DNA of 64,000 nucleotides, taken from assembly GCF_016900375.1 (NCBI RefSeq), contig NZ_JACJKB010000001.1, forward strand, positions 186,001 through 250,000, in the 5' to 3' direction. The notes beneath the pieces were generated by a model. It did not search any database. It saw nothing but the letters and a program-made list of their open reading frames with translations, and was not told the origin of the DNA. Made by a program: the position numbers and the translations under genes. This DNA is from Collinsella tanakaei. Its GTDB lineage: Bacteria > Actinomycetota > Coriobacteriia > Coriobacteriales > Coriobacteriaceae. Positions 1-64,000 of the stretch are shown one piece after another. Numbering within the stretch: the first letter of the stretch is position 1; each line of letters starts with the position of its first letter.

Positions 1-448
1 CATCGAGGTCGATCCCGTTCCCGTCGAGATCACCTACGGCCTCGAGCGTCTCGCCATGTACGTTCAGAACGTGACGTCCGTCTACGACCTTGTGTGGAGC
101 TACCTGCCCGACGGCACGCCCATGACCTACGGCGACGTGTTCCTCGAGAACGAGCGCGAGTTCTCGGCCTACAACTTCGAGGTCGCCGACGTCGAGATGA
201 TGCGCCAGAAGTTCGACGACTACGAGCGCGAGTGCCATTCCTGCCTCGATGCAAAGCTGCCGCTTCCCGCGTACGACTGCGTCATGAAGTGCAGCCACGC
301 CTTCAACATCCTCGATGCCCGCGGAGCCCTGTCCGCCGTCGAGCGCGCCAACTACATCCTGCGCGTCCGCACCGTCGCCAAGGCCTGCTGCGAGGCCTAT
401 ATGGCCGAGGTCGTCGGCGCTGACGATTCGGAAGGGGAGGTCGCCTAA
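1..448 (+). CDS. glyQ: Glycyl-tRNA synthetase alpha subunit (3' part)
   Basis: The reading frame is open from base 2 and ends with TAA at 446-448; the start lies left of the window. The visible 148 residues match the C-terminal half of the alpha chain of two-subunit GlyRS, including the stretches [11 protein letters not shown] and [18 protein letters not shown]. The alpha subunit holds the class II catalytic core that makes glycyl-adenylate and works with the GlyS beta subunit, whose gene begins two bases after this stop. An alpha2beta2 GlyRS is unusual for mainstream Actinobacteria and fits Coriobacteriia. Only the N-terminal part is missing because of the window edge. Confidence 0.95.
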
Positions 449-449
449 C

Positions 450-2543
450 ATGGCCGAGACCCGAGACTTTCTGTTCGAGATCGGCACCGAGGAGATGCCC
501 TCCGCGCCGCTTATGAACGCCGTGAAGCAGCTGCCCCGCCTGGTGTCCGACGGCCTCGATGCCGCCGGCCTGGCTCATGGCAACATCCGCATCGTCTCGA
601 CCCCGCGCCGCCTGGCCGTGCTCTCGAGCGTTGCCACCGAAACCGATGCCATCCACGACATCAAGCGCGGTCCCGCTGCCAACATCGCCTTCGATGCCGA
701 CGGCAATCCCACGAAGGCCGCCGAGGGCTTCGCGCGCAAGTGCGGCATCGCCGCCTCCGAGCTCATCCGCCGCGAGGACACCGACGGGCGCGAGTACATC
801 TTCGCCGAGAAGGATATCCCCGCAGCGCCGGCCATGCCGCTGCTCTCCAAGCTCTTCCACGACGTGATCGCCAACCTCGAGTGGCCCAACTACCGCAGCC
901 AGCGCTGGGGCACCACGCACGAGACCTTCGTGCGCCCGATCCGCTGGATCTGCGCCCTGCTGGGCAGCGAGGTCATCCCCGTGAGCTACGCCGACGTGAC
1001 GAGCGGCAACACCACGCGCGGCCACCGCGTGCTCGGCCCCGGTGAGCATGTCGTTTCCGAGCCCGCCGTCTACGAGCAGGTACTCGAGGAGGCCGGCGTC
1101 CTTTCCGAGGAGCGCCGCCGCCAGGTGATCGCCGACGGCATCGCGAAGATCGAGGCCGAGCGCTCCGGCGCGCATGTCGACACGCCCAAGAAGGTCCTCG
1201 ACGAGGTCGTGAACCTCTGCGAGTGGCCGACTGTGCTCGTCGGCACGTTCGACGAGGAGTTCCTCCACGTCCCGCACGAGATCATCTGCGAGTCGATGCT
1301 CTCCAACCAGCGCTATTTCCCGATCTACGACGCCTCCGGCGCCCTTACCCGTGAGTTCGTCGTGGTCGGTAACGGCAAGCCCGAGAACGCCGCCGCTATC
1401 ATCGACGGCAACGAGCGCGTCGTGCGCGCCCGCCTCTACGACGCCAAGTTCTTCTACGACGAGGACCTCAAGATCCCGCTCGAGGACTTCCGCGAGCGCC
1501 TCGCCAAGGTCGGCTTCCAGGAGAAGCTCGGCACCGTGCTGCAGAAGTCCGAGCGCATGGAGGACCTGGCGCTCGCCATCGCCTCCGCTGCCCGCATCGG
1601 GGCCCATGCCGCCTCCGACGCGCAGCGCGCTGCCCATCTTGCCAAGGCCGACCTCGTGAGCTCTGCGGTCGTCGAGTTCACGAGCCAGCAGGGCGTCATG
1701 GGCGGCTACTATGCGAAGGCGGCAGGGGAGAGCGACGAGGTCGCTGCCGCCATCCGCGATCATTACCGCCCGCGCTTCGCCGGCGACGAGCTGCCCTCCG
1801 GCATCGCCGGCTGCATCGTGGCCGTTGCCGACAAGCTCGATACCATCGCCGGCATGTTCGCCATCGATGAGCCGCCCACCGGCTCGAAGGATCCCTTCGC
1901 CCTGCGCCGCAGCGCCATCGGAATCCTGAACATCCTGCGCGAGCGTCTGCACTGCGGCTACGAGGAGCTTGTCGGACCTGCGCTCGACGCGTACGCCGAC
2001 CAGGGTCTCTCCTTCGATAAGGACGCTGTCGCCCAGGCCGTGTGCGCCTTCATCAAGGGCCGTATGGAGCAGATGGCGCGCGACGAGAAGATCGCGCCCG
2101 ATACGGTCGCTGCCGTTTCTGCCGGCGCCGTGTCCGCGCCGGTCGATTACTTCGCGCTCGCTCACGCCCTCGAGGACGCCCGTGAGAGCGATCCCGAGAC
2201 CTTCGAGAACCTCGCGACCGCCTATGCGCGCGCGAGCCATCTGGCCGACGCCTCGCTCGGCAGCGAGGTCGATGAGAGCCTTATGGGCGACGCCGAGCGC
2301 GCGCTCATGCACGCGACCGACGCCGCGGGCGAGTTTGTCCAGATCGCGCTCGAGAAGAAGGATTTCCAGCAGCTGATCTCCGGTCTTGCCGCCCTGCGCG
2401 AGCCGATCGACCGCTTCTTCGACGACGTCATGGTTATGGACGAGGATGTCGCGCTTCGCGAGAACCGCCTGCGCCTCCTCAATCGCTTCGAGGCGGTCTT
2501 TGCCGGCATCGCCGACATGGGTGCGCTCGCCAAGAAGAAGTAG
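450..2543 (+). CDS. glyS: Glycyl-tRNA synthetase beta subunit
   Basis: The product is 697 residues, close to the usual length of about 690. It opens with the typical FLFEIGTEEMPSAPL and carries the conserved MRWG-like region (NYRSQRWGTTHETFVRPIRWI) near residues 148-168. The beta subunit binds tRNA-Gly and is needed for aminoacylation by GlyQ. The ATG at 450 follows the glyQ stop directly and has a purine-rich stretch (GGAAGGGGAGG) upstream, so the two genes are surely co-transcribed. A strong hairpin with a T run follows the stop. Confidence 0.97.
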   Translation: MAETRDFLFEIGTEEMPSAPLMNAVKQLPRLVSDGLDAAGLAHGNIRIVSTPRRLAVLSSVATETDAIHDIKRGPAANIAFDADGNPTKAAEGFARKCGIAASELIRREDTDGREYIFAEKDIPAAPAMPLLSKLFHDVIANLEWPNYRSQRWGTTHETFVRPIRWICALLGSEVIPVSYADVTSGNTTRGHRVLGPGEHVVSEPAVYEQVLEEAGVLSEERRRQVIADGIAKIEAERSGAHVDTPKKVLDEVVNLCEWPTVLVGTFDEEFLHVPHEIICESMLSNQRYFPIYDASGALTREFVVVGNGKPENAAAIIDGNERVVRARLYDAKFFYDEDLKIPLEDFRERLAKVGFQEKLGTVLQKSERMEDLALAIASAARIGAHAASDAQRAAHLAKADLVSSAVVEFTSQQGVMGGYYAKAAGESDEVAAAIRDHYRPRFAGDELPSGIAGCIVAVADKLDTIAGMFAIDEPPTGSKDPFALRRSAIGILNILRERLHCGYEELVGPALDAYADQGLSFDKDAVAQAVCAFIKGRMEQMARDEKIAPDTVAAVSAGAVSAPVDYFALAHALEDARESDPETFENLATAYARASHLADASLGSEVDESLMGDAERALMHATDAAGEFVQIALEKKDFQQLISGLAALREPIDRFFDDVMVMDEDVALRENRLRLLNRFEAVFAGIADMGALAKKK

Positions 2544-2568
2544 CGCGCTTCCACGATCCGCACATGAG

Positions 2569-2606
2569 GCGCGGCCGACGGCAGTATCGCCGTCGGCCGC
2601 GCTTTT
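2569..2606 (+). terminator. Rho-independent terminator after glyQS
   Basis: A perfect 14-bp GC-rich stem (2569-2582 with 2589-2602) has a 6-nt loop and is followed by TTTT. It lies 25 bases past the glyS stop. Confidence 0.85.
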
Positions 2607-2634
2607 CATTACCGTTCGTATACCGCCGGGCTTA

Positions 2635-2973
2635 TCAGCCGATCGCTCGCAGCGCCGCCTGCTGAGCCTCGTCCAGTGCGGGCATGAGCGAACGGGCGCC
2701 ATCGAGGTCGCCTGCCCGAGTATCTGCAAGGATCTTCATAGCGAGGTCGCGCACCGGCACGAGCGACAGGTTGGCGCTCACGCCCTTGAGCGCATGCGCG
2801 GAGGCTTCCGCCGCCTCAAGGTCACCGCGCTCAAGGGCGTCTTTCAAGCCGGCATACGAGCCATCGGCAGCATACAGGCCGAGCAGGCGGTCAAACAGCA
2901 TCTCGTTGCCGAGCACGCGGGAGAGCGCGTCGTCGACGTCCATACCGGCTGCAATCAAAGCATCGCGATTCAT
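2635..2973 (-). CDS. HPt-domain phosphotransfer protein
   Basis: This 112-residue protein is a stand-alone histidine phosphotransfer domain. The phosphoacceptor is predicted to be His60 in the motif SAHALKGVSANL (HxxKG), inside a helical bundle. Such proteins carry a phosphoryl group from the receiver domain of a hybrid kinase to another response regulator. The ATG at 2973 has a good AAGGAG at suitable spacing; a longer frame runs back into the palindrome at 3012-3125 and is not believed. It lies downstream of the REC-HD-GYP gene on the same strand. The hybrid kinase at 15937-18492 is a plausible donor (inference). Confidence 0.88.
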   Translation of the reverse strand: MNRDALIAAGMDVDDALSRVLGNEMLFDRLLGLYAADGSYAGLKDALERGDLEAAEASAHALKGVSANLSLVPVRDLAMKILADTRAGDLDGARSLMPALDEAQQAALRAIG

Positions 2974-3011
2974 CTCAAGCTCCTTATCTCGAGACGGGCA
3001 GAAAAAGTAAC

Positions 3012-3125
3012 GGCTGGCCTCTCTGGGGACGTAGCCGGGAGGCGCCATGCCGGACACTGCGACGAAGTCGACATCCGAGACTCCCGGCATGGCGCCTCCC
3101 GGCTACGTCCCCAGAGAGGCCAGCC
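3012..3125. repeat. Family A palindromic element A1
   Basis: Two perfect 42-bp arms (3012-3053 and 3084-3125) are separated by 30 bases. The arms contain the core TGGGGACGTAGCCGG shared with the elements near 19123, 25497, 34267 and 37778. A1 sits between the HD-GYP and HPt genes, so the operon transcript would fold into a very long hairpin there. It is too long and lacks a T run, so it is not a typical terminator. Confidence 0.92.
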
Positions 3126-3184
3126 AGAGAGGCCAGCAGGCACGCGGCGAATGTCCGAAAACATCTCCGTCCTGAAAGTGGACA

Positions 3185-4297
3185 TCAGGCGTAGAGGCGG
3201 TGGAGTTCGGGTTCGACGTGGTCGAAGGCGGCGAGGAGGGCGGGATTGAAGGTGCCGCAGGCGCCTTCGTGAATCATGGCGAGGGCACGCTCGCGGCTGA
3301 AGGACTCCTTGTAGCAGCGCGGGCTCAACAGCGCGTCGTACACGTCGGCGAGCGATACCACCTGGGCCCAGATGCTGATCTCGTCTCCGGCAAGGCCGTC
3401 GGGGTAGCCTCGGCCATCCCAGCGCTCGTGGTGGTGCCGGGCGATATCACGGGCATACGTGAAGGCTGGGATGTCCGCCACGGCGGGAATCATACCGAGC
3501 AGGCGCTCCCCCTGGAGCGTATGCGTCTTCATGATCCCATATTCCTCGTCGGTAAGCTTGCCCGGCTTGCTCAGAATCGCATCGGGGATGGCGATCTTGC
3601 CGACGTCGTGCATGATAGCCGCCAGTGAGATATCGTCGATCTCGTCGGACGTCAGATCGCGGCCGAGCTCAGTGCGGGTCAACATGGTATGCGTGATGTC
3701 GTGGATGCGACGCACGTGCTCGCCCGACTCGCCGTCGCGAAATTCGATGGCCGCGGCGAGCGCCTCGATCATCGACCGGTTGAGCTCGATGATCTTCGCC
3801 GCACGGCGCAGGAGTTCCTCCTGCTGGTCGCGCACGACGCCCGAGAGCCTGCGGCGGGCGGCGTAAAGCTCGACGACGCTCAGCACGCGTCGGCGGACGA
3901 CGAAGGGCACGACGGGCTTCTCGATGACATCCATCACCCCGAGCTCATAGGCGCGGCGCATGACCTCGCCATCGGCCTCGGCGCTGATCAAAAACACCGG
4001 CACCTGTGCGAGAAGCCCCGCTGCAGCAACCTGTTCGAGCAGGCCCAGGCCGTCCACATGGGGCATACGATAATCGAGCAGGATCGCGCTGATGCTGCCA
4101 GGGGAGGCGAAGATGCTCTTCAGGCCCTCACGGCCGTCCTCGGCCTCCTCGATACGGTAGACATCGGAGAAGATATTGCCCAGAACCAGCCGGTTCACCG
4201 GGTCGTCGTCGACGATGAGCATCGTATCGGGCTCTGCAAGCGCGAAGTCCGCAAGCGCAGAAGCAACCATATCGCCGGCAGTCCGTCTGTCTTCCAT
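3185..4297 (-). CDS. Response regulator with HD-GYP domain (c-di-GMP phosphodiesterase)
   Basis: The product is 370 residues. An N-terminal receiver domain (about 25-145) has the acidic pocket near residues 30-32 and the phosphoacceptor Asp75 in ILLDYRMPHVDG. A short helical linker leads to an HD-GYP domain (about 175-370) with His230-Asp231 in MHDVGKIAIP and the HHERWDGRGYPDG motif at 289-301. HD-GYP enzymes hydrolyse cyclic di-GMP, usually under receiver control. The ATG at 4297 has GAGGAG upstream; an in-frame start at 4339 has no better signal. It sits 61 bases downstream of a diguanylate cyclase gene and upstream of the HPt gene, all in one direction, so it is probably part of one c-di-GMP signalling operon. 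Confidence 0.93.
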   Translation of the reverse strand: MEDRRTAGDMVASALADFALAEPDTMLIVDDDPVNRLVLGNIFSDVYRIEEAEDGREGLKSIFASPGSISAILLDYRMPHVDGLGLLEQVAAAGLLAQVPVFLISAEADGEVMRRAYELGVMDVIEKPVVPFVVRRRVLSVVELYAARRRLSGVVRDQQEELLRRAAKIIELNRSMIEALAAAIEFRDGESGEHVRRIHDITHTMLTRTELGRDLTSDEIDDISLAAIMHDVGKIAIPDAILSKPGKLTDEEYGIMKTHTLQGERLLGMIPAVADIPAFTYARDIARHHHERWDGRGYPDGLAGDEISIWAQVVSLADVYDALLSPRCYKESFSRERALAMIHEGACGTFNPALLAAFDHVEPELHRLYA

Positions 4298-4358
4298 ACC
4301 ACTCCTCGCTCCCGCAGGCCCATACCTCCGTCTTAGCATATCAATGCGGGCGGGGTAC

Positions 4359-5489
4359 CTAACCGAGATGCTCTCCGTGCTCGACCTTTAGCGACGGGTC
4401 GAATGTCTTGATGCAGATAGAGTTCTTCCCGTTGCGCTTCGACGTATACAGGGCGTTGTCCGCCTGCATCATAAGGCCCTCGAGCGACACGTCCTGGCTG
4501 CGTGCGCAGACGACGCCTACGCTGCAGGTCAGGCGCTCTCCGATCGCCGCCTTAGACCTGCGGGCGAATTCCTCCCGAATACGGGTGAAGCGCTTCTGGA
4601 GCACGGCGTCGTCCACCAGGCTGTCCAGCAGCACGAGGAACTCGTCGCCGCCGTAGCGGGCGATGATATCGGAAGGGCGGAACTGCACCGACAGCAGACG
4701 GCCGAGCTCGGCGAGCGCACGATCGCCGGCCTGATGCCCGCGGGAATCGTTGACGTCCTTGAAGTCGTCGAGGTCGATGAAGGCGAGCGAGCACGAGACC
4801 TCGGGGTTCATGGAGCCGATGTAGGAGCGCGCACGCTCCATGAAGGCACGGCGGTTATAGAGGTTCGACAGCGTATCGCGCGTGCTCAGGCGCTCGTAGC
4901 GCGCCTTCACGTCGTAGGAGCGCAGACGAAAGCTCATGACCATGCGCGACAGGCAAAGCGAGAACAGGATGCCCGCCACCATGCCGAAGAGATCGAACTG
5001 CGCGATCTCGGGATCCTTGACCGTCACCACGAGCACGCAGTAGACGGCCTCGGCGAGCGCGAACAGCCCAAGCCCATAGCGGTCGGGAAGGATGAACAGA
5101 CCGGTCAGGGCGACGCACACGAGCTGCACGAAGATGCTTGGGTTCGAGGGCCCGCCGACCGTATCGAGCAGGATCGCGAAGGTGTACAGGAAAACCTCGA
5201 ACAGGATGCACAGGGCGGTGACGCCCCAGGGAGCCGCATGGCGCAGCCCGAGCCAGCAGATGGCGCACACGCTGATGCTCGCAAGCAAAAACGCAATATG
5301 ATAGGGGGACGGCTGCCAGTCCGAGATGAGAAGCGTAGCGGATACCATCAGGACCGCCAGAAGCACGATGACCATGATGGTGACCAACCTGAGGAACCGC
5401 GCGTTGTCGGCAGCGATCTCGCGCCGGCCTTCGACAAAATACCGCCGCTTGCTTGCCATATAGCCTTTCAGAGCGCTCAGCACCCACAT
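4359..5489 (-). CDS. Membrane-bound diguanylate cyclase (GGDEF)
   Basis: The product is 376 residues. About six hydrophobic segments lie between residues 34 and 187, followed by a GGDEF domain (about 200-360) with an exact GGDEF motif at 280-284. An RxxD inhibitory-site motif (RPSD, 271-274) lies five residues upstream, so product feedback inhibition is expected. The enzyme makes c-di-GMP from two GTP. The membrane part resembles no sensor domain I can name. The ATG at 5489 is preceded by GGAGGG; a second ATG at 5459 is possible. It is the first gene of the minus-strand set with the HD-GYP and HPt genes. Confidence 0.92.
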   Translation of the reverse strand: MWVLSALKGYMASKRRYFVEGRREIAADNARFLRLVTIMVIVLLAVLMVSATLLISDWQPSPYHIAFLLASISVCAICWLGLRHAAPWGVTALCILFEVFLYTFAILLDTVGGPSNPSIFVQLVCVALTGLFILPDRYGLGLFALAEAVYCVLVVTVKDPEIAQFDLFGMVAGILFSLCLSRMVMSFRLRSYDVKARYERLSTRDTLSNLYNRRAFMERARSYIGSMNPEVSCSLAFIDLDDFKDVNDSRGHQAGDRALAELGRLLSVQFRPSDIIARYGGDEFLVLLDSLVDDAVLQKRFTRIREEFARRSKAAIGERLTCSVGVVCARSQDVSLEGLMMQADNALYTSKRNGKNSICIKTFDPSLKVEHGEHLG

Positions 5490-5814
5490 CAAGGGACATC
5501 CCTCCACAACGGCCGCGCAGGCCGCGATGTGAACCCGACCAGGGGATCTACGTTGATAATGAGATAGTAGTCTACCCATACGGAGGATGCGCCTGCAGGG
5601 CGTTTAACGAAGCAACAAACAGGCTAAACGGTTTGTTGAAGCTCGGAATCAAAGTGGTTCAGCCGCTAAGACGCACGCGTTGTAAAACTATAGTGAGGTG
5701 CGAGATGCCCTGATATAGTGGGGTGTCATTTACGCATGGTAACGCTTGCGGTCGGAGGTGGATGCCCATGCACAACGCAGGTACGGGCCGCCACATGGCC
5801 GAAGGCGGTCGACT
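5490..5814. other. Divergent intergenic region upstream of GGDEF and VTC genes
   Basis: No gene is seen in these 325 bases. An inverted repeat, CAACAAAC / GTTTGTTG (5613-5620 with 5631-5638), could be an operator or a weak hairpin. Two TATAGT hexamers are visible in the stretch around 5688-5720 on the plus strand, but neither has a convincing -35 partner. Promoters for both divergent transcription units should lie here. Confidence 0.4.
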
Positions 5815-6513
5815 ATGCAGCAGGTAGCACGGCAGGAGAAGAAATACCTGACCGACGTCGCATCCGCGACGCGTCTTCGCGGGCGTCTCCGTCATGTGCT
5901 CCATGAGGACGAGCACGGCGGGGCAGACGGCTATCGCGTGCGCTCCCTCTACTTCGACACGGTTAACGACCGCGATTACGAGGAGAAGTTCGCGGGAACC
6001 GACCCTCGCCGCAAGGTCCGGTTGCGCATCTACGACCCGCACGCCGAAAAGGCTCTGCTGGAGATGAAGCAGACATCAGGGGAGCATCAGCTCAAGCGCT
6101 CGCTTGAGCTCAGCCGCAACGAGGCGAAGCGTCTGATTACGGGCGACCTGTCGTGGATGCCCAGGCGTCCCGAACCCTTCGCCGCCGAGATGTACGGCGT
6201 CATCCAGATGCACGGCTACCGGCCGAAGGCCATCGTCGAGTACCGCAGGCGCGCGTTCGTGGCGCGAGAGCTCAAGACGCGCATCACCTTTGATAGCGAC
6301 ATCCGAGCCACCTAGGCGAACATCGACATCTTCGATGAGAACCTCTGCCTCTATCCCGTGCTCGACCCGTTCAACGAAGTGCTTGAGGTCAAGTACAACG
6401 GGTTTCTGCTCGGCTACATTCGCCAGGAGCTCAACGCCATCGAGAAGCGCCCCATTTCGGTCAGCAAGTACGCCCTCGCCCGTGAGCTCTCGCACACCTC
6501 CGCGGGAAGATAG
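5815..6513 (+). pseudogene. VTC-domain polyphosphate-polymerase-like protein, interrupted by TAG
   Basis: The frame encodes about 232 residues of VTC domain, with EKKYLTD, VRSLYFDT, RKVRLRIYD, ALLEMKQ, KAIVEYRRRAF and LEVKYNG, the basic and acidic strands that line the VTC tunnel. A TAG at 6313-6315 interrupts it after residue 166. The same frame then continues with fully domain-like sequence (ANIDIFDENLCLYPVLDPF) to a normal TAG at 6511-6513. Relatives usually have Glu at the interrupted position, so GAG to TAG is the likely change (inference). VTC-DUF4956-CotH sets are common beside exopolysaccharide synthases in Gram-positive bacteria. The start at 5815 is chosen because homology begins there; its ribosome site is weak. 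Confidence 0.85.
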
Positions 6514-6541
6514 CGCAGCTGCGCTGCAAGGAAGGATAGTC

Positions 6542-7225
6542 ATGAGAGAAGAGCTGTATCAGCTGCTGCAGGGATCGTCTTCGGTCATCGGCTTCGAGGA
6601 CGCGCTCATCAGGATCTGCTTCGCGATCGTGCTCGGTCTCGCGATCTTCGTCTCGTACTGGATCTCGCACGCCGGAACGATCTATTCGCAGAAGTTCAAC
6701 GTCAACCTCGTCACGCTCACCGTCCTCACCACGACGGTGATGATGGTCATCGGCTCCTCGATCGCACTGTCACTCGGTATGGTGGGCGCCCTGTCTATCG
6801 TCCGCTTCCGTACGGCCATCAAGGATCCTCGCGATACGACCTATATCTTCTGAGCGATCATCTGCGGCATCTGCTGCGGCGTCTCGCAGTTCATCGCCGC
6901 CGCCCTCGGCACCGCCGCCGTGTTCGTGGCCATGCTCATCCTCGGCCGCATCCGCAACGACGAGCGCACCCTGGTGATCGTCCGTGCCGCCCGCGCGCAC
7001 GAGCTCGCCATCGAGGGCAAGATCTACACCTATCTCAACGGCAAGGCTGTCCTGCGCGTCAAGAACACGACTGACAGTTCCGTCGAGTTCATCTACGAGG
7101 TGACCCGTCGCATGCTCGCCGACGCCCAGAAGGGCAAGACCGAGCTGCTCACCGACGCCATCTACGAGATCGGCGACGTCGATTATGTCAACATCGTCAC
7201 GCAAAGCGACGAGATCGGAAGCTGA
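6542..7225 (+). pseudogene. DUF4956 membrane protein, interrupted by TGA
   Basis: The intact length would be 227 residues. The N-terminal half has membrane helices and the conserved GMVGALSIVRFRTAIKDPRDTTYIF. The next codon is TGA (6851-6853), where a tryptophan (TGG) is expected. The frame then carries on as AIICGICCGVSQFIAAALGTA and a C-terminal soluble domain to the stop at 7223-7225. AAGGA precedes the ATG. The single base change TGG to TGA is the simplest explanation. The function of DUF4956 is unknown; it is a regular partner of VTC and CotH genes, as here. Confidence 0.85.
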
Positions 7226-7237
7226 CGGTGAGTGCTC

Positions 7238-8773
7238 ATGCGTAAACGCCTCATAGCGCTTGCCATACCGGTGCTGCTGATCGGCGCCGCACTTGCCGCT
7301 ACCTTGCTGCAGCAGCAGGCGACGGCACCCGACGCTGCCACGGAGCAGCGAAGCGCCCAGCATGAATACGCCGCGCATGTCGAGGACCTCCCGGAGCGCG
7401 AGCGCTCCGCCGCCCAATCCGTCTCCATCGCGGCCGATACCTTCGCCACGCATCTGCCGCTCGTCTCCATCGAGACCGGTGGCCAGTAGATTCCCGGCGA
7501 TGTGGCGGTCGACGATGACGGTCACGCCGTCATGCGTGCGGATGGTAACCATGAGCTCACCACGACTCCGGAAGGGAAGGAGGATGCGACTGTCACGATC
7601 TCCATCTACGACAACGACGGCCATGCGAACCGCCTTTCCGATGAGCCCGCGGTGCAGACCCAGACCCTCATCCACTACCGCGGCAACAGCTCGCGCCGGT
7701 TCCCCAAGCGCAACTATTCCCTGCATTTCGTTGATGAGAACGGTGAGAACGCCTCGTATGAGGCCATGGGCATGCCGGCCGACAACGGCTGGATCCTGAA
7801 AGGCCCGTATCTCGACAAGTCGCTTCTACGCAACTACCTGTCCTACACCGTGTTCAGCAGCTTCACCAACTACGCACCGCGCGTGCGCTTCTGCGAGCTG
7901 TTCGTCGACGGAACGTATCGCGGCGTGTTCCTGTTTATGGAGGCCGTCGATGTCGGCGAGAACCGCATCCCGCTGACCGAGGGCCAGACGAGCGTGAACG
8001 CCGTGCAGGATGGCGGCGTGGAGACGAGCTACCTGCTGCGCCTCGACCGCTACGACATGGATGCCCAGACGATCGATTCGCTCGGGTCGCAGGTGGGCCT
8101 CATCGAGTCGTCCATGGCCATCGAGTACCCGAACCAGCTCGACCTCACCGAGGCGCAGAAGACTTGGATCACCAGGGATTTCAGCGCCTTCGAGAAGGCT
8201 CTTTACTCGTATGACTACGACACCGCCGAATACGGCTACGCGAACTACATCGATGTGGACAGCTTCATCGGCTACTTCATCGCCAACGAGTTCTCGCTGA
8301 ACAGCGATGCCGGCTTGTACTCGACCTACCTCTACCGCGATGTCCGCGGCAAGATCTGCATCGGGCCCATCTGGGACTTCAACAACGCCTACGACAACTA
8401 CGTCGAGTACGACTACAGCGATGCCTCGGGCTTCACGATGGTCGACCGCCCCTGGTACACGATGCTCTTTCGCGACGAGGACTTCTGCAAGCGGGTCATC
8501 AAGCGCTACCGCCAGCTTCGCCGCGGCGTCCTTTCCGACGAATACCTGCAAGCCTTCATCGACGATGCCCTCGACTACCTCGGCCCGGCCATCGAGCGGA
8601 AGTGGCGCGTCTGGGGGTCGAGCTTCGACATCACCATCGTCGACGAGGGCCATCGCCTGGAGCCGCTCGACCGCAACCCGAAGACCTTCGAGGAGGCCGT
8701 CGCCGACCTCAAGGACTTCATCGGGAGACGCGGGTCGTGGCTCGATCGCAATATCGAGAACCTGAGGCAATAA
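7238..8773 (+). pseudogene. CotH-family protein, interrupted by TAG
   Basis: The frame encodes a signal or anchor segment (LIALAIPVLLIGAALAATLL), a linker, then a CotH-like kinase fold of about 400 residues with NSSRRFPKRNYSLHF, WILKGPYLDKSLLRNYLSY, FMEAVDVGENRIPL and the metal-site-like GPIWDFNNAYDNY. A TAG at 7487-7489 cuts the frame after residue 83, exactly before IPGDVAV where the CotH domain begins. The rest stays open for 428 codons. Relatives usually read GGQEIPG at this point, so GAG to TAG is likely. An alternative GTG start lies at 7232. CotH proteins phosphorylate secreted or surface proteins. Confidence 0.85.
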
Positions 8774-8843
8774 TCCCATGAGTCCGCCGTCAAGATGGAC
8801 AACCACTGATGGCGTGCGAGCCGTTCGATAAGGAGGTGAACAC

Positions 8844-9775
8844 ATGAAGCGTTTTATCATCGTGACGGTCATCATGGTCGCCTGCGCCCTCGGCGTCACC
8901 TATCTGGTCCTCTACAAGGGCCTCGACCTCTGGCTGCTCCCGCATTCGTCGAACATCGACGTCCCGTTTCGCGTCGACGGAGCCGATATCGTCGCGCTCG
9001 ACGAAGACGGAGAGGAGCATGTGTTCACCATGCGCGGCGTCGATATCGGGGGCGCCGAGCCCGGTCACTTCGCCACCGAGCAATCCACCGACTGTGAGAC
9101 CTACGAGCGGTGGTCGACCTCATAGCCTCGATGGGCGGCAACACGGTGCGCGTCTACATGCTCATGGCGCCCTCGTTCTATGAGGCGCTCGCCGCCCATA
9201 ACGAGGACGCCGCCGAACCGCTCTACCTGCTTCAGGGCATCTACCTCGACGATTACGCGGCCTACTCGCATATGGACGGCTTCGACGACGGCTATATGGG
9301 CACGCTGCGCGGCCTCATCGGCCAGCGGCGACGCTGGCACACCGGCCTCTACGAGAGCATGCGCAAGCACGAGCACATCTTCGCGAACCACCGGTACAGC
9401 CTCGTCGGATCGATCTCCTACGGCTATTTCCTCATCTACGAGTTGTGGTCGCCGGTCATCGAGCTCGCCGGCATCTTGACGGTGCTTATAGCCTGCGCCT
9501 TCAACTTCATCAACGTGCCGCTCACGATCTTGTTCCATCTCATCTACGCGATCTTCGGCGCGGTCATGTCGCTTACCGCCTTCTTCTCACGCGTGCAGAC
9601 GCGCGACCTCAAGCTCACCGCCTCCGATATCGTCCGCGCGATCATGCTCTCGCTGATCGAGGTGACGGTGCTCAGATTCATCCTCGCCGTGACGCGCATG
9701 CTGGCGCTCGTCGGCTACCGCAAGAGCGGGCGCAGGTGGGAGCGGGTCGAGCGCACGCATCTCGATGCGTCGTGA
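8844..9775 (+). pseudogene. Chimeric remnant of a glycoside hydrolase-like protein and a GT2 glycosyltransferase
   Basis: A strong AAGGAGGTG precedes the ATG at 8844. Residues 1-90 form a membrane anchor and the start of a TIM-barrel hydrolase-like domain (VFTMRGVDIGGAEPGHFATEQ). One base is missing near 9112: reading on in the next frame restores DLIASMGGNTVRVYMLM and YLLQGIYLDDYAAYSHMD. Around 9290-9310 the sequence switches, without a stop, to GLIGQRRRWHTGLY, which holds the QxxRW motif of processive GT2 synthases, followed by four or so membrane helices and a basic tail. This looks like an in-frame deletion that fused two neighbouring genes. Which deletion occurred is inference; the frameshift and domain switch are visible. 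Confidence 0.75.
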
Positions 9776-9903
9776 CGCCTCCTGCCCGTTACACACTGCC
9801 CGTTTTGGACATCTCCGGCCGAAATTGCCACCGCGACAGGTATAGTTAGCAAGAGGGGAAGCCGTAACGAGGCGATTCCCCACACATGAGAAAGGTCGGG
9901 CTC

Positions 9904-12425
9904 ATGGTACATGACACCCATGGAATCACCGAGCACGCTCCCGCGTCGTTCGTCGTCGGCGTGGGCGCCTCCGCCGGCGGCGTCGAGGCGCTTCAGGAGC
10001 TGTTCCAGGCGCTTCCCGCGAACAGCGGCCTCGGCTTCGTCGTGATCCAGCACCTCTCGCCGGATCACCGCAGCCTCATGGCCGACATCCTCGGCAAGCA
10101 GACCGACATGCCGGTCCTGCAGGTCGAGCAGGACACCGAGATCGAGGCCGACACGGTCTACCTCATCCCGCCCAAGAAGAACCTCACCGTCGCCGGCGGA
10201 AGGCTTCGCCTCTCCGATTACGACCACGCGGTGCTGAACCACCCCATCGACATCTTCTTCTCGTCGCTGGCTGAGGAATACCGCGAGCGCTCCGTGGCGG
10301 TCGTGCTCTCGGGTACGGGCACCGACGGCACGAGCGGCATCCGTGCCGTCAAGGAGAGCGGCGGCCTCACCATCGTCCAGAAGCCGGAGAGCGCCAAGTT
10401 CGACGGCATGCCCAAAAGCGCCATCAGCACCGGTCTGGTCGACTGGGTACTCACGCCCCGTAACATCGCCGAGGAGATCGTCAACTTCGCGCGCTACCAC
10501 ATCGACCTCATGCCCGAGGGCGCAAACGGGGCGCTGAGCGACGAGGAGAGCCTGTCGCGCATCTACCTCGTGCTCAAGCAGCAGATGGGTATCGACTTCA
10601 CCTACTACAAGCGCTCCACCATCCTGCGCCGCATCGAGCGCCGCCTCATGGTGACCCACACCTCCTCGCTCGCCGAGTACGCCGACGTGCTCGAGAACGA
10701 TTCCGACGAGGTCTCGACGCTCGCCAAGGAAATCCTCATCGGGGTCACGAGCTTCTTCCGCGATCCCGCCTACTTCGAGGTGCTCAAGTCCAAGGTCATC
10801 ACGAGCATCGTGCGCAACGCCGGCGAGAACGAGCCCATCCGCGTCTGGAGCGCCGGCTGTTCCACGGGTGAGGAAGCGTATTCCGTGGCCATCCTCTTCC
10901 GCGAGGTCATGGAAGAGCTCCAGATGAAGCGCGACGTCAAGATCTTCGCCACCGATATCGACGTCAAGGCGATCGAGAAGGCCGGCAAGGGCACCTTCGG
11001 CGAAAGCATCATCGAGGACGTGACGACCGATCGCCTGGCGCGCTACTTCGTCAAACGCGAGGGCACCTACCACATCATCAAGGACATCCGTCAGATGGTG
11101 ATCTTCGCGCCCCACAACATGCTGTCCGACCCGCCGTTCGGGAAGCTCGACCTCATCTGCTGCCGCAACGTCATGATCTACTTCCAGCCCGTGCTGCAGC
11201 GTAGCCTGTTTGCCATCTTCCACACCGCCCTGAAGAACGGCGGCTACCTCTTCCTCGGCAAGAGCGAGACGGCCAACGAGTACCCCAACGTGTTCCAGCC
11301 CGCCTGCTCTACCGAGAAGATCTACATCCACAACGGCGCGGGCAAGATCGACAGCCCTGCGCCGACGGCCTTCAACATCCCCACGGTGCAAAACGTCCCG
11401 GCGCGCCAGAGCTCGACAGAGGACGTGCGCCGCGTCGACTACGGTCTGGAGACCATCTACACGACCTATCTCGAGCGGTTCCTGCCGGCCTCCGTCATCA
11501 TCAACGAGAGCAACGACGTCATCCACTTCTTCGGAAACTACCTCGACTTCGTGAGTATCGCGCCGGGCAAGGCGTCGTTCAACCTGTTCACCATCATCAA
11601 CAGCGACCTCAGCCTGGCCGCGTCGACGGCGCTCTCCCGCGCCCGCACCGAGCACATCTCGGTAACCTACGAGGGCATCCACGTGGACTGCCCCTCTGGC
11701 CACAAGGTGATCGACCTCATCGCGCAGCCCATCCCGATGCCCGGCAACCTCGATGCCGATCTCGTCGCCATGCTGTTCAAGGACCACCACGCCGATGACG
11801 ATGAGCCCGACGGCGTCGTGGAGAAGTACGACATCGAGGCCACGGCGGCACGCCGCATCGCCGACCTCGAAAGCGAGCTGCGCGATTCGCAAAGCGACCT
11901 GCAGTCGACCATCGGTGAGCTCGAGACCGTCAACGAGGAGCTTCAGGCCGCAAACGAAGAGCTGCTCACGGCAAATGAGGAGCTCCAGAGCTCCAACGAG
12001 GAGCTGCAGTCGGTCAACGAGGAGCTCTACACCGTGAACTCCGAGTACCAGCAGAAGGTCGACGAGCTCACCATGACGACCAACGACCTCTCGAACTTCC
12101 TGTCGTCGACGATGATCGGCATCCTGTTCATCGACGAGAACTTCAACATCCGCAAGTTCACCGAGTACGTGGGCCGCGAGTCTAGCTCATGGACCACGAC
12201 GTCGGCCGTCCGATCCAGATCTTCGCGCATAGCTTCCCCGATGAGGACATCGTCGGCGATGCCGAGAGCGTGCTCAGGAACCTGACGCCCATCGACCGCG
12301 AGATCACCGCGGGCAACGGCCGCCACTACACCCTGCGCATCGCCCCGTACCGCACGACGGACAACACGATCAAGGGACTTGTCATCACCATCATCGACAG
12401 CCTGGGAACCGGTGCACGCGGATAG
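9904..12425 (+). pseudogene. CheB-CheR fusion with PAS-like C-terminus, frameshifted near the end
   Basis: The main frame encodes a CheB methylesterase domain (GASAGG serine, VIQHLSPDH histidine, GTGTDGTSG aspartate), a CheR methyltransferase domain (GVTSFFRD, SAGCSTGEEAYS, FATDID, DLICCRNVMIYF), a PAS-like region, a coiled coil of NEELQxxNEEL repeats and the start of another PAS domain. At about 12181 one base is missing: after YVGRE the frame goes off, while the next frame continues with LMDHDVGRPIQIFAHSF to a stop at 12425. The first 764 codons, with both enzyme domains, remain intact. The ATG at 9904 has AAAGGTCGGG upstream; an ATG at 9886 lacks a site. Such fusions often act outside flagellar chemotaxis. 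Confidence 0.85.
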
Positions 12426-12447
12426 GGGATAGACAACCGCATGCGAA

Positions 12448-12483
12448 AGCGCCCGCGGCCCAAAGCTTTGGGCGGCGGGCGCT
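12448..12483. terminator. Hairpin between convergent genes
   Basis: A 9-bp stem (12448-12456 with 12475-12483) encloses a perfect inner stem, CCCAAAG/CTTTGGG. It lies between the convergent CheB-CheR and EAL genes and could stop transcription from both sides, although T runs are short. Confidence 0.55.
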
Positions 12484-12513
12484 CATTGTTCAGCTCCGTC
12501 AAGTGGATGCTTG

Positions 12514-15500
12514 TCAGTCTCCGAAGTACTTGCGCTCGAAGAGGTCCACCGGCATCGGGCGATCGTAGTAGAAGCCCTGGCAGAAATTGCAGCCCTCCTT
12601 CACAAGGGCGCGCGCCTGGTCGATGGTCTCGATGCCCTCGGCGATGCAGTTCATGCCGCTGCGCTCGCAGATATCGGCGATATTGCGCACGAGCAGACGG
12701 CTGACCTCGTTGTCCGACATATGCCCGGTAAGCGAGCGGTCGAGCTTGATCGTGTCGAAGGGCACGTTGGCGAGCACCGACACGTTGGAGTAATGCGATC
12801 CGAAGTCGTCGAGCGCCACACGAAGTCCGAGCGAGCGATACCGCTCGACGAGGTCCTTGAGCGTCGAGTTGCCGAGGTCAATCGCGGACTCGGTGATCTC
12901 CATCTCCACGCTGCTCGCGGGAACATCGGGATACCGGCTCATGATTGCCAGGATAGATGCGAGAGCGGTCGATTCGAGCAGCGTGCTGCGCGAGAAGTTG
13001 CTCGATATCGGAACGACGCGACGCCCCCGTTGGGACCAGGAGCTCATCACCGAAAGCATGGCGTCGAACACGTAATAGTCGAGCTCGCTGATACCGCCGT
13101 CCTGCTCGAGCTTCTGGATGGCGTTGGCCGGCGAGGTGATCGTGCCATCCGGGCTCACGCAGCGCGCCAACGCCTCGGCACCGACAAGGTCGCCGGTGCG
13201 CATGTCGAGCTTCGGCTGCAGGTAAATCGTAAAACGATCGGCGATCGCCTGACGCATGCTGGTCGGCTCGATGTCGTCATCACTCAATGTACGGTCGCGG
13301 CGCCTCGGCTCCATAACATGACGCCGACGCTCGCGAGAGGCCCCATCGCGCTCGGCAATCGCTCGCGCCTCGCTAAGCGTGCCGAGCACACTGGAAACGC
13401 TATCCGTCCACGAGCTTCCGAGCTGCAATTCAGAAGGATACGCGGAAAGCAGTGCCGTACGCGCCCGTGCGCAGTCTTTGATGAAGGCCTGGTAAGGCTG
13501 ATTAGGTGAGATGACGACGAACTCCTCATCGCTCACATGGAATATATACCGAGCCTCAAACGACTGGCCCAGAACCTCGCGGACGCTCATGAACATCTCG
13601 TACGCGCCCCGAAGGCCTTCACGCTCCACAAGGTCGAAGACGCTCGTCGCCTCGACGACAAGGATGCCAAGCGAACTCCAGAAGCCCCGGTTGGACCGCG
13701 CGAGCAGATAGTCAAGATCGCGCTCATCGTTGTAGAAGGGGCTGATCTTGTCTTTGCCAGCACGATAGCATTCCGAACGGTTGAGACGTGCCCACTCGTG
13801 GAGAATACGATCGCCGAGAATCGATGCCAGGTTGAGGGAATCAAGGTGCTCACGTGGTCCGTCGACGCACAGCATCATCGTGCATGCCTTGCTATGCGAG
13901 ATCGGAATGAGCGCGAAACGCCAAGGGCGCCCCTGCTCCCCGTCGGGGATAAAGGTCGCCGTGCGGTCCCTCGACACGAACACGGGCCGATCGGATTGAG
14001 CGTTCACCGTGATGAAGGGGAACCGCGATGCAGGCGTGTTGGCAAACAGGCCCTGGATGCTCGTCACATCGGGTTCCATCCACTCGAAGAGCACCGAGAT
14101 AATGTCCTCATCGCTGGGCACCATCAAGATGTAATCGCGGCGAGCACGGTAGTACCGGCCTATCGCACGCAATGCCACATCGATCGCCTGAGCAGGTTCG
14201 GCCGCGTTCATCATGGCCCTGAGCGTCTCGCTGAGTGCGATGAGCTCTTCTTTGCTGAGGCCATCGATTTCGGGCACGTCGGCCACCTGCGCTCGCAAGG
14301 CCTGTCGTACCTCGGTGACGTCACGCAGCGCCACGGGATCTTCCACCATATCGACGGATGTGTCCGCAGTCTCCGATTCCGAGCGCGCCGTAACATGGGA
14401 GAGTACGCCCTGCTCAGCGTTGTTCAGGTCGAAGACACGGTTGTACCCATAGACGGTCGACGCAACGGCATGGACCGAGCCGAGCAGCGCCGCATGCTGC
14501 ACATCGGCGTCAAGCAGGCTCGCGCGCGCAGCGGAAAACACATGGGCCATGCGGCTCTTGATCGAGATGGGCGAGGGAACGCTCGGCATGAAGGCCGCCA
14601 CGGTCGTCTCGTCGACGTCGTAAACCACGCAATCGGTGTTCATGAACACGCCGATCGCCGTCTTGAGATCATGCCGCATCGAGACGGGCAGGCGCTCGAT
14701 TCCGACGAACTTGACGGCCACGAGCGCGCAAATGTCATCGGAAGGATGGGTTTCGAGCATAGACCTGATGAGCAGGTGCGCGTAATCGAGCGTGTAGATC
14801 TGCGTCTGGCCATCGCGCGCCGGGGACATCTCGGCATCGGCCTCCCACGAGACTCGCTCGTCACAGACGTTCACGAACACCTGGGCGGTCAGGTCGCCGG
14901 TATCGGTAATCCCACGGACGTTCACCGCGATGCGCGCGGGACGCACCGTCGTCTTCGAGTCGACGATCCTGAAGCGCGCGACCGTCCAGCGACGCCCGAT
15001 GCGGTAGCGCTTCGTAAGGCGATCGATGGAAAACAGCTCACGGAAGAGCGTGTCCTCATTTGGCGAGAAAAGCGTCTGCGCGCCCATCTCCAATGCCTCT
15101 TGGTAGGGGATCTCGTGAATGAGCCTGACCGTGCGCTCGTCATGGCGCAGATACAGCTGCATCATGCCCTCGGTGATGTTCGCGTGGCCGTAGCGCATCA
15201 GGTGAGGGTAGAGGACAAAGGGGAATTCAGGGGTAAAGGTGCCCGAATCGCCTGATGAGGAGCGCGGAGAGGTTCGCATGCCGACGGCGTACAGGGCGTT
15301 TCCCGAACCGTCGTTGACGATGCGATACACCAAGGTGCACCAGGCGAAGTCACCGTGCGTGCGACGCCTCAGGCGCACCGAGACGCGGTCGCTTTCACGC
15401 CCATCGCCCATTGTCGCGAAAAACCCTGCAAAGGTGCGAATTGAATCGGGATGGACGTGCCCGCTCTCGATCAGAGAGGCGGGAGCGTCCTCATAGGTCT

Positions 15501-15636
15501 GCTCGTACGGGATCCCGTCGAGACCCACACCGCGCACATCGAGGGCGTTGTCGAGCAGACGATAGACCCAGAATTCGCAATCGTTGCGCTGCAACGACAT
15601 ATCGAGCCAGATGTCGAGCAGCTCATTGTCCTGCAT
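12514..15636 (-). CDS. Large EAL-domain protein with degenerate GGDEF (c-di-GMP phosphodiesterase)
   Basis: The product is 1,040 residues. The N-terminal 500 residues contain PAS-like sensor stretches but no membrane helix. A degenerate cyclase domain carries SDEEF in place of GGDEF (HVSDEEFVVI). The C-terminal 260 residues form an EAL domain with Glu821 in GAEALARC, then NFSR, EITES, DDFGSHYS, IKLDRSLTG, AEGIET and QGFYYDRPMP. All expected metal and catalytic positions look present, so it should hydrolyse c-di-GMP to pGpG. The ATG at 15636 follows a G-rich stretch; a GTG at 15771 would add 45 residues but has no ribosome site. It faces the CheB-CheR gene and lies 300 bases downstream of the hybrid kinase. 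Confidence 0.9.
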   Translation of the reverse strand: MQDNELLDIWLDMSLQRNDCEFWVYRLLDNALDVRGVGLDGIPYEQTYEDAPASLIESGHVHPDSIRTFAGFFATMGDGRESDRVSVRLRRRTHGDFAWCTLVYRIVNDGSGNALYAVGMRTSPRSSSGDSGTFTPEFPFVLYPHLMRYGHANITEGMMQLYLRHDERTVRLIHEIPYQEALEMGAQTLFSPNEDTLFRELFSIDRLTKRYRIGRRWTVARFRIVDSKTTVRPARIAVNVRGITDTGDLTAQVFVNVCDERVSWEADAEMSPARDGQTQIYTLDYAHLLIRSMLETHPSDDICALVAVKFVGIERLPVSMRHDLKTAIGVFMNTDCVVYDVDETTVAAFMPSVPSPISIKSRMAHVFSAARASLLDADVQHAALLGSVHAVASTVYGYNRVFDLNNAEQGVLSHVTARSESETADTSVDMVEDPVALRDVTEVRQALRAQVADVPEIDGLSKEELIALSETLRAMMNAAEPAQAIDVALRAIGRYYRARRDYILMVPSDEDIISVLFEWMEPDVTSIQGLFANTPASRFPFITVNAQSDRPVFVSRDRTATFIPDGEQGRPWRFALIPISHSKACTMMLCVDGPREHLDSLNLASILGDRILHEWARLNRSECYRAGKDKISPFYNDERDLDYLLARSNRGFWSSLGILVVEATSVFDLVEREGLRGAYEMFMSVREVLGQSFEARYIFHVSDEEFVVISPNQPYQAFIKDCARARTALLSAYPSELQLGSSWTDSVSSVLGTLSEARAIAERDGASRERRRHVMEPRRRDRTLSDDDIEPTSMRQAIADRFTIYLQPKLDMRTGDLVGAEALARCVSPDGTITSPANAIQKLEQDGGISELDYYVFDAMLSVMSSWSQRGRRVVPISSNFSRSTLLESTALASILAIMSRYPDVPASSVEMEITESAIDLGNSTLKDLVERYRSLGLRVALDDFGSHYSNVSVLANVPFDTIKLDRSLTGHMSDNEVSRLLVRNIADICERSGMNCIAEGIETIDQARALVKEGCNFCQGFYYDRPMPVDLFERKYFGD

Positions 15637-15936
15637 GGAAATTCGGACACCCCCCTGATTTGAAGAGGTGTCATGGGCAGAGCAGCCGATAGCGCCCTGG
15701 AGACGCGATGCGACGGCTTCAGGATATGAAGTTTCCTGCGACCCGTTCGGATGACGCCCTGAAGAAACCACGTTAAAAACTCCCGACCACGTGGAAAACG
15801 GACAAGCAGATAGGCGAGCACCCGGTAGGGAAAATGTTCACATATCAGTATCAATATATCCGTAATCGGTAAAACTATTCCAAGGTGCAAGTAAACGGGG
15901 TATTTTGAAACATAGACGGTAGGGGGTTAGGTTGTA
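15637..15936 (-). promoter_or_regulatory. Intergenic region with candidate promoter for the EAL gene
   Basis: No gene is visible in these 300 bases. The stretch around 15840-15900 is clearly more A/T-rich. On the minus strand TTGGAA (15878-15883) lies 17 bases from GATATA (15855-15860), a reasonable sigma-A promoter reading toward the EAL gene with a leader of about 200 bases. Confidence 0.4.
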
Positions 15937-18492
15937 TCAGCCGTTCCACGCCGTTTCAAGAGCTGCCGCAAGCGCCCCGATATCGATGGGCTTCGTCACG
16001 TACCCCGTCATACCAGCGCTGCGCGCAGCCGCGGCGTCCTCGGCGAAGGCGTTGGCGGTCACCGCGATGATGGGAATCGAATCGGTATCTTCTCGGCCCA
16101 CCGCGCGGATCGCCCGGGCCGCAGCGCAACCGTCCATGACGGGCATCTGCATGTCCATGAGCACGGCGTCGAAGGCACCGGGGTCGCCGTACTCGACAGC
16201 TTCGACCGCCTGCGCGCCATCGGCCACGCTCACAACCTCGACCTCGAGCGCGCCGAGCAGGGTCTCGACGATCAGCAGGTTCGTCGGGTTGTCCTCCGCG
16301 ACGAGCACGCGCTTGCCCTTGAAGGAGGGGAGGGCGCCGTCATCGCGCGATGCGGGGGCGCTCAACGGTTCGGCCGCGTCCCCGGCTGCATGCGGGGCCT
16401 CGACGACCTCGAAGGGGATGGTCAGCGTGAACGTGCTACCCACCCCGAGCTCGCTTTGGACCGTGATCTCGCCGCCCATCTGCTGGACCAGGCTCTTCAC
16501 GATGGGCATGCCGAGGCCCGTACCCACCACGCCGCTCGGCGCGAACATCGTCTCGCGGGCAAAGGGGTCGAAGATCCTCTCCAGGAACTCCCGCGTCATT
16601 CCGATACCCGTGTCGGCGACCTCGATTCGGAACAGGCGCGTCTTTCTGCCTTCGTCCTGCAGCTGGTCGGCATAGCCCACGCGCACATCGACGCGCGCAC
16701 CCTCGAGGCTGTACTTGAGCGCGTTCGACACGAGGTTGTTCAGAATTTGCCCCAGGCGACGTTCATCGCCCTTCACCCAAAGCGACCCGTCGCACGCCGT
16801 GAGCTCGATATGCTTGCCCTCCCGCTCAGCCTGAGCGCGCACCAGGTCGACCGCCGTCGCGGCACAGACCGTGAGGTCCATGGGTTCGAGGTCGAGCACC
16901 GTCTGCTCGGCGTATTCGATCTGACTCATGTCGAGCACGTCGTTCACGAGCGTCTCGAGCTGCACGCCCGCCTCCTCGAGCAAGCCGAGATAGCGATCGG
17001 TCTTCTGGGTATCGCCCTCGCTCTCGCGAGCCATCTTCGTGAGGTTGATGATGGCGTTCAGGGGCGTGCGCATATCGTGGGAGATATTGCTGAAGAAGAT
17101 ATGCTGGCGCCGCGTCGCCTGATGGGCGGTCTCGAGCGCGCTTTCGAGCAGCTCCTGACGCTGCATCTCCTCGCGCATGGCGCCGTCGACATGCCTAAAG
17201 CAGATGATGGCCTCGCCGTTGCCGATCTCGTCGTTCGTGATGCTCGACACGCTCACCCAACGGTACTCGTCGCCAAAGCGGCGCAGGTACCTGCCGCCGT
17301 ACTCGATGACGCCCTCCGCCTCGCGTTTGCGGATGCTCTCGCTCGAGAAATTCTCGGCAAACTGATCGAAGGTCGATTGCTCCACCACGGTGCGCAGCAC
17401 ATCCATGAAGTGGTCGTAGGTTCCCGAGGAGCCCATGACCTGCGCGGTGTCGGAGGAGGACTTGATGGTCGTATAGGTATCGGTCAGGTAGTTGATGCGG
17501 TAGATGGCAAAGTAGGTGTTGCCGAGTATGCGCACGGTGTCGGACGCCTCCTGAATCGCGCGCGCAGAGCGGCGCTCGCGCACGAGCATGATGATGGCGA
17601 TTCCCACGAGCACGAGGCAGAAGGCCGCCAAGGCGACGAACCCCGGTGTCACGCCGCCACTGATGAGCAGCGTTGAGGTGGGGATGGTCACCACCGATAG
17701 CCAGCCTGAGTCGAGGTGCGAGTAGAAGACGCTCAGGTTATTGCCGTCCGGTCCGGTGATGACGGCATCGCTCGCCTCGAGCGTGCCCTCATCCACCCCG
17801 ATGAGGAGCGTCTCCAGGAACTCATCGAACCTCGGGTCATCCGTGTCGGCGGTTCCGCTGCAGGCGAGCAGGTTGTCGGAGCTGTCGAACAGGACGTAGC
17901 CGACGCCGTCCTCCTTCGCGTCGGAGCCAGAGCTGAGGTCCTCCACGGGGATGTCGAAAGCGAGCACGTTTCCCTCGCCATGCAGGGCGATCGATACCGT
18001 AACGATGCGCTCGCCGGTGATCGCATCCGTGTAGGCGTCGGTCACAGCGAGTTTTCCCTCATTCTCGATGGCCCCACGGTACCAACCCGTAGTCCGATAG
18101 TCATATGATTCATCGCCCACCCAAGGATTAGCCGCCACGATGCGGCCGCCTATGACCACATAGGGGTCGGCAGTCGCATTGCCGAGCGCGGTGTTGATGC
18201 CGCTCGCGAACCGAGCAAGAAAGCGCTGCGTGGTCTGCTCGTCAGCTCCGTTGTCTATCTGATCATTGAGACCGGATGCGCCGTATCCCAAAAACATCTC
18301 GTAGATGCCCAGTCGCGCCTGCTCGCGGTCGGCGTAGCTCCGGGCGAGCTTGGTACCAAGCGCCTGGGCGTTCTCGAGCATCTGGGTGCGCACGAGCTGC
18401 GTGCCCCAGCCGATCAGGCCGAGAAACGCGACCGTGGCAAGGGCAAGGGCTATCAGGCGCACGCGGCGCGCATGTGCATCGTATGTTTGCAT
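15937..18492 (-). CDS. Hybrid sensor histidine kinase
   Basis: The product is 851 residues. An N-terminal membrane helix (about 12-33), an extracellular sensor of about 260 residues resembling dCache/CHASE domains, and a second helix (GFVALAAFCLVLVGIAIIML) form the input part. A PAS-like domain follows, then HisKA with His472 in NISHDMRTPLNAI, an ATPase domain with N box NNLVSNALKYS, DTGIGM and GTGLGMPIV, and a receiver domain with Asp780 in AVLMDMQMPVMDG. The kinase should autophosphorylate and pass the phosphoryl group to its own receiver and then to an HPt protein, such as the one at 2635-2973 (inference). GGAGG five bases before the ATG fixes the start. Confidence 0.93.
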   Translation of the reverse strand: MQTYDAHARRVRLIALALATVAFLGLIGWGTQLVRTQMLENAQALGTKLARSYADREQARLGIYEMFLGYGASGLNDQIDNGADEQTTQRFLARFASGINTALGNATADPYVVIGGRIVAANPWVGDESYDYRTTGWYRGAIENEGKLAVTDAYTDAITGERIVTVSIALHGEGNVLAFDIPVEDLSSGSDAKEDGVGYVLFDSSDNLLACSGTADTDDPRFDEFLETLLIGVDEGTLEASDAVITGPDGNNLSVFYSHLDSGWLSVVTIPTSTLLISGGVTPGFVALAAFCLVLVGIAIIMLVRERRSARAIQEASDTVRILGNTYFAIYRINYLTDTYTTIKSSSDTAQVMGSSGTYDHFMDVLRTVVEQSTFDQFAENFSSESIRKREAEGVIEYGGRYLRRFGDEYRWVSVSSITNDEIGNGEAIICFRHVDGAMREEMQRQELLESALETAHQATRRQHIFFSNISHDMRTPLNAIINLTKMARESEGDTQKTDRYLGLLEEAGVQLETLVNDVLDMSQIEYAEQTVLDLEPMDLTVCAATAVDLVRAQAEREGKHIELTACDGSLWVKGDERRLGQILNNLVSNALKYSLEGARVDVRVGYADQLQDEGRKTRLFRIEVADTGIGMTREFLERIFDPFARETMFAPSGVVGTGLGMPIVKSLVQQMGGEITVQSELGVGSTFTLTIPFEVVEAPHAAGDAAEPLSAPASRDDGALPSFKGKRVLVAEDNPTNLLIVETLLGALEVEVVSVADGAQAVEAVEYGDPGAFDAVLMDMQMPVMDGCAAARAIRAVGREDTDSIPIIAVTANAFAEDAAAARSAGMTGYVTKPIDIGALAAALETAWNG

Positions 18493-18636
18493 GGTGCCTC
18501 CGACCAAAGACGACTTATCAGGAGTATCCCACAGGTGAAAATGGGGCGAGCGGTCTTTCGGAAACGTAGGGCCGAATTTGCACGATGCCGCTGTTGGCGC
18601 AGAGTGTGAAGATAGCTCGGCCGTCCTCCACATCTC

Positions 18637-18664
18637 TTGCGCGCCCGAATCGCTTGCGTATAAT
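18637..18664 (+). promoter_or_regulatory. Candidate promoter of rplS
   Basis: TATAAT at 18659-18664 is a perfect -10; TTGCGC at 18637-18642 lies 16 bases upstream. The leader to rplS would be about 60 bases. Confidence 0.6.
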
Positions 18665-18733
18665 AATCACGTTTGTTCAACCCATGTGTCGTCACGCGCG
18701 TGCGGCACCTCTGGTAAGAGTAAGGAATCAACC

Positions 18734-19075
18734 ATGGATTACATCCGCGCAATCGAGCGCCAGGACATCCGCGAGGACATCCCGCAGGTCCGCGTTGGCG
18801 ACAACGTCAAGGTCCACTATCGCATCAAGGAAGGCGACCGCGAGCGCATCCAGGTCTTCCAGGGCGACGTCATCCGCATGAGCGGTGGCTCCTCCCGCGA
18901 GACCTTCACCGTCCGCAAGCTTTCCTTCGGCATCGGCGTTGAGCGTACCTTCCCGCTGCACAGCCCGAAGATCGCCAAGCTCGAGGTCGTGCGTCACGGC
19001 CGCGTGCGTCGCGCCAAGCTCTACTACCTGCGCGACAAGGTGGGCAAGGCTGCTCGCATTCCCGAGAAGCGCTAA
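18734..19075 (+). CDS. rplS: 50S ribosomal protein L19
   Basis: The product is 113 residues, the normal size for L19, beginning [18 protein letters not shown] and containing the family stretches [26 protein letters not shown] and [15 protein letters not shown]19 sits at the 30S-50S interface. The ATG at 18734 is chosen by homology, with TAAGGA about 8 bases upstream. It has its own promoter and a strong terminator, so it may be transcribed alone. In many genomes rplS is next to rnhB, as here. Confidence 0.97.
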
Positions 19076-19090
19076 AGATTCTTTGCTTCG

Positions 19091-19119
19091 AAAAAGCCGT
19101 CCTCCGGGGCGGCTTTTTT
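19091..19119 (+). terminator. Terminator after rplS
   Basis: AAAAAGCCG pairs with CGGCTTTTTT across a short G/C-rich loop, giving a classic stem with a T tail 16 bases after the stop codon. Confidence 0.9.
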
Positions 19120-19122
19120 CTT

Positions 19123-19306
19123 GGCCTCTCTGGGGACGTAGCCGGGAGATGCCATATGTGCGCTTTCGGAACATGTGCGCAAGGGCGTCTGTGCGGTATC
19201 GGAACATTCCAGGATTTCGTGCGTTCCCATACTGCACAGCCAAATCGACTGCGACGTTCCCTAAGCGCACAACGCCGGCCCCTGGCCCCAGAGAGGCCAG
19301 GGGCCG
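19123..19306. repeat. Family A element A2, partial
   Basis: Bases 19123-19153 match one arm of family A (core TGGGGACGTAGCCGG followed by GAGATGCCA). A full opposite arm is missing; only CCAGAGAGGCC remains at 19288-19298, within a separate perfect 11-bp hairpin (19278-19306). About 120 bases of ordinary intergenic DNA lie between. This looks like a decayed or half copy. Confidence 0.7.
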
Positions 19307-19340
19307 GTACAATGGGGGTCGTGGCGGAAAGGGGATACCG

Positions 19341-20129
19341 ATGGCCAATATGACAAGCTCGTATTCGGCGGCACAGATTGCAGCCGAGCTGACGAGCGCG
19401 CCGATCGACGAGATCGAAAACCTTGCCGAACGCTATGCGGACGACCCGCGCGTCCAGGTGCAGAAGGCGCGCGAGCGCGCGCTGCGTCGCCTCCAGAAGG
19501 AGCTTGCGGAGCGCGGCCGCATCGCGGAGATGTACCGCACCATGCGCGAACTCGGTGGCGCCGGGACCATCGTGGGCGTCGACGAGGTCGGTCGCGGATC
19601 GGTCGCGGGCCCCCTTACCGTCTGTGCCGTCTGTCTGCCAGACGAGCCCATCATCCCAGGCCTCAACGACTCAAAGCAGCTCGCGCCGGCCAAGCGCGAG
19701 GCCATCGCCGCGCAGATCGCCGAGGTCGCCCTTGCCATTGGCATCTGCCACATTCCGCCGGAGGATATCGACCGCGACGGCATGGCGCGCAGCCTCAGAC
19801 GGGCAGTTGCCGGAGCCGTTGCCGATACCGGCCTTGCACCCGATTGCGTTCTCATGGACGGCAACCCGCTCGGGGCGGTCGACCACGAGGTCGATGTCGT
19901 TCACGGCGATGCGCGGGTCGCTTGCATCGCCGCTGCCTCGATCGTCGCCAAGGTCACCCGTGATGAGATGATGGTGGAGCTCGACAGCGAATATCCCGAA
20001 TACCATCTCGCGCAATCCAAGGGATACGCATCGCCCGAGCATATCGCCGCCATCCGCAAGCACGGCCTCACGCCGCTTCATCGCGTGAGCTTCTGCGGTA
20101 ATTTCCTGGAAACCGCCCGGCTCTTCTAG
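19341..20129 (+). CDS. rnhB: Ribonuclease HII
   Basis: The product is 262 residues. A helical N-terminal extension of about 75 residues precedes the catalytic domain, which starts with GVDEVGRGSVAGPL (first Asp-Glu pair), then LNDSKQL, VLMDGN and ASIVAKVTRDEMM. RNase HII removes ribonucleotides misincorporated into DNA and RNA primers. The ATG at 19341 has AAAGGGG upstream. The gene lies between rplS and yraN, a common bacterial order. A TACAAT at 19308-19313 could serve as its -10. Confidence 0.95.
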   Translation: MANMTSSYSAAQIAAELTSAPIDEIENLAERYADDPRVQVQKARERALRRLQKELAERGRIAEMYRTMRELGGAGTIVGVDEVGRGSVAGPLTVCAVCLPDEPIIPGLNDSKQLAPAKREAIAAQIAEVALAIGICHIPPEDIDRDGMARSLRRAVAGAVADTGLAPDCVLMDGNPLGAVDHEVDVVHGDARVACIAAASIVAKVTRDEMMVELDSEYPEYHLAQSKGYASPEHIAAIRKHGLTPLHRVSFCGNFLETARLF

Positions 20130-20162
20130 CTTTGCAGCAGCCTCGAACAACCTGACGCTCTT

Positions 20163-20198
20163 CCGACCGCCCTGCTCAGCCGCGGGGCGGTCGGTTTT
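20163..20198 (+). terminator. Terminator after rnhB
   Basis: CCGACCGCCC (20163-20172) pairs with GGGCGGTCGG (20185-20194), followed by TTTT. Confidence 0.85.
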
Positions 20199-20304
20199 CT
20201 GAACGATGGAGCACCGTCTGCCGCAAGACACACGCAAGCTCCTGCATGCATGCTGTCGGATGGCGCTCCCATACTGGCCCGACCCAACAGAAGGGAGGCC
20301 AGCT

Positions 20305-20772
20305 ATGGCAAGAGACGAACAGGCAAGGCGCAATCGCGATCGAGAGCTTCTGCGCCAATGCCTGGAGGAGCCCGGAACGCTCGAAACGTGCACGGCGCAT
20401 GAGGTGGGGCGTCTCGGAGAGGAGCTCGCCCTCGTGTACCTCGAGGAGCGCGGATACACCCTCATGGAGCAGAACTATCACTGCCAGGAAGGGGAGGCGG
20501 ACCTCATCGTCTACGACACGGAGGGCGAAGAGGTCGTCCTCGTGGAGGTCAAGACGAGGCGCGGCCGTGCGGGCACGCATGATTTGTTCCCCGAGCTCGC
20601 TATCGACGAGCGCAAGCGGCAGCGTTACGCGCGTATCGCCGCACGCTACGTGCTCGACAACTTCCCCGTCTACGCGATCCGGTTCGACGTGGTGGCCATC
20701 ACCCTTCGGCCCGGACCCTACGCCGAGATCGAGCATCTGTGCGGCGCCTACGAATGGGATAGCGAGCAATGA
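20305..20772 (+). CDS. YraN/UPF0102 family endonuclease-like protein
   Basis: The product is 155 residues. After a charged N-terminal segment of about 35 residues it has the family pattern GRLGEELALVYLEERGYTL, EGEADLIVYD and VVLVEVKTRR, the GxExD...ExK layout of restriction-endonuclease-like folds. The precise role of this family is not settled; its constant company with rnhB and dprA points to DNA repair or uptake. AAGGGAGG precedes the ATG. Its stop overlaps the next start as ATGA, so the two are translationally coupled. Confidence 0.9.
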   Translation: MARDEQARRNRDRELLRQCLEEPGTLETCTAHEVGRLGEELALVYLEERGYTLMEQNYHCQEGEADLIVYDTEGEEVVLVEVKTRRGRAGTHDLFPELAIDERKRQRYARIAARYVLDNFPVYAIRFDVVAITLRPGPYAEIEHLCGAYEWDSEQ

Positions 20773-22283
20773 GCGGCGCACAGGTCTTCGCGGTGCACGC
20801 CGCCTGCATCCGCGGAGTGGAAGCTCACCCCGTGACGGTCGAGGTCTCCATGACAGACGGCCTGCCGGGAATCTCGATCGTCGGCATGGCCGACTCGAGC
20901 GTGCTCGAGGCGCGCGGCCGCATACGGTGCGCACTCAGGACGGCGGGCTACTCGGTACCGCGCAAATCCATCACCGTCAACCTCGCGCCCGGCGATATGC
21001 GGAAAACCGGGTCCGGGCTCGATCTGCCCATCGCCATCGCGATACTCGCCTCGTCGGGCCAGATTCCCACAAGGGGCCTCGATAGCTGTCTGGTCGTCGG
21101 CGAGCTCGCCCTCGACGGGTCGGTCTGCCCGGTCCGGGGAGAGGTCGCCTACCAGATGCTTGCGAGGGACGCTGGTCTCGTCCTCGTCACTGCACCGGCC
21201 GCAGCCCACGTGTCCATCGACGGCGTCTCGCACGGATGCCTGCCGCACATCGGGCCCCTTCGCGCAGGCATCGACGAGGCCGTGCACGCCGCACCGGTAG
21301 ATAGGCAAATCGCAACCTCCGAAGAGCCCGAGCTCGACTTCGCAGACGTTGTCGGGCAGGAAGTCGGCAAGCGCGGGCTCGTCGTGGCCGCGGCGGGGGA
21401 GCTCGGCATGCTCATGGTCGGAAGCCCGGGCTCGGGAAAGACCATGCTGGCGCAGCGCATGACCTCCATCCTTCCACCGCTCAGCGACCGCGAACGGCAG
21501 GAGGCGCTCTGCATCCATTCCGTATGCTCGGAGCCACTCGACGCGCTGCTCGCCGGCAGGCGGCCCTTCCGCAGCCCGCACCACAGCATATCCGCCGCCG
21601 GGCTCGTCGGCGGCGGCAGGCCTGTTCGCCCGGGGGAGATCAGCCTTGCGCACGGCGGCGTCCTGTTCCTCGATGAGCTCTCGGAGTTCCCCTCGAACGT
21701 CCTGCAGACGCTTCGCCAACCGCTTGAATCGGGGACCGTGCGCATCGTTCGCGTCGAGGGGGCCTATACGTTTCCCGCACGCTTCCAGCTGCTCGCAGCG
21801 TCCAACCCCTGTCCTTGCGGCTACCTAGGCGACCGCGAGGTCACCTGCTCCTGCTCCCCGGGCGCCATCGAGCGTTATCGGGCGAAGCTCTCCGGACCGC
21901 TCGCCGACCGCATCGACATGTCGATCGATGTCGCGCGCCCCGACCCCGAGCAGATCGTCCGCGGCGCGGAGGGCATGGATTCGGCAACCATGCGCACCCT
22001 CGTCGAGCGTGGCCGCGCGTATCGGGCATGGCGTGAATCCCAACCGAACGATGAGATAAGCGCGGCCATGGAAGGTGCCATCGCGCGATTCTCGCTGGAC
22101 GAGGCAGGAGAGGAGACCATCGTCGCACTCGCCCGGGCGAAGAACCTGACCGGCAGGGGCCTTGTACGTTTGGGACGCATAGCGCGGACCATCGCCGATA
22201 TCGCAGAGGAACCTCATGTCGGCCGCAACCACGTACTCGAGGCCTCGATGTTCAGGAGGGTGACCGAAGATGACTGTCTGTAA
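20769..22283 (+). CDS. comM: YifB/ComM-family AAA+ ATPase (Mg-chelatase-like)
   Basis: The product is 504 residues. It has an N-terminal Lon-protease-like fold (about 1-170), an AAA+ domain with Walker A GSPGSGKTML and Walker B LFLDELSEF, and a C-terminal Mg-chelatase helical domain with a CPCGYLGD...CSC zinc-like cluster between. ComM is a hexameric helicase that helps branch migration during natural transformation. It overlaps yraN at ATGA and dprA by 14 bases, making a compact DNA-processing operon. Confidence 0.93.
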   Translation: MSGAQVFAVHAACIRGVEAHPVTVEVSMTDGLPGISIVGMADSSVLEARGRIRCALRTAGYSVPRKSITVNLAPGDMRKTGSGLDLPIAIAILASSGQIPTRGLDSCLVVGELALDGSVCPVRGEVAYQMLARDAGLVLVTAPAAAHVSIDGVSHGCLPHIGPLRAGIDEAVHAAPVDRQIATSEEPELDFADVVGQEVGKRGLVVAAAGELGMLMVGSPGSGKTMLAQRMTSILPPLSDRERQEALCIHSVCSEPLDALLAGRRPFRSPHHSISAAGLVGGGRPVRPGEISLAHGGVLFLDELSEFPSNVLQTLRQPLESGTVRIVRVEGAYTFPARFQLLAASNPCPCGYLGDREVTCSCSPGAIERYRAKLSGPLADRIDMSIDVARPDPEQIVRGAEGMDSATMRTLVERGRAYRAWRESQPNDEISAAMEGAIARFSLDEAGEETIVALARAKNLTGRGLVRLGRIARTIADIAEEPHVGRNHVLEASMFRRVTEDDCL

Positions 22284-23205
22284 CGAACGGACGGAGATCC
22301 GGAAAGGTGATCCCCGCTATCCGGAAAGCCTGCTCGATCTGCCCGATGCCCCTAATATCCTCTATGTTCGAGGCGATCCCACAGCCTTGCAGGCTCCCGC
22401 CATCGCGATTATCGGCGCTCGGGATGCCACTCCCTACGGCCTCGCCATAGCCGAGACCATGGCAACCGTCGCCGCGCAGGCGGGCATCGCCGTCGTGTCG
22501 GGAGGGGCACGCGGCGTCGATTGCGCCGCAGGGTGTGCATGCTTGAAGGCTGGAGGCACACATATCGCCGTGCTCGGGGGAGGAGCCGACGTCATCTATC
22601 CGAGGTCGTCCGAACCCATGCTCGAAAGGACGCTCGAGACGGGCGGCGCCGTCATCTCCATCCAGCCCTGGGGCGCACAGCCCCGCCCGTACACCTTCCC
22701 GCGCCGCAACCGCGTCATCGCCGCGCTCTCGCGTGCCGTCTGCGTCACGGAGGCAGGGCTTCCCTCAGGTACGTTCTCCACGGCAGACGCAGCATTCGAG
22801 ATAGGTCGCGAGGTCCTCGCCGTACCGGGCTCAATCCTGTCGCCCAACTCGCGGGGATCGAACCACCTCATCGCGAACGGCGCTTGCTGCATCGCCGACG
22901 AGGAATCGCTCGAGGTCGCCATCTCGCGCATCTTCGGCGTCCTGCGCTATGTGCGCCAAGACCCCGCGGCGAGGCGATCCGCAGACCCTCAGGAGCAAAC
23001 GCTCATGGCAGCGCTGACCGCAAGCCCCCTGAGGTCCGACGACATCGCGTCCCTGCTGGAGCTCGACCCGATCTCATGCCTCGCGTACCTCAGCAGCCTT
23101 GAGGTCGACGGCAAGATCGAGAGGCTCGTAGATGGAAGGTTTTCGCCAACGGTCCATGCGCTTCACGAGCCTTCGTCGATAATGCACAATGTACGGAATG
23201 GATAA
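22270..23205 (+). CDS. dprA: DNA processing protein DprA
   Basis: The product is 311 residues. The Rossmann-like core shows AIIGARDATPYGLAIAETMA, VVSGGARGVDCAAG, VLGGGADVIYP and FPRRNRVIAALSRAVCVTEA. A short winged-helix-like end (about 240-300) follows. DprA loads RecA onto incoming single-stranded DNA. It is a little shorter than average at the N-terminus. Its start lies inside the end of comM, so the two are coupled. Together with comM it suggests at least a retained DNA-uptake or recombination function. Confidence 0.94.
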   Translation: MTVCNERTEIRKGDPRYPESLLDLPDAPNILYVRGDPTALQAPAIAIIGARDATPYGLAIAETMATVAAQAGIAVVSGGARGVDCAAGCACLKAGGTHIAVLGGGADVIYPRSSEPMLERTLETGGAVISIQPWGAQPRPYTFPRRNRVIAALSRAVCVTEAGLPSGTFSTADAAFEIGREVLAVPGSILSPNSRGSNHLIANGACCIADEESLEVAISRIFGVLRYVRQDPAARRSADPQEQTLMAALTASPLRSDDIASLLELDPISCLAYLSSLEVDGKIERLVDGRFSPTVHALHEPSSIMHNVRNG

Positions 23206-23226
23206 GTTGACCGAAGGGGGAGCGAT

Positions 23227-24567
23227 ATGGACGAGATGTTCGTAACGGTTGTGGGCGGAGGCCTGGCGGGCAGCGAATGCGCATGCCAGCTTGCCGACCG
23301 CGGTGTGCGCGTCCGTCTGATCGAGATGCGCCCTGACACCATGTCGCCCGCACACCACACCGGACATCTCGCCGAACTCGTCTGCTCGAACTCGTTCAAG
23401 GCGACCCGCATCGATTCCGCTGCCGGCCTTCTCAAAGACGAGCTTGAACGCATGGGTTCGATCCTCCTCAGCTGCGCCCGCCAGGCATCCGTTCCCGCAG
23501 GCGGCGCGCTCGCTGTCGATCGCGAGCGCTTCAGCGAGCTTGTCGAGCAGGAGGTTGCCTCCCGTCCGAACATCGAGGTGGTCCACGAGGAGGCTACCTC
23601 GATTCCGGACGGACAGGTGGTCATCGCCGCAGGGCCGCTTTGCTCCGCGGCGCTTTCCGCCGCCGTCCACGAGCTCGTCGGGGGAGAGGCGCTCTCGTTC
23701 TTCGACGCAGCAGCCCCCATCGTCGATGCCTCGACCCTCGATATGGATGTCCTCTTCCGCCAGTCGCGCTACGACGAGGCGGGACAGGGCGACTACCTGA
23801 ACGCCCCCATGAACAAAGAGGAGTACGAGGCCTTCATCGATGCCCTCGTGACAGCCGAGCGCGTCGTACTCAAGGATTTCGAGACGACCGACCTCTTCCA
23901 GGCGTGCCAGCCCGCCGAGGAGGTCGCCCGGAAGGGGCGTGACGCCATCCGCTTCGGCGCCATGAAGCCCGTCGGGCTCGTCGATCCGCGCACCGGGCGT
24001 CGCCCCTGGGCAGCCGTGCAGCTGCGCGCCGAGAACGCCGATTGCACCGCCTACAACCTCGTCGGGTTCCAAACGAACCTCACCTTCCCCGAGCAGCGCC
24101 GCGTGTTCCGCATGATTCCCGGCCTTGAGCAGGCCGAGTTCTTCCGCTACGGCGTCATGCACCGCAACACCTTCGTGGATGCGCCGCACGTGCTCGACCG
24201 CACCTTCAAGGTGCCCGGCACCACTGTGCGCCTGGCGGGGCAGATCACCGGAACGGAAGGCTATACCGAGGCCATCGCCTCCGGTCTGCTCGCGGCACTC
24301 AACACCTATGCCGACCTCGCCGGCCTCGAGCCCGTCTACCTTCCCGCAACGGGCGCCCTCGGATCGCTTGTCGCCTACGCGACGGACCCCGCCACGCAGG
24401 ACTATCAGCCCATGCACGTCAACTTCGGCATCGTGCCGCCGCTCGAGGACGGGCGTCGCCGCTCGAAGCGCGATCGCTACGCCGCCTACGCCGAGCGCGC
24501 GCAGGCAGACCTCGCCGCCTATCTCGCGAGTCGCGCCGATCTGGGCATCAAAGCTGGTCTCGCGTGA
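23227..24567 (+). CDS. trmFO: Methylenetetrahydrofolate-tRNA m5U54 methyltransferase TrmFO
   Basis: The product is 446 residues, the typical length. The N-terminal FAD-binding motif VVGGGLAGSECA is followed by IEMRP, CSNSFKA and, late in the protein, LFFAGQITG-like LAGQITGTEGYTEAIASGLLA and GALGSLVAYAT. The enzyme methylates uridine 54 in the T loop of tRNAs using folate and FAD. AAGGGGGAG precedes the ATG. It overlaps the start of the recombinase gene; trmFO-xerC adjacency is known from Firmicutes. Confidence 0.96.
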   Translation: MDEMFVTVVGGGLAGSECACQLADRGVRVRLIEMRPDTMSPAHHTGHLAELVCSNSFKATRIDSAAGLLKDELERMGSILLSCARQASVPAGGALAVDRERFSELVEQEVASRPNIEVVHEEATSIPDGQVVIAAGPLCSAALSAAVHELVGGEALSFFDAAAPIVDASTLDMDVLFRQSRYDEAGQGDYLNAPMNKEEYEAFIDALVTAERVVLKDFETTDLFQACQPAEEVARKGRDAIRFGAMKPVGLVDPRTGRRPWAAVQLRAENADCTAYNLVGFQTNLTFPEQRRVFRMIPGLEQAEFFRYGVMHRNTFVDAPHVLDRTFKVPGTTVRLAGQITGTEGYTEAIASGLLAALNTYADLAGLEPVYLPATGALGSLVAYATDPATQDYQPMHVNFGIVPPLEDGRRRSKRDRYAAYAERAQADLAAYLASRADLGIKAGLA

Positions 24568-25484
24568 GCGATAAGGCCCCCGAAGGGTTCCCCGGTCTTG
24601 TAGAGGCGTTTTTGGCCCATTGCGAGCGCGTGCTGGGGGAGTCGCCCCGAACCGTCAGCTCGTATCGGTCGCACCTCGATGCCTATCTGCGCTGGCTCGA
24701 GCGCTGTGGCCTCGATGGGATGCGCGTATCCGTCCGCGACCTCAGGCGCTATCTAGCTGAGCTGCGGGCGGCCCGCTATGCCCCGCGGACGGTGGCCGCG
24801 CACTTCTCGGCCATACGGTCGCTGTACGGCTGGCTTTCGGAGACGGACCGGCTGACCAGCGACCCCGCAGCGGCTCTCTCCGCACCAAAGCTTCCCCGGT
24901 CGCTGCCGCGCGCGCTCGCACGCGAGCAGCTCGACGCCCTGCTGGGAGCGCCTGACCTCGGCACGCCGGGCGGCATCCGCGATGCCGCCATGCTCGAGCT
25001 CTTCTACGCATCGGGCGCGCGCATCTCCGAGCTTGCCGGCCTCGTCTGCACCGACATCGACTTCTCGCAGGGTGCCGTCACGCTCTTCGGCAAGGGGTCG
25101 AAGGAGCGCATCGTGCCCGTCCATCGACGTGCCCTCGCGTCTGCCAAGCGCTACCTCGAAGAGGCTCGACCGGAGCTTCTCGCCCATAACCGCGACGGAG
25201 CCGCCACCGACCGTCTCTTTATATCTGGACGCGGACGTCCCATGGATGCATCGTCCCTTCGATACCGGTTCAAGGTGCTCTCGCGCACAGCGGGACTTCC
25301 CGCCGATGTGAGCCCCCACGCCCTGCGCCATACGTTCGCGACCGACCTGCTCGAAGGTGGAGCCGACCTCCGCAGCGTCCAGGAGATGCTCGGGCACGCC
25401 AGCCTTCAGACGACGCAGGTCTACACCCACGTGACGCCCGAGCGCCTAAAGACCGCCGTGCGCCTCTCGCATCCCCGCGCCTGA
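24564..25484 (+). CDS. xerC: XerC/XerD-type tyrosine recombinase
   Basis: The product is 306 residues. It has an N-terminal SAM-like DNA-binding domain (about 10-95) and a catalytic domain with Arg in SGARISELAGL, Lys in KGSKERIVP, HxxR in HALRHTFATDL, His in LGHASLQTTQ and Tyr in VYTHV. Length and context (directly after trmFO, GTG start overlapping its stop) indicate the housekeeping dimer-resolution recombinase rather than a phage integrase. XerC versus XerD cannot be decided from this gene alone. Confidence 0.92.
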   Translation: MSDKAPEGFPGLVEAFLAHCERVLGESPRTVSSYRSHLDAYLRWLERCGLDGMRVSVRDLRRYLAELRAARYAPRTVAAHFSAIRSLYGWLSETDRLTSDPAAALSAPKLPRSLPRALAREQLDALLGAPDLGTPGGIRDAAMLELFYASGARISELAGLVCTDIDFSQGAVTLFGKGSKERIVPVHRRALASAKRYLEEARPELLAHNRDGAATDRLFISGRGRPMDASSLRYRFKVLSRTAGLPADVSPHALRHTFATDLLEGGADLRSVQEMLGHASLQTTQVYTHVTPERLKTAVRLSHPRA

Positions 25485-25496
25485 CCATCCCCGCAT

Positions 25497-25597
25497 CCCC
25501 CGGTTGGCGCCTTTGGGGACGTAGCCGGAAGGTGCCATCGCCATCGAGGGCGCGAATGGCACCTTCCGGCTACGTCCCCAAAGGCGCCAACCGGGGG
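25497..25597. repeat. Family A palindromic element A3
   Basis: Perfect 42-bp arms (25497-25538 and 25556-25597) are separated by 17 bases. The core TGGGGACGTAGCCGG is shared, but flanks differ from A1 (GAAGGTGCCAT, TTGGCGCCTT). It starts 13 bases after the xerC stop and may act as a transcript 3' end. The surrounding 335-base intergenic region (25485-25819) otherwise holds only the rpsB promoter and leader. Confidence 0.92.
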
Positions 25598-25647
25598 CAC
25601 CGGGCCGAGAGCTGCGCCACAAGCTGCACACATACGCAGGTGTGCAG

Positions 25648-25676
25648 TTGGAATCGTCTGCGTTAGCTGCTATCAT
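25648..25676 (+). promoter_or_regulatory. Promoter of rpsB-tsf
   Basis: TTGGAA (25648-25653) and TATCAT (25671-25676) are separated by exactly 17 bases. The leader to rpsB would be about 135 bases, long enough for S2 autoregulation, which is known for rpsB in other bacteria. Confidence 0.75.
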
Positions 25677-25819
25677 GCATCAGGTTGCGTATGGCGCAAC
25701 CGTTTCCATCACACACGTGCGGCTACTCGCGAGCCGTGGTGCCCGGAGCATAGGTAGCTCAGATCCGGGTGGCCTGCGAGGTCAGATGCCTGCACGGAGG
25801 CGAACCACAGGAGGTAAAC

Positions 25820-26596
25820 ATGGCTACCAAGATCAATATCCGCACCCTTCTCGAGGCAGGCTGCCACTTCGGTCACCAGACCCGTCGCTGGAACCCCAAG
25901 ATGCGCCCCTACATCTTCGGTGAGCGCAACGGCATCTACATCCTCGACCTCAAGCAGACCATCGTCGAGGCCGACGCTGCTTACACCTTCCTGAAGAACA
26001 CCTGCGCCCACGGCGGCAAGGTCCTCTTCGTCGGCACCAAGAAGCAGGCTCAGGAGGCCGTGAAGTCCGCTGCCGAGCGCGCCAACATGCCCTACATCAA
26101 TCAGCGCTGGCTCGGCGGTATGCTCACCAACTTCGTGACCATCCGCTCCCGCATCAACCGCATGGAGGAGCTTGAGGGCATGGTCGCCGACGGTTCCATG
26201 GCCCTTCGCGGCAAGAAGGAGCAGGCCGTCCTCGGCAAGGAGCTCGCTAAGCTCCAGACCAACCTCGGTGGCGCCCGCGACATGAAGTCCCTGCCCGCGG
26301 CCCTCTTCGTCATCGACACCAAGCGCGAGGAGAACGCCATCAAGGAGGCCCGTCGCCTGCACATCCCCGTCGTCGCCCTCATCGACACCAACTCCGATCC
26401 GGACGAGGTCGACTACGGCATCCCCTGCAACGACGACGCCATCTCCGCTGTCTCCCTTATGTGCGAGCTGTTCGCCGACGCCTGCCTGGCCGGTTCCGGC
26501 AAGGAGCAGATCTCCGAGGCCGAGATGGCCGGCACCGAGGCTGCCGCCGAGGCTCCCGCTGCCGAGGCCGAGGCCACCGAGGCTGCTGCCGAGTAG
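25820..26596 (+). CDS. rpsB: 30S ribosomal protein S2
   Basis: The product is 258 residues. It starts [28 protein letters not shown] and contains [38 protein letters not shown] and the [19 protein letters not shown] stretch. The last 30 residues are an Ala/Glu-rich tail typical of actinobacterial S2. AGGAGGT precedes the ATG; a longer frame back to 25769 is not supported. The gene is followed by tsf in the universal order. Confidence 0.98.
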
Positions 26597-26650
26597 CATC
26601 GCGCTCAAGTTCTCTTTAGTTTCGTACCTTTGATTCGAAAGGAACAACCA

Positions 26651-27529
26651 ATGGCTCAGATCACCGCCGCTATGGTCAAGCAGCTCCGCGAGATGACCGA
26701 CTCCCCGATGATGGAGTGCAAGAAGGCTCTCGTCGAGGCCGAGGGCGATATGGACGCCGCCGTCGACATCCTTCGCAAGAACGGCCTCGCCGCTGCCGCC
26801 AAGAAGGCTGGCCGCGACACCAACGAGGGGGCTGTTGCCGCCTACGTCTCCGCCGACGGCACCCAGGGCGCGCTCGCCGAGGTCGCCTGCGAGACCGACT
26901 TCGTGGGCTCCAACCCCAAGTTCACCGGCTTTGCCGCCAAGGTCGCCGAGGTCGCCTGCAACGTTGAGCCGGCTGACGTCGATGCCCTGCTCGCTGCCGA
27001 CATGGACGGCGAGACGGTCCAGGAGGCCCTCACCGAGATGATCCACATCATCGGCGAGAACATGAAGATCTCCCGCTTCACCGTGCGCAAGCCCGCCGCT
27101 GGCGCTGTGTCCAGCTACATCCACATGGGCGGCAAGATCGGCGTTATGGTCGAGTTCAAGTTCAACAACGCTGAGACCGCTTCCAACGAGGCCTTCAAGA
27201 CCTTCGCCCACGACGTTGCCATGCAGGTCGCCGCGACCGCCCCGATCAGCGCCGTTCGCGAGGACGTCCCGCAGGCCACCATCGATCACGAGATCGAGAT
27301 CTACAAGGCTCAGGCTGCCGAGTCCGGCAAGCCCGAGGCCATCCAGGAGAAGATGGCTCACGGCCGTCTCGAGAAGTTCTTCAAGGGCTTCGTCCTGAAC
27401 GAGCAGGAGTTCATCAAGGACTCCAACATGACCATCAAGCAGTACGCTGAGAAGGTCTCCAAGGAGGTCGGCGACGAGATCACCATCGTCGCGTTCGACC
27501 GTCTGGTGTGCGGCGAGTCCGACAACTAA
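26651..27529 (+). CDS. tsf: Elongation factor Ts
   Basis: The product is 292 residues. The N-terminal UBA-like part reads AAMVKQLREMTDSPMMECKKAL, the core has EVACETDFVGSNPKF, and the dimerisation domains follow. EF-Ts exchanges GDP for GTP on EF-Tu. Start at 26651 with GAAAGGA upstream. It is co-transcribed with rpsB and ends in a terminator-like hairpin. Confidence 0.98.
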   Translation: MAQITAAMVKQLREMTDSPMMECKKALVEAEGDMDAAVDILRKNGLAAAAKKAGRDTNEGAVAAYVSADGTQGALAEVACETDFVGSNPKFTGFAAKVAEVACNVEPADVDALLAADMDGETVQEALTEMIHIIGENMKISRFTVRKPAAGAVSSYIHMGGKIGVMVEFKFNNAETASNEAFKTFAHDVAMQVAATAPISAVREDVPQATIDHEIEIYKAQAAESGKPEAIQEKMAHGRLEKFFKGFVLNEQEFIKDSNMTIKQYAEKVSKEVGDEITIVAFDRLVCGESDN

Positions 27530-27550
27530 GCTTTCGCATCATGTGAACCG

Positions 27551-27587
27551 AGCAGGCTGTGGGTTGCTACCTATGGCCTGCTTTTTC
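27551..27587 (+). terminator. Terminator after tsf
   Basis: AGCAGGC (27551-27557) pairs with GCCTGCT (27576-27582), and TTTT follows directly. The 18-nt loop makes it moderate in strength, so some read-through to pyrH is possible. Confidence 0.7.
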
Positions 27588-27648
27588 ATGGGTCGGCACC
27601 CAATCGCTGCTAGAATGAAGTGCAGCTGATCCAACGAAGGAGGACATC

Positions 27649-28371
27649 TTGTCTGATTACCAGTACAAACGCGTGCTGCTCAAGCTCTCTGGCGAGGCCC
27701 TGATGGGGGAGGGCCGCTACGGCATCGATCCCGAGGTCACCGAGCGGCTTGCGCATCAGATCAAGCAGCTGCACGAGGACGGCGTCGAGGTCGGCATCGT
27801 GGTCGGCGGTGGCAACATCTTCCGCGGCCTCGCCGGCTCCGCTAAAGGCATGGACCGCGCCCAGGCCGACTACATGGGCATGCTTGCCACGGTCATGAAC
27901 GCCCTTGCCCTCCAGGACGCCTTCGAGCGCGTCGACGCGCCCTGCCGCGTCATGAGCGCCATCCAGATGAACGAGGTCTGCGAGCCCTACATCCGCCGCC
28001 GCGCCATCAACCATCTGGAGAAGGGCGATATCGTCATCTTCGCCGCCGGCTCTGGCAATCCGTACTTCACGACCGATACCGCCGCAGCCCTGCGCGCCTG
28101 CGAGATCGGCGCCGAGTGCCTCCTCAAGGCCACCAAGGTCGACGGCATCTACGACAAGGATCCCGTGACGCACGACGATGCCGTCCGCTTCGATCGCATT
28201 ACCCATCACGAGGTGCTCGTCCGCGGCCTGCAAGTCATGGACACCACCGCGGCCGCTCTGTGCCAGGACAACCATATGCCCATCATCGTCCTCAACATCG
28301 AGGGCGAGGACAATATCAAGCGCGCTCTTAAGGGCGAGCCTGTCGGAACCGTCGTCGTTCAGGAGGATTAA
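27649..28371 (+). CDS. pyrH: UMP kinase
   Basis: The product is 240 residues, starting with TTG ([18 protein letters not shown]). GAAGGAGG lies just upstream and decides this rare start. Family motifs are [35 protein letters not shown] and [16 protein letters not shown]. It phosphorylates UMP to UDP and is a hexamer. A possible -10, TAGAAT, lies at 27611-27616. It leads the pyrH-frr-uppS-cdsA-dxr-rseP-ispG run. Confidence 0.97.
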
Positions 28372-28373
28372 CC

Positions 28374-28907
28374 ATGGCTGATATCACCACCCAGATGGAC
28401 AAGACCATCGAGTCGCTGAAGCACAACTTCGGCAAGGTCCGCACAGGCCGCGCCAACGCCAACATCCTCTCCGACATCACCGTCGACTACTACGGCGTCG
28501 CGACCCCCATCACGCAGGTCGCCGCCGTCAAGACCCCCGAGGCCCACATGCTGGTCGTCGAGCCTTGGGACAAGGCGCTCGTCAACGGCATCGTCAAGGC
28601 GATCTCCGCCTCCGACCTGGGCATCACGCCCTCGTCCGACGGCTCCATCATCCGCCTGCCGTTCCCCGCGCCCACCGAGGAGCGCCGTCGCGAGCTCGTG
28701 AAGGAATGCCGCGAGCTTGCCGAGCATGCCAAGGTCGCCATCCGCAACATCCGTCGCGACGCCAACAACAAGCTCGACCGCGATGAGGAGCTCACCGAGG
28801 ACGACGTCCGCCGCGAGCAGGCGAAGGTCCAGAAGCACACCGACGAGTACGTCGCGAAGATCGACGAGCTGCTGAAGGTAAAAGAAGCCGAGGTCATGGA
28901 GATCTAG
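28374..28907 (+). CDS. frr: Ribosome recycling factor
   Basis: The product is 177 residues, slightly shorter than the usual 185. It shows the three-helix-bundle pattern with KVRTGRANANILSDITVDYYG and LPFPAPTEERRRELVKECRELAE. RRF splits the post-termination ribosome with EF-G. The ATG lies two bases after pyrH, and the following gene starts directly at the stop. Confidence 0.97.
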   Translation: MADITTQMDKTIESLKHNFGKVRTGRANANILSDITVDYYGVATPITQVAAVKTPEAHMLVVEPWDKALVNGIVKAISASDLGITPSSDGSIIRLPFPAPTEERRRELVKECRELAEHAKVAIRNIRRDANNKLDRDEELTEDDVRREQAKVQKHTDEYVAKIDELLKVKEAEVMEI

Positions 28908-29699
28908 GTGCACTACGACGAGGAAAAGCTCATCGCGTACTTCAGCGATGCGCCCGACGACATCGATATGAGCCAGCTGGATATGGCGCGCATCCCGCGT
29001 CATATCTCGTGCATCATGGACGGCAACGGCCGCTGGGCAACCGCCCGCGGCCTTGCCCGCACCGAGGGGCACAAGGCCGGAATCGTCTCGCTGCGCGAGG
29101 TGATCACCGCTGCGGTGCGCCTTGGCGTCGATGTGCTTTCGGCCTATGCGTTCTCCACGGAGAACTGGAATCGCCCCAAGCACGAGGTGAACGTGCTCAT
29201 GCACCTGTTCGCCAAGACGTTCATCGATGAGCTGCCTCTGCTCAAGCGCGAAAACGTCCGCGTCGTGTTCCTCGGGGATATCTCCGCTCTTCCCGCGCGC
29301 ACGCGCGAGGTCTTCGAGTACGGCCTTGCCGAGTGCCGCGATCACACGGGCATGGTCTTGGCCCTTGCGGTCAACTACGGCGGTCGTGCCGAGATCGTCC
29401 GCGCAGCACGGCAGCTTGCGATGCTCGTCAAGGACGGTTCGCTTGCACCCGAGGACATTGACGAGGCAACCGTTGCGAACCACCTCTTCACCGCCGGCCT
29501 GCCTGATCCCGAGCTTGTCATCAGGACCTCGGGTGAGCTGCGCGTCTCCAACTACCTGCTCTGGCAGATAGCCTATGCGGAGTTCTACATCACCGATACC
29601 TACTGGCCGGATTTTTCTCGCTGGGACTTGGTCCGCGCGATTCTGGCCTTCCAAGGGCGCGATCGGCGCTTCGGCGGCTTGAGTACGCCCGCGCGCTAA
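28908..29699 (+). CDS. uppS: Undecaprenyl diphosphate synthase (cis-prenyltransferase)
   Basis: The product is 263 residues, starting with a GTG that immediately follows the frr stop. It contains IMDGNGRWATARGL (catalytic Asp and phosphate site), HKAG, AFSTENWNRP and RTSGELRVSNYLLWQIAYAEFY, the five conserved UPPS regions. It extends farnesyl diphosphate with isopentenyl diphosphate to make the lipid carrier for wall synthesis. Its position next to cdsA and dxr couples carrier and precursor supply. Confidence 0.96.
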   Translation: MHYDEEKLIAYFSDAPDDIDMSQLDMARIPRHISCIMDGNGRWATARGLARTEGHKAGIVSLREVITAAVRLGVDVLSAYAFSTENWNRPKHEVNVLMHLFAKTFIDELPLLKRENVRVVFLGDISALPARTREVFEYGLAECRDHTGMVLALAVNYGGRAEIVRAARQLAMLVKDGSLAPEDIDEATVANHLFTAGLPDPELVIRTSGELRVSNYLLWQIAYAEFYITDTYWPDFSRWDLVRAILAFQGRDRRFGGLSTPAR

Positions 29700-29724
29700 C
29701 CCCGCCCTGCACAAGGAGTTCGAG

Positions 29725-30606
29725 TTGGATTCACCACGAGATACCAAGGCGCCGCGCCGCAAGACCGCGGAGCCTGATAAGCAGCAAGGTTCAAAGGGCG
29801 CTTTGAGCGGCCTGGTCGTACGCACGGGCTTCGGCCTGCTGTACGCCGCCGTCTTTATCGCCTGCCTGCTGCTCGGCACCCTGCCCACCGCGCTGTTCAT
29901 CGCCGCGATGAGCTGGCTGTGCTGTTTCGAGTTCTACCGGATGATGCGGCTTGACGGCAAGGTGCCCAACGAGCTGCTTGGCCTTGCCGCCGCGATCCTG
30001 TTTCCGCTATCCGCCCTCGTTCATCCTCTTTGGCTCACGGCGCTCATCTTCCTCTTCGTGCTTTCGCTCGGCCTGTGGTACGTCTACTCGCCGCGCACGC
30101 GTATCGCCGATGTCGCCGTAACCGCCTTCGGCCCTCTGTATACCGGATTCATGCTTTCTGCCATCGTGCTGCTGCGCGAGGCGATTCCCGGGTTCCCGGG
30201 CGCGCTGCTTTCCATAGGCGTCTGCGCATCGCTTTGGGTGAGCGATTCGTTTGCCTATCTGGTGGGCAGCCGATTCGGTCGCCATAAGATGGCCCCGAAG
30301 ATCTCGCCCAATAAGAGCTGGGAGGGCTTTGCGGGCGGCCTGCTCGGATCGGTGATCATCTGGCTCATCCTGTGGCTGACCGGCTTCTACGACCTCAACA
30401 TCTGGCTCGCCATCGGCATCGGCCTCGCCGTCGCCATCCTCGGCGTCTTCGGCGACCTCATCGAGAGCCGCATCAAGCGCGGTGTCGGCGTCAAGGATTC
30501 GGGCAACTTCATCCCCGGGCATGGCGGCATGCTCGATCGCTCCGACTCGCTCATCTTCGGCTGCATCACCGCGTATTTCCTGCTTTTCATCGGAGGCGTG
30601 CTATGA
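29725..30606 (+). CDS. cdsA: Phosphatidate cytidylyltransferase
   Basis: The product is 293 residues with a TTG start supported by AAGGAG. A hydrophilic N-terminal 35 residues precede about eight membrane helices. The C-terminal signature SRIKRGVGVKDSGNFIPGHGG then MLDRSD is the CDP-DAG synthase active-site loop. It makes CDP-diacylglycerol from phosphatidate and CTP, feeding enzymes such as the pgsA-like gene at the window end. The stop overlaps the dxr start as ATGA. Confidence 0.96.
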   Translation: MDSPRDTKAPRRKTAEPDKQQGSKGALSGLVVRTGFGLLYAAVFIACLLLGTLPTALFIAAMSWLCCFEFYRMMRLDGKVPNELLGLAAAILFPLSALVHPLWLTALIFLFVLSLGLWYVYSPRTRIADVAVTAFGPLYTGFMLSAIVLLREAIPGFPGALLSIGVCASLWVSDSFAYLVGSRFGRHKMAPKISPNKSWEGFAGGLLGSVIIWLILWLTGFYDLNIWLAIGIGLAVAILGVFGDLIESRIKRGVGVKDSGNFIPGHGGMLDRSDSLIFGCITAYFLLFIGGVL

Positions 30607-31787
30607 CGGGATCTCTTGACACCGCTTGCGGTGCAAAGCTTCGCATCGCCATTCTGGGCTGCACCGGATCCATCGGGGTCCAGGCGCTCGACGTTTGCCG
30701 ACAACATGCCGATCGCCTCGAGGTTGTTGCCCTGTCGGCCCATTCACGCGTCCGCGAGCTTGTCGATGCCGCGCGCGAGTTCGGCGTCGACCGCATAGCC
30801 GTCACCGACCCTGCACACGCGCACGATCCGGCTCTTGCCGATCTCGCCGATGGCACGCAGGTGCTTGTGGGGGAGCATGCCGCGGTCGAGCTCTGCCAGG
30901 CCGATGACGTCGACTGCGTTCTCGTGGCCATCGTGGGTGCTGCGGGCCTTGCTGCCAGCGCGGCGGTGCTCGAGACGGACAAGCGGCTCGCCCTGGCGAA
31001 CAAGGAGTCGCTCGTTGTCGGCGGCGATCTTCTCATGCCGCGCGTGAGACCCGGCCAGCTCATTCCCGTCGATTCCGAGCATTCGGCCATCTTCCAGTGC
31101 TACAGGGGAGAGAAAGCCGATCAGGCTCACGCCATCTGGCTCACCTGCTCGGGCGGTCCGTTCTACGGATGGACCCGCGACCAGCTCAGCCGCGTGACAC
31201 CTTCCGACGCCCTGGCGCATCCCACATGGAACATGGGCGCCAAGATCACCATCGACTCCGCAACCCTCATGAACAAGGGCCTCGAGCGCATCGAGGCCAT
31301 GCATCTGTTCGGCGTCGATATGGAGTTTATCCGTGTCGTGATCCAGCGCCAGTCTAAGATCCACTCCATGGTGGAATACGAGGACGGATCGGTGATCGCG
31401 CATCTGGGAGCGTCCGACATGCGGATTCCCATCCAGTATGCGTTCTCCTATCCCGATCGCTGGTCGACGCCGGCGCCGCGCGTCGACTTCCGCACGCTCG
31501 GCTCGCTCGATTTCGGCGAACCCGATGCCGACACTTTTCGCTGCCTTGCGCTCGCCGAGGATGCGGGACGTGTTCGCGGAACGCTGCCCTGCGTGCTCAA
31601 CGCCGCCAACGAGGTCGCGGTCGCGGCTTTCCTTGCCGGTACGTGCTCGTTCACGGATATCGACGCCGTCGTCGAGACCTGCATGGACGACCACGACGTC
31701 CAGCCCGTGCAGTCACTCGAGCAGCTTGCCGACATCGATGCTTGGGCGAGGCGCCGCGCAGCGGAAGCTATCGCCGCGCGATCATAG
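30603..31787 (+). CDS. dxr: 1-deoxy-D-xylulose 5-phosphate reductoisomerase
   Basis: The product is 394 residues. The NADPH-binding motif ILGCTGSIGVQALDV is followed by LALANKESLVVGGDL, PVDSEHSAIFQ, TCSGGPFYG and WNMGAKITIDSATLMNKGLE, which hold the metal and substrate ligands. It commits DXP to the MEP isoprenoid pathway. The ATG at 30603 overlaps the cdsA stop; a longer frame upstream is only a shadow of cdsA. ispG lies two genes on and ispH at 51425, so the pathway is well represented in the window. Confidence 0.97.
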   Translation: MTGSLDTACGAKLRIAILGCTGSIGVQALDVCRQHADRLEVVALSAHSRVRELVDAAREFGVDRIAVTDPAHAHDPALADLADGTQVLVGEHAAVELCQADDVDCVLVAIVGAAGLAASAAVLETDKRLALANKESLVVGGDLLMPRVRPGQLIPVDSEHSAIFQCYRGEKADQAHAIWLTCSGGPFYGWTRDQLSRVTPSDALAHPTWNMGAKITIDSATLMNKGLERIEAMHLFGVDMEFIRVVIQRQSKIHSMVEYEDGSVIAHLGASDMRIPIQYAFSYPDRWSTPAPRVDFRTLGSLDFGEPDADTFRCLALAEDAGRVRGTLPCVLNAANEVAVAAFLAGTCSFTDIDAVVETCMDDHDVQPVQSLEQLADIDAWARRRAAEAIAARS

Positions 31788-31814
31788 GGAAACCTCCTTA
31801 CCGTCTGGTGGTCT

Positions 31815-33173
31815 ATGGAACAGCTTGCCGGCTTCATCTCGTCGCTCTTCTGGGGCGTCGTCACCTTTTCCGTTCTCGTTTTCATCCACGAGGGCGGGCA
31901 TTTTCTTGCCGCCCGCGCCTGCGGCGTGCGCGTGACCGAGTTCTTCCTCGGTCTTCCGTGCCGCTTCAACATCCACCGCGTATCGCGCAAGAACGGCACG
32001 AAATTCGGCGTGACGCCGATCCTCCTCGGAGGCTACGCCGCCATCTGCGGCATGGAGAACGCCAACGTGCCCTCGGCCCCGCGTGTGCTCGCCGCGGTAC
32101 ACCGCCGCGGAACCGCCACGACCGCTGAGCTCGCCGGCGATCTCGACCTCGATGAGACCGAGATCCAAGATGCCTGCGCTCAGCTGCTGAGCTGGGGTTC
32201 GCTCGCACCGCGCTACCTTGATGATGACGGCCCGCGCGACCGCTACTACCCGAGCGCCTACGCCTCCATGCCTCGCGATGCCGCGGGAAACACCGTCTAC
32301 GAAGGGCGCGCCTTCGACCGCGCGCATGCAACCTCCGAGGGTGATCCCTGGGAGCCGACGATGGGGGAGCAGGCCTTCTTCGAGAAGGAGCGCTCTCGCA
32401 CCTATATGGGCCTCGGCTTCTTCCGACGCTCAGCCATCCTGCTTGCCGGTATCGCCGTCAACGTGCTCTGCGGCATCCTGCTGCTCATGAGCGTGTTCTC
32501 CATCATCGGGTTCGACGTCCCCGTCGACAAAAATGTCATCGGGGCGGTGGAGCAGGACTCTCCCGCCATGGAGGCGGGCCTGCAGGCTGGCGACACGATC
32601 CTTTCCGTCGACGGCGTCTCCGTCGACTCCTGGATCTCCCTGACCGAGGCCATCGGCGCGCATGAGGGAGACGGCGCCATCGCGATGGAGGTCGAGCGCG
32701 ACGGATCCACGACCTCCGTGAGCATCGTGCCGAACGATGAGGGACTCGTTGGCATTTCCGTACCCTACGAGCGCTATCGACTCTCGCCGATCGATTCGTT
32801 CCAGGTCTCTATCGACTACGTCTATCAGACCGTCGCGGGCATAGCTCAGCTGTTCACGCCGACGAAGACGATGGAGGTGCTCGACAACTCGAGCTCCATC
32901 GTCGGCATCTCCGTCATGTCCGCCCAGGCGGCGTCCCTCGGCGCAAGCACCTATCTCGCCTTCGCCGCGCTCATCTCGCTTTCTCTCGGCTTCATGAACC
33001 TGCTGCCCATCCCACCGCTGGACGGCGGCAAGTTCATCATCGAGATCATCCAGGGAATCACGCGCCGTGAGGTGCCCATGCGCGTGCAGACCGCCCTGTC
33101 GCTTGCCGGCATCATCCTGTTCGGCTTCATCTTCGTCTACGTCCTGCGCGGGGACATCCTGCGCCTGCTTTAG
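31815..33173 (+). CDS. rseP: RseP-type site-2 metalloprotease with an inserted wHTH-like domain
   Basis: The product is 452 residues. Helix 1 carries the zinc site His25-Glu26 and His29 in FIHEGGH; a late helix carries NLLPIPPLDGGK. A PDZ domain lies at about 230-320. Between the GGY strand (72-74) and the second membrane helix (about 203) is an insertion of roughly 100 residues; residues 88-135 look like a winged helix (VLAAVHRRGTATTAELAG, then DETEIQDACAQLLSWGSL). Usual RseP proteins have a short loop there. Site-2 proteases cleave membrane-anchored regulators. The ATG at 31815 has only a weak ribosome site. Confidence 0.93.
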   Translation: MEQLAGFISSLFWGVVTFSVLVFIHEGGHFLAARACGVRVTEFFLGLPCRFNIHRVSRKNGTKFGVTPILLGGYAAICGMENANVPSAPRVLAAVHRRGTATTAELAGDLDLDETEIQDACAQLLSWGSLAPRYLDDDGPRDRYYPSAYASMPRDAAGNTVYEGRAFDRAHATSEGDPWEPTMGEQAFFEKERSRTYMGLGFFRRSAILLAGIAVNVLCGILLLMSVFSIIGFDVPVDKNVIGAVEQDSPAMEAGLQAGDTILSVDGVSVDSWISLTEAIGAHEGDGAIAMEVERDGSTTSVSIVPNDEGLVGISVPYERYRLSPIDSFQVSIDYVYQTVAGIAQLFTPTKTMEVLDNSSSIVGISVMSAQAASLGASTYLAFAALISLSLGFMNLLPIPPLDGGKFIIEIIQGITRREVPMRVQTALSLAGIILFGFIFVYVLRGDILRLL

Positions 33174-33185
33174 AAGGAGGACACG

Positions 33186-34250
33186 ATGGCCCACCAGCTT
33201 CCGAGAGACCTCACGCGTCCCGTACACATCGGTTCTGTCCAGATCGGCGGGGGAGCGCCGGTTGTCGTGCAGTCCATGACCTGCACCGACACGCACGATG
33301 CGGACGCGACGCTCGCGCAGGTCCGGGCACTCGCCGACGCCGGTTGCGACATCGTGCGCGTGACGGTTCCCGACGAGGCGGCTCTCAAGAGTTTCGGGCG
33401 CGTCTGCGCGGAAAGCCCGGTGCCCATCGTGGCTGACATCCACTTCGATTACCGCTTGGCCATCGGCGCCGTGCGCGCCGGGGCGTCCAAGCTTCGCATC
33501 AACCCCGGCAACATCGGATCTTGGGACAAGGTCGACGCCGTGATCGATGCGGCTGGCGAGGCGGGCGCCGCCATTCGCATCGGCGTGAACGCCGGCTCTC
33601 TCGAGCGCGACATCGCCGAGCGCGAGGACTTGAGCCAGCCCGAGAAGCTCGTCGCCTCGAGCCTGCGGTTCGTCGAGCACTTCGAGGGCCGCGGCTTTAC
33701 GAATATCGTCCTTTCCGCCAAGGCCCACAGCGTGCTGACGACTATCGACACCTACCGAGCGCTCTCCCGCGAGCTGCCGCAGGTGCCGCTCCACCTCGGC
33801 GTCACCGAGGCCGGCACGGTGCGCCAGGGCACCATCAAGAGCTCGGTGGGTCTCGGAATCCTGCTTGCCGAGGGCATCGGCGACACGCTGCGCGTCTCGC
33901 TTACCGCCGATCCGGTCGAGGAACCGCCCGTCGCTTGGGGCATCCTCGAGTGCCTGGGCATCCGCCGTCGCGGCCCCGAACTCGTGAGTTGCCCGACCTG
34001 CGGCCGCACCCAGGTCGACCTCATTCCCATCGCGCAGGAGGTCGAGCGGAGGCTCCAGACCGTGACGAAGCCGATATCCGTCGCCGTCATGGGCTGCGTG
34101 GTCAACGGTCCGGGCGAGGCGTCCGACGCCGACGTGGGCGTCGCCTGCGGTCGCGGCACGGCGCTGCTGTTCCGCCACGGCGAGGTCATTCGCAAGATCG
34201 CCGAGGAAGACATCGTCGATGCCCTCATGGAAGAAATCGAGCAGCTCTAA
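33186..34250 (+). CDS. ispG: (E)-4-hydroxy-3-methylbut-2-enyl-diphosphate synthase
   Basis: The product is 354 residues. The TIM-barrel part reads VQSMTCTDTHDADATLAQVRAL and ADIHFDYRLAI. The C-terminal iron-sulfur region has SCPTCGRTQ and VMGCVVNGPGEA, supplying the three cysteines of the 4Fe-4S cluster. It converts MEcPP to HMBPP; IspH acts next. GAAGGAGG precedes the ATG. It ends the block that begins at pyrH, and a family A palindrome follows 16 bases later. Confidence 0.97.
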   Translation: MAHQLPRDLTRPVHIGSVQIGGGAPVVVQSMTCTDTHDADATLAQVRALADAGCDIVRVTVPDEAALKSFGRVCAESPVPIVADIHFDYRLAIGAVRAGASKLRINPGNIGSWDKVDAVIDAAGEAGAAIRIGVNAGSLERDIAEREDLSQPEKLVASSLRFVEHFEGRGFTNIVLSAKAHSVLTTIDTYRALSRELPQVPLHLGVTEAGTVRQGTIKSSVGLGILLAEGIGDTLRVSLTADPVEEPPVAWGILECLGIRRRGPELVSCPTCGRTQVDLIPIAQEVERRLQTVTKPISVAVMGCVVNGPGEASDADVGVACGRGTALLFRHGEVIRKIAEEDIVDALMEEIEQL

Positions 34251-34266
34251 CAACCATCGGCCACAT

Positions 34267-34333
34267 CTGGCCTCTCCCGGCTACGTCCCCAACGAGGCCA
34301 GGCCTCGTTGGGGACGTAGCCGGGAGAGGCCAG
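34267..34333. repeat. Family A palindromic element A4
   Basis: Perfect 33-bp arms (34267-34299 and 34301-34333) meet with a one-base spacer. The arrangement is reversed compared with A1 and A3: the shared core points outward. It is nearly identical to A5 at 37778, on the other side of the surface-protein gene. Confidence 0.93.
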
Positions 34334-34488
34334 CAATAAAGAAAAGGTGTAAGGGTTAGCCGATTCGAAATGGCGTCCCTTTGACCGACCAGTTTGCAAC
34401 ATCCCCTATGTTGCGCTTGTTGCCTGATAGCGCATAGGTTAGAACTTGAAATAGACGTGTCGGCAACGAGGCATAAGGTGGGTTCGTT

Positions 34489-37400
34489 ATGTTGAGAATG
34501 CTGCGGGCGGTCGGAATCACGATCGCGCTTCTGTTCGCCGCGAGTATCACGGGGATTCCGGGGTCCCCCATATTGGAGGCTCAAGCTGCCGAAATCGTAG
34601 CAGAGGGCGATTCGAACCTTCGTGGCGAATTCCACTGGGAGCTTGATTCCAAGGGGACCTTCACGATGAGCGGAGAGGGGAGTCCGCCCAGCGTATCGCT
34701 CGTTACGGGAGCTCCCAAGTGGGAAGATTATAAAGATCAGATCAGACGCGTTGTCATTGAAGACGGCATCTGGTCGACCGGCGATCTAAGCTTTGAAGGC
34801 TGCACGAATCTCACTGAGGTGACATTCGCCTCGAGCGTCACCACCATAGGCTCAGGAGCATTTAAGGGCTGTACCAAGCTGAAGACGATACAGTTTCCCC
34901 GCGCGCTTGAAACGATTGATTATGACGCCTTTCTGGGCTGTACGGGCCTAACCGAACTCACCTTTCCCGACTCGATCGCCTCGATCAACAGCTCAGCATT
35001 TTCCGGCTGCACAGGGTTGAAGGAGCTGACGTTTCCCACTGACACCGACATCGGATACAAAGCGTTCTTCGGATGCGCTGCCCTGCAGAGCGTTGTGCTC
35101 CCGAACGGCGAAAACGGCAGTGTCGGCCTGAATGCATTTGCCGAATGTCCCAACTTGAAGACGGTGTACTGGCCGCTGGAGCTGACGTTTGCCAATTCCG
35201 CCTTTATAGATTCGCTCAACCTGACCGTCTACTACGAGGGCACGTTCGAACAATGGGAATCCATTGCCACACATTTATTCGGCGAGAAGGTTCCAGATGG
35301 AACGATAGTCAAATACAACAGCGGCATGCCTGGGGAGGAAACCGATCCCGATCCAGAGGAGCCTGACCACGAGCTCACCACGCCCAAGCTTCAAAGCGTG
35401 GAGAACCGTTCCGGCGGCATCCTCATTAAGTGGTTCGGAGAAGCTTCTTATCCCGATGCCACATGGTGGCTTGATAGCGGGTTCTACGTTCTGAGAAAGA
35501 GCGGCAGCGGCGATTACGAGCGTATCGCGACGGTAGATGACGCCGACGCTACATCCTACCTTGACACCGATGTCATGCTTGGCACCACGTACACCTATAC
35601 CATTCAGCGCTTTTCGAGCGGCGAGGTCAGTGAATACGATATAACGGGCCTTACAATCACACGCAAGGAGGCCATCGATAACGTAGCGAGCTATCCGAAC
35701 GACAACCTCGGATGGAGCGTAGCTAACAATCTTGCCAATTTCGGCAGGAGCGTCGACAACCCCATCGACGATGAGCGGTACGAGGAAGTGCTCGGAACGA
35801 AATTCATCGATAACGCTTCTGGAAAGCTCAACCAATTCGTCAATCGACACAAGCAGAACGGCGGATACTGCTTCGGCCTGTCCCTCCTCGCCGCAGCGCA
35901 ATACAATGGTCAGATCGACCTGGCCATATTGTTTGACGACCAAGATTTCTCCGGACAATCGAAGGACAGCAAGCTTGCTAACGGTGCGATTACCACCATT
36001 GTGAAATCTGACTCAACAGGCAGATACTACGCGAAGATGGAGAACGACCGGCTCGTCAATATCATCGAGCGCGCACATATATCGCAGTACACCAAGGAAG
36101 TCAAAGCCTCCCAGATCTATACGAAAGCCCCCAACTATGAAGGATTGCTTCATTATCTCCGTGAGGACAACATCAAGCCGCTCCTAGTTGGGCTCAGCGG
36201 AAGCGCCGACCACGCCGTACTGACCTATCCGCAGATAGAGCCGGAGCGCATCTCCGACAACCAATACAAGATCTACCTATACGATCCGAACGTTCCACAG
36301 ATCGGCAGCGAGAGCACGCTCGTACCGTATGCGCTGGAGGGCAAACTGTCGGATTACTACACGAGCGGCATGTCATACCTCATCCTGAACACCGACACGG
36401 GAGACTGGTCGTACTACAACCCCAGCAAGGGCACCTCGCCGCAGATTAGCAACGGCTACTACGATGTGGGCATGTCTTTTGATCTCGACGATAAGGGCAA
36501 CCATCTGTTGCGCCACGAGACCATCCGCTTCTACGACGTCTCGAAGATCTCCAATACGATGATCAACATCATCATGGGCTCTATCACCGGAACGCCCTCG
36601 AACTTCATCATCGTCGACGACATCCCGCAAGAAGGTTCCGGGGTGCTTGCGATCACCGATATCGATAGTGGGGATACGATCATGACCGCTTCGGGCGCTC
36701 AGTCCGGGGGTGCACCCAAGCTCACGCTTTCCAGCGAATACGTTGAAGACTACCAGGTCGGAGGAGACGACGGCAACATGCTGTTCCTCTGGCTATCGGA
36801 CAGCTGCGGTGCGATCAAGACCCAAGGTGGCAGCGTCAATGCAACGTACTATTCCGATGGAACCATGTTCAACGTAGTCTGCAAACGAGCGGGCAGCGCT
36901 TCCTTCGATCCCGCAGCCGCAACACTATCAATCCAAGTTGACGAGGCAGCGGACATCGAGATGGACGTACAGCGCAACTCGCAGATGGATGATACCCGGG
37001 ATGCAAAGCGCGTGACCATATCTACCTACCTCAATGCAGGAGATAAGACCACGATGACCGTCCCCAAATACGGCTTGCTTCAGCTCTCGGGACCCGAAGG
37101 CCAGCGATATGACGCCTCCTATAGCAAGGAAACCGAAAGCGGGAGCATGGGCGGAGCCATGCCCAATGTCACCGCCCAGGAAATCCTTGCGCACTGGGGT
37201 GAACCCGTCGAGAACATCTTCAGTGACGTCTCGTCTGACGCCTACTACGCCGATGCGGTGATCTGGGCTGTCGATAACGAGGTGACGACGGGTACGTCTT
37301 CCACCACGTTCTCGCCAGAAGACCCCTGCACGCGTGCGCAAGCGGTCACCTTCCTATGGAGAGCCGCCGGCTGCCCTGAACCGGAGGGCACGCGCAACCC

Positions 37401-37737
37401 CTTCACCGACGTTGGAAGTGGCGATTATTACCACGACGCGGTTCTTTGGGCGGTCGAGCAGGGGATAACCACCGGCACCTCCGACACAACGTTCAGCCCG
37501 AACGACACCTGCACGAGGGCGCAGATCGTGACGTTCCTCCACCGCAGCGAGGGATGTCCCGACATCGGCGCATACATCACCTTCATCGATGTTCCGCTGA
37601 ATGAGTACTATGCGGATGCCGTCAGCTGGGCTGCCACGCTCGGGATCACCACAGGCACCTCGCGAACGCATTTCAGCCCGAACATCCCATGCACCCGCGG
37701 ACAGATCGTGACGTTCCTGCATCGTACCTACCGGTAA
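34489..37737 (+). CDS. Secreted BspA-like LRR / cysteine-peptidase-like / SLH surface protein
   Basis: The product is 1,082 residues. A signal peptide ends near residue 33 (AQA-AE). Residues about 100-260 are BspA-type leucine-rich repeats (FEGCTNLTEVTFASSVTTIG and similar). A Pro/Glu linker and a fibronectin-III-like domain follow. Residues about 440-620 have a papain-like pattern: Cys461 in GGYCFGLS, His575 in SADHAVLTY and Asp599/Asn601 in YLYDPN. Three SLH repeats (from about 908 to the end; FSDV, YYADAV, TRAQ) should bind it to the cell wall. Likely an adhesin or surface enzyme. The coding sequence is visibly more A/T-rich than its neighbours and sits between palindromes A4 and A5, suggesting acquisition. 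Confidence 0.88.
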   Translation: MLRMLRAVGITIALLFAASITGIPGSPILEAQAAEIVAEGDSNLRGEFHWELDSKGTFTMSGEGSPPSVSLVTGAPKWEDYKDQIRRVVIEDGIWSTGDLSFEGCTNLTEVTFASSVTTIGSGAFKGCTKLKTIQFPRALETIDYDAFLGCTGLTELTFPDSIASINSSAFSGCTGLKELTFPTDTDIGYKAFFGCAALQSVVLPNGENGSVGLNAFAECPNLKTVYWPLELTFANSAFIDSLNLTVYYEGTFEQWESIATHLFGEKVPDGTIVKYNSGMPGEETDPDPEEPDHELTTPKLQSVENRSGGILIKWFGEASYPDATWWLDSGFYVLRKSGSGDYERIATVDDADATSYLDTDVMLGTTYTYTIQRFSSGEVSEYDITGLTITRKEAIDNVASYPNDNLGWSVANNLANFGRSVDNPIDDERYEEVLGTKFIDNASGKLNQFVNRHKQNGGYCFGLSLLAAAQYNGQIDLAILFDDQDFSGQSKDSKLANGAITTIVKSDSTGRYYAKMENDRLVNIIERAHISQYTKEVKASQIYTKAPNYEGLLHYLREDNIKPLLVGLSGSADHAVLTYPQIEPERISDNQYKIYLYDPNVPQIGSESTLVPYALEGKLSDYYTSGMSYLILNTDTGDWSYYNPSKGTSPQISNGYYDVGMSFDLDDKGNHLLRHETIRFYDVSKISNTMINIIMGSITGTPSNFIIVDDIPQEGSGVLAITDIDSGDTIMTASGAQSGGAPKLTLSSEYVEDYQVGGDDGNMLFLWLSDSCGAIKTQGGSVNATYYSDGTMFNVVCKRAGSASFDPAAATLSIQVDEAADIEMDVQRNSQMDDTRDAKRVTISTYLNAGDKTTMTVPKYGLLQLSGPEGQRYDASYSKETESGSMGGAMPNVTAQEILAHWGEPVENIFSDVSSDAYYADAVIWAVDNEVTTGTSSTTFSPEDPCTRAQAVTFLWRAAGCPEPEGTRNPFTDVGSGDYYHDAVLWAVEQGITTGTSDTTFSPNDTCTRAQIVTFLHRSEGCPDIGAYITFIDVPLNEYYADAVSWAATLGITTGTSRTHFSPNIPCTRGQIVTFLHRTYR

Positions 37738-37777
37738 TCCCTCTCATCTCAAAACAGAGGCAAAACAGTAAACCTTT

Positions 37778-37842
37778 TGGCCTCTCCCGGCTACGTCCCC
37801 AATGAGGCCTGGCCTCATTGATGACGTAGCCGGGAGAGGCCA
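37778..37842. repeat. Family A palindromic element A5
   Basis: Arms of 32 bp (37778-37809 and 37811-37842) differ at two positions (GATGAC replaces GGGGAC in the right arm). It matches A4 in layout and in nearly all bases. It lies 41 bases after the surface-protein stop and 109 bases before proS. Confidence 0.9.
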
Positions 37843-37951
37843 GCACCCAATCACCACATATGGCCAGATGGCAGCAAGCCTGTTGAGACCAGTTGCGCGC
37901 TATGCGCTATCATGCAGAATCGTATGTCGTTTCGAACACAGGGAGTAAGAC

Positions 37952-39676
37952 GTGTCCACCAACACCCGTGTCATGAAGATGTCCTCGCTGTATGCGCCCA
38001 CGCTGAAGGAGGACCCCGCCGAGGCTGAGCTCGCCAGCCATCGCCTGCTGCTGCGCGCCGGCATGATCCGCAAGCAGGCCGCCGGCCTCTATTCCTATCT
38101 GCCGCTCGCATGGCGCTCGCTCAAGAAGATCGAGGCCATCGTGCGCGACGAGATGGACGCCGCCGGCGCCCAGGAACTCCTCATGCCCATCCTGACCGAT
38201 GCCGAGCTCTGGCGCGAGAGCGGCCGTTGGAACGCCTACGGCCCTGAGCTCATGCGCGTGACCGACCGCCACGACCGCGAGTTCGCCCTCGGCCCCACGC
38301 ACGAGGAGACCGTCACCGACCTCATCACCAACGAGCTGCGCAGCTACAAGCAGCTTCCTGTGAACCTCTATCAGATCCAGGACAAGTTCCGCGACGAGAT
38401 GCGCCCCCGCTTCGGCCTCATGCGCGGTCGTGAGTTCATCATGAAGGACGGCTACTCCTTCTCCGCCACGCAGGAGTCGCTGCAGGAGATCTATGATGAC
38501 ATGAAGCAGGCCTACGCCAACATCTGCGAGCGCTGCGGCCTGCACGCCCTGCCCGTCGTTGCCGACTCCGGCCAGATCGGCGGCGACACCTCCGTCGAGT
38601 TCATGGCGCTCGCCGACGCGGGCGAGGCCGCGCTCGTCTACTGCGACGAGTGCGGGTTCGCTGCCGACGAGGAGGCAGCCGCGACCACGATCCCCGTCAC
38701 CGAGGGCCCGGGCGACGGCACGCTCACGAAGGTCCACACACCCGGTCTCGGCACGATCGAGGCCGTCGCCGCGTTCTTCGGCTTCCCGGAGAACGGCACC
38801 CGCAAGTCGCTCGCGCTGATCGCCGAGGACGGCACGCCCGTCGTCGCCATCGTCCCGGGCGATCACGAGCTCAACGATGTCAAGGCTGAGCACCTCTTCG
38901 GTGCCTACCACCTCATGACCGATGAGGAGCTTGAGGCCAACGGCCTGCACAAGGGCTTCATCGGGCCGGTCAACCTTCCCGAGGGCATTCGCCTCGTGGT
39001 CGATGAGAGCCTACGCGAATCCAAGAAGTGGGCCTGCGGTGCCAACGAGGTCGACTACCACTACACCGGCGCCTGCCCGGACCGCGACTTCACCGTCGAC
39101 GAGTGGGCAGACCTCGTGACCGTTAAGGCCGGCGACCCCTGCCCGCACTGCGGGCGTCCCCTCGAGGGCGCACGCGGCATCGAGGTCAGCCAGGTGTTCC
39201 AGCTCGGCACGAAGTACTCCGAGGCCATGGGCGCCACCTTCGCCGACGAGAACGGCGAGGAGAAGCCCTTCATCATGGGTTGCTACGGCGTGGGCATCTC
39301 CCGCACGCTCGCGGCTGTGGTCGAGCAGCATAACGACGAGCACGGCATCGTATGGCCTGTCTCCATCGCCCCGTACGAGGTCGCGGTCATCGCGCTCGAC
39401 AAGAAGGGCGAGGCCTTTGACGAAGCAGCCAAGCTCGCAGACGAGCTCGCGGCGGCTGGCATCGAGGTCGTCTTCGACGACCGTGCCGAGCGCCCGGGCG
39501 TCAAGTTTGCCGATAACGACCTCATGGGCTTCCCGTTCCAGGTCATCGTGGGCAAGCGCGGCCTCAAGAACGGCACGGTTGAGCTCAAGGTGCGCGCTAC
39601 CGACGAGCGCTCCGACGTCGCGCGCGACGAGGCTGTCGCCCACATCGCCGACATGGTGAAGAGCGCACGCGCGTAA
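37952..39676 (+). CDS. proS: Prolyl-tRNA synthetase
   Basis: The product is 574 residues, the bacterial-type ProRS with an editing (INS) domain between class II motifs 2 and 3. It reads LASHRLLLRAGMIRKQAAGLYSYLP at the start, then EFALGPTHEETVTDLI, RDEMRPRFGLMRGREFIMKD, and MGCYGVGISRTLAAVVEQ. The GTG at 37952 is preceded by GGGAG. A TATCAT near 37908-37913 resembles the rpsB -10, but its -35 partner is unclear. In related genomes ispG and proS tend to be adjacent; here the surface-protein gene separates them. Confidence 0.96.
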   Translation: MSTNTRVMKMSSLYAPTLKEDPAEAELASHRLLLRAGMIRKQAAGLYSYLPLAWRSLKKIEAIVRDEMDAAGAQELLMPILTDAELWRESGRWNAYGPELMRVTDRHDREFALGPTHEETVTDLITNELRSYKQLPVNLYQIQDKFRDEMRPRFGLMRGREFIMKDGYSFSATQESLQEIYDDMKQAYANICERCGLHALPVVADSGQIGGDTSVEFMALADAGEAALVYCDECGFAADEEAAATTIPVTEGPGDGTLTKVHTPGLGTIEAVAAFFGFPENGTRKSLALIAEDGTPVVAIVPGDHELNDVKAEHLFGAYHLMTDEELEANGLHKGFIGPVNLPEGIRLVVDESLRESKKWACGANEVDYHYTGACPDRDFTVDEWADLVTVKAGDPCPHCGRPLEGARGIEVSQVFQLGTKYSEAMGATFADENGEEKPFIMGCYGVGISRTLAAVVEQHNDEHGIVWPVSIAPYEVAVIALDKKGEAFDEAAKLADELAAAGIEVVFDDRAERPGVKFADNDLMGFPFQVIVGKRGLKNGTVELKVRATDERSDVARDEAVAHIADMVKSARA

Positions 39677-39711
39677 AGGCGTCAGACACGCTCTCTATCT
39701 GAACAACCGTC

Positions 39712-39751
39712 AACCTCCTGTGGATGAAGCGCTGTCCACAGGAGGTTTTTG
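39712..39751 (+). terminator. Terminator after proS
   Basis: A 13-bp stem, AACCTCCTGTGGA (39712-39724) with TCCACAGGAGGTT (39735-39747), is followed by a T run. Confidence 0.88.
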
Positions 39752-39817
39752 TTTGGCTGTGGGCGTATGGGGTATAGGGACTCCGATGTAGTGAGATACT
39801 TTACCTATGTAAAGAGG

Positions 39818-39886
39818 ATGTCAGGACGCCTGCCCGTGGGCGCAGGGGCGCAAAGGCTGCCGTATGATGTCCTGAGCGGGGGACAT
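39818..39886 (+). promoter_or_regulatory. Possible structured leader upstream of the HAD gene
   Basis: ATGTCAGGAC (39818-39827) can pair with GTCCT (39869-39873) and GACAT (39882-39886) around an inner G/C-rich hairpin. The inside contains GGGGCGCAAAGGCTGCC, loosely like the GACGCAAAGCC part of GEMM-I c-di-GMP riboswitches, but the rest of that motif is not found. A small hairpin, CTTTAC/GTAAAG, lies just upstream. I do not assign a class. Confidence 0.25.
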
Positions 39887-39916
39887 GCACCCAACCTGAA
39901 AGGATTCAGCCTGTCG

Positions 39917-40483
39917 ATGCGCGTATTGGATTTCGACAACACCATCTATGATGGCGAGAGCCCGCTTGACTTCTATTTCTTCTCGCTGCGCTATCGGCCC
40001 GGCAACATCCGATTCATCGTGCCCGTCATCATCAACCTCATTCGGTACCAGCGCTCAAAGAGCTCTCGTCCTCAGCTCGAGCGCACGATCCGCCGCTACG
40101 TCCACGCATACCTCTCGTCGTTCGACGACATCCACGGCATGGTGCGCGATTTCTGGGACACGCACATGCACAAGATCAAGTCATGGTATGTGCCGCAGCC
40201 CGATGACGTCATCCTCACCGCATCGTTCAACTACACCATGGACGAGATCGTAAAGCGCCTGGGGATTTCCACCTGCATCTGCTCAACGATCGACTACGAC
40301 ACGCTCGATCTGATCCATCTGAACTTCGGCGACAACAAGGTCGCATCGTTCAAGCAGGCGTTCGGCGACGATGCCGTGCCCGACGAGTTCTATACCGACA
40401 ACCTTGTCGATAAGCCGATGCTCGAGTACGCCCGATCCTCCTTCATCGTTAAGGGCAACAAGGTCGTCCCGTACCGGAAATAG
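39917..40483 (+). CDS. HAD-superfamily hydrolase (phosphoserine-phosphatase-like)
   Basis: The product is 188 residues. The four HAD motifs are visible: DFDNTIYDG near the start (nucleophile Asp), ILTASFNYTM (Ser), GDNKVASFK (Lys) and FYTDNLVDKPML (acidic pair). The cap is helical (about 30-90), as in the HAD-IB group. The substrate is unknown. The ATG at 39917 is chosen because motif I follows at once; GAAAGGA lies upstream. The long leader at 39752-39916 has no other gene. Confidence 0.88.
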   Translation: MRVLDFDNTIYDGESPLDFYFFSLRYRPGNIRFIVPVIINLIRYQRSKSSRPQLERTIRRYVHAYLSSFDDIHGMVRDFWDTHMHKIKSWYVPQPDDVILTASFNYTMDEIVKRLGISTCICSTIDYDTLDLIHLNFGDNKVASFKQAFGDDAVPDEFYTDNLVDKPMLEYARSSFIVKGNKVVPYRK

Positions 40484-40621
40484 CGCGTGGAGCGCACGGA
40501 AACGGTCCATTGTCGATTCTGGCCGTTCCCCGAAGCCGCGCTGACAGCGATGGGTCAATCTGATACTGTTACCGCAGTGGTCGGATTTTAAGGGGCATAT
40601 GCGCCCTGGGGGAGCATAACC

Positions 40622-41998
40622 ATGGCTGACTCCACATCGCATAGGGTCGAGTGGGCCAAAGCAGAGGTCGCTCGACTCACCAGCTATATCATCCATAAGC
40701 ATTACTGCGAAAACGATATCGAGGCGATTACGCGATATCTTGCTGAGCCGTTCAGCTGGTTTGGCGCGGCCGAAGACGAATACGCGACGGGTTGCGACAC
40801 CGTCACCGCGATCTTTCGAAAGTTCGCCGGCAAGGTGCCGAAATGCAACGTATACGACGAGCACTACGACGTCATCGAGCTTGCAGAAAACACGTATCTG
40901 AGCACGGGGCGCGCCTGGGTCGCAACGGACCCCTCGACAGGCATCTTCATCCGCGTTCACCAACGCATCGCCATGGCATTCAAACAGGTCGGCGATGAGT
41001 TCACCTGCCACCACATCCATCTTTCGAACCCGTATGCAGAAATGGTGTCGGGCGATGTCGGGTTTCCCACGACCCTCGCGCAGCAGTCCTACGAGTACAT
41101 GAAGGAGACGCTCGAGGAGCAGAGGCGCCACCTGAACGACCAGACGGCCGTGCTGAACAGCATCTACGAGACGGCTCCCTGTGCGATCATGCGCCTTGCA
41201 CGGGATGGGGAAGGGTTCTACCGCCTGCTCTTCTACAACGGCGCCACCGCCGACCTCATGGGCGTGGAGGACGGCCAGATCGGACAGATGGACTGGTCGC
41301 GCGGCATCTGCCCCCTCATGACCTCCGGGGATGCCACGCGCCTTGCCGTGCGCATCGATGAGCTCGTAAAGCCCGGGGACCAGGCATCCTCCATCTGCCT
41401 GATCAAACGGGTCGCCGGCGAGCCGATCTATGTGAACTCCATCAACACGTTCATAGGCACAACCGAGGAGGGCGACATCATCCAGAAGATCGTGTTCGAC
41501 GTGACCGAACACGTTCAAACAGAGCAAGCGCTCGTACGCATGAGCTTCGAGGACGGTCTCACAAGGCTCTACAACCGCACGAAATTCCGCCAAGCTTTTG
41601 AGGATGACGTTTATAGCGCGGCGGAGCACCTGGGCATCGCGTACTTCGATATCAACGGCTTGAAGGCGATGAACGACCGCTGCGGACACGCCACCGGCGA
41701 CGACCTCATCTGCCGCACGGCGAGCCATATCCGGCATGCGTTCTCCGGTGACACATACCGTATCGGAGGCGACGAGTTCGTCGTCATCGACGATCTGTCT
41801 TCGGAGGGGGAGTTCGATAGACAGATCGAGCGCGCCCTGGGAGCCATGGCAGATGACGGCATCAGCATCGCTGTCGGTGTGAGCTGGCGGGAAGCTCCCT
41901 GCGACATCAGGGCGCAGTTCAATGAGGCCGATCGCCTCATGTACGAGCACAAGGCCAACTACTATCGCTCAAAGGCCAACGACCGTCGCCGCCGCTGA
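40622..41998 (+). CDS. Cytosolic GGDEF protein with SnoaL-like and PAS-like domains
   Basis: The product is 458 residues with no membrane helix. Residues about 10-135 resemble the SnoaL/NTF2-like sensor fold (HKHYCENDIEAITRYLAEPFSWFG), residues about 165-295 look PAS-like, and the C-terminus is a GGDEF domain with an intact RIGGDEFVVI. There is no RxxD site in the usual place (FSGD), so product inhibition is not expected. It should synthesise c-di-GMP. Its stop codon TGA is the first three bases of palindrome B1, so that element may have set or trimmed the C-terminus. Confidence 0.9.
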   Translation: MADSTSHRVEWAKAEVARLTSYIIHKHYCENDIEAITRYLAEPFSWFGAAEDEYATGCDTVTAIFRKFAGKVPKCNVYDEHYDVIELAENTYLSTGRAWVATDPSTGIFIRVHQRIAMAFKQVGDEFTCHHIHLSNPYAEMVSGDVGFPTTLAQQSYEYMKETLEEQRRHLNDQTAVLNSIYETAPCAIMRLARDGEGFYRLLFYNGATADLMGVEDGQIGQMDWSRGICPLMTSGDATRLAVRIDELVKPGDQASSICLIKRVAGEPIYVNSINTFIGTTEEGDIIQKIVFDVTEHVQTEQALVRMSFEDGLTRLYNRTKFRQAFEDDVYSAAEHLGIAYFDINGLKAMNDRCGHATGDDLICRTASHIRHAFSGDTYRIGGDEFVVIDDLSSEGEFDRQIERALGAMADDGISIAVGVSWREAPCDIRAQFNEADRLMYEHKANYYRSKANDRRRR

Positions 41999-42026
41999 AA
42001 GTTTGGGGACAGGTCCCAAACTTTCA
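41996..42026. repeat. Family B palindrome B1
   Basis: A 31-bp imperfect palindrome starts TGAAAG, has the core TTTGGGGACAGGTCCCAAA and ends CTTTCA. It overlaps the GGDEF stop codon. Three more copies lie at 42214, 43067 and 43397. Confidence 0.93.
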
Positions 42027-42039
42027 CGCGTCGATATAC

Positions 42040-42071
42040 AAAAAGAGACCTTCAACTGAGTTGAAGGTCTC
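42040..42071 (-). terminator. Terminator of the left tRNA-Ala
   Basis: A perfect 12-bp stem (GAGACCTTCAAC with GTTGAAGGTCTC, 42045-42071) and five T residues follow the tRNA on the minus strand. Confidence 0.9.
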
Positions 42072-42084
42072 GAAAATTCTTGGG

Positions 42085-42157
42085 TGGAGACGAGGGGGAT
42101 CGAACCCCTGACCTCTTGACTGCCAGTCAAGCGCTCTCCCAGCTGAGCTACGCCCCC
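42085..42157 (-). tRNA. tRNA-Ala (GGC), left copy
   Basis: A 73-nt cloverleaf with GGGGGCG/CGTCTCC acceptor, anticodon loop CTGGCAG (anticodon GGC) and T loop TTCGATC. The third acceptor pair is G:U, the alanine identity element. CCA is not encoded. It is identical to the copy at 43154 on the other strand. Confidence 0.96.
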
Positions 42158-42173
42158 AAGCGGTGCGGGAAAT

Positions 42174-42202
42174 AATATACGGGAACCGCACCCCGATTGC
42201 AA
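42174..42202 (-). promoter_or_regulatory. Promoter of the left tRNA-Ala
   Basis: On the minus strand TTGCAA (42197-42202) and TATATT (42174-42179) are 17 bases apart. It lies inside the inverted duplication. Confidence 0.85.
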
Positions 42203-42213
42203 GAACTTTTTTC

Positions 42214-42244
42214 TGCAAGTTTGGGGACAGGTCCCAAACTTTCA
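42214..42244. repeat. Family B palindrome B2
   Basis: Same core as B1 and in the same orientation; the left end reads TGCAAG instead of TGAAAG. It forms the inner end of the left arm, 67 bases before the transposase start. Confidence 0.93.
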
Positions 42245-42311
42245 TCCTGTTTGCAAGACATTATAGTTTTATACTGTGTGCCACGTCTTAGCTATTAAGA
42301 GGGTGATATGA

Positions 42312-43064
42312 ATGCCGAGAAGCGCTCGTACGATATCTGTCATGGGAATCTATCACGTTGTTGCTCAAGGTAATAACAAGCAGATCATCTTTGAAGACGA
42401 AGCCGACTATAGACGGTTTCTCGGGTTGCTGCGCGAATGCAAGCACCTGTACGGAATCAAGATCTTGGCATGGTCCCTCATGGAGAACCATGTGCACCTG
42501 TGCGTTGAGGATCTCGAAAATAACCTCGCCGATTTCATGCACCGACTGCTCGGTTGCTACGCGATGTACCTGAACGCCCGCCATGGTCGTGGTGGCCATC
42601 TGTTTCAGGATCGGTGCTTCAGCGACTCCATAATTGATGAGTCGCAGCTCCTGGAGTGCGTTCGTTACATTACGAACAATTGCCTGTACGCAGGTATATG
42701 CTCACTGGAGGAGTATCCGTGGAACAGCGACCACGAATATACCGATGTGCCCGATATCGTTTCCCCTGAGATCGTGTTGGGGCTACTCGGAGGCGCTCAG
42801 CAATACCGTGAGTTCATATCCTCTCATACGCACTGCGTGTATTCGTTTGAAGGGCCGGGGCCGCTGTCAAGCGAAGAGGCGTTGCGCATTGCGAGAGCCG
42901 TTGCAGCGAGCCTAGGAGTTCATCTCAGCGAGATCAAGGCGCTGCCTGTTCGCAAGCGCAATGAGGCGGTGAGGCAACTGCGTCGACATGGCCTCAGCAA
43001 TCGGCACATCGGTCGACTCTGCGCGATCAGTGAGTCCACCATCAGCCGCATCGTCCGAGGGTAG
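42312..43064 (+). mobile_element. REP-associated tyrosine transposase (RAYT, Y1/IS200-like)
   Basis: The product is 250 residues. It starts PRSARTISVMGIYHVVAQGNN, as RAYTs do (IYHV.xRGNN). The HUH metal site is HVH in MENHVHLCVED (about residue 60), followed by FQDRCFSDSIIDE and the candidate nucleophile Tyr in CVRYITNN. A C-terminal extension ends with a helix-turn-helix (LSNRHIGRLCAISESTISRIV). RAYTs are single-copy Y1 enzymes that act on REP palindromes; four family B palindromes surround this gene, in facing orientation. Base composition is more A/T-rich than the neighbourhood. The stop is two bases from palindrome B3. Confidence 0.93.
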
Positions 43065-43066
43065 CG

Positions 43067-43097
43067 TGAAAGTTTGGGACCTGTCCCCAAACTTGCA
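43067..43097. repeat. Family B palindrome B3
   Basis: Exact reverse complement of B2, directly after the transposase stop. It is the inner end of the right arm. Confidence 0.93.
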
Positions 43098-43108
43098 GAA
43101 AAAAGTTC

Positions 43109-43137
43109 TTGCAATCGGGGTGCGGTTCCCGTATATT
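43109..43137 (+). promoter_or_regulatory. Promoter of the right tRNA-Ala
   Basis: TTGCAA (43109-43114) and TATATT (43132-43137) with a 17-base spacer, the mirror of the left copy. Confidence 0.85.
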
Positions 43138-43153
43138 ATTTTCCGCACCGCTT

Positions 43154-43226
43154 GGGGGCGTAGCTCAGCTGGGAGAGCGCTTGACTGGCAGTCAAGAGGT
43201 CAGGGGTTCGATCCCCCTCGTCTCCA
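43154..43226 (+). tRNA. tRNA-Ala (GGC), right copy
   Basis: Same 73-nt sequence as 42085-42157, on the plus strand, with GGC anticodon and the G:U third acceptor pair. CCA is not encoded. Its downstream terminator differs from that of the left copy. Confidence 0.96.
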
Positions 43227-43239
43227 CCCAAGTAAGCTT

Positions 43240-43268
43240 ACAGCCTTCGGATTTCCGAAGGCTGTTTT
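43240..43268 (+). terminator. Terminator of the right tRNA-Ala
   Basis: An 11-bp stem ACAGCCTTCGG/CCGAAGGCTGT with loop ATTT and following T residues. Confidence 0.85.
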
Positions 43269-43278
43269 CATATTCATC

Positions 43279-43351
43279 GGGCTCATGGCGCAACGGTTAG
43301 CGCAGGGGACTCATAATCCCTGGGTTGCAGGTTCGAATCCTGCTGGGCCCA
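43279..43351 (+). tRNA. tRNA with CAU anticodon (Met elongator or Ile2)
   Basis: A 73-nt cloverleaf: acceptor GGGCTCA/TGGGCCC, D arm GCGC/GCGC, anticodon loop CTCATAA, T arm GCAGG TTCGAAT CCTGC. The initiator features (C:A at the acceptor top, GGG:CCC anticodon stem) are absent. Elongator Met and lysidine-modified Ile2 cannot be separated by eye. Confidence 0.9.
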
Positions 43352-43364
43352 CCTTCGATCGATC

Positions 43365-43388
43365 AGCCCCGTTACGGCGGGGCTTTGT
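43365..43388 (+). terminator. Terminator after the CAU tRNA
   Basis: AGCCCCG (43365-43371) pairs with CGGGGCT (43378-43384), followed by TTGT. Confidence 0.7.
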
Positions 43389-43396
43389 CATGACGA

Positions 43397-43427
43397 TGAA
43401 AGTTTGGGACCTGTCCCCAAACTTTCA
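43397..43427. repeat. Family B palindrome B4
   Basis: Exact reverse complement of B1. It ends 13 bases before the next start codon and lies directly upstream of that gene's AAGGAG site, so it could affect its translation. Confidence 0.93.
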
Positions 43428-43440
43428 GGCAAGGAGCGGT

Positions 43441-44310
43441 ATGTCTCGGTTCGATATCATCGCGTTCGATCTTGATGGAACGATCTTTCCCGAACCCCAC
43501 AAGGAGGAGATGGCGCCTCGCGTCGAGCGTGCGCTTCAGGCCGCCCACGATGCTGGCGTGCTCACGGCGGTCGCCAGCGGACGGCCCACCGGCATGCTCG
43601 GCCCGCATATCTCGAACCTCCCGTTCGTAGACTGGCACATCACGGTCAACGGCGCTTGCGTGAGCAACGCGAAAACCGGCACCATCATCTCGCAGCGCAC
43701 CCTGCCTCAGGTCGATGCTCTCGCGACCATCGACTTCATCAACCGTGCCGCCAACGGCGCGCACGTCGGTTGGAGCCTGTTCTCCGCCGGTACCTCGTTT
43801 TTCGATCGCAACCTGCTCACGCTGTTCGACCGCCACGAGCAGGCGGGGGAGAGCTTCAGCTTCGTCGAAAGCGCCCTTGCCGCCGGCAACGACATCCAGG
43901 AGATGTCCTCTGCTCGCGACCTCACCGCACGGCTCGCCGCCGGCCCCGACAAGCTCGGCGCGCGCTTCGAGGATCCTGCCGATACCGCCCGCGTTCTCGC
44001 CGAGCTCAAGAACAGCGGCCACGACACGTTGGAAATCGCCCAGGTCGGCCCCGATGAGATCGAGATCACCCGCACCGGGGTGGGGAAGGGCTCTGCGCTC
44101 TCCATCCTTTGCAACGAGCTCGGTATCGATGAGCGACGGGCGGTTGCCTTCGGCGATTCCGGCAACGACGCCTCGTTTGCCGACACGCCCTGCACCTTCG
44201 TCGCCATGGGCAACGCCGACGAGCACATCAAGGCCATCGCCGATGACATCGCACCGAGCGTTCGCGAGGACGGCGTGGCCGTCTGGCTCGAGCAGCACCT
44301 CGGTCTGTAG
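43441..44310 (+). CDS. Cof-type HAD phosphatase
   Basis: The product is 289 residues. Motif [14 protein letters not shown] (motif II region), a C2-type cap (about 85-200), the conserved GVGKGSAL lysine and GDSGNDASF (motif IV) define the Cof/IIB HAD group, which dephosphorylates sugar phosphates, cofactors or similar small molecules. The ATG at 43441 has AAGGAG. A longer frame upstream runs through tRNAs and palindromes and is not real. Substrate unknown. Confidence 0.92.
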
Positions 44311-44392
44311 CTGACTTTGCTGCGGTTTTCCTGTGCTCGTTTGGTTCGATTCGCCGTCCCCACACATTACGGGCAAAAAGCAAAATTCTTCT

Positions 44393-44421
44393 TTGCGACG
44401 CTCGAGATTGTGTGTTAGTAT
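44393..44421 (+). promoter_or_regulatory. Promoter of tRNA-Val
   Basis: TTGCGA (44393-44398) and TAGTAT (44416-44421) with a 17-base spacer, 22 bases before the tRNA. Confidence 0.7.
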
Positions 44422-44442
44422 CTTCTTCGCCGAAAGGCACAC

Positions 44443-44517
44443 GGGCGTTTGGCTCAGGGGTAGAGCACATCCTTCACACGGATGGGGTCACAAGTTCAAA
44501 TCTTGTAACGCCCACCA
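44443..44517 (+). tRNA. tRNA-Val (CAC)
   Basis: Acceptor GGGCGTT/AACGCCC, anticodon loop TTCACAC (anticodon CAC), T loop TTCAAAT, discriminator A, followed by an encoded CCA. Confidence 0.95.
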
Positions 44518-44528
44518 TCGAAACTCAA

Positions 44529-44554
44529 GGGCTGCAGGCAACTGCAGCCCTTTT
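44529..44554 (+). terminator. Terminator of tRNA-Val
   Basis: Perfect 9-bp stem GGGCTGCAG/CTGCAGCCC with loop GCAA, then TTTT. Confidence 0.92.
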
Positions 44555-44588
44555 GCTATGTAGAGACATTTCGACGAAAGACGCTGCC

Positions 44589-46611
<2,023 letters not shown>

Positions 46612-46625
<14 letters not shown>

Positions 46626-46908
46626 GGCGGGTGCGATCGCGCTGTCGGTGCTTTCCGTTGCCTTCCGGCTCGCCGGCATCGCGTTTGCTATCCTGACCGT
46701 GATGCTCTGCTTCCCGAGCGCCGCCGCGCGCTTGGGGATAAGCGACATCGTCATCGACCTCTCGCGCGCGCTGCCCGACCTCATCGAGGGCTACGGTCTG
46801 GTGACCTCGCCGTTCGGCGGCGTCTTCCGCCTCGACTTCGCGCTCGCGATGCTCGCCCTCTTCGGTCTCGACTATCTCTGCCAGCGCGTGAGCTGGAACC
46901 TGCGCTAA
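46612..46908 (+). CDS. Small membrane protein, unknown
   Basis: The product is 98 residues from a GTG start, with GAGGAGGAG upstream. Two hydrophobic segments (about 8-37 and 75-95) and a short loop predict a two-helix membrane protein. I recognise no family. It overlaps the ABC-F gene and is nine bases from the M50 protease gene, so it is almost certainly translated with them. Confidence 0.75.
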
Positions 46909-46917
46909 AGGACGCCC

Positions 46918-47601
46918 ATGAACATCGACTACATCGTCTCGCTTCTCATCACGGCGGCGGCCCTCATCCTCGCCATCGTCATCCACGAGAGCGCCCATGC
47001 GCTCGTCGCCTATCTTCTTGGCGATAAGACCGCCCGTTCGCGCGGCCGCGTATCGCTGAACCCGCTTAACCATATCGACCCCTTCGGAACGGTCATCCTG
47101 CCGCTGCTCATGCTCGCGGCGGGCGGCCCGGTGTTCGCCTTCGCCAAGCCCGTGCCGGTCTACCTGAACAACCTGAAGCACCCGAAGCGCGACGAGGTCC
47201 TCGTGGCGCTCGCCGGGCCGGCATCGAACCTCCTGCTTGCCTGCCTGGCGGCGCTTCTTGTCCATCTGCTGCTCGGATATTCCTACAGCACGCCGGTCGG
47301 CCTGATCGGCAGCTCGTACATCGTGAACTTCCTGTTCACCTTCCTCACCGTGAACCTCTCGCTCGCGTTCTTCAACCTCATCCCGCTGCCGCCGCTCGAC
47401 GGCTCCTCGATCCTCGTGCCGTTCCTGCGCGGACGCGCCTTGCAGACCTACTACGAGATCCAGCGCTACGCGATGCCGATTCTCATCATCGTGCTGTACC
47501 TGCTGCCGACGGTCCTCCACATCGACCTCGTGGATATCTACTTCCGCTTCACGTACTATCCCGTCGCGAACGCCTTGCTGAGCTTCGCGATCGGTGCATA
47601 G
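46918..47601 (+). CDS. M50-family (site-2 type) membrane protease
   Basis: The product is 227 residues with about six membrane helices. The zinc motif is HESAH in ILAIVIHESAHALVAYLLGD, and the second ligand region is FNLIPLPPLDGSS. It lacks a PDZ domain, like the SpoIVFB/FtsH-independent group of small M50B proteases. The substrate is unknown. It lies upstream of scpA, an arrangement often seen in Firmicutes and Coriobacteriia. Confidence 0.92.
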   Translation: MNIDYIVSLLITAAALILAIVIHESAHALVAYLLGDKTARSRGRVSLNPLNHIDPFGTVILPLLMLAAGGPVFAFAKPVPVYLNNLKHPKRDEVLVALAGPASNLLLACLAALLVHLLLGYSYSTPVGLIGSSYIVNFLFTFLTVNLSLAFFNLIPLPPLDGSSILVPFLRGRALQTYYEIQRYAMPILIIVLYLLPTVLHIDLVDIYFRFTYYPVANALLSFAIGA

Positions 47602-47659
47602 GAAAACACGCTAGAATCGTGTACGGAATCGCATCGGGAACAGCGGGGGAGGGAAAGCC

Positions 47660-48460
47660 GTGTCGTATCGCGTGAGCACGCAGGCATATAGCGGTCCTTT
47701 CGACCTGCTGCTTCAGCTGGTCAGCCGCCAGAAGGTCGACATCGGCTCCATCTCCATCTCCGAGGTCGCCGAGCAGTACCTCGCCGAGGTCGACCGCCTG
47801 GGCGCCCTCGACCTCGATGTGGCGAGCGACTTCCTGCTCGTCGCGGCAACGCTGCTCGACATCAAGGCGGCCTCTCTCGTGCCCGATGACGAGCCGCGCC
47901 GCAGCGACGATGACGACGAGCTCGAGGAGTACAGCGACCTCGATGGCGAGTCGCTGCGCGAGGTGCTCATCGCTCGCCTGATCGCCTACAAGCAGTTCAA
48001 GAGCGCCGCGGCCGCGCTCGGCGCGCGCATGGAGGCCGAAAGCCGCATGCACCCGCGCGTCGCCGGCCCCGATCCGGAGTTCTTGAACCTCGTGCCCGAC
48101 TACCTGGCGGGGATCACGCTGCGCGGCCTGGCCGTCATCTGCGCCGACCTCGACGGCCGTCGGGAGACCTTCCTGCTCGAGGCCGAGCACGTGGCGCCCA
48201 AGCGCATGCCGCTTGAGCTCACGGTGGCCTCCGTCGACCGCGTCACCATGGCGCGCCCGCAGGTCACCTTCGCGGAGCTGCTCGACGGTGATTCCACGAC
48301 CGAGCAGGTCGTGGCCACCTTCCTTGCCGTCCTCGAGCTCGCCAAGCGCGGCTCGGTCGTGCTCGAGCAGCCCAAGGCCTTCGGAACCATCACCATCAAC
48401 CGCGTCAAGGACGCGCCCGCATACCATCCCGGCGAGGCCCTCGCCATCGAGGAGGACTGA
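47660..48460 (+). CDS. scpA: Segregation and condensation protein A
   Basis: The product is 266 residues with a GTG start. The N-terminal kleisin part reads YSGPFDLLLQLVSRQKVDIGSISISEVAEQYL; the C-terminal winged helix includes FLAVLELAKRGSVVLEQ. ScpA bridges the SMC heads and recruits ScpB. GGGGGAGGG lies upstream. scpB starts two bases after the stop. Confidence 0.96.
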   Translation: MSYRVSTQAYSGPFDLLLQLVSRQKVDIGSISISEVAEQYLAEVDRLGALDLDVASDFLLVAATLLDIKAASLVPDDEPRRSDDDDELEEYSDLDGESLREVLIARLIAYKQFKSAAAALGARMEAESRMHPRVAGPDPEFLNLVPDYLAGITLRGLAVICADLDGRRETFLLEAEHVAPKRMPLELTVASVDRVTMARPQVTFAELLDGDSTTEQVVATFLAVLELAKRGSVVLEQPKAFGTITINRVKDAPAYHPGEALAIEED

Positions 48461-48462
48461 TA

Positions 48463-49173
48463 ATGGACGATCTCGACATCCTCGAACCTGACTCCCTTAA
48501 AGGCGCCCTCGAGGCGCTGCTGCTCGTATCGAGCGACCCGGTGAGCGCAAGCGCTCTCGCCACGGCACTGAACATCGCCCCCGGCGAGGTCGCTTCGCTG
48601 CTTGCTGAGCTCAAGGTGGAGTACGAGGAGAAGAACCGCGGCTTCCAGCTGCGCGAGGTCGCAGGCGGCTGGCGCCTGTTCACCCATCCCGCCTTCCACG
48701 ACCAGGTGGAGCGCTATGTGCTCTCCTGGGACACCCAAAAGCTTTCGCAGGCTGCCCTCGAGACGCTCGCCGTCATCGCATACCACCAGCCCGTGACGCG
48801 CGAGACCGTCAAGGGCATCCGCGGCGTCAACTCCGATGGCGTCATCTCGTCGCTCGTCGACAAGGGCCTCGTGCGCGAACTCGGCCGCGATCCCCAGCGC
48901 GGACAGGCCATCATCTACGGCACGACCGCGGCGTTCCTGGAGAAGTTCGGCCTGCGAAGCATCCGCGACCTACCCGACCTCGAGCAGTTCGCCCCCGACG
49001 AGCGCACGCGCCAGTTCATCCGCGAGCGCCTGTCGGGCCGCTCCATCGCCTCGACCCTCGACGAGACCGACGAGGAGCTCACCGAGGAGCGCGACCTGCT
49101 CGATGCCGACGGAGACCCCGACGACGAACTCATGATCATCGGCAACGCGACGGATGAAGAGTTCGATGAGTAG
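48463..49173 (+). CDS. scpB: Segregation and condensation protein B
   Basis: The product is 236 residues. It shows two winged helices with LKGALEALLLVSSDPVSASALA and ALETLAVIAYHQPVTRETVKGIRGVNSDGVISSL, then FGLRSIRDLPDL. An acidic tail of about 45 residues follows. ScpB forms a dimer on the ScpA kleisin. Its 3' end overlaps the pseudouridine synthase start by eight bases. Confidence 0.96.
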   Translation: MDDLDILEPDSLKGALEALLLVSSDPVSASALATALNIAPGEVASLLAELKVEYEEKNRGFQLREVAGGWRLFTHPAFHDQVERYVLSWDTQKLSQAALETLAVIAYHQPVTRETVKGIRGVNSDGVISSLVDKGLVRELGRDPQRGQAIIYGTTAAFLEKFGLRSIRDLPDLEQFAPDERTRQFIRERLSGRSIASTLDETDEELTEERDLLDADGDPDDELMIIGNATDEEFDE

Positions 49174-50020
49174 GCCCATGCCCCCGCAAGACCCCGCAAC
49201 CGGCGAGCCCATCGTGCCGATGCGCCTGCAGCGCTTCCTGGCGCGCGCGGGCGTGGCGAGCCGTCGCGGGTCGGAGGACCTCATGACCGCCGGCCGCGTG
49301 CGCGTGAACGGCGCCGTGGTCACCGAGCTCGGAAGCAAGGTCGATCCGGCGAGCGACATCGTGGAGGTCGACGGCCGGCGCGTGGAGCTCGGCACCAAGG
49401 CAGTGCACATCATGCTCAACAAGCCCGCGGGCTATCTCACCACCATGAAGGACCCGAAGGGCAGGCGCTGCGTGGCGGAACTCGTGCCCTGCGACCGCTA
49501 TCCCGGGCTCTTCCCGGTCGGTCGACTCGATATGGATACGACGGGCCTTCTGCTGTTCACAACCGACGGCGACCTCGGGCAGCGGCTGCTGCACCCCTCG
49601 ATGCATGTCGACAAGCGCTACGTCGCTCTCGTCGACGGGCGCGTGCGCGACCACGAGCTTGAACCCCTGCGCCGCGGCATCGAGCTCGATGACGGCCCCT
49701 GCCAGCCCGCGCGCTGCCGCATCCTGTCTGTGCGCGAGGCGCGCGAGGTCGCACCGCACGGCATCGGCGACTTCGAGACAGCCGTCGAGGTCATCATCCG
49801 CGAGGGCCGCAAGAACCAGGTGAAGCGGATGCTCAGCCGCATCCACCATCCGGTGCTCGCCCTCCATCGCTCCGATTTCGGCCCGCTTGCCCTGACCGGC
49901 GTGAAGCGCGGCCACTGGCGCCTGCTCACCGAGGAGGAGACCGCCGCCCTCGAGCGTGCCTCAGCCGAGCGCGCAGGAGCCCCGAAGCCATCACGAACCC
50001 CGAGGAGGAACCGCTCATGA
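49166..50020 (+). CDS. rluB: RluB/RsuA-family rRNA pseudouridine synthase
   Basis: The product is 284 residues. An S4 domain (MRLQRFLARAGVASRRGSEDLMTAGRVRVNG) precedes the catalytic core with GRLDMDTTGLLLFTTDGDL, containing the active-site Asp, and later REGRKNQVKRML. It modifies 23S rRNA. I take the ATG at 49166, which overlaps the scpB end; starts at 49154 and 49178 are possible. The scpA-scpB-rluB-cmk order is common. Confidence 0.93.
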   Translation: MSRPMPPQDPATGEPIVPMRLQRFLARAGVASRRGSEDLMTAGRVRVNGAVVTELGSKVDPASDIVEVDGRRVELGTKAVHIMLNKPAGYLTTMKDPKGRRCVAELVPCDRYPGLFPVGRLDMDTTGLLLFTTDGDLGQRLLHPSMHVDKRYVALVDGRVRDHELEPLRRGIELDDGPCQPARCRILSVREAREVAPHGIGDFETAVEVIIREGRKNQVKRMLSRIHHPVLALHRSDFGPLALTGVKRGHWRLLTEEETAALERASAERAGAPKPSRTPRRNRS

Positions 50021-50700
50021 TCATCGCCATCGACGGACCCGCAGGATCGGGCAAGTCGACGATCGCAGACCTGCTTGCCGACCGATTCGGCTACACGAAG
50101 CTCGACACCGGCGCCATGTACCGCACCGTGGCGCACGTGTGCGCGACCCGCGGCATCGACCTCGATGACGAACCCGCCGTGACGAGCGTTGCCGACGCCC
50201 TCGACATCGTGTTCGACCGCCGTCCCGACCGCATGCATGTGCTCGCCGACGGTACGGACGTCACGACCGAGATCCGCACGCCCGCGACCGACCGCATCGT
50301 GTCGAAGGTCTCCGCGTACCCCGGCGTCCGCACCGCGATGCTCGGCTGCCAGCGCGCCTTCGCGACCGGCCGCGACGTCGTGGCCGAGGGCCGCGATATC
50401 GGCACGGTCGTGTTTCCCGATGCCGACCTCAAGGTGTTCCTCACCGCTGATCCCCGCGAGCGCGCACGTCGCCGCGTGCTGCAGCGCCACCCCGACGGCG
50501 CTCCCGACGACAAGACCATGAAGCGCGAGGTAGCCGAGACCCTGGCCGACCTCGAGCGCCGCGATGAGCTCGACGCCCACCGCGCTGTGGCCCCGCTGCG
50601 CGCCGCCGACGACGCCATCCGCATCGATTCCACCGCCCACACCATCGACGAGATCGTCGACCAGATCATCTCACTTGCGAATGCCAGGAGGCAGGCATGA
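50017..50700 (+). CDS. cmk: Cytidylate kinase
   Basis: The product is 227 residues. It shows the P-loop AIDGPAGSGKST, LDTGAMYRTVA, VAEGRDIGTVVFPDADLKVFLTA and RRDELDAHRAVAPLRAADDA. It phosphorylates CMP and dCMP. Start and stop codons overlap those of its neighbours as ATGA on both sides, indicating tight translational coupling. Confidence 0.97.
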   Translation: MIIAIDGPAGSGKSTIADLLADRFGYTKLDTGAMYRTVAHVCATRGIDLDDEPAVTSVADALDIVFDRRPDRMHVLADGTDVTTEIRTPATDRIVSKVSAYPGVRTAMLGCQRAFATGRDVVAEGRDIGTVVFPDADLKVFLTADPRERARRRVLQRHPDGAPDDKTMKREVAETLADLERRDELDAHRAVAPLRAADDAIRIDSTAHTIDEIVDQIISLANARRQA

Positions 50701-51425
50701 AGTTCTTCTCTTCCAAGGCGGACGACTACTACGACAACGGCATGCGCGACTTCCCGACGGCCGTGCGCGCAGGCTACGCCGTGATCTTGGGCATCCTTTA
50801 CGTCTTCACGAAGATCATGTGGCGCTGCTCGTTCGACAACATCGAGAAGTTCCTCGACCGTCGCGACAAGACCGGCATCGTCATCATCTCGAACCACACC
50901 TCCATGGCGGAGGTCGTTGCCATCGTCGTGCTGCTGTGGCGCCGCGGCCGCCTCGTGCGCCCCATCTTCAAGTCGGAGTTCAACAAGAGCGGCATCGTCG
51001 AGTGGTTCTTCGCGCGCGTCGGCGGCATTCCCGTCGAGCGCGGCACAGCCGACATGAAGTCGCTGCGCCGCGCGAGCAAGGCGCTCGGCCGTGGCGAGGA
51101 CATCCTGATCTTCCCTGAGGGCACGCGCATCCGCACCGACGACCAGCCCGTCGAGGTCCACGGCGGCTTCGCCATCATCGCGCAGATGGGCAAGGCGCCC
51201 GTGATGCCCATGGCGGTCTGCGGCTTTCGCGACATCACGCCCAAGGGTCACCACCTCATGCGCCCCGTGAAGTGCTGGATGCGCTTCGGCAAGGCCCTGA
51301 GCATGGACGACGCCCCCGCCGACCTCAAGCGCCGCGAGCGCACGGACTGGGTCGAGAAGGAAGCCCTGCGCCGCATGTACGAGATTCGCGACATCCTGCG
51401 CGACGAGCACCCCGGGAGGCGCTGA
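50697..51425 (+). CDS. plsC: PlsC-like 1-acyl-glycerol-3-phosphate acyltransferase with HX4E motif
   Basis: The product is 242 residues. A membrane-associated N-terminus (about 22-42) precedes the acyltransferase domain. Block I reads NHTSMAEV, so the usual His-x4-Asp is His67-x4-Glu72. Block III is intact as FPEGTR, and block IV as MPMAVCG. The enzyme makes phosphatidate from lysophosphatidate. The Glu is conservative, so activity is likely but unproven. It overlaps cmk (ATGA) and ispH (TGATG). Confidence 0.9.
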   Translation: MKFFSSKADDYYDNGMRDFPTAVRAGYAVILGILYVFTKIMWRCSFDNIEKFLDRRDKTGIVIISNHTSMAEVVAIVVLLWRRGRLVRPIFKSEFNKSGIVEWFFARVGGIPVERGTADMKSLRRASKALGRGEDILIFPEGTRIRTDDQPVEVHGGFAIIAQMGKAPVMPMAVCGFRDITPKGHHLMRPVKCWMRFGKALSMDDAPADLKRRERTDWVEKEALRRMYEIRDILRDEHPGRR

Positions 51426-52291
51426 TGGGCTCTCAGGTAACGATCGAGGTCGCGGCGCACGCTGGCGTCTGCTACGGCGTCGAGCGCGCGCTTTCGATGG
51501 CAGCCGACGCCGCGGCGAGTGCGCCCGCACCTGTCCACACGTTGGGACCGCTGATCCACAACCCGCTCGTGGTCCGCGAGCTCGCTGAGACAGGCGTCGG
51601 CCTGGCCGATACCCTGGACGACGCGAACGCGGGCTCCGTCATCATCCGCGCCCACGGCGTCGTGCCCTCCGTGATCGAGGCCGCCCGCGAGCGCGGCCTT
51701 GCCGTCATCGACGCGACCTGCCCCTACGTCAAGCGCGTCCACCACGCTGCCGAGCGTCTTGTGGCCGAGGGCTACCAGCTCATCGTGGTGGGGGAGAGCG
51801 GGCACCCCGAGGTCGAGGGCATCATGGGCCATGCCGACGGGCGCGCCCGCGTGGTCTCCGACACGTCCGACCTCGAGGGCATCGAGCTCGAACGCCGCGT
51901 GGGCGTCGTCGTGCAGACGACGCAGACCCAAGACAACCTCTCTCGCATCGTGAGCGAGCTCACACGCCGCGTCGACGAGGTCCATGTGGTGAACACCATC
52001 TGCAGCGCTACGCAGGAGCGCCAGCAAGCAGCCGCTGAGCTTGCCGACCGCGCCGATGTCATGGTGATCGTCGGCGGCAAGAACTCCGGCAACACCCGCC
52101 GGCTCGCCCAGATCTGCTCCGAGCGCTGCGAGCGCACGCGCCACATCGAAGACGCATCTGAGCTTGATGCTGCCTGGTTCGAGGACGCCCGCCTGATCGG
52201 CGTCACCGCCGGGGCGTCCACGCCTTCGGCCCATATCGACCGCGCCTGTACCCGCATACAGGAGCTCACGGGAGCGGCCCATGCCCGCTGA
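51425..52291 (+). CDS. ispH: 4-hydroxy-3-methylbut-2-enyl diphosphate reductase
   Basis: The product is 288 residues. Three cluster cysteines appear in HAGVCYGVERA, DATCPYVKRVH and NTICSATQERQ; other family motifs are TLGPLIHNP, IIRAHGV and GVTAGASTP. It makes IPP and DMAPP from HMBPP, the last MEP step after IspG at 33186. The start overlaps the plsC stop by one base. cmk-plsC-ispH runs are known in Firmicutes. Confidence 0.97.
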   Translation: MGSQVTIEVAAHAGVCYGVERALSMAADAAASAPAPVHTLGPLIHNPLVVRELAETGVGLADTLDDANAGSVIIRAHGVVPSVIEAARERGLAVIDATCPYVKRVHHAAERLVAEGYQLIVVGESGHPEVEGIMGHADGRARVVSDTSDLEGIELERRVGVVVQTTQTQDNLSRIVSELTRRVDEVHVVNTICSATQERQQAAAELADRADVMVIVGGKNSGNTRRLAQICSERCERTRHIEDASELDAAWFEDARLIGVTAGASTPSAHIDRACTRIQELTGAAHAR

Positions 52292-53693
52292 CCAGCAGCT
52301 TCCGACCATCGCCGCCTACGCCGGGGTGCGCGCTGACTACGCGCCCTCCGCGCACCCGGACGCCCAAGGCGCCCTCGTGACCGCCGTGCGGCCCGAGTCT
52401 CCCGCCGACGATATGGGCATCGAGCCCGGCATGCGCGTGCTGACCGTGAACGGACAGGACCTCACCGACATGATCGTGTGGCTCTGGGAGGCCGACGACG
52501 AGACGGTCGACCTCACGGTGCTCGACCCCTCGGACAACACGGTGAGCCCCTGCACCCTCGAGCGCTTCGAGGGCGAGGACTGGGGCCTCGAGTTCGACGG
52601 CGCCGTGTTCGACGGCATGCGCACCTGCGTGAACGCCTGCGTGTTCTGCTTCATGACCATGCTGCCCAAGGGGAGTCGCGACAGCCTCTCCATTCGCGAC
52701 GACGACTACCGCCTCTCGTTTCTGCAGGGCAATTTCGTCACGCTCACGAATATGACCGACGAGGATGTCGACAACGTCATCAACCGCTGCCTGTCGCCCA
52801 TGAACGTGTCGCTGCACGCCATCACGCCCGAGGTGCGCCGGCGCATCATGGGAAAGAACGCTGCCCGCGGCATCGAGGTGCTCGAGCGCCTCATGGCTGC
52901 CGACATCGAGATCCATGCCCAGATCGTGCTCTGCCCGGGTATCAACGACGGCGAGGAGCTCGACCGCACGCTCGCGTACTGCGAGGCCCACCCGCAGATC
53001 ACGAGCCTCGGCATCGTGCCGCTCGGCTTCACCAAGCACCAGAACCGCTTCACGACCTCGTTTTCCGACGATCCGGCTGCTGCGCGCGCGATCATCGAGC
53101 AGGTGCGCCCCTACCAGCAGCGCGCCTATGAGCGCTTCGGCCGCCACACGTTCCAGATGTCCGACGAGTTCTATCTCGATGCCGAGGTCGAGGTCCCGCC
53201 CGCCACGTGGTACGACGGCTATCCGCAGTACTACGACGGCATCGGCATGATCCGCAGCTACCGCGACGACACGGACGAGATGTTGAGCGAGCCGCAGCGC
53301 CTTGAGCGCATCCGCGAAGGGCTCTCACGCGCGGGACTCAAGCTCACCGTCGTGTCGGGGACCTCCGCCGCCGACACCGTCGCGCGCTTCGTGGAAAGCG
53401 ACGCGCTGGGGGGAGCCGTCGCCCCCATCCGCAACGATTACTTCGGCGGCAACGTCGACGTCACGGGGCTCATCTGCGCCGGCGACCTGCTCGCGCAGCT
53501 GCCGCGATCCCTTGCCGGCGTTATGCTGATTCTCCCCAGCGTCATGTTCAACGCAGACGGAATGACGCTCGACGGGTATCATCAGACTGATATATTGAAC
53601 GAACTCACGCGGCGCGGCGCGCAGGCGCTCATCGTCTCGACCATGCCCCGTGAGCTCGCCGACGCCCTCGAGAGTGCGCTCGGCCTCAGCTGA
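52281..53693 (+). CDS. Radical SAM protein with PDZ-like N-terminus (DUF512 family)
   Basis: The product is 470 residues. Residues about 30-75 form a PDZ-like domain (VTAVRPESPADDMGIEPGMRVLTVNG). The radical SAM motif CxxxCxxC is in RTCVNACVFCFMTMLPKG at about 115-122. The C-terminal DUF512 region ends with TGLICAGDLLAQL. The reaction is unknown. The family is almost always next to der in Clostridia and Coriobacteriia, as here. It overlaps ispH by 11 bases. Confidence 0.93.
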   Translation: MPADQQLPTIAAYAGVRADYAPSAHPDAQGALVTAVRPESPADDMGIEPGMRVLTVNGQDLTDMIVWLWEADDETVDLTVLDPSDNTVSPCTLERFEGEDWGLEFDGAVFDGMRTCVNACVFCFMTMLPKGSRDSLSIRDDDYRLSFLQGNFVTLTNMTDEDVDNVINRCLSPMNVSLHAITPEVRRRIMGKNAARGIEVLERLMAADIEIHAQIVLCPGINDGEELDRTLAYCEAHPQITSLGIVPLGFTKHQNRFTTSFSDDPAAARAIIEQVRPYQQRAYERFGRHTFQMSDEFYLDAEVEVPPATWYDGYPQYYDGIGMIRSYRDDTDEMLSEPQRLERIREGLSRAGLKLTVVSGTSAADTVARFVESDALGGAVAPIRNDYFGGNVDVTGLICAGDLLAQLPRSLAGVMLILPSVMFNADGMTLDGYHQTDILNELTRRGAQALIVSTMPRELADALESALGLS

Positions 53694-53726
53694 GGCCGGC
53701 CCGATACATCAAGGAGCAGACCGCAT

Positions 53727-55073
53727 ATGAAACCTGTCGTCGCAGTCGTCGGTCGACCCAATGTCGGCAAATCGACGCTCGTCAACCGACTTGCCCAAAC
53801 CAAGGACGCCATCGTCCATGAGAGCCGCGGCGTCACCCGCGACCGCTCGTATTACGACGCCGAGTGGAACGGCCGCGAGTTCACCCTCGTGGACACCGGC
53901 GGTATCGAGCCACTCAAGAGCGAGGACGTGTTCTCCGCGCCCATCCGCGACCAGGCGCTCGCCGCCGCGGAGGAGGCTTGCGCCATCCTGTTCGTCGTCG
54001 ACGGCACCGTCGGCATCACCGAGGAGGACGAGAGCGTCGCGCGCATGCTCAAGCGCGTGCGCAAGCCGACCTTCCTGCTCGTGAACAAGCTCGACAACCC
54101 CGACCGCGAGGACGAGCGCCTCTGGGAGTTCTACTCGCTCGGCGTCGGCGACCCGCTGCCCATCTCGGCGCTGCACGGTCACGGCACGGGCGACCTGCTC
54201 GACGAAGTCGTCGCCCTGTTCCCCGACGAGGACGAGCTCGAGGACCGCACCCCCGATGACGGCGCGCTCTCGATCGCCATCATCGGCCGTCCGAACGCCG
54301 GCAAGTCGTCGCTGTTCAACAAGATGCTCGGCTCTGAGCGCTCCATCGTCTCCGATGTCGCCGGCACGACGCGCGACGCCATCGACACCGTCGTCGAGCA
54401 CGCGGGCAAGATGTACCGCATGGTCGACACGGCCGGTATCCGCAAGAAGAGCACGGTCTACGAGAACATCGAGTACTACTCCATGGTGCGCGGCCTGCGC
54501 GCCATCGACCGCGCCGATGTCGCCCTGCTCGTCGTCGACTCCTCAACCGGCATGACCGAGCAGGACCAGAAGGTCGCGAACCTCGCCATCGAGCGCGGCT
54601 GCGCCCTCGTCATCCTGCTCAACAAGTGGGACCTGCTCACCAACGATCAGGAGCGCGAGCACGTCATGGAGTCGGTCGCCCGCCGCATGACGCTCGCACC
54701 CTGGGCACCCGTGCTGCGCATCTCCGCGCTCACCGGCCGCTCCATCGAGAAGATCTGGGCGCTCGCCGATTCCGCCGCCGCCGCGCGCGCGACGCGCGTG
54801 ACGACCTCGGCGCTCAACAAGCTGCTGACTGACATGCGCGAGTTCGGCCATACCGTCGTGGACGGCAAGCGCCGCCTGCGCATGCACTACGCCACCCAGA
54901 CCGGCACCAAGCCGCCGACGTTCACGTTCTTCGTCAACCATGTCGACCTCGTGAGCGATTCGTATCGCCGCTACATCGAGAACCGCATGCGCGAGGCCTT
55001 CGGCTTCAAGGGCACGCCCATCCGCCTGCGCTTCCGCAAGAAGGAGCAGCGCGACGACAAGGGAGATAGGTAA
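53727..55073 (+). CDS. der: Ribosome biogenesis GTPase Der
   Basis: The product is 448 residues with two tandem GTPase domains: GRPNVGKSTLVN ... DTGGIE ... NKLDN, and GRPNAGKSSLFN ... DTAGIRKKS ... NKWDL. A KH-like C-terminal domain (RLRMHYATQTGTKPPTFTFFVN) follows. Der is essential for 50S maturation. The stop overlaps the plsY start as TAATG. Confidence 0.98.
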   Translation: MKPVVAVVGRPNVGKSTLVNRLAQTKDAIVHESRGVTRDRSYYDAEWNGREFTLVDTGGIEPLKSEDVFSAPIRDQALAAAEEACAILFVVDGTVGITEEDESVARMLKRVRKPTFLLVNKLDNPDREDERLWEFYSLGVGDPLPISALHGHGTGDLLDEVVALFPDEDELEDRTPDDGALSIAIIGRPNAGKSSLFNKMLGSERSIVSDVAGTTRDAIDTVVEHAGKMYRMVDTAGIRKKSTVYENIEYYSMVRGLRAIDRADVALLVVDSSTGMTEQDQKVANLAIERGCALVILLNKWDLLTNDQEREHVMESVARRMTLAPWAPVLRISALTGRSIEKIWALADSAAAARATRVTTSALNKLLTDMREFGHTVVDGKRRLRMHYATQTGTKPPTFTFFVNHVDLVSDSYRRYIENRMREAFGFKGTPIRLRFRKKEQRDDKGDR

Positions 55074-55771
55074 TGGAGACGCTCGCCGCCGGGGGAAGCT
55101 CGATCTACCTGCTGCTCATCGGCTGCATGGTCGTATCCTACCTCATCTGCGGCATTCCCTTCGGCCTTATCCTCGGTCGCTTCATGGGCCATGTCGACAT
55201 CCGCAAGTCGGGCTCGGGCAACATCGGCACCACGAACGCCCTGCGCGTGGCTGGCCCCAAGGTCGCTGCGGCGACGCTTCTGTTCGACGTGCTCAAGGGC
55301 GTCATCTGCATCAACGTCTCCCGCGTGCTCATCGCCGGCGCGCTCGGGCCCGCCGCCAGCGCCATCGAGCCGGGCGGCGGCGCCGACTGGCTCATAGCCC
55401 TCGTGTCGCTCAGCTGCCTGTACGGCCATATCTTCAGCCCATACCTGAAGTTCCACGGCGGCAAGGGCATCGCCACCGGCGTGGGCATTCTGTTCGGCTT
55501 CTTCTGGCCGCTCGCGATCGTCCATCTCGCTATCTTCATCGTACTTGTGGCCATCACCAAGTACGTCTCGGTCGGCTCCATCGCCACCGCCGCCCTGGTG
55601 CCCGTCACGATGTACATCGCCTTCCCACAGACGTCTGCAGCGTCGCTTGCCATCTGGGCGCTGCTCGGCTGGACGGTCGTCTGGGCGCATCGCGGCAACA
55701 TGAAGAAGCTGCGCGCCGGCAACGAGAACAAGCTCAGTTTCTCCAAGAAATCCGATAAGAAAGAGGACTAG
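55073..55771 (+). CDS. plsY: Acyl-phosphate glycerol-3-phosphate acyltransferase
   Basis: The product is 232 residues with five to six membrane helices. The three PlsY motifs are visible: KSGSGNIGTTNALRVAG, FHGGKGIATGVGIL and a late AHRGNMKKL. It makes lysophosphatidate from glycerol-3-phosphate and acyl phosphate; PlsC acts next. It forms a natural pair with gpsA, two bases downstream, which supplies glycerol-3-phosphate. Confidence 0.96.
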   Translation: METLAAGGSSIYLLLIGCMVVSYLICGIPFGLILGRFMGHVDIRKSGSGNIGTTNALRVAGPKVAAATLLFDVLKGVICINVSRVLIAGALGPAASAIEPGGGADWLIALVSLSCLYGHIFSPYLKFHGGKGIATGVGILFGFFWPLAIVHLAIFIVLVAITKYVSVGSIATAALVPVTMYIAFPQTSAASLAIWALLGWTVVWAHRGNMKKLRAGNENKLSFSKKSDKKED

Positions 55772-55773
55772 GC

Positions 55774-56781
55774 ATGAGGATCACCGTCGTCGGCTCCGGC
55801 TCCTGGGGCACCGCGATCGCCGGCCAGGCAGCTGCGCATGTGGATGAGGTCGTCGTCTGGTCGTTCGGCGGAGAGTCCGTCGAGGGCATCAACAACGACC
55901 ACCGCAACAACCTCTACCTCACCGACTACACGCTGCCCGACAACGTGTGGGCCACCGCATCCTACGAGGAGGCCCTGCAGGGCACCGACGGCATCATCCT
56001 CGCCGTGCCCTCCGCCTTTCTGCGCGGCGTGCTCGAAGGGGCCGCTCCCTATGTGGATCCTGCAACCCCGGTCCTCACCCTCACCAAGGGCATCGAGGAG
56101 GGCACCGGCTACCTCATGAGCGAGCTCGCGGCCGACTGCATCGGCGGGCCAGAGCGCATCGCCGTGCTCGCCGGCCCTAACCACGCCGAGGAGGTCTGCC
56201 GCGGCTGCCTGTCGGCCGCCGTCATCGCCGCCGAGGACACCAAGGTCGCCGAGTTCTTCAAGAAGGTCCTGCTCTCCGATCACTTCCGCATCTACGTGGG
56301 ATCCGACCTCATCGGTATCGAGATGTGCTCTGCCGTGAAGAACGTCATCGCCATCGTCTGTGGCTACCTCGCGGGCATGGGCTACGGCGACAACACGCTC
56401 GCGCTCGTCATGACGCGCGGCATCGCCGAGATCAGCCGCCTCGTGCATGCGCGCGGGGGAGAGGCCATCACCTGCATGGGTCTGGCGGGCATGGGCGACC
56501 TCGTGGTAACCTGCACGTCGCACCATTCGCGCAACCGCACTTTCGGCGAGGCGCTCGCCAAGGGCGGCACGCTCGAGGAGTACCAGGCGCGCACGCACAT
56601 GGTCGTCGAGGGTGCCGCCGCCGCGAAGAGCGTTGCCGGCCTCGCGCGCAAGCTTGGAGTCGACGCCCCGCTCACGTTCGCGCTCGAGAAGGTGCTCTGG
56701 CGCGGCGTCTCGAAAGAAGAGGTCTTCAACGAGCTCATCGAGCGCTTCCCGACCGAAGAGTTCTACGGTATGGACGACTAG
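55774..56781 (+). CDS. gpsA: Glycerol-3-phosphate dehydrogenase (NAD(P)+)
   Basis: The product is 335 residues. The dinucleotide-binding motif GSGSWGTAIA opens the protein; AGPNHAEEVCRG, EMCSAVKNVIAI (catalytic Lys) and GLAGMGDLVVTCTSHHSRNRTFG follow. It reduces dihydroxyacetone phosphate to glycerol-3-phosphate for phospholipid synthesis. der-plsY-gpsA is a widely shared order. Confidence 0.97.
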   Translation: MRITVVGSGSWGTAIAGQAAAHVDEVVVWSFGGESVEGINNDHRNNLYLTDYTLPDNVWATASYEEALQGTDGIILAVPSAFLRGVLEGAAPYVDPATPVLTLTKGIEEGTGYLMSELAADCIGGPERIAVLAGPNHAEEVCRGCLSAAVIAAEDTKVAEFFKKVLLSDHFRIYVGSDLIGIEMCSAVKNVIAIVCGYLAGMGYGDNTLALVMTRGIAEISRLVHARGGEAITCMGLAGMGDLVVTCTSHHSRNRTFGEALAKGGTLEEYQARTHMVVEGAAAAKSVAGLARKLGVDAPLTFALEKVLWRGVSKEEVFNELIERFPTEEFYGMDD

Positions 56782-56802
56782 CAGAAAGGTTCAGATTCTC
56801 CG

Positions 56803-57483
56803 ATGACCAGTCTCATCAATGTAGCGCCCTCCATTCTCGCCGCGGACCTCAATCATCTGGGCGATGATCTCGACCGCGTCTCGAACGCCGAGATGATCCA
56901 TGTCGACGTCATGGACGGCCATTTCGTGCCCAACCTGAGCTTCGGCACGCCCGTGGTTGCCGCTGTGAAGCAGGCGACGCGCGCGCTCGTCGACGTGCAC
57001 ATGATGGTCACGAACCCCGATGAGACCGTCGACTGGTACATCGATGCCGGAGCGGACCTCATCTCCGTCCACTACGAGGCGGCGCACGATCTGCACGGCA
57101 TCATCGACCACCTGCACGAACGCGGCGTGCTCGCGGGCGTGGTGATCAACCCCGATACGCCCGTCTCGGTCTTAGCCGGCGTCATCGAGGATGTCGACCT
57201 CGTGCTCGTCATGAGCGTCTATCCCGGCTTCGGCGGCCAGCACTTCATCGAGGAGACCTACGGCCGTCTGCGCGAGCTCGTCAAGCTATGCGACAAGCAC
57301 GACGCCTACCCGCTCATCCAGGTCGACGGCGGCGTGAGCCTCTCGAACGCCCGTCAGCTCGGCGCCTGCGGCGCCAACGTGCTCGTGGCGGGCTCCGCCG
57401 TCTTCAACGCACATGACCCCGCCATGATCGTGCGCGAGCTGCGCGACCTCGCAACCATCGGCCTCACCGGCCGTGAGGAGTAG
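56803..57483 (+). CDS. rpe: Ribulose-phosphate 3-epimerase
   Basis: The product is 226 residues, a TIM barrel with APSILAADLNHLGDD, VDVMDGHFVPNLSFG, HMMVTNPD, VYPGFGGQHFIE and VDGGVS. It interconverts ribulose-5-phosphate and xylulose-5-phosphate. CAGAAAGG precedes the ATG. It sits between lipid and sulfur genes as part of the same plus-strand block. Confidence 0.97.
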   Translation: MTSLINVAPSILAADLNHLGDDLDRVSNAEMIHVDVMDGHFVPNLSFGTPVVAAVKQATRALVDVHMMVTNPDETVDWYIDAGADLISVHYEAAHDLHGIIDHLHERGVLAGVVINPDTPVSVLAGVIEDVDLVLVMSVYPGFGGQHFIEETYGRLRELVKLCDKHDAYPLIQVDGGVSLSNARQLGACGANVLVAGSAVFNAHDPAMIVRELRDLATIGLTGREE

Positions 57484-57487
57484 CGCC

Positions 57488-58660
57488 GTGAGCGACCACG
57501 ACCCGGCTGCCCCGGTCAACCTCGATTACGCCGCCTCGACGCCGATGCGCGCCGAGGCGCTTGCCGCGCAGGCAGCCTACGACGCTTCGGACATCGCCGG
57601 TGCGAACCCCAACTCACTTCACACCCTCGGCCGCAAGGCGGCCTCCGAGCTCGAGCGCTGCCGTCGAGACGTCGCGGCCTCGCTCGGCAGGCGCATCCGC
57701 TCGAGCGAGATCATCTTCACCGGCGGCGGCACCGAGTCTGACTTCCTCGCCCTGTTCGGCATGGCGCAGGGGGCGCGCGAGCGCGACCGCAACCGCACGC
57801 GCGTACTCGTGAGCGCCATCGAGCATGATGCCATCCTCGATAACGTTCCCGCGCTTCGCGCCCAGGGTTTCACCGTTGAGCTCATCGGCGTGTGCCCGGA
57901 GGGCTTCATCGACCCCGACGAGCTCGAGCATATGCTCGCCGACGACGTCGGCCTCGTATCCGTCATGCTGGCGAACAACGAGACCGGCGTCGTGCAGCCC
58001 ATCCGCGAGCTCGCCGCCCGCGCGCATGCGCACGGCGCACTGTTCCACACCGACGCAATCCAGGGCTACCTGCATATTCCCTTCGATGTCGACGTCCTTG
58101 GCGTCGATGCCCTTTCGCTTGCGGGGCACAAGGTAGGCGGACCGGTTTCCGCAGGTGCGCTCTACCTACGGTCGAGGACCCCCTTGCGCCCCCAGGTGAT
58201 GGGAGGCGGCCAAGAATCTGGCCGCCGCGCCGGAACGCAGGACCTGCGCGCCATCGTTGCGCTCGCAGCCGTCGCACGCGAGCTGCACGCGCGGGTGGAG
58301 GACGACAGCCAGCGCGTACGCGCCTGGGCCGACGCCCTCTACGCGCGCCTGTGCTCCCATCCGCGCATCCAAGCGACCATGGGCGATTGGACTTGCGTCG
58401 AGCGCCTGCCCGGCATCGTGTCGCTGACGGTCGACGGCTACGATTCCGAGGAGCTTGTGCTCAAGCTCGATGCACGCGGCTTCGAGGTTTCGGGCGGATC
58501 GGCCTGCTCGAGCGCGAGCCTCGACGCGAGCCATGTGCTTTCGGCCATGGGCATCCCGCGCGAGCGCGCCCTGGGATCACTGCGCATCTCTTTCGACGAC
58601 CGCTGCGACCCCGCCGACCTCGACCGCTTTGCCGACGCCCTTCTCGATCTGATTGGATAG
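57488..58660 (+). CDS. Cysteine desulfurase (NifS/IscS family)
   Basis: The product is 390 residues. N-terminal NLDYAASTPM, FTGGGTESDF, MLANNETGVVQP, the PLP lysine in SLAGHKVGGP, GGGQESGRRAGT and the active-site Cys in GGSACSSASL identify the family. It releases sulfur from cysteine for Fe-S clusters or thiolation. The GTG at 57488 has GAGGAG; an in-frame GTG at 57473 is possible. No iscU or mnmA gene is adjacent, so its acceptor is not known from context. Confidence 0.93.
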   Translation: MSDHDPAAPVNLDYAASTPMRAEALAAQAAYDASDIAGANPNSLHTLGRKAASELERCRRDVAASLGRRIRSSEIIFTGGGTESDFLALFGMAQGARERDRNRTRVLVSAIEHDAILDNVPALRAQGFTVELIGVCPEGFIDPDELEHMLADDVGLVSVMLANNETGVVQPIRELAARAHAHGALFHTDAIQGYLHIPFDVDVLGVDALSLAGHKVGGPVSAGALYLRSRTPLRPQVMGGGQESGRRAGTQDLRAIVALAAVARELHARVEDDSQRVRAWADALYARLCSHPRIQATMGDWTCVERLPGIVSLTVDGYDSEELVLKLDARGFEVSGGSACSSASLDASHVLSAMGIPRERALGSLRISFDDRCDPADLDRFADALLDLIG

Positions 58661-58663
58661 ATT

Positions 58664-59473
58664 ATGCTCGTACGCGAACTTGAAGCCGCGCTGCTGGCGC
58701 ACTTCCCCCACGAGGATACCGAAAGCTGGGACCACGTCGGCCTGTCGGTCGGCGAGCCCGATTCGGTAGTCGAGCGCGTCGCCATCGCTCTCGATCCCAC
58801 GCCAGCCGCTGTGGAGGACGCCCACGATGGGGGAGCGAACGTTCTCGTGACCCATCATCCCGTCTACCTCAAGGCTCCCGATGCCTTCACGCCGCTCGAC
58901 CCCGTCCGCCCCGCCTGCGCGGCGGCGGTGTACCGCGCAGCGCGCCTTGGGGTGAGCATCATCTCGCTCCACACGAACCTCGATCGCTCGCGCGAGGCTC
59001 GCGAGCTGCTCTGCGCCCTTCTGGGCTCGACGGCCATCGCCTCGCTCGAGCACCCCGATGATCCGGATGCAACAGGCCTCGGAGCCTATTGCGATGTGCC
59101 CGGCGAGCTCACGCTTGCAGAACTCGCCTCCATCTGCCGCAAGCGCTTCGGAGGTGCACCCCGCGTCTGGGGAGACCCGGACGCGCCCATCACGCGCATC
59201 GCGGTGCTCGGCGGCTCGCTCGGGTCGTTTGGCGATAACGCCATCGCCCTGGGTGCCCAGGCGGTCGTCTGCGGCGAGGCCGGCTACCACATGTGCCAGG
59301 ACCTCGCGCTGCGCGGGTGCGCCCCGATTCTTCTCGGCCACGATCGGTCGGAGGAGCCGTTTGGCGCAATCTTGATGAATGCCGTCGTGAATGCGGGCAT
59401 CGACCCCGCCCACGTGCGTAGAATTACCCTTCCTGAACAATGGTGGACCTCATACGAACAGGAGCGCTCATGA
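58664..59473 (+). CDS. Nif3-like dinuclear metal center protein (YqfO/YbgI family)
   Basis: The product is 269 residues. Metal-ligand stretches are visible: LVTHHPVYLKAPD near residue 63, SLHTNLDRS near 105, and late GEAGYHMCQDLALRG and LGHDRSEE. No PII-like insertion is present, so it is the short form. Nif3 proteins have GTP cyclohydrolase-type-2-like folds; the physiological role is unclear. Its stop overlaps the next start (ATGA), and together with the zinc-ribbon gene it forms a pair conserved in many Gram-positive genomes. Confidence 0.9.
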   Translation: MLVRELEAALLAHFPHEDTESWDHVGLSVGEPDSVVERVAIALDPTPAAVEDAHDGGANVLVTHHPVYLKAPDAFTPLDPVRPACAAAVYRAARLGVSIISLHTNLDRSREARELLCALLGSTAIASLEHPDDPDATGLGAYCDVPGELTLAELASICRKRFGGAPRVWGDPDAPITRIAVLGGSLGSFGDNAIALGAQAVVCGEAGYHMCQDLALRGCAPILLGHDRSEEPFGAILMNAVVNAGIDPAHVRRITLPEQWWTSYEQERS

Positions 59474-60192
59474 GCCTCGGATCTCTTCTTCTCAAGCTGC
59501 AGGACATCGACCTCGCCCTGACGCGCAACCGCGCCGCGCTGAACGCCATGCCCGAGATCGCGGAGCTAGCCAAGAAGCGCCGCGCCCATCAGAAGCTCAA
59601 GGCCGACGCCACCAAGCTCTACGCCCAGCGCAAGGACATCGAGACCTACCTGAAGGAGCTCGAGGGCAAGGAGATGGATGCGAACGACGACGTCCGCATT
59701 GCCCAGCAGAACACCGACTCCTCCGATTACCGCGCGGTCCAGCAGCTCGAGATCGAGCTCTCGAACCTTGCGAAGCAGCTCGATAAGATCGCCTTCGACC
59801 GCCGTGATTACGAGGCCAAGCTCGCCGACATCAAGGCCAAGGAGGAGTACCTAGCCGAGTACACCGCCAAATTCGAGGCCGCTGTGATCGCTGACACCAA
59901 GGCCGCGCGCGAGAAGGCGGCGGGCCTCATGGCCGAGGTCGAGAAGGCCCAGCGCCAGCGCGAGCACATCCTCGAGCAGCTGCCCGAGGACATGCGCGTC
60001 CGCTACGAGAAGGCCGCCGAGACCCATAACGGTCTTGCCGTCGAGCGCCTCGAAGGCAACGTGCCGAGCGTCTGCCGCATGGCGCTGCAGGCTTCCTCCA
60101 TGTCCGACCTTGCGCGCACCTCGTCCGAGGTCGTCGAGTGCCCCTATTGCCACCGCATGCTCGTGATGGGAGAGGACGGCGAGGAATCGTGA
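59470..60192 (+). CDS. Coiled-coil protein with C4-type zinc-ribbon end (DUF164/CdsZ-like)
   Basis: The product is 240 residues. Residues 1-180 are an almost continuous coiled coil (LLLKLQDIDLALTRNRAAL and heptads beyond). The C-terminus has CPYCHRML, one half of a zinc ribbon, but the preceding half, normally CxxC, reads VPSVCRMAL with a single Cys. The fold may therefore bind zinc with a different ligand set. The family is linked to the Nif3 gene upstream. Function unknown. Confidence 0.85.
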   Translation: MSLGSLLLKLQDIDLALTRNRAALNAMPEIAELAKKRRAHQKLKADATKLYAQRKDIETYLKELEGKEMDANDDVRIAQQNTDSSDYRAVQQLEIELSNLAKQLDKIAFDRRDYEAKLADIKAKEEYLAEYTAKFEAAVIADTKAAREKAAGLMAEVEKAQRQREHILEQLPEDMRVRYEKAAETHNGLAVERLEGNVPSVCRMALQASSMSDLARTSSEVVECPYCHRMLVMGEDGEES

Positions 60193-61382
60193 GCGAGACC
60201 GCCGGCACCCCGTGCGTCCTGCTGTGCGTCACTGGATGCATAGCCGCCTATAAATCCTGCGAGACCGCGCGCTGCCTGCAGCGCGCGGGCGCCCGCGTGA
60301 AGGTGCTCATGACCGAGCACGCCACGCATTTCGTGGGACCCACGACGTTTCGCGCCCTGACGCACGAGAAGGTCGCTGTCGGGCTCTTTGACGATCCCGA
60401 GGATCCCATCCATCACATCTCGCTTGCGCAGGAGGCCGATGTCGTGCTCGTCGCCCCCGCGACGGCGAACATCCTCGCCAAGATGGCTCACGGCATCGCA
60501 GACGACCTGATGTCGACCACACTGCTCGCCACCAAGGCGCCCATCGTCGTGGCGCCCGCGATGAACGTGGGGATGTGGGAGGCCGATGCCACCCAGGAGA
60601 ACGTCCGCACCCTCCAGCGCCGCGGCGTGCATGTCATCACGCCCGATTCCGGCTACCTTGCCTGCGGCGACGTCGGGGGAGGACGCCTGCCCGACCCGTG
60701 GCGCGTGGCCGACCTTGCGCTGATGGCCGCTGGCGAAGCGGGCCCGCTTGCCGGCGAGCACGTGCTGATCACCGCCGGTGGCACTCATGAGCCCATAGAC
60801 CCTGTGCGCTTCATCGGCAACCGCTCGAGCGGCAAGATGGGCGCGGCGCTTGCACGCGCTGCCAGCCGCCAGGGAGCCAACGTGACGCTCGTGTTGGGAC
60901 CCGCCTCCATCGAGCCTCCCGCCGGCGTGCGCTGCGTGCGCGTCGAGACCGCCGCGGAGATGCTCGCTGCCTCCGAGGAGGCCTTCGAAGACGCGACCAT
61001 CGCCATCTGCGCCGCCGCTGTGGCGGACTACACGCCTGCGAAGCCCGCCGACCACAAGCTCAAGAAGACGGAGGAGCGCCTCGATACCGTCGAGCTTACC
61101 GAGACGGTCGACATCCTGGCAGCGCTGTCCGCCCGCAAGGGAGAGCGCACCGTTATCGGCTTTGCCGCCGAGACGTCGAACGTCGTGGACTACGCGCTTG
61201 CCAAGCTTTCGCGCAAGGGCTGCGACGCCATCGTCGCTAACGATGTGAGCCGCGAGGATTCGGGCTTTGGCACCGACACGAACAAGGCATGGTGGATCGA
61301 TGCGGACGGCACTCACGAGATGCCCTGCATGAGCAAGGAGGGTCTCGCTTACGAGATTCTCCGCCGCGCGACGAAAAGCTAG
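60189..61382 (+). CDS. coaBC: Bifunctional phosphopantothenoylcysteine decarboxylase/synthetase
   Basis: The product is 397 residues with a GTG start overlapping the previous stop. The CoaC half has VTGCIAAYKSCETARCLQ, the HISLAQEADVVLVAPATANILAKMAHGIADDL stretch and PAMNVGMW with the flavin-site residues. The CoaB half has ITAGGTHEPIDPVRFIGNRSSGKMG and AAAVADYTPAKPADHKLKK. It makes 4'-phosphopantetheine precursors for coenzyme A. A hairpin follows 41 bases after the stop. Confidence 0.96.
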   Translation: MSETAGTPCVLLCVTGCIAAYKSCETARCLQRAGARVKVLMTEHATHFVGPTTFRALTHEKVAVGLFDDPEDPIHHISLAQEADVVLVAPATANILAKMAHGIADDLMSTTLLATKAPIVVAPAMNVGMWEADATQENVRTLQRRGVHVITPDSGYLACGDVGGGRLPDPWRVADLALMAAGEAGPLAGEHVLITAGGTHEPIDPVRFIGNRSSGKMGAALARAASRQGANVTLVLGPASIEPPAGVRCVRVETAAEMLAASEEAFEDATIAICAAAVADYTPAKPADHKLKKTEERLDTVELTETVDILAALSARKGERTVIGFAAETSNVVDYALAKLSRKGCDAIVANDVSREDSGFGTDTNKAWWIDADGTHEMPCMSKEGLAYEILRRATKS

Positions 61383-61746
61383 GGGAGAGCTTCGCCTCAC
61401 CCGCTCCCTTATCGCCACAAGAGGCGGCCGACTGGTACCAGCCGGCCGCTTTCCTGTTTGTTTGACATCCTTCTTTGGACGTCTGGTACTGGAATGCCAT
61501 TCGACCGTACGGCCGCCATGAAACTGGGCAGGGGGCCGCTCGCGGGGAAAGTGGTCTATACCTCATAACGCATCTGAATTGAAGTGATATCCGTAACATT
61601 TTCCCTGAACGGTCGTTACCTTACGAAATGCTAACAAGAGCATTGCCGTACCCTCATATAGCAGGAGCGGGGAGCTTTGCGTGCGCATGATAGCCTAGAA
61701 CAGGGCAAACGCCCACAGGCGCGATCGATAAGGAGGAGACAAGATC
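61383..61746 (+). terminator. Intergenic region with coaBC terminator
   Basis: GCGGCCG (61424-61430) pairs with CGGCCGC (61443-61449), followed by TTTCC; the loop contains CTGGTACCAG. No gene is seen in the 364 bases. From about 61570 the sequence becomes A/T-richer and presumably carries the promoter of the SLH gene, but I find no clear -35/-10 pair. The motif CTGGTACTGG recurs at about 61485. Confidence 0.6.
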
Positions 61747-62607
61747 ATGCGCATCTCGAAGAACATCCGCCATGCGATCGTGGCGGGCCTTGCAGGCGCG
61801 ACCGTTGCCGCCGCCACCTTCGCACCCGCGATGGCATTCGCCGACTACAAGGGGTATCAGGATGTAGCCGCAAACCATTGGGCGGCGTCCAGCGGCGTCA
61901 TCGACTGGGCCGACCGCAACGACATCGTCAACGGATTCCCCGATGGCTCATGGGGCGCCGACAAGCCGATCGACCGAGCCCAGGCTGCCGCTATCCTCTA
62001 CAACCTCGCCGGGAACCCTCCGGTGACGGGCTCCCCGCAGTTCTCCGATGCCGACACACTTGGATGGGCGAGGACTGCCGCAACCTGGGCCCAGCAGCAG
62101 GGCATCTTCACCGGCACCCAGCATGCTGACGGCCGCGTGACATTCGACCCGTGGGGTCCGCTCACCCGCGAGCAGGCGGCAAAGGTTCTCTGCGTCCTTT
62201 CCGGCGGCAAGGGATCCAATCCTGCCATTCTCGACCAATTCCCCGATGGGGACTCCGTTTCCGGCTGGGCGAAGAGCGTTGTCGCCTGGGCCGCAAAGAA
62301 CGGCATCATCGGCAACGGCGGCAGCCTGAATGGCAACAGCGTCTGCACCCGCGCCGAGTTCGTATCGATGACCCGCACCACCGACAACCGTATCATGCAC
62401 ATCATCGACGACCATACCGACTGGGATGACGACTGGGATGACCGGTTCGACGACTGGGATGACGACTGGGATGATGACTGGGACGACGACTGGGATGATG
62501 ACTGGGACGACGACTGGGACGACGACCACGACGACTGGGACGACGACCGGGACGATGACGACGACCACGACGATGACGACGACTGGGACGATCGCTGGGA
62601 CGACTAG
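61747..62607 (+). CDS. Secreted SLH-domain protein with Asp/Trp-repeat tail
   Basis: The product is 286 residues. A signal peptide ends near residue 32 (AMAFA-D). Three SLH-like repeats cover about 35-215 (YQDVAANHWAASSGVIDWADRNDIVNGF, then IDRAQAAAILYNLAG and two further units), which should anchor it to wall polymers. From residue 225 to the end the chain is almost only Asp and Trp: repeated WDDD units with about eleven Trp, later interrupted by Arg and His. The tail is extremely acidic. I know no domain like it; metal binding or carbohydrate contact are guesses. TAAGGAGGAG precedes the ATG, so strong translation is expected. Confidence 0.9.
   Translation: MRISKNIRHAIVAGLAGATVAAATFAPAMAFADYKGYQDVAANHWAASSGVIDWADRNDIVNGFPDGSWGADKPIDRAQAAAILYNLAGNPPVTGSPQFSDADTLGWARTAATWAQQQGIFTGTQHADGRVTFDPWGPLTREQAAKVLCVLSGGKGSNPAILDQFPDGDSVSGWAKSVVAWAAKNGIIGNGGSLNGNSVCTRAEFVSMTRTTDNRIMHIIDDHTDWDDDWDDRFDDWDDDWDDDWDDDWDDDWDDDWDDDHDDWDDDRDDDDDHDDDDDWDDRWDD
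62419..62604 (+). repeat. Tandem 12-bp coding repeat (WDDD units)
   Basis: The unit GACTGGGATGAC and close variants (GAT/GAC synonymous changes) recur in frame with a 12-base period, best preserved from 62419 to about 62540. Slippage here would change the protein by whole WDDD units without a frameshift. Confidence 0.9.
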
Positions 62608-62640
62608 TCATCCTTGACGAAACCATATTTCGAATCCTAC

Positions 62641-62722
62641 GAACGGCCATCTGGTATCAGATGGCCGTTCTTTCGCAAACGAGAAGGCCCATTTTGGTCA
62701 TCTGGTACCAGATGACCAAAAT
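62641..62722. repeat. Two tandem hairpins with a shared CATCTGGTAYCAGATG core
   Basis: Hairpin 1: 13-bp stem 62641-62653 with 62658-62670, loop GTAT, then TTTC; it probably terminates the SLH transcript. Hairpin 2: 14-bp stem 62691-62704 with 62709-62722, loop GTAC. Both share the same central 16 bases, although their outer stems differ. The next 55 bases hold nothing visible. Confidence 0.85.
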
Positions 62723-62777
62723 CACAGTAGGTAGTGCGCTCTTTAGGCCGTAATGCGAAAAGGGAACTAAACAAACG

Positions 62778-62803
62778 AAAAGGCCAACCCGAAGGCTGGC
62801 CTT
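62778..62803 (-). terminator. Terminator of tRNA-Pro
   Basis: On the minus strand AAGGCCA pairs with TGGCCTT (62780-62786 with 62797-62803), followed by TTTC. Confidence 0.75.
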
Positions 62804-62811
62804 GAAGCTTC

Positions 62812-62888
<77 letters not shown>

Positions 62889-62922
62889 AAGCATATGCGC
62901 TGTCTCGCTGACAGCAAGGGAT

Positions 62923-62951
62923 ACTATACTCACCTCGCTCAAACGATGCAA
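62923..62951 (-). promoter_or_regulatory. Promoter of tRNA-Pro
   Basis: On the minus strand TTGCAT (62946-62951) and TATAGT (62923-62928) are separated by 17 bases. Confidence 0.7.
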
Positions 62952-63279
62952 GGGGGATTTTGAACTTTTTTTCAAATCGACGGAGCCTGTGGCTCCGCCC
63001 ATGCGCCCCATGCATGCGCTTCGCAAGCCGGCCCTATACGCTGGCCCCAACTTTCCCAATCATACGATATCCGTCACCGAACCCGTCCATCCAGTACCAA
63101 ACGCCCAAAATAGAGGACCTAACTACCCGGAATTTGTCCGTCTGGCACTGGTTGCCCACGAGACGGCTGCGACGCGCCGCGAGGGGCAACTGCGCATTCT
63201 TTTGTGGGGCTTGCGTTACCGGCAGCGCAATCGGGTATCATTCCTCTAGTTTATTGCCGACATGCACAGGGGGAGTGAC
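62952..63279. other. Intergenic region upstream of the phosphatidyltransferase gene
   Basis: I see no gene here. Short open frames are not supported by composition or homology. CTGGCACTGG near 63144 and CCAGTACC near 63090 are weak relatives of the CTGGTACCAG motif. No clear promoter is found. Confidence 0.4.
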
Positions 63280-64000
63280 GTGAGCCTCAAGAAGAAGATC
63301 AAAAAGGAGCTCATCGGAACCTCCGACTACCCCTCGAACAAGATCTTCACCATCTCGAATTTCATCACCTTCACGCGCCTGATTCTCACGTTCGTGTTCC
63401 TCTATCTGTTCATCACCAACGAGAATCGCTATATCGCGCTGATCATCTACGCCATCGCCGCCTCGACCGACTGGATGGACGGCCAGATCGCCCGCATGAC
63501 CAAAACCGTCAGCTGGCTGGGCAAGATGATGGACCCGATCGTCGACCGCGCGCTGCTGTTCACCGGAGTGCTAGGCCTTGTCGGCCGTGGCGAGCTGCCC
63601 ATCTGGGTCTGCGCCCTCATCATCGGACGCGACGTCTACCTCGCCGCCGGCAACACGGTCGTTCGCCGCTACCACAAGCGTCCGCTCGACGTCGTCTACA
63701 CCGGCAAGATCGCCACGGCCCTGCTCATGAGCGGATTCACCCTCATGCTGCTCGGCCTGCCCATCATCAACGGCCTCAACCTCTTCGGGCCGGAAGCCAC
63801 GATGTTCCCCGGCCTCAACGGCCAGTCGGTACCGCTGGGTATCTTCTTCGTCTACGGGGGCTGCATCTTCTCGTTGATAACGGCCGTCGTCTACACGATC
63901 AAGGGAGCCATGGCCATCAAGAAGGCCATGGCACATCCCGAAGATGAGGACGTCGACTTCCTCAACCCCGAAATCGAGGACTCAGAGGAACCGGTCGACT
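63280..64000 (+). CDS. pgsA: CDP-alcohol phosphatidyltransferase (PgsA-like), 5' part
   Basis: The frame opens with GTG at 63280 (GGGGGAGTGAC upstream) and is still open at the window end after 240 codons. Residues about 60-95 carry the family signature DWMDGQIARM, then GKMMDPIVDRAL, i.e. the DGxxAR, G and two Asp residues that bind metal and CDP-diacylglycerol. Four to five membrane helices are visible, and an acidic tail follows. Phosphatidylglycerophosphate synthase is the likeliest function, but cardiolipin or phosphatidylinositol-phosphate synthases share the motif. The frame is cut by the window edge. Confidence 0.88.
   Translation, partial: MSLKKKIKKELIGTSDYPSNKIFTISNFITFTRLILTFVFLYLFITNENRYIALIIYAIAASTDWMDGQIARMTKTVSWLGKMMDPIVDRALLFTGVLGLVGRGELPIWVCALIIGRDVYLAAGNTVVRRYHKRPLDVVYTGKIATALLMSGFTLMLLGLPIINGLNLFGPEATMFPGLNGQSVPLGIFFVYGGCIFSLITAVVYTIKGAMAIKKAMAHPEDEDVDFLNPEIEDSEEPVD

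Follow-up and report, generated by a model that had tools for sequence, protein, structure and literature searches.

Three consecutive genes of Collinsella tanakaei, coding for a VTC (polyphosphate-polymerase-like) protein, a DUF4956 protein and a CotH-kinase protein, are each interrupted by one in-frame stop codon. This arrangement raises the question of whether the pathway has recently been lost, whether the stops are decoded as amino acids, whether they are errors of sequencing or assembly, or whether part of the function survives. The locus was analysed within a stretch of 64,000 nucleotides (hereafter the window), to which the coordinates below refer. The evidence makes it highly probable that the genes belong to an operon with a surface polysaccharide or adhesion function that was inactivated recently and is decaying. 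What is being lost is a six-gene operon together with the neighbouring CheB/CheR gene, not the three genes alone.

The three genes lie on the forward strand and were recognised by Pfam and by comparison with relatives. The VTC pseudogene (5815..6513) is stopped by TAG at 6313-6315, codon 167 of 232 counted from the ATG at 5815; the DUF4956 pseudogene (6542..7225) by TGA at 6851-6853, codon 104 of 227 from the ATG at 6542; and the CotH-kinase pseudogene (7238..8773) by TAG at 7487-7489, codon 84 of 511 from the ATG at 7238. All three stops are in frame, the genes are otherwise open and no frameshift was found in any of them, thereby confirming the positions and frames given by the first-pass annotation. 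Its statement that conserved sequence continues beyond each stop was also borne out, as the Pfam matches (E-values of 9.1e-37 for VTC, 6.1e-14 for DUF4956 and 1.1e-60 for CotH) span or follow the stops, and the CotH kinase domain lies 3′ of its stop within the open frame 7502-8773. The residues expected at the stops were counted with loci of the same genome and the duplicate locus of genus mate G017 left out. The TGA had been placed at an expected Trp, and Trp occupies this site in 16 of the 19 relatives (Leu in the other three). Both TAGs had been placed where relatives usually have Glu. This holds for VTC in part of the 18 relatives, as all seven with at least 50% identity have Glu and the 11 more distant ones never do (10 other residues and one gap); for CotH, 'usually' was too strong, the eight relatives having Glu (3), Gln (2), Lys (2) or Asp (1). 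A search of the whole genome for a second VTC, DUF4956 or CotH gene returned a single match for each, the broken copy.

Collinsella sp. An2 (locus L020, NZ_NFJW01000010.1) carries the operon complete and intact, flanked by the same neighbour genes. The order in An2 is glyS, Hpt, response regulator-HD, GGDEF, VTC, DUF4956, CotH, a large protein (754 aa, no Pfam match), a HEAT protein (386 aa), a GT2 glycosyltransferase (470 aa) and CheB/CheR/PAS. The best NCBIfam resemblance of the An2 GT2 is to PgaC/IcaA, under the cut-off of that family. Protein identity between the window and An2 is 60% for CotH, 65% for VTC and 78% for DUF4956, and this one genome, at identities of 60-78%, is the main reference for an undamaged operon.

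Set against An2, the operon is damaged well beyond the three stops. Downstream of CotH on the forward strand, 8844..9310 is what remains of the gene for the large protein (approximately its first 150 codons; no family assigned), and this remnant is frameshifted at about 9105-9122. It ends at a deletion junction (about 9300-9315, forward strand), where approximately 3.9 kb has been lost relative to An2, comprising most of the large-protein gene, the entire HEAT-repeat gene and the first two thirds of the GT2 gene. At the junction, codon ~150-158 of the large protein runs straight into codon ~318-325 of the GT2. The last third of this PgaC-like glycosyltransferase (9302..9775, forward strand; family assigned via the An2 homologue) is thus fused to the preceding remnant and is 71% identical to An2 residues 325-481, numbered in the An2 stop-to-stop frame. 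The CheB/CheR/PAS gene that follows (9886..12425, forward strand; An2 comparison and Pfam) is frameshifted at about 12172-12186, within the PAS part, and its CheB and CheR parts are still open. In total, six separate lesions (three nonsense codons, two frameshifts and one deletion) fall within about 6.6 kb, and the genes carrying frame-disrupting lesions are intact in their orthologues at the same place in An2. The first-pass annotation had described single nonsense changes in all members of one three-gene module; it was right about the loss and too narrow about its extent, having missed the three lesions downstream.

The operon sits alongside c-di-GMP genes in a 16-kb island between glyS and rnhB. 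The left flank is the intact glyS gene for the glycyl-tRNA synthetase beta subunit (315..2543, forward strand; Pfam/NCBIfam), which has a match in 41 of the 43 genus genomes, and the right flank is rnhB for ribonuclease HII (18885..20129, forward strand; Pfam and genus comparison), the true start of which is probably further in. The other island genes lie on the reverse strand and are open. They code for an Hpt-domain protein (2635..3090; Pfam, 48% identical to An2), a c-di-GMP phosphodiesterase-like response regulator with an HD domain (3185..4339; Pfam and NCBIfam, 62% identical to An2), a GGDEF diguanylate cyclase transcribed away from the operon (4359..5579; domain match and An2 comparison), an EAL-domain protein (12514..15771) and a hybrid histidine kinase (15937..18633), the last two recognised by Pfam and genus comparison. 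Among these, the c-di-GMP genes (GGDEF, HD, EAL and histidine kinase) remain open in the C. tanakaei genome. Besides the GGDEF domain of the island, the genome has just one more, which also falls inside the window, at 41549-41959 (gene 40622-41998).

The draft genome consists of 87 contigs, and any single stop could still reflect faulty assembly or polymorphism among strains. An artefact in an intact operon as the source of all the stops and frameshifts is nevertheless very unlikely. From 18.9 kb to its end, the window was compared with genus mate G056, and the 33 homology blocks obtained (35.4 kb) contained no intragenic lesion; stops inside several blocks were left uncounted, as the ORF list placed them ahead of a gene start, at the end of a gene, or in a frame or strand other than that of the gene. 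That only the operon and the adjoining CheB/CheR gene are damaged argues against assembly error of a general kind. Moreover, one of the lesions is a multi-kilobase deletion, the same operon is damaged or absent in genus mates, and the assembly has a completeness of 99.84% and a contamination of 0.02. Recoding or programmed read-through, by which TAG and TGA would be decoded as amino acids and full proteins made, would account for the conserved in-frame sequence past each stop and for the TGA at a conserved Trp; it can hardly be entertained, given two different stops with different expected residues in an operon that is dead downstream anyway. The objection from the differing stops and residues had already been raised in the first-pass annotation and was upheld. 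ARAGORN found no TAG- or TGA-reading anticodon in the loci of 52 Rfam tRNA matches (no tRNA-Cys was recognised, and this list is not wholly complete), two partial tRNA matches at contig ends carry the anticodon ACG, and no tRNA-Sec scored above the cut-off. Release factors RF1 and RF2 are both present, and the 37 homology-supported genes of the window end in TAG (15), TGA (15) and TAA (7). Recoding was rejected on these four counts, namely the tRNAs, tRNA-Sec, the release factors and the use of stop codons.

Shortened but active proteins might still be made from the CheB/CheR part and from the CotH kinase frame that stays open at 7502-8773, as both domains lie wholly inside open frames that could be translated, and CotH has no excess of changes at conserved sites. 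Such partial function is unlikely: the CotH part is without its N-terminal segment, no clear ribosome-binding site was seen for it by eye, and the synthase to be served has largely been deleted. Recent inactivation of the whole operon is therefore the reading carried forward here. The suggestion of recent pathway loss in the first-pass annotation gains support from the 3.9-kb deletion, the two frameshifts, the lack of backup copies and the damage or loss of the island in genus mates.

The age of the loss was considered from base composition and from changes at conserved sites. GC3 is 0.83 in VTC, 0.88 in DUF4956 and 0.86 in CotH, still close to the 0.89 of glyS, which indicates that the loss is young. 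Counts of changes at otherwise invariant sites were preferred to pairwise dN/dS, which was nearly useless with synonymous change near saturation for several pairs. The VTC gene of the window deviates at 11 of 90 such sites (the stop included), compared with 3 of 82 in An2, 4 of 83 in G017 and 7 of 86 in the VTC of an uncultured Coriobacteriia MAG. DUF4956 (3 of 93) and CotH (12 of 132, compared with 11 of 131 in An2) show no clear excess over intact relatives. The excess in VTC, visible in this gene only, may be a sign of relaxed selection, and VTC may have been released from selection first.

The island was found in very different states across the genus. DUF4956 of the window type occurs in 2 of the 43 genus genomes (G000, the C. 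tanakaei genome, and G017), and the CheB/CheR gene occurs in the same two. G017 has the island at the corresponding site, between glyS and rnhB, and the CotH and EAL genes there, the latter open in C. tanakaei, each hold one copy of a 1.24-kb IS1595-like insertion element (L018 about 5450-6690; L080 about 4974-6212). The two copies are 99% identical, and the element has weak IS1595/ISXO2-like transposase matches that fall under the Pfam cut-offs. Apart from G017, ten genus stretches beside glyS were examined, among which those of G054 and G021 are non-syntenic and uninformative. In G022, G023, G056 and G016, glyS lies close to rnhB and the island is absent; in G013, G014 and G045, the two genes are separated by other DNA, about 4.3-4.6 kb in length. 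G008, which is among the nearest by glyS, retains a piece of a broken histidine-kinase gene at the exact island site, a relic of the kinase that is open in C. tanakaei.

When placed on a glyS tree with 22 rows, the three genomes carrying the island are dispersed (3 changes), a pattern that by itself cannot tell three gains from one gain followed by losses. The scattered carriers, the site shared at both flanks and the relic in G008 together favour an ancestral island with repeated loss. We therefore lean, by a modest degree, towards an island that was ancestral at the glyS-rnhB site in this part of the genus and was then lost repeatedly and independently, which would amount to a parallel, selected loss of a surface polymer in gut Collinsella. 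Under repeated loss, the island would have been deleted at least in the lineages of G022 and G023, G056, G016 and G013, although a tree of one gene and a single intact reference do not allow a firm count of the losses. It would persist as a relic in G008, as an IS-hit copy in G017, and with nonsense, frameshift and deletion damage in the C. tanakaei genome. The loss is recent and ongoing, and probably repeated. The literature search on Collinsella pseudogenes and exopolysaccharide returned nothing related, as judged by title and abstract, and that on Collinsella c-di-GMP and gene loss returned none.

The operon is a non-Pel, GT2-type relative of Clostridium perfringens NELoc-2, as judged by gene order and by the published names and sizes. 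NELoc-2 (CP4_0463-CP4_0468) comprises a VTC protein of 230 aa, a membrane protein of 222 aa annotated as tubulin/FtsZ and a CotH protein of 497 aa (PMC2879425; PMC5964661), followed by a hypothetical protein of 685 aa, a HEAT protein of 377 aa and a GT2 or 'chitin synthase' of 466 aa (PMC2879425). The six-gene order and the similar published sizes match the 232, 227 and 511 codons here and the 754, 386 and 470 aa in An2, and the size and place of the 222-aa protein suggest that it is a DUF4956 member. Within the genus, the order VTC-DUF4956-CotH-large protein-HEAT-GT2 is present in An2; the window is without HEAT, and its large-protein and GT2 genes are fragmentary. As far as the published description of NELoc-2 goes, the C. 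tanakaei locus differs in lying in a c-di-GMP island and in being broken.

The same CotH/VTC/DUF4956 trio belongs to the accessory set of Gram-positive pel loci, described as cotH, polyphosphate polymerase, DUF4956 and DUF4832 (PMC7112168). In Streptococcus intermedius (SIR_1591-1594), mutants of the CotH-like and the membrane-protein genes are described as having an altered Pel level and less aggregation (PMC12345266); the membrane protein, SIR_1592, is probably a DUF4956 member. In contrast to these published loci, the operon in the window includes a GT2 that is PgaC-like, and pel genes are absent from it; no PelG was found in the C. tanakaei genome, and the trio does not stand beside pelF/pelG. 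PelG occurs in 11 of the 43 genus genomes, and in Collinsella the Pel-type trio forms a separate locus. A second type of VTC occurs in exactly the same 11 genomes, and the C. tanakaei genome is without both. One accessory trio thus serves two kinds of exopolysaccharide locus, Pel-type and GT2-type, in a single genus, whereas the recent S. intermedius paper states that a search for its equivalent arrangement of three genes found none outside Pel (PMC12345266). In G009 (L007 about 688-1356), the Pel-type VTC gene carries one in-frame TGA at a Trp position, and the other VTC locus of the genus has in this way acquired a nonsense lesion independently.

In its intact form, the operon would direct the synthesis of an exported polymer by a c-di-GMP-linked GT2 synthase. 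By analogy with the equivalent trio of streptococcal Pel, VTC, DUF4956 and CotH would modify or regulate this polymer, which may thus be tuned by the c-di-GMP enzymes of the island together with the trio. Once selection on the operon had gone, point and deletion mutations would have built up, and the nonsense codons would not be read as sense. The mechanism is ordinary gene decay; the present analysis adds how far that decay really reaches and the range of states in which the island is found across the genus. A whole surface-polymer locus is thereby caught in the middle of its loss, and the three stops are explained without recoding. With a single site that is intact, hit by IS copies, decaying, reduced to a relic or empty depending on the genome, the genus offers a natural series in which to ask why such polymers are given up by gut bacteria.

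Two minor observations were made elsewhere in the window. At 25498-25596, Rfam MIR7486 was matched on both strands, and the element resembles a palindrome in the intergenic space of two convergent genes more than a microRNA, which it does not seem to be. At 28368-29900 on the reverse strand, a single open frame of 510 aa, without a Pfam match, falls into two distinct parts when aligned with the seven genus relatives in which it was detected, reflecting either a fusion here or a split elsewhere.

Follow-up and report, generated by a model that had tools for sequence, protein, structure and literature searches.

A RAYT gene with its REPs between two inverted tRNA-Ala genes in Collinsella tanakaei

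Main finding

A gene coding for a REP-associated tyrosine transposase (RAYT) is found between two inverted copies of tRNA-Ala(GGC) in the 64,000 nt stretch of the Collinsella tanakaei genome that we have analyzed (the window). The two tRNA-Ala copies came first, and the RAYT is present at this site only in the species of the window, represented by one genome compared with 38 relatives. The most probable explanation, to which we give a probability of about 0.65, is that a REP-RAYT-REP unit (REPtron) was inserted in an old two-copy tRNA-Ala(GGC)/tRNA-Met cluster, and that gene conversion later made the two copies alike. The features of the locus are as follows (window coordinates):

41996..42027, minus strand: outer left REP (palindrome search), whose first three bases (41996-41998) are the stop codon of a GGDEF gene
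42045..42071, minus strand: intrinsic terminator of the left tRNA-Ala, unlike that of the right copy
42079..42244, minus strand: left arm of the inverted repeat (repeat search and arm alignment)
42081..42158, minus strand: tRNA-Ala(GGC), left copy (tRNA gene search)
42174..42202, minus strand: promoter of the left tRNA-Ala, TTGCAA-17-TATATT (promoter motif)
42214..42244, minus strand: inner left REP, where the identity tract ends on the side of the RAYT (palindrome search, arm alignment)
42312..43064, plus strand: RAYT, Y1_Tnp, 250 aa (intact ORF, Pfam profile)
43067..43097, plus strand: inner right REP, immediately after the stop codon of the RAYT and immediately before the conserved tRNA promoter region
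43067..43232, plus strand: right arm of the inverted repeat (repeat search and arm alignment)
43109..43137, plus strand: promoter of the right tRNA-Ala, TTGCAA-17-TATATT (promoter motif)
43153..43230, plus strand: tRNA-Ala(GGC), right copy, the tRNA-Met-linked ancestral copy or Ala2 (tRNA search, comparison)
43240..43265, plus strand: terminator of the right tRNA-Ala, which resembles Met-linked Ala terminators in relatives
43279..43353, plus strand: tRNA-Met(CAT) (tRNA gene search)
about 43397..43428, plus strand: outer right REP, with an orthologous REP in the equivalent position of G031

Here and below, G000 is the genome of the window and the other G-numbers are relatives.

The inverted repeat

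The two arms are reverse complements over 166 nt (99% complementary), separated by an 822 nt spacer. Chance cannot account for a repeat of such length. The only mismatch, 42169/43142, is found in the leader between promoter and tRNA. Each arm contains one REP palindrome, one promoter with a 17 nt spacer and one tRNA-Ala(GGC). The initial annotation had described these arms and their contents around the RAYT, and our repeat search and arm alignment bear it out: All three elements are located in both arms. Its description of each arm as a complete tRNA transcription unit is slightly overstated; promoter and tRNA are there, but the terminators lie outside the arms, and those on the left (42071-42045) and on the right (43240-43265) are unrelated in sequence.

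On the RAYT side, the identity tract stops exactly with the final base of the REP unit; on the far side it stops 7 nt past the tRNA core. These are the two places where pre-existing homology would stop, which fits gene conversion anchored in the REP and in the tRNA. The near identity of the arms had been attributed to recent duplication or gene conversion, a view that we maintain. Judging from the sequence, it is plausible that the segment 42245-43066 could invert by recombination between the 166 nt arms.

The RAYT gene and its REP family

The product of the RAYT gene matches the Pfam profile Y1_Tnp (E 3.4e-13). Its best NCBIfam profile is REP_Tyr_transpos (E 2.4e-14), with 53.5 bits, which is below the cut-off of 80. 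The HUH motif (HVH, residues 60–62) and the catalytic Tyr119 are intact and conserved, and there is a weak C-terminal match to HTH_38; a PDB sequence search found no relative. As expected of a RAYT, the gene is surrounded by inverted copies (inner and outer pairs) of a repeat which is abundant in the genome. G000 contains four RAYTs, and the other three are only 33–42% identical to that of the window. We have discarded an autonomous insertion sequence of the IS200/IS605 type, which needs several near-identical transposase copies. The RAYT of the window is a domesticated transposase with its short repeats. By analogy with known RAYTs, its most likely activity would be the spreading of REPs by single-strand cleavage, with no special function related to tRNAs. 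Cleavage of single-stranded REPs by a RAYT is mentioned in a passage of PMC3733652 which discusses E. coli.

The REP unit has 31 nt, with the consensus TGMAAGTTTGGGACCTGTCCCCAAACTTKCA, and nothing is conserved outside it. These REPs fold as DNA hairpins. The palindrome core is found four times in the window vs. none in shuffled sequences. G000 contains 112 matches with up to 3 mismatches. Among the 100 sites listed, 22 pairs of neighbours within 150 nt are found as inverted pairs, all with the same polarity, as in REPINs, and the REPs around the RAYT share this polarity. When up to 2 mismatches are allowed, there are 92 matches in G000, 9 in G031 (none of them exact) and one in G042, while the remaining 42 genomes of the genus have none. 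The GT[AG]G tetranucleotide was not found at the foot of the consensus. This is not an absolute requirement, since RAYT subclasses without a GT[AG]G foot have been described (PMC6006769). RAYT and REPs form an ordinary REP/REPIN system.

Four REPs with identical cores divide the locus into three segments, which contain tRNA-Ala, the RAYT, and tRNA-Ala with tRNA-Met. The outer pair (41996 and 43397), with 32 nt perfectly complementary, surrounds the complete cassette, tRNA-Met included. The first bases of the outer left REP make up the stop codon of the GGDEF gene, so the insertion of this REP took place at the gene's end or close to it. The outer right REP is older than the split between G000 and G031, since a REP upstream of the HAD gene in G031 aligns with it. 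G031 does not contain a RAYT of the window type, and its few, inexact REPs fit a decay of the family once its cognate RAYT had been lost, a course described in Pseudomonas (PMC3686654).

The same locus in related genomes

We have compared the locus, from the prolyl-tRNA synthetase side to the ABC-F side, in 38 genomes of the same genus. Two or three tRNA-Ala(GGC) genes are found in at least 31 of them; the other seven have one, although three of these (G011, G032, and G034) may be incomplete, with few locus markers on the stretch read. None of the 38 relatives presents a RAYT at this place. In the species tree, G000 groups with G031 and G041, which both have two tRNA-Ala copies and no RAYT. 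Fourteen RAYT-free genomes contain homogenised tRNA-Ala pairs, whose upstream regions are 88–100% identical, compared with 25–40% in unconverted pairs.

These results do not agree with the central suggestion of the initial annotation, that the RAYT had duplicated the tRNA gene: Two or three copies are usual in the genus in the absence of a RAYT. Nor do they support an exceptional tRNA-Ala dosage; such numbers are the rule at this locus. The annotation itself had named a two-tRNA arrangement without a RAYT as evidence against a link between the duplication and the transposase. This is the arrangement found in relatives, including near-identical pairs in the 14 genomes mentioned above, so the main interpretation fails.

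Where the context is intact, prolyl-tRNA synthetase is followed by (HAD-IB), the tRNA-Ala copies with tRNA-Met, tRNA-Val, and ABC-F. In the group of genomes similar to G001 only the ABC-F side is common, adjoined by tRNA-Ala, tRNA-Met, and tRNA-Ala. An inverted Ala-Met block is found in G041, G042, G043, G037, and G029, and several G001-like genomes have only their tRNA-Met flipped, so rearrangements of the cluster have been frequent within the genus. Head-to-head tRNA-Ala copies are found only in G000 and in G016, which has no RAYT between them.

Two other observations concern this cluster. In closely related species of the G001-like group, tRNA-Met lies between direct tRNA-Ala copies in either orientation, which points to repeated small inversions. 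In G041 (around position 8100 of the stretch read), the GGDEF gene is shortened beside the inverted tRNA-Met/Ala block; it has its full length in the window.

Origin of the two arms

Upstream of the right tRNA-Ala, the sequence shares 90% identity with the corresponding region of the Met-linked copy in G031, which identifies the right arm as the donor type. The second tRNA-Ala copy in the near relatives G031 and G038 has a different promoter type. In the window both copies have the promoter type of the Met-linked gene, and the left copy keeps a separate terminator. An unrelated terminator of its own is as expected of a resident second gene, and most simply the left copy would be this gene, its promoter having been overwritten by conversion.

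The events may have taken place in three steps. A REPtron would have entered immediately 5' of the promoter that serves the Met-linked tRNA-Ala. The second tRNA-Ala already resident there (Ala1) would have become inverted, giving the left copy, perhaps by recombination at the near-palindromic REPs which bracket it. Finally, the left copy would have lost its old promoter to gene conversion or template switching, which put the promoter of the right copy in its place. This exchange would have had its anchors in the inverted REPs towards the RAYT and in the tRNA at the opposite end. We infer the descent of the left copy from Ala1 from parsimony and position only, since its terminator has no match in relatives.

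The absence of any relative of the left terminator would also agree with a different origin, in which the left copy is a duplicate newly made in inverted orientation. A template switch between the two REPs of opposite orientation on either side of the RAYT would have copied REP, promoter and tRNA-Ala leftward, and the old second copy would have been lost. Such an event would give arms that share these three elements with a single mismatch, one end being exactly at the REP. Nevertheless, it requires the loss of a second copy that is present in all near relatives in addition to a gain, and a perfect terminator already present on the left at a suitable distance. We consider it possible, but rather unlikely.

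Origin of the RAYT

The RAYT came with the insertion of a REP-RAYT-REP unit that is specific to this lineage. In a tree of 41 RAYTs, it is placed, with a long branch, beside the RAYTs found at the azgA locus of G042, G031, and G038 (support 99/95). These are 81–83% identical to one another and 50–53% identical to the RAYT of the window; no RAYT closer than 53% was found in 398 genomes of the class. A horizontal origin was considered and discarded, as no donor was seen among these 398 genomes. A scan of named genomes gave matches in Agathobacter and Flexilinea only, at 34–36%. RAYTs at novel sites had been noted earlier (PMC3686654).

In G042, G031, and G038 a REP-RAYT-REP unit is located upstream of azgA. 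At exactly the same place, G000 (C1, about 285194-285214) has a single REP of the window type and no RAYT, which looks like the loss of a RAYT leaving one REP. G016 has a single, different palindrome there.

The RAYT of the azgA permease locus might have moved about 55 kb to the tRNA locus, leaving one REP behind; this would be compatible with the explanation of the arms that we prefer. The single REP in G000, in the place where three relatives hold the complete unit, and the position of these RAYTs as sisters would agree with such a move. The identity values are against it: G000 is nested among species whose azgA RAYTs are 81–83% identical, yet its own RAYT is much more distant from all of them. 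Besides, G031 contains an azgA RAYT together with relics of the REP family of the window, so both systems coexisted. Two related, coexisting RAYT systems fit better, and relocation appears improbable.

It is equally doubtful that RAYT action at the flanking REPs drives local inversion or copying of host genes, thus reshaping tRNA number and orientation, with a RAYT segment that may flip in populations. The tRNA unit itself might have been mobilised by the RAYT, with REP-tRNA-REP handled like a REPIN of large size, as the identical cores of the REPs on both sides of the left unit (41996 and 42214) and the REPIN polarity of the RAYT-flanking REPs would allow; this is very unlikely, as none of 48 other RAYT loci has a tRNA gene within 1.5 kb and no other REP-flanked tRNA is found among the sampled REP loci of G000. 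The count of 0 in 48 loci also led us to reject a general attraction of RAYTs to tRNAs. The insertion of a REPtron in an existing cluster, followed by conversion, is the explanation that we retain.

Comparison with known systems

This locus is a clear natural case of a REPtron beside tRNA genes, in a position specific to the lineage, and one end of a probable conversion tract coincides with a REP. This points to a possible role of REPs as recombination anchors; it does not demonstrate the copying of host genes by a RAYT. Frequent rearrangement of a tRNA-Ala/Met cluster in one genus would make the evolution of tRNA copy number testable across strains. In the open-access literature, we have not found a RAYT described between duplicated tRNA genes.

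In several respects the locus is similar to the REPtron and REPIN-RAYT systems of Pseudomonas, Stenotrophomonas, and E. coli: There is a single RAYT with HUH motif and catalytic tyrosine, flanked by inverted palindromes, the palindrome has around 100 copies in the genome, many of them as inverted pairs, and REPs are fewer where the cognate RAYT is absent, as in G031. Unlike those systems, the REPs of the window have no GT[AG]G foot, the unit is bordered by two tRNA-Ala genes, and the RAYT is found at a site where no relative has one.

The other comparison is with multi-copy tRNA clusters under concerted evolution, which also have identical tRNAs and homogenised flanks, as seen in 14 genomes of the genus. 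The copies in the window differ from these clusters in being head to head, with a transposase gene between them and an identity tract bounded by a REP. What is unusual is a REPtron in a new position 5' of a tRNA promoter, four REPs whose cores are identical and which divide the locus into three segments, and head-to-head tRNA-Ala copies.

Follow-up and report, generated by a model that had tools for sequence, protein, structure and literature searches.

Aspartate- and Tryptophan-Rich Tail of a Probably SLH-Anchored Collinsella Protein, with Similar Tails on Other Coriobacteriales Envelope Proteins

The Locus and Its Encoded Protein

The window, the whole 64,000-nucleotide stretch of Collinsella tanakaei DNA that was analyzed, contains an open reading frame of 286 amino acids that spans exactly 61747-62607 of the plus strand in the window's ORF list. 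The gene, here called the SLH-tail gene, is flanked by coaBC and by a tRNA-Pro/pgsA pair, and comprises or adjoins the following features:

61608-61746, plus strand: upstream block with promoter region, hairpin in the 5' UTR, and ribosome-binding site, which aligns across three Collinsella species that differ in their flanks farther out
61703-61714, plus strand: 5' UTR hairpin GGGCAAACGCCC in the upstream block
61730-61737, plus strand: ribosome-binding site AAGGAGGA in the upstream block
61747-61842, plus strand: signal peptide (residues 1-32), read from the sequence, with the cut expected after AFA
61843-62406, plus strand: three SLH domains (residues 33-220; PF00395)
62407-62604, plus strand: Asp/Trp tail (residues 221-286), defined by composition, of net charge -44 and ending in DDRWDD
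62641-62670, strand not assigned: palindrome ACGGCCATCTGGTATCAGATGGCCGT followed by TTCTTT, found as a self-inverted match and read as the likely terminator of the gene
62812-62888, minus strand: tRNA-Pro (ggg), from ARAGORN

A terminator scan did not detect the palindrome at 62641-62670. Two other intergenic palindromes (61424-61449 and 62691-62722) have the core CTGGTAC/TCAG in common with it, the arms of the three being different but self-complementary, and all three are likely terminators with a common tip.

The encoded protein has a signal peptide recognizable by eye, with a basic start, a hydrophobic Ala-rich stretch, and an AxA site, and this signal peptide is kept in orthologs. Pfam recognizes three stretches of SLH (PF00395; E-value 2e-17, 63.3 bits versus a gathering score of 20.8), and the motif arginine of each repeat (R77 in DRAQ, R141 in TREQ, and R202 in TRAE) is invariant in the three Collinsella orthologs, the third being replaced by lysine in two other genomes (G542 and G526). 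An AlphaFold2 run on a 3-row alignment was unusable (mean pLDDT of 36.6), and a 17-row alignment was used instead; in the resulting model the SLH part has a pLDDT of about 95, and the tail, with a pLDDT of 44-52, is predicted to be disordered. The model matches the SLH domains of Sap (3pyw) and those of SpaA with bound 4,6-pyruvyl-ManNAc (4,6-Pyr-ManNAc), with a best Foldseek E-value of 1.3e-8 to 3pyw and VIA Z values of 19.4-20.6 for 3pyw, 6bt4, and most SpaA-SLH entries, and the sequence search agrees with these structure matches.

SLH proteins and CsaB are functionally coupled (PMC6030368). Of the 43 Collinsella genomes, all six that are rich in SLH proteins (G000, which is the window's genome, G008, G017, G020, G032, and G064, the last counted as SLH-rich on 18 first-look candidates) have CsaB-like matches scoring no less than 66 bits; beyond these, such matches are found only in G026, which has a few SLH matches, and G058. 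The CsaB-like protein of the window's genome matches PF04230 and scores 79.6 bits, below the NCBIfam CsaB cut-off of 213. This pyruvyltransferase (G000, C1:11000-13200), also present in SLH-rich Collinsella, is 553 amino acids long and has extra N- and C-terminal parts. Given the SLH trimer predicted by both sequence and model, the tracking of the CsaB-like gene with SLH-rich genomes, and the established coupling of the two, we consider it likely that the protein is anchored to the wall through its SLH trimer.

The signal peptide, the same-fold SLH trimer (Z of about 20), and the CsaB-like enzyme in the genome are likenesses to SLH surface proteins such as Sap of Bacillus anthracis and SpaA of Paenibacillus alvei (PF00395). 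The window protein differs from these in carrying neither a lattice domain for an S-layer nor an enzyme, and only the 66-residue Asp/Trp tail is present besides the SLH domains; no S-layer assembly domain was seen in it. The window encodes a second SLH protein (34489-37737) of 1082 amino acids with a repeat-rich, leucine-rich-looking start and C-terminal SLH domains, and elsewhere in the same genome (C45:129000-131000) an SLH protein is split over two reading frames, apparently by a frameshift.

The tail consists of 47 Asp, 11 Trp, 3 Arg, 3 His, 1 Phe, and 1 Thr residues, with no Glu, Lys, or Gly. SLH is the only Pfam match of the window protein: no model covers the tail, and neither RsgI_N nor RsgI_M is matched. 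In the DNA the tail corresponds to a 12-bp tandem array at 62418-62604 (TRF; 16.1 copies, 77% matches). A first-pass annotation of this locus had described an SLH-anchored protein ending in 62 residues of WDDD units plus a few Arg, His, and Phe, unlike common motifs and with a 12-bp DNA period. The anchoring is supported by the Pfam match, the sequence search, and the model's fit to solved SLH trimers, and the lack of a Pfam model for the tail and the presence of the TRF array agree with the other two statements; the make-up of the tail was also correct, although its length is 66 residues and it includes one Thr. Coding of the repeat in the antisense or other frames was considered and dropped, as those frames are low-complexity mirror images.

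Conservation of the Tail and Linkage of the Gene to tRNA Loci

The gene is present in 3 of the 43 Collinsella genomes (G000, G008, and G017) and is thus dispensable in the genus. A profile search of 395 Coriobacteriales genomes identified four further genomes with an SLH protein bearing a D/W-rich tail, all from genus g13 of family f5; the nearest named relative of the window protein is that of C. ihumii GD8. The SLH parts of the seven orthologs are 51-82% identical and are under purifying selection (dN/dS of 0.13-0.27 at dS of 0.8-1.0). The tails are 66 residues long in the window protein and 72-100 residues in the other six, contain 67-72% Asp and 14-19% aromatics with no Lys and at most two Glu, have net charges of -44 to -65, and in all seven cases end in WDD.

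The seven tails follow a finer grammar. Arginine stands directly before W, Y, or F in 34 of 42 cases (versus approximately 6.8 expected from shuffled tails), and aromatics avoid each other, with 7 pairs at most two residues apart compared with approximately 30 expected. The pooled tail codons are 328 GAC and 105 GAT (433 Asp) and 6 GAA/GAG (Glu), whereas the SLH-encoding regions of these genes contain 96 Asp and 42 Glu codons. These dipeptide and codon statistics are inflated by tandem duplication, repeat-copied counts being non-independent events; because repeats copy themselves, conservation across two families is a firmer argument against an artefact than are the counts. The tail occurs in two other Collinsella species and a second family, so it is not the isolated slippage artefact, absent in close relatives, that the first-pass annotation had allowed for. 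The length variation anticipated there is seen between species, as tails of 66-100 residues, and the suggested search of relatives for (WDDD)n tails finds them on the SLH orthologs but, as described below, not confined to SLH proteins. A general acidic slippage product was also considered and dropped, on the evidence of tail conservation in the orthologs and the strong excess of Asp over Glu codons.

The upstream block travels with the gene: its core (61620-61657) is found once in each of the three gene-carrying Collinsella genomes and in none of 40 others. In Collinsella genomes without the gene, coaBC, tRNA-Pro, and pgsA are mutually adjacent. All seven orthologs, which occupy at least three different genomic places, have tRNA genes in their vicinity, versus 1 of 14 other SLH loci; the linked tRNAs are Pro in Collinsella and Ala/Met and/or Val/Ala in family f5. 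In G008 the gene lies on the opposite side of tRNA-Pro relative to the window, where the 3' end of tRNA-Pro and its terminator are repeated in inverted orientation over 59 bp (4324-4382 and 5713-5769 of the locus). This inverted copy flanks the gene and the complete tRNA-Pro, an arrangement that an insertion or inversion at the tRNA would leave behind. In C. ihumii the gene is near a different tRNA-Pro. No integrase was seen; the tRNA linkage and the moving upstream block fit a gene that has relocated repeatedly at tRNA loci. C. ihumii has a different, large SLH protein next to its tRNA-Pro(ggg)/pgsA pair (G017:C9:29800-36200), with no coaBC in that stretch.

Similar Tails on RsgI-Type and Other Proteins

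The tail type is wider in Coriobacteriales and is apparently undescribed in the families and literature searched: our literature search returned nothing on WDDD tails, aspartate-rich SLH proteins, or Asp-rich surface tails, and a looser search returned only RTX proteins and unrelated work. Of 396 genomes in the phylum, only 4 contain the pattern WDxxWDxxWDxxWD and none contains the reversed control pattern, which argues that the tail is not a product of chance. One of the four (G399) encodes an unrelated SLH protein of a distant actinobacterium in which the W-D stretch WDDDWDDDWDNGWDNGWDHCWDNG lies N-terminal to the SLH domains (C35, contig start). The pattern DDDxWDDD occurs in 37 of 395 Coriobacteriales genomes, and the matches examined are mostly C-terminal tails of three kinds of protein: SLH proteins, an RsgI-like membrane protein (RsgI_M, PF23750; RsgI_N weak), and a lipoprotein with RsgI_M and PepSY domains that is encoded by the gene after the RsgI-like gene. 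A SigI-like gene was read upstream of the tailed RsgI-like gene in G008 and G046, the protein of G008 having a best E-value of 1.9e-47 to the NCBIfam SigI model, below the curated cut-off. The row of SigI-like, RsgI-like, and RsgI_M-PepSY lipoprotein genes, the last two encoding Asp-tailed proteins, recurs in many Coriobacteriales genomes (e.g., G008:C23:25500-30500 and G046:C10:15000-20500). Asp/Trp-rich stretches also occur in a membrane protein that has a zinc ribbon and a Ser/Asp/Trp end, in a secreted PPC/DUF5648 protein, and in two further proteins, both short (loci in genus g281 of family f5, G532, G503, and G045).

The likeness of the window protein to RsgI-type anti-sigma factors (PF12791/PF23750, with an extracellular disordered region) lies in the tail type alone: Coriobacteriales members of that family end in tails of the same composition, but the window protein has neither an RsgI domain nor a transmembrane anchor. 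The tails of 21 RsgI_M-PepSY lipoproteins contain 62-71% Asp together with W and R and no Lys, yet Arg-aromatic pairing is not enriched in them (20 observed versus 20.8 expected). The SLH-protein and lipoprotein tails thus have composition in common and differ in finer grammar, and what looks like one module may be convergence on composition. Some Collinsella RsgI-like tails are Asp-rich with little or no Trp. Both an SLH-tail protein and a tailed RsgI operon are present in G008; the D/W-tailed RsgI pair was not found in the window's genome, where the RsgI_M protein ends in a His-rich stretch.

For Bacillus subtilis RsgI, the extracellular disordered region is proposed to reach the inside of the wall and to detect defects there (PMC13059805, PMC10202637). 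Similar tails on RsgI proteins thus suggest that tails of this type interact with something in the envelope.

Possible Roles of the Displayed Tail

The protein is real, its structure and conservation are well supported, and its SLH anchoring is well supported by homology; wall location, cation binding, and sticker behavior we infer. Because the tail is the sole part of the mature protein beyond the SLH anchor, we take it to be the payload. The reading that we tentatively prefer, as slightly less than an even prospect, is that of a portable, disordered, polyanionic aromatic tail displayed on the wall, with probable holding of cations and weak multivalent contacts. The small secreted protein would be held noncovalently by its SLH trimer on a pyruvylated polymer of the wall, and the disordered tail, strongly acidic and dotted with aromatics, would be displayed as its sole payload. 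The Asp runs may act as charged spacers and the evenly spaced Trp, Tyr, and Phe residues, often after Arg in the SLH-tail orthologs, as stickers; the tail would most likely hold divalent cations at the wall surface and contact wall polymers, tails of its own kind, or cationic molecules from outside in a weak, multivalent manner.

A disordered chain with a charge of -44 to -65 should gather divalent cations, and evenly spaced aromatics with neighboring arginines are typical of weak multivalent contacts. RTX and EF-hand calcium binders resemble the tail in being Asp-rich and, possibly, in binding calcium, but the tail lacks Gly, the GGxGxDxxx nonapeptide, and the DxDxDG loop. Eukaryotic Asp-rich disordered proteins, with mineral-binding or calcium-storing acidic tails, likewise combine very high Asp with expected disorder; the window tail differs in its regular Trp/Tyr/Phe and Arg residues, and we do not claim homology. 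We infer an order of preference for the role of the tail in which cation binding precedes peptide capture and peptide capture precedes tail-tail contact.

The tail looks like a reusable surface part. On a broader reading, possible but doubtful, it would be a common envelope device of Coriobacteriales, with the Asp/Trp/Arg tail placed on the wall surface (SLH proteins), at the membrane (lipoprotein), and on RsgI, and with sensor and displayed tails reading or sharing the same ligand, for example wall-bound divalent cations or cationic peptides. The tail adds a recurring low-complexity module with a simple grammar to bacterial surface biology, and its presence on RsgI-type sensors makes it feasible, in common gut bacteria, to ask what is sensed in the wall by disordered tails outside the cell.

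Peptide capture would make the tail a decoy, a wall-held aromatic polyanion that keeps antimicrobial peptides or host proteins of cationic character from getting as far as the membrane. The charge of -44 to -65 with interspersed Trp, Tyr, and Phe, display through the SLH anchor in a gut genus, and the recurrence of this composition on an anti-sigma factor for wall stress, where it would suit peptide sensing, are all consistent with this role, but no resistance genes or peptide-related partner adjoin the SLH-tail gene and membrane-near lipoprotein tails would be a poor shield; we regard it as unlikely. Contact of the tails with one another or with wall partners, through Ca2+ bridges between Asp runs and Arg-aromatic or aromatic-aromatic pairs, might create cross-links at the surface or connect the wall layer with similarly tailed membrane proteins. 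Sticker-like spacing, the Arg-aromatic pairs of the SLH-protein tails, and the joint presence of the SLH-tail protein and a tailed RsgI operon in G008 point in this direction; against it, the window's genome lacks the D/W-tailed RsgI pair, like-charged tails would need bridging cations, and the Arg-aromatic rule does not extend to the lipoprotein tails, so that we consider such cross-linking, with partners in the wall or at the membrane, improbable.

It is still harder to credit that the acidic tail acts within its own protein, mimicking the anionic pyruvylated ligand to fill the SLH grooves during secretion until displaced at the wall. The grooves of the matched structures bind a carboxylate-bearing sugar and the tail directly follows the third SLH domain, but SLH proteins elsewhere need no tail of this kind, proteins that lack SLH domains carry similar tails, and the model contains no confident tail structure. 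Least probable, and disfavored, is passive, functionless filler from replication slippage of the 12-bp unit: the tandem DNA array, the variation of tail length and register among species, and the drift in aromatic type would accord with it, but seven genomes from two families have retained the tail while their SLH parts are 51-82% identical, codons for Glu and Lys and stop codons are avoided despite the common third-base changes seen in the codon counts, the WDD end is fixed, W, F, and Y interchange though W to F or Y takes two base changes, and unrelated envelope proteins carry similar tails.
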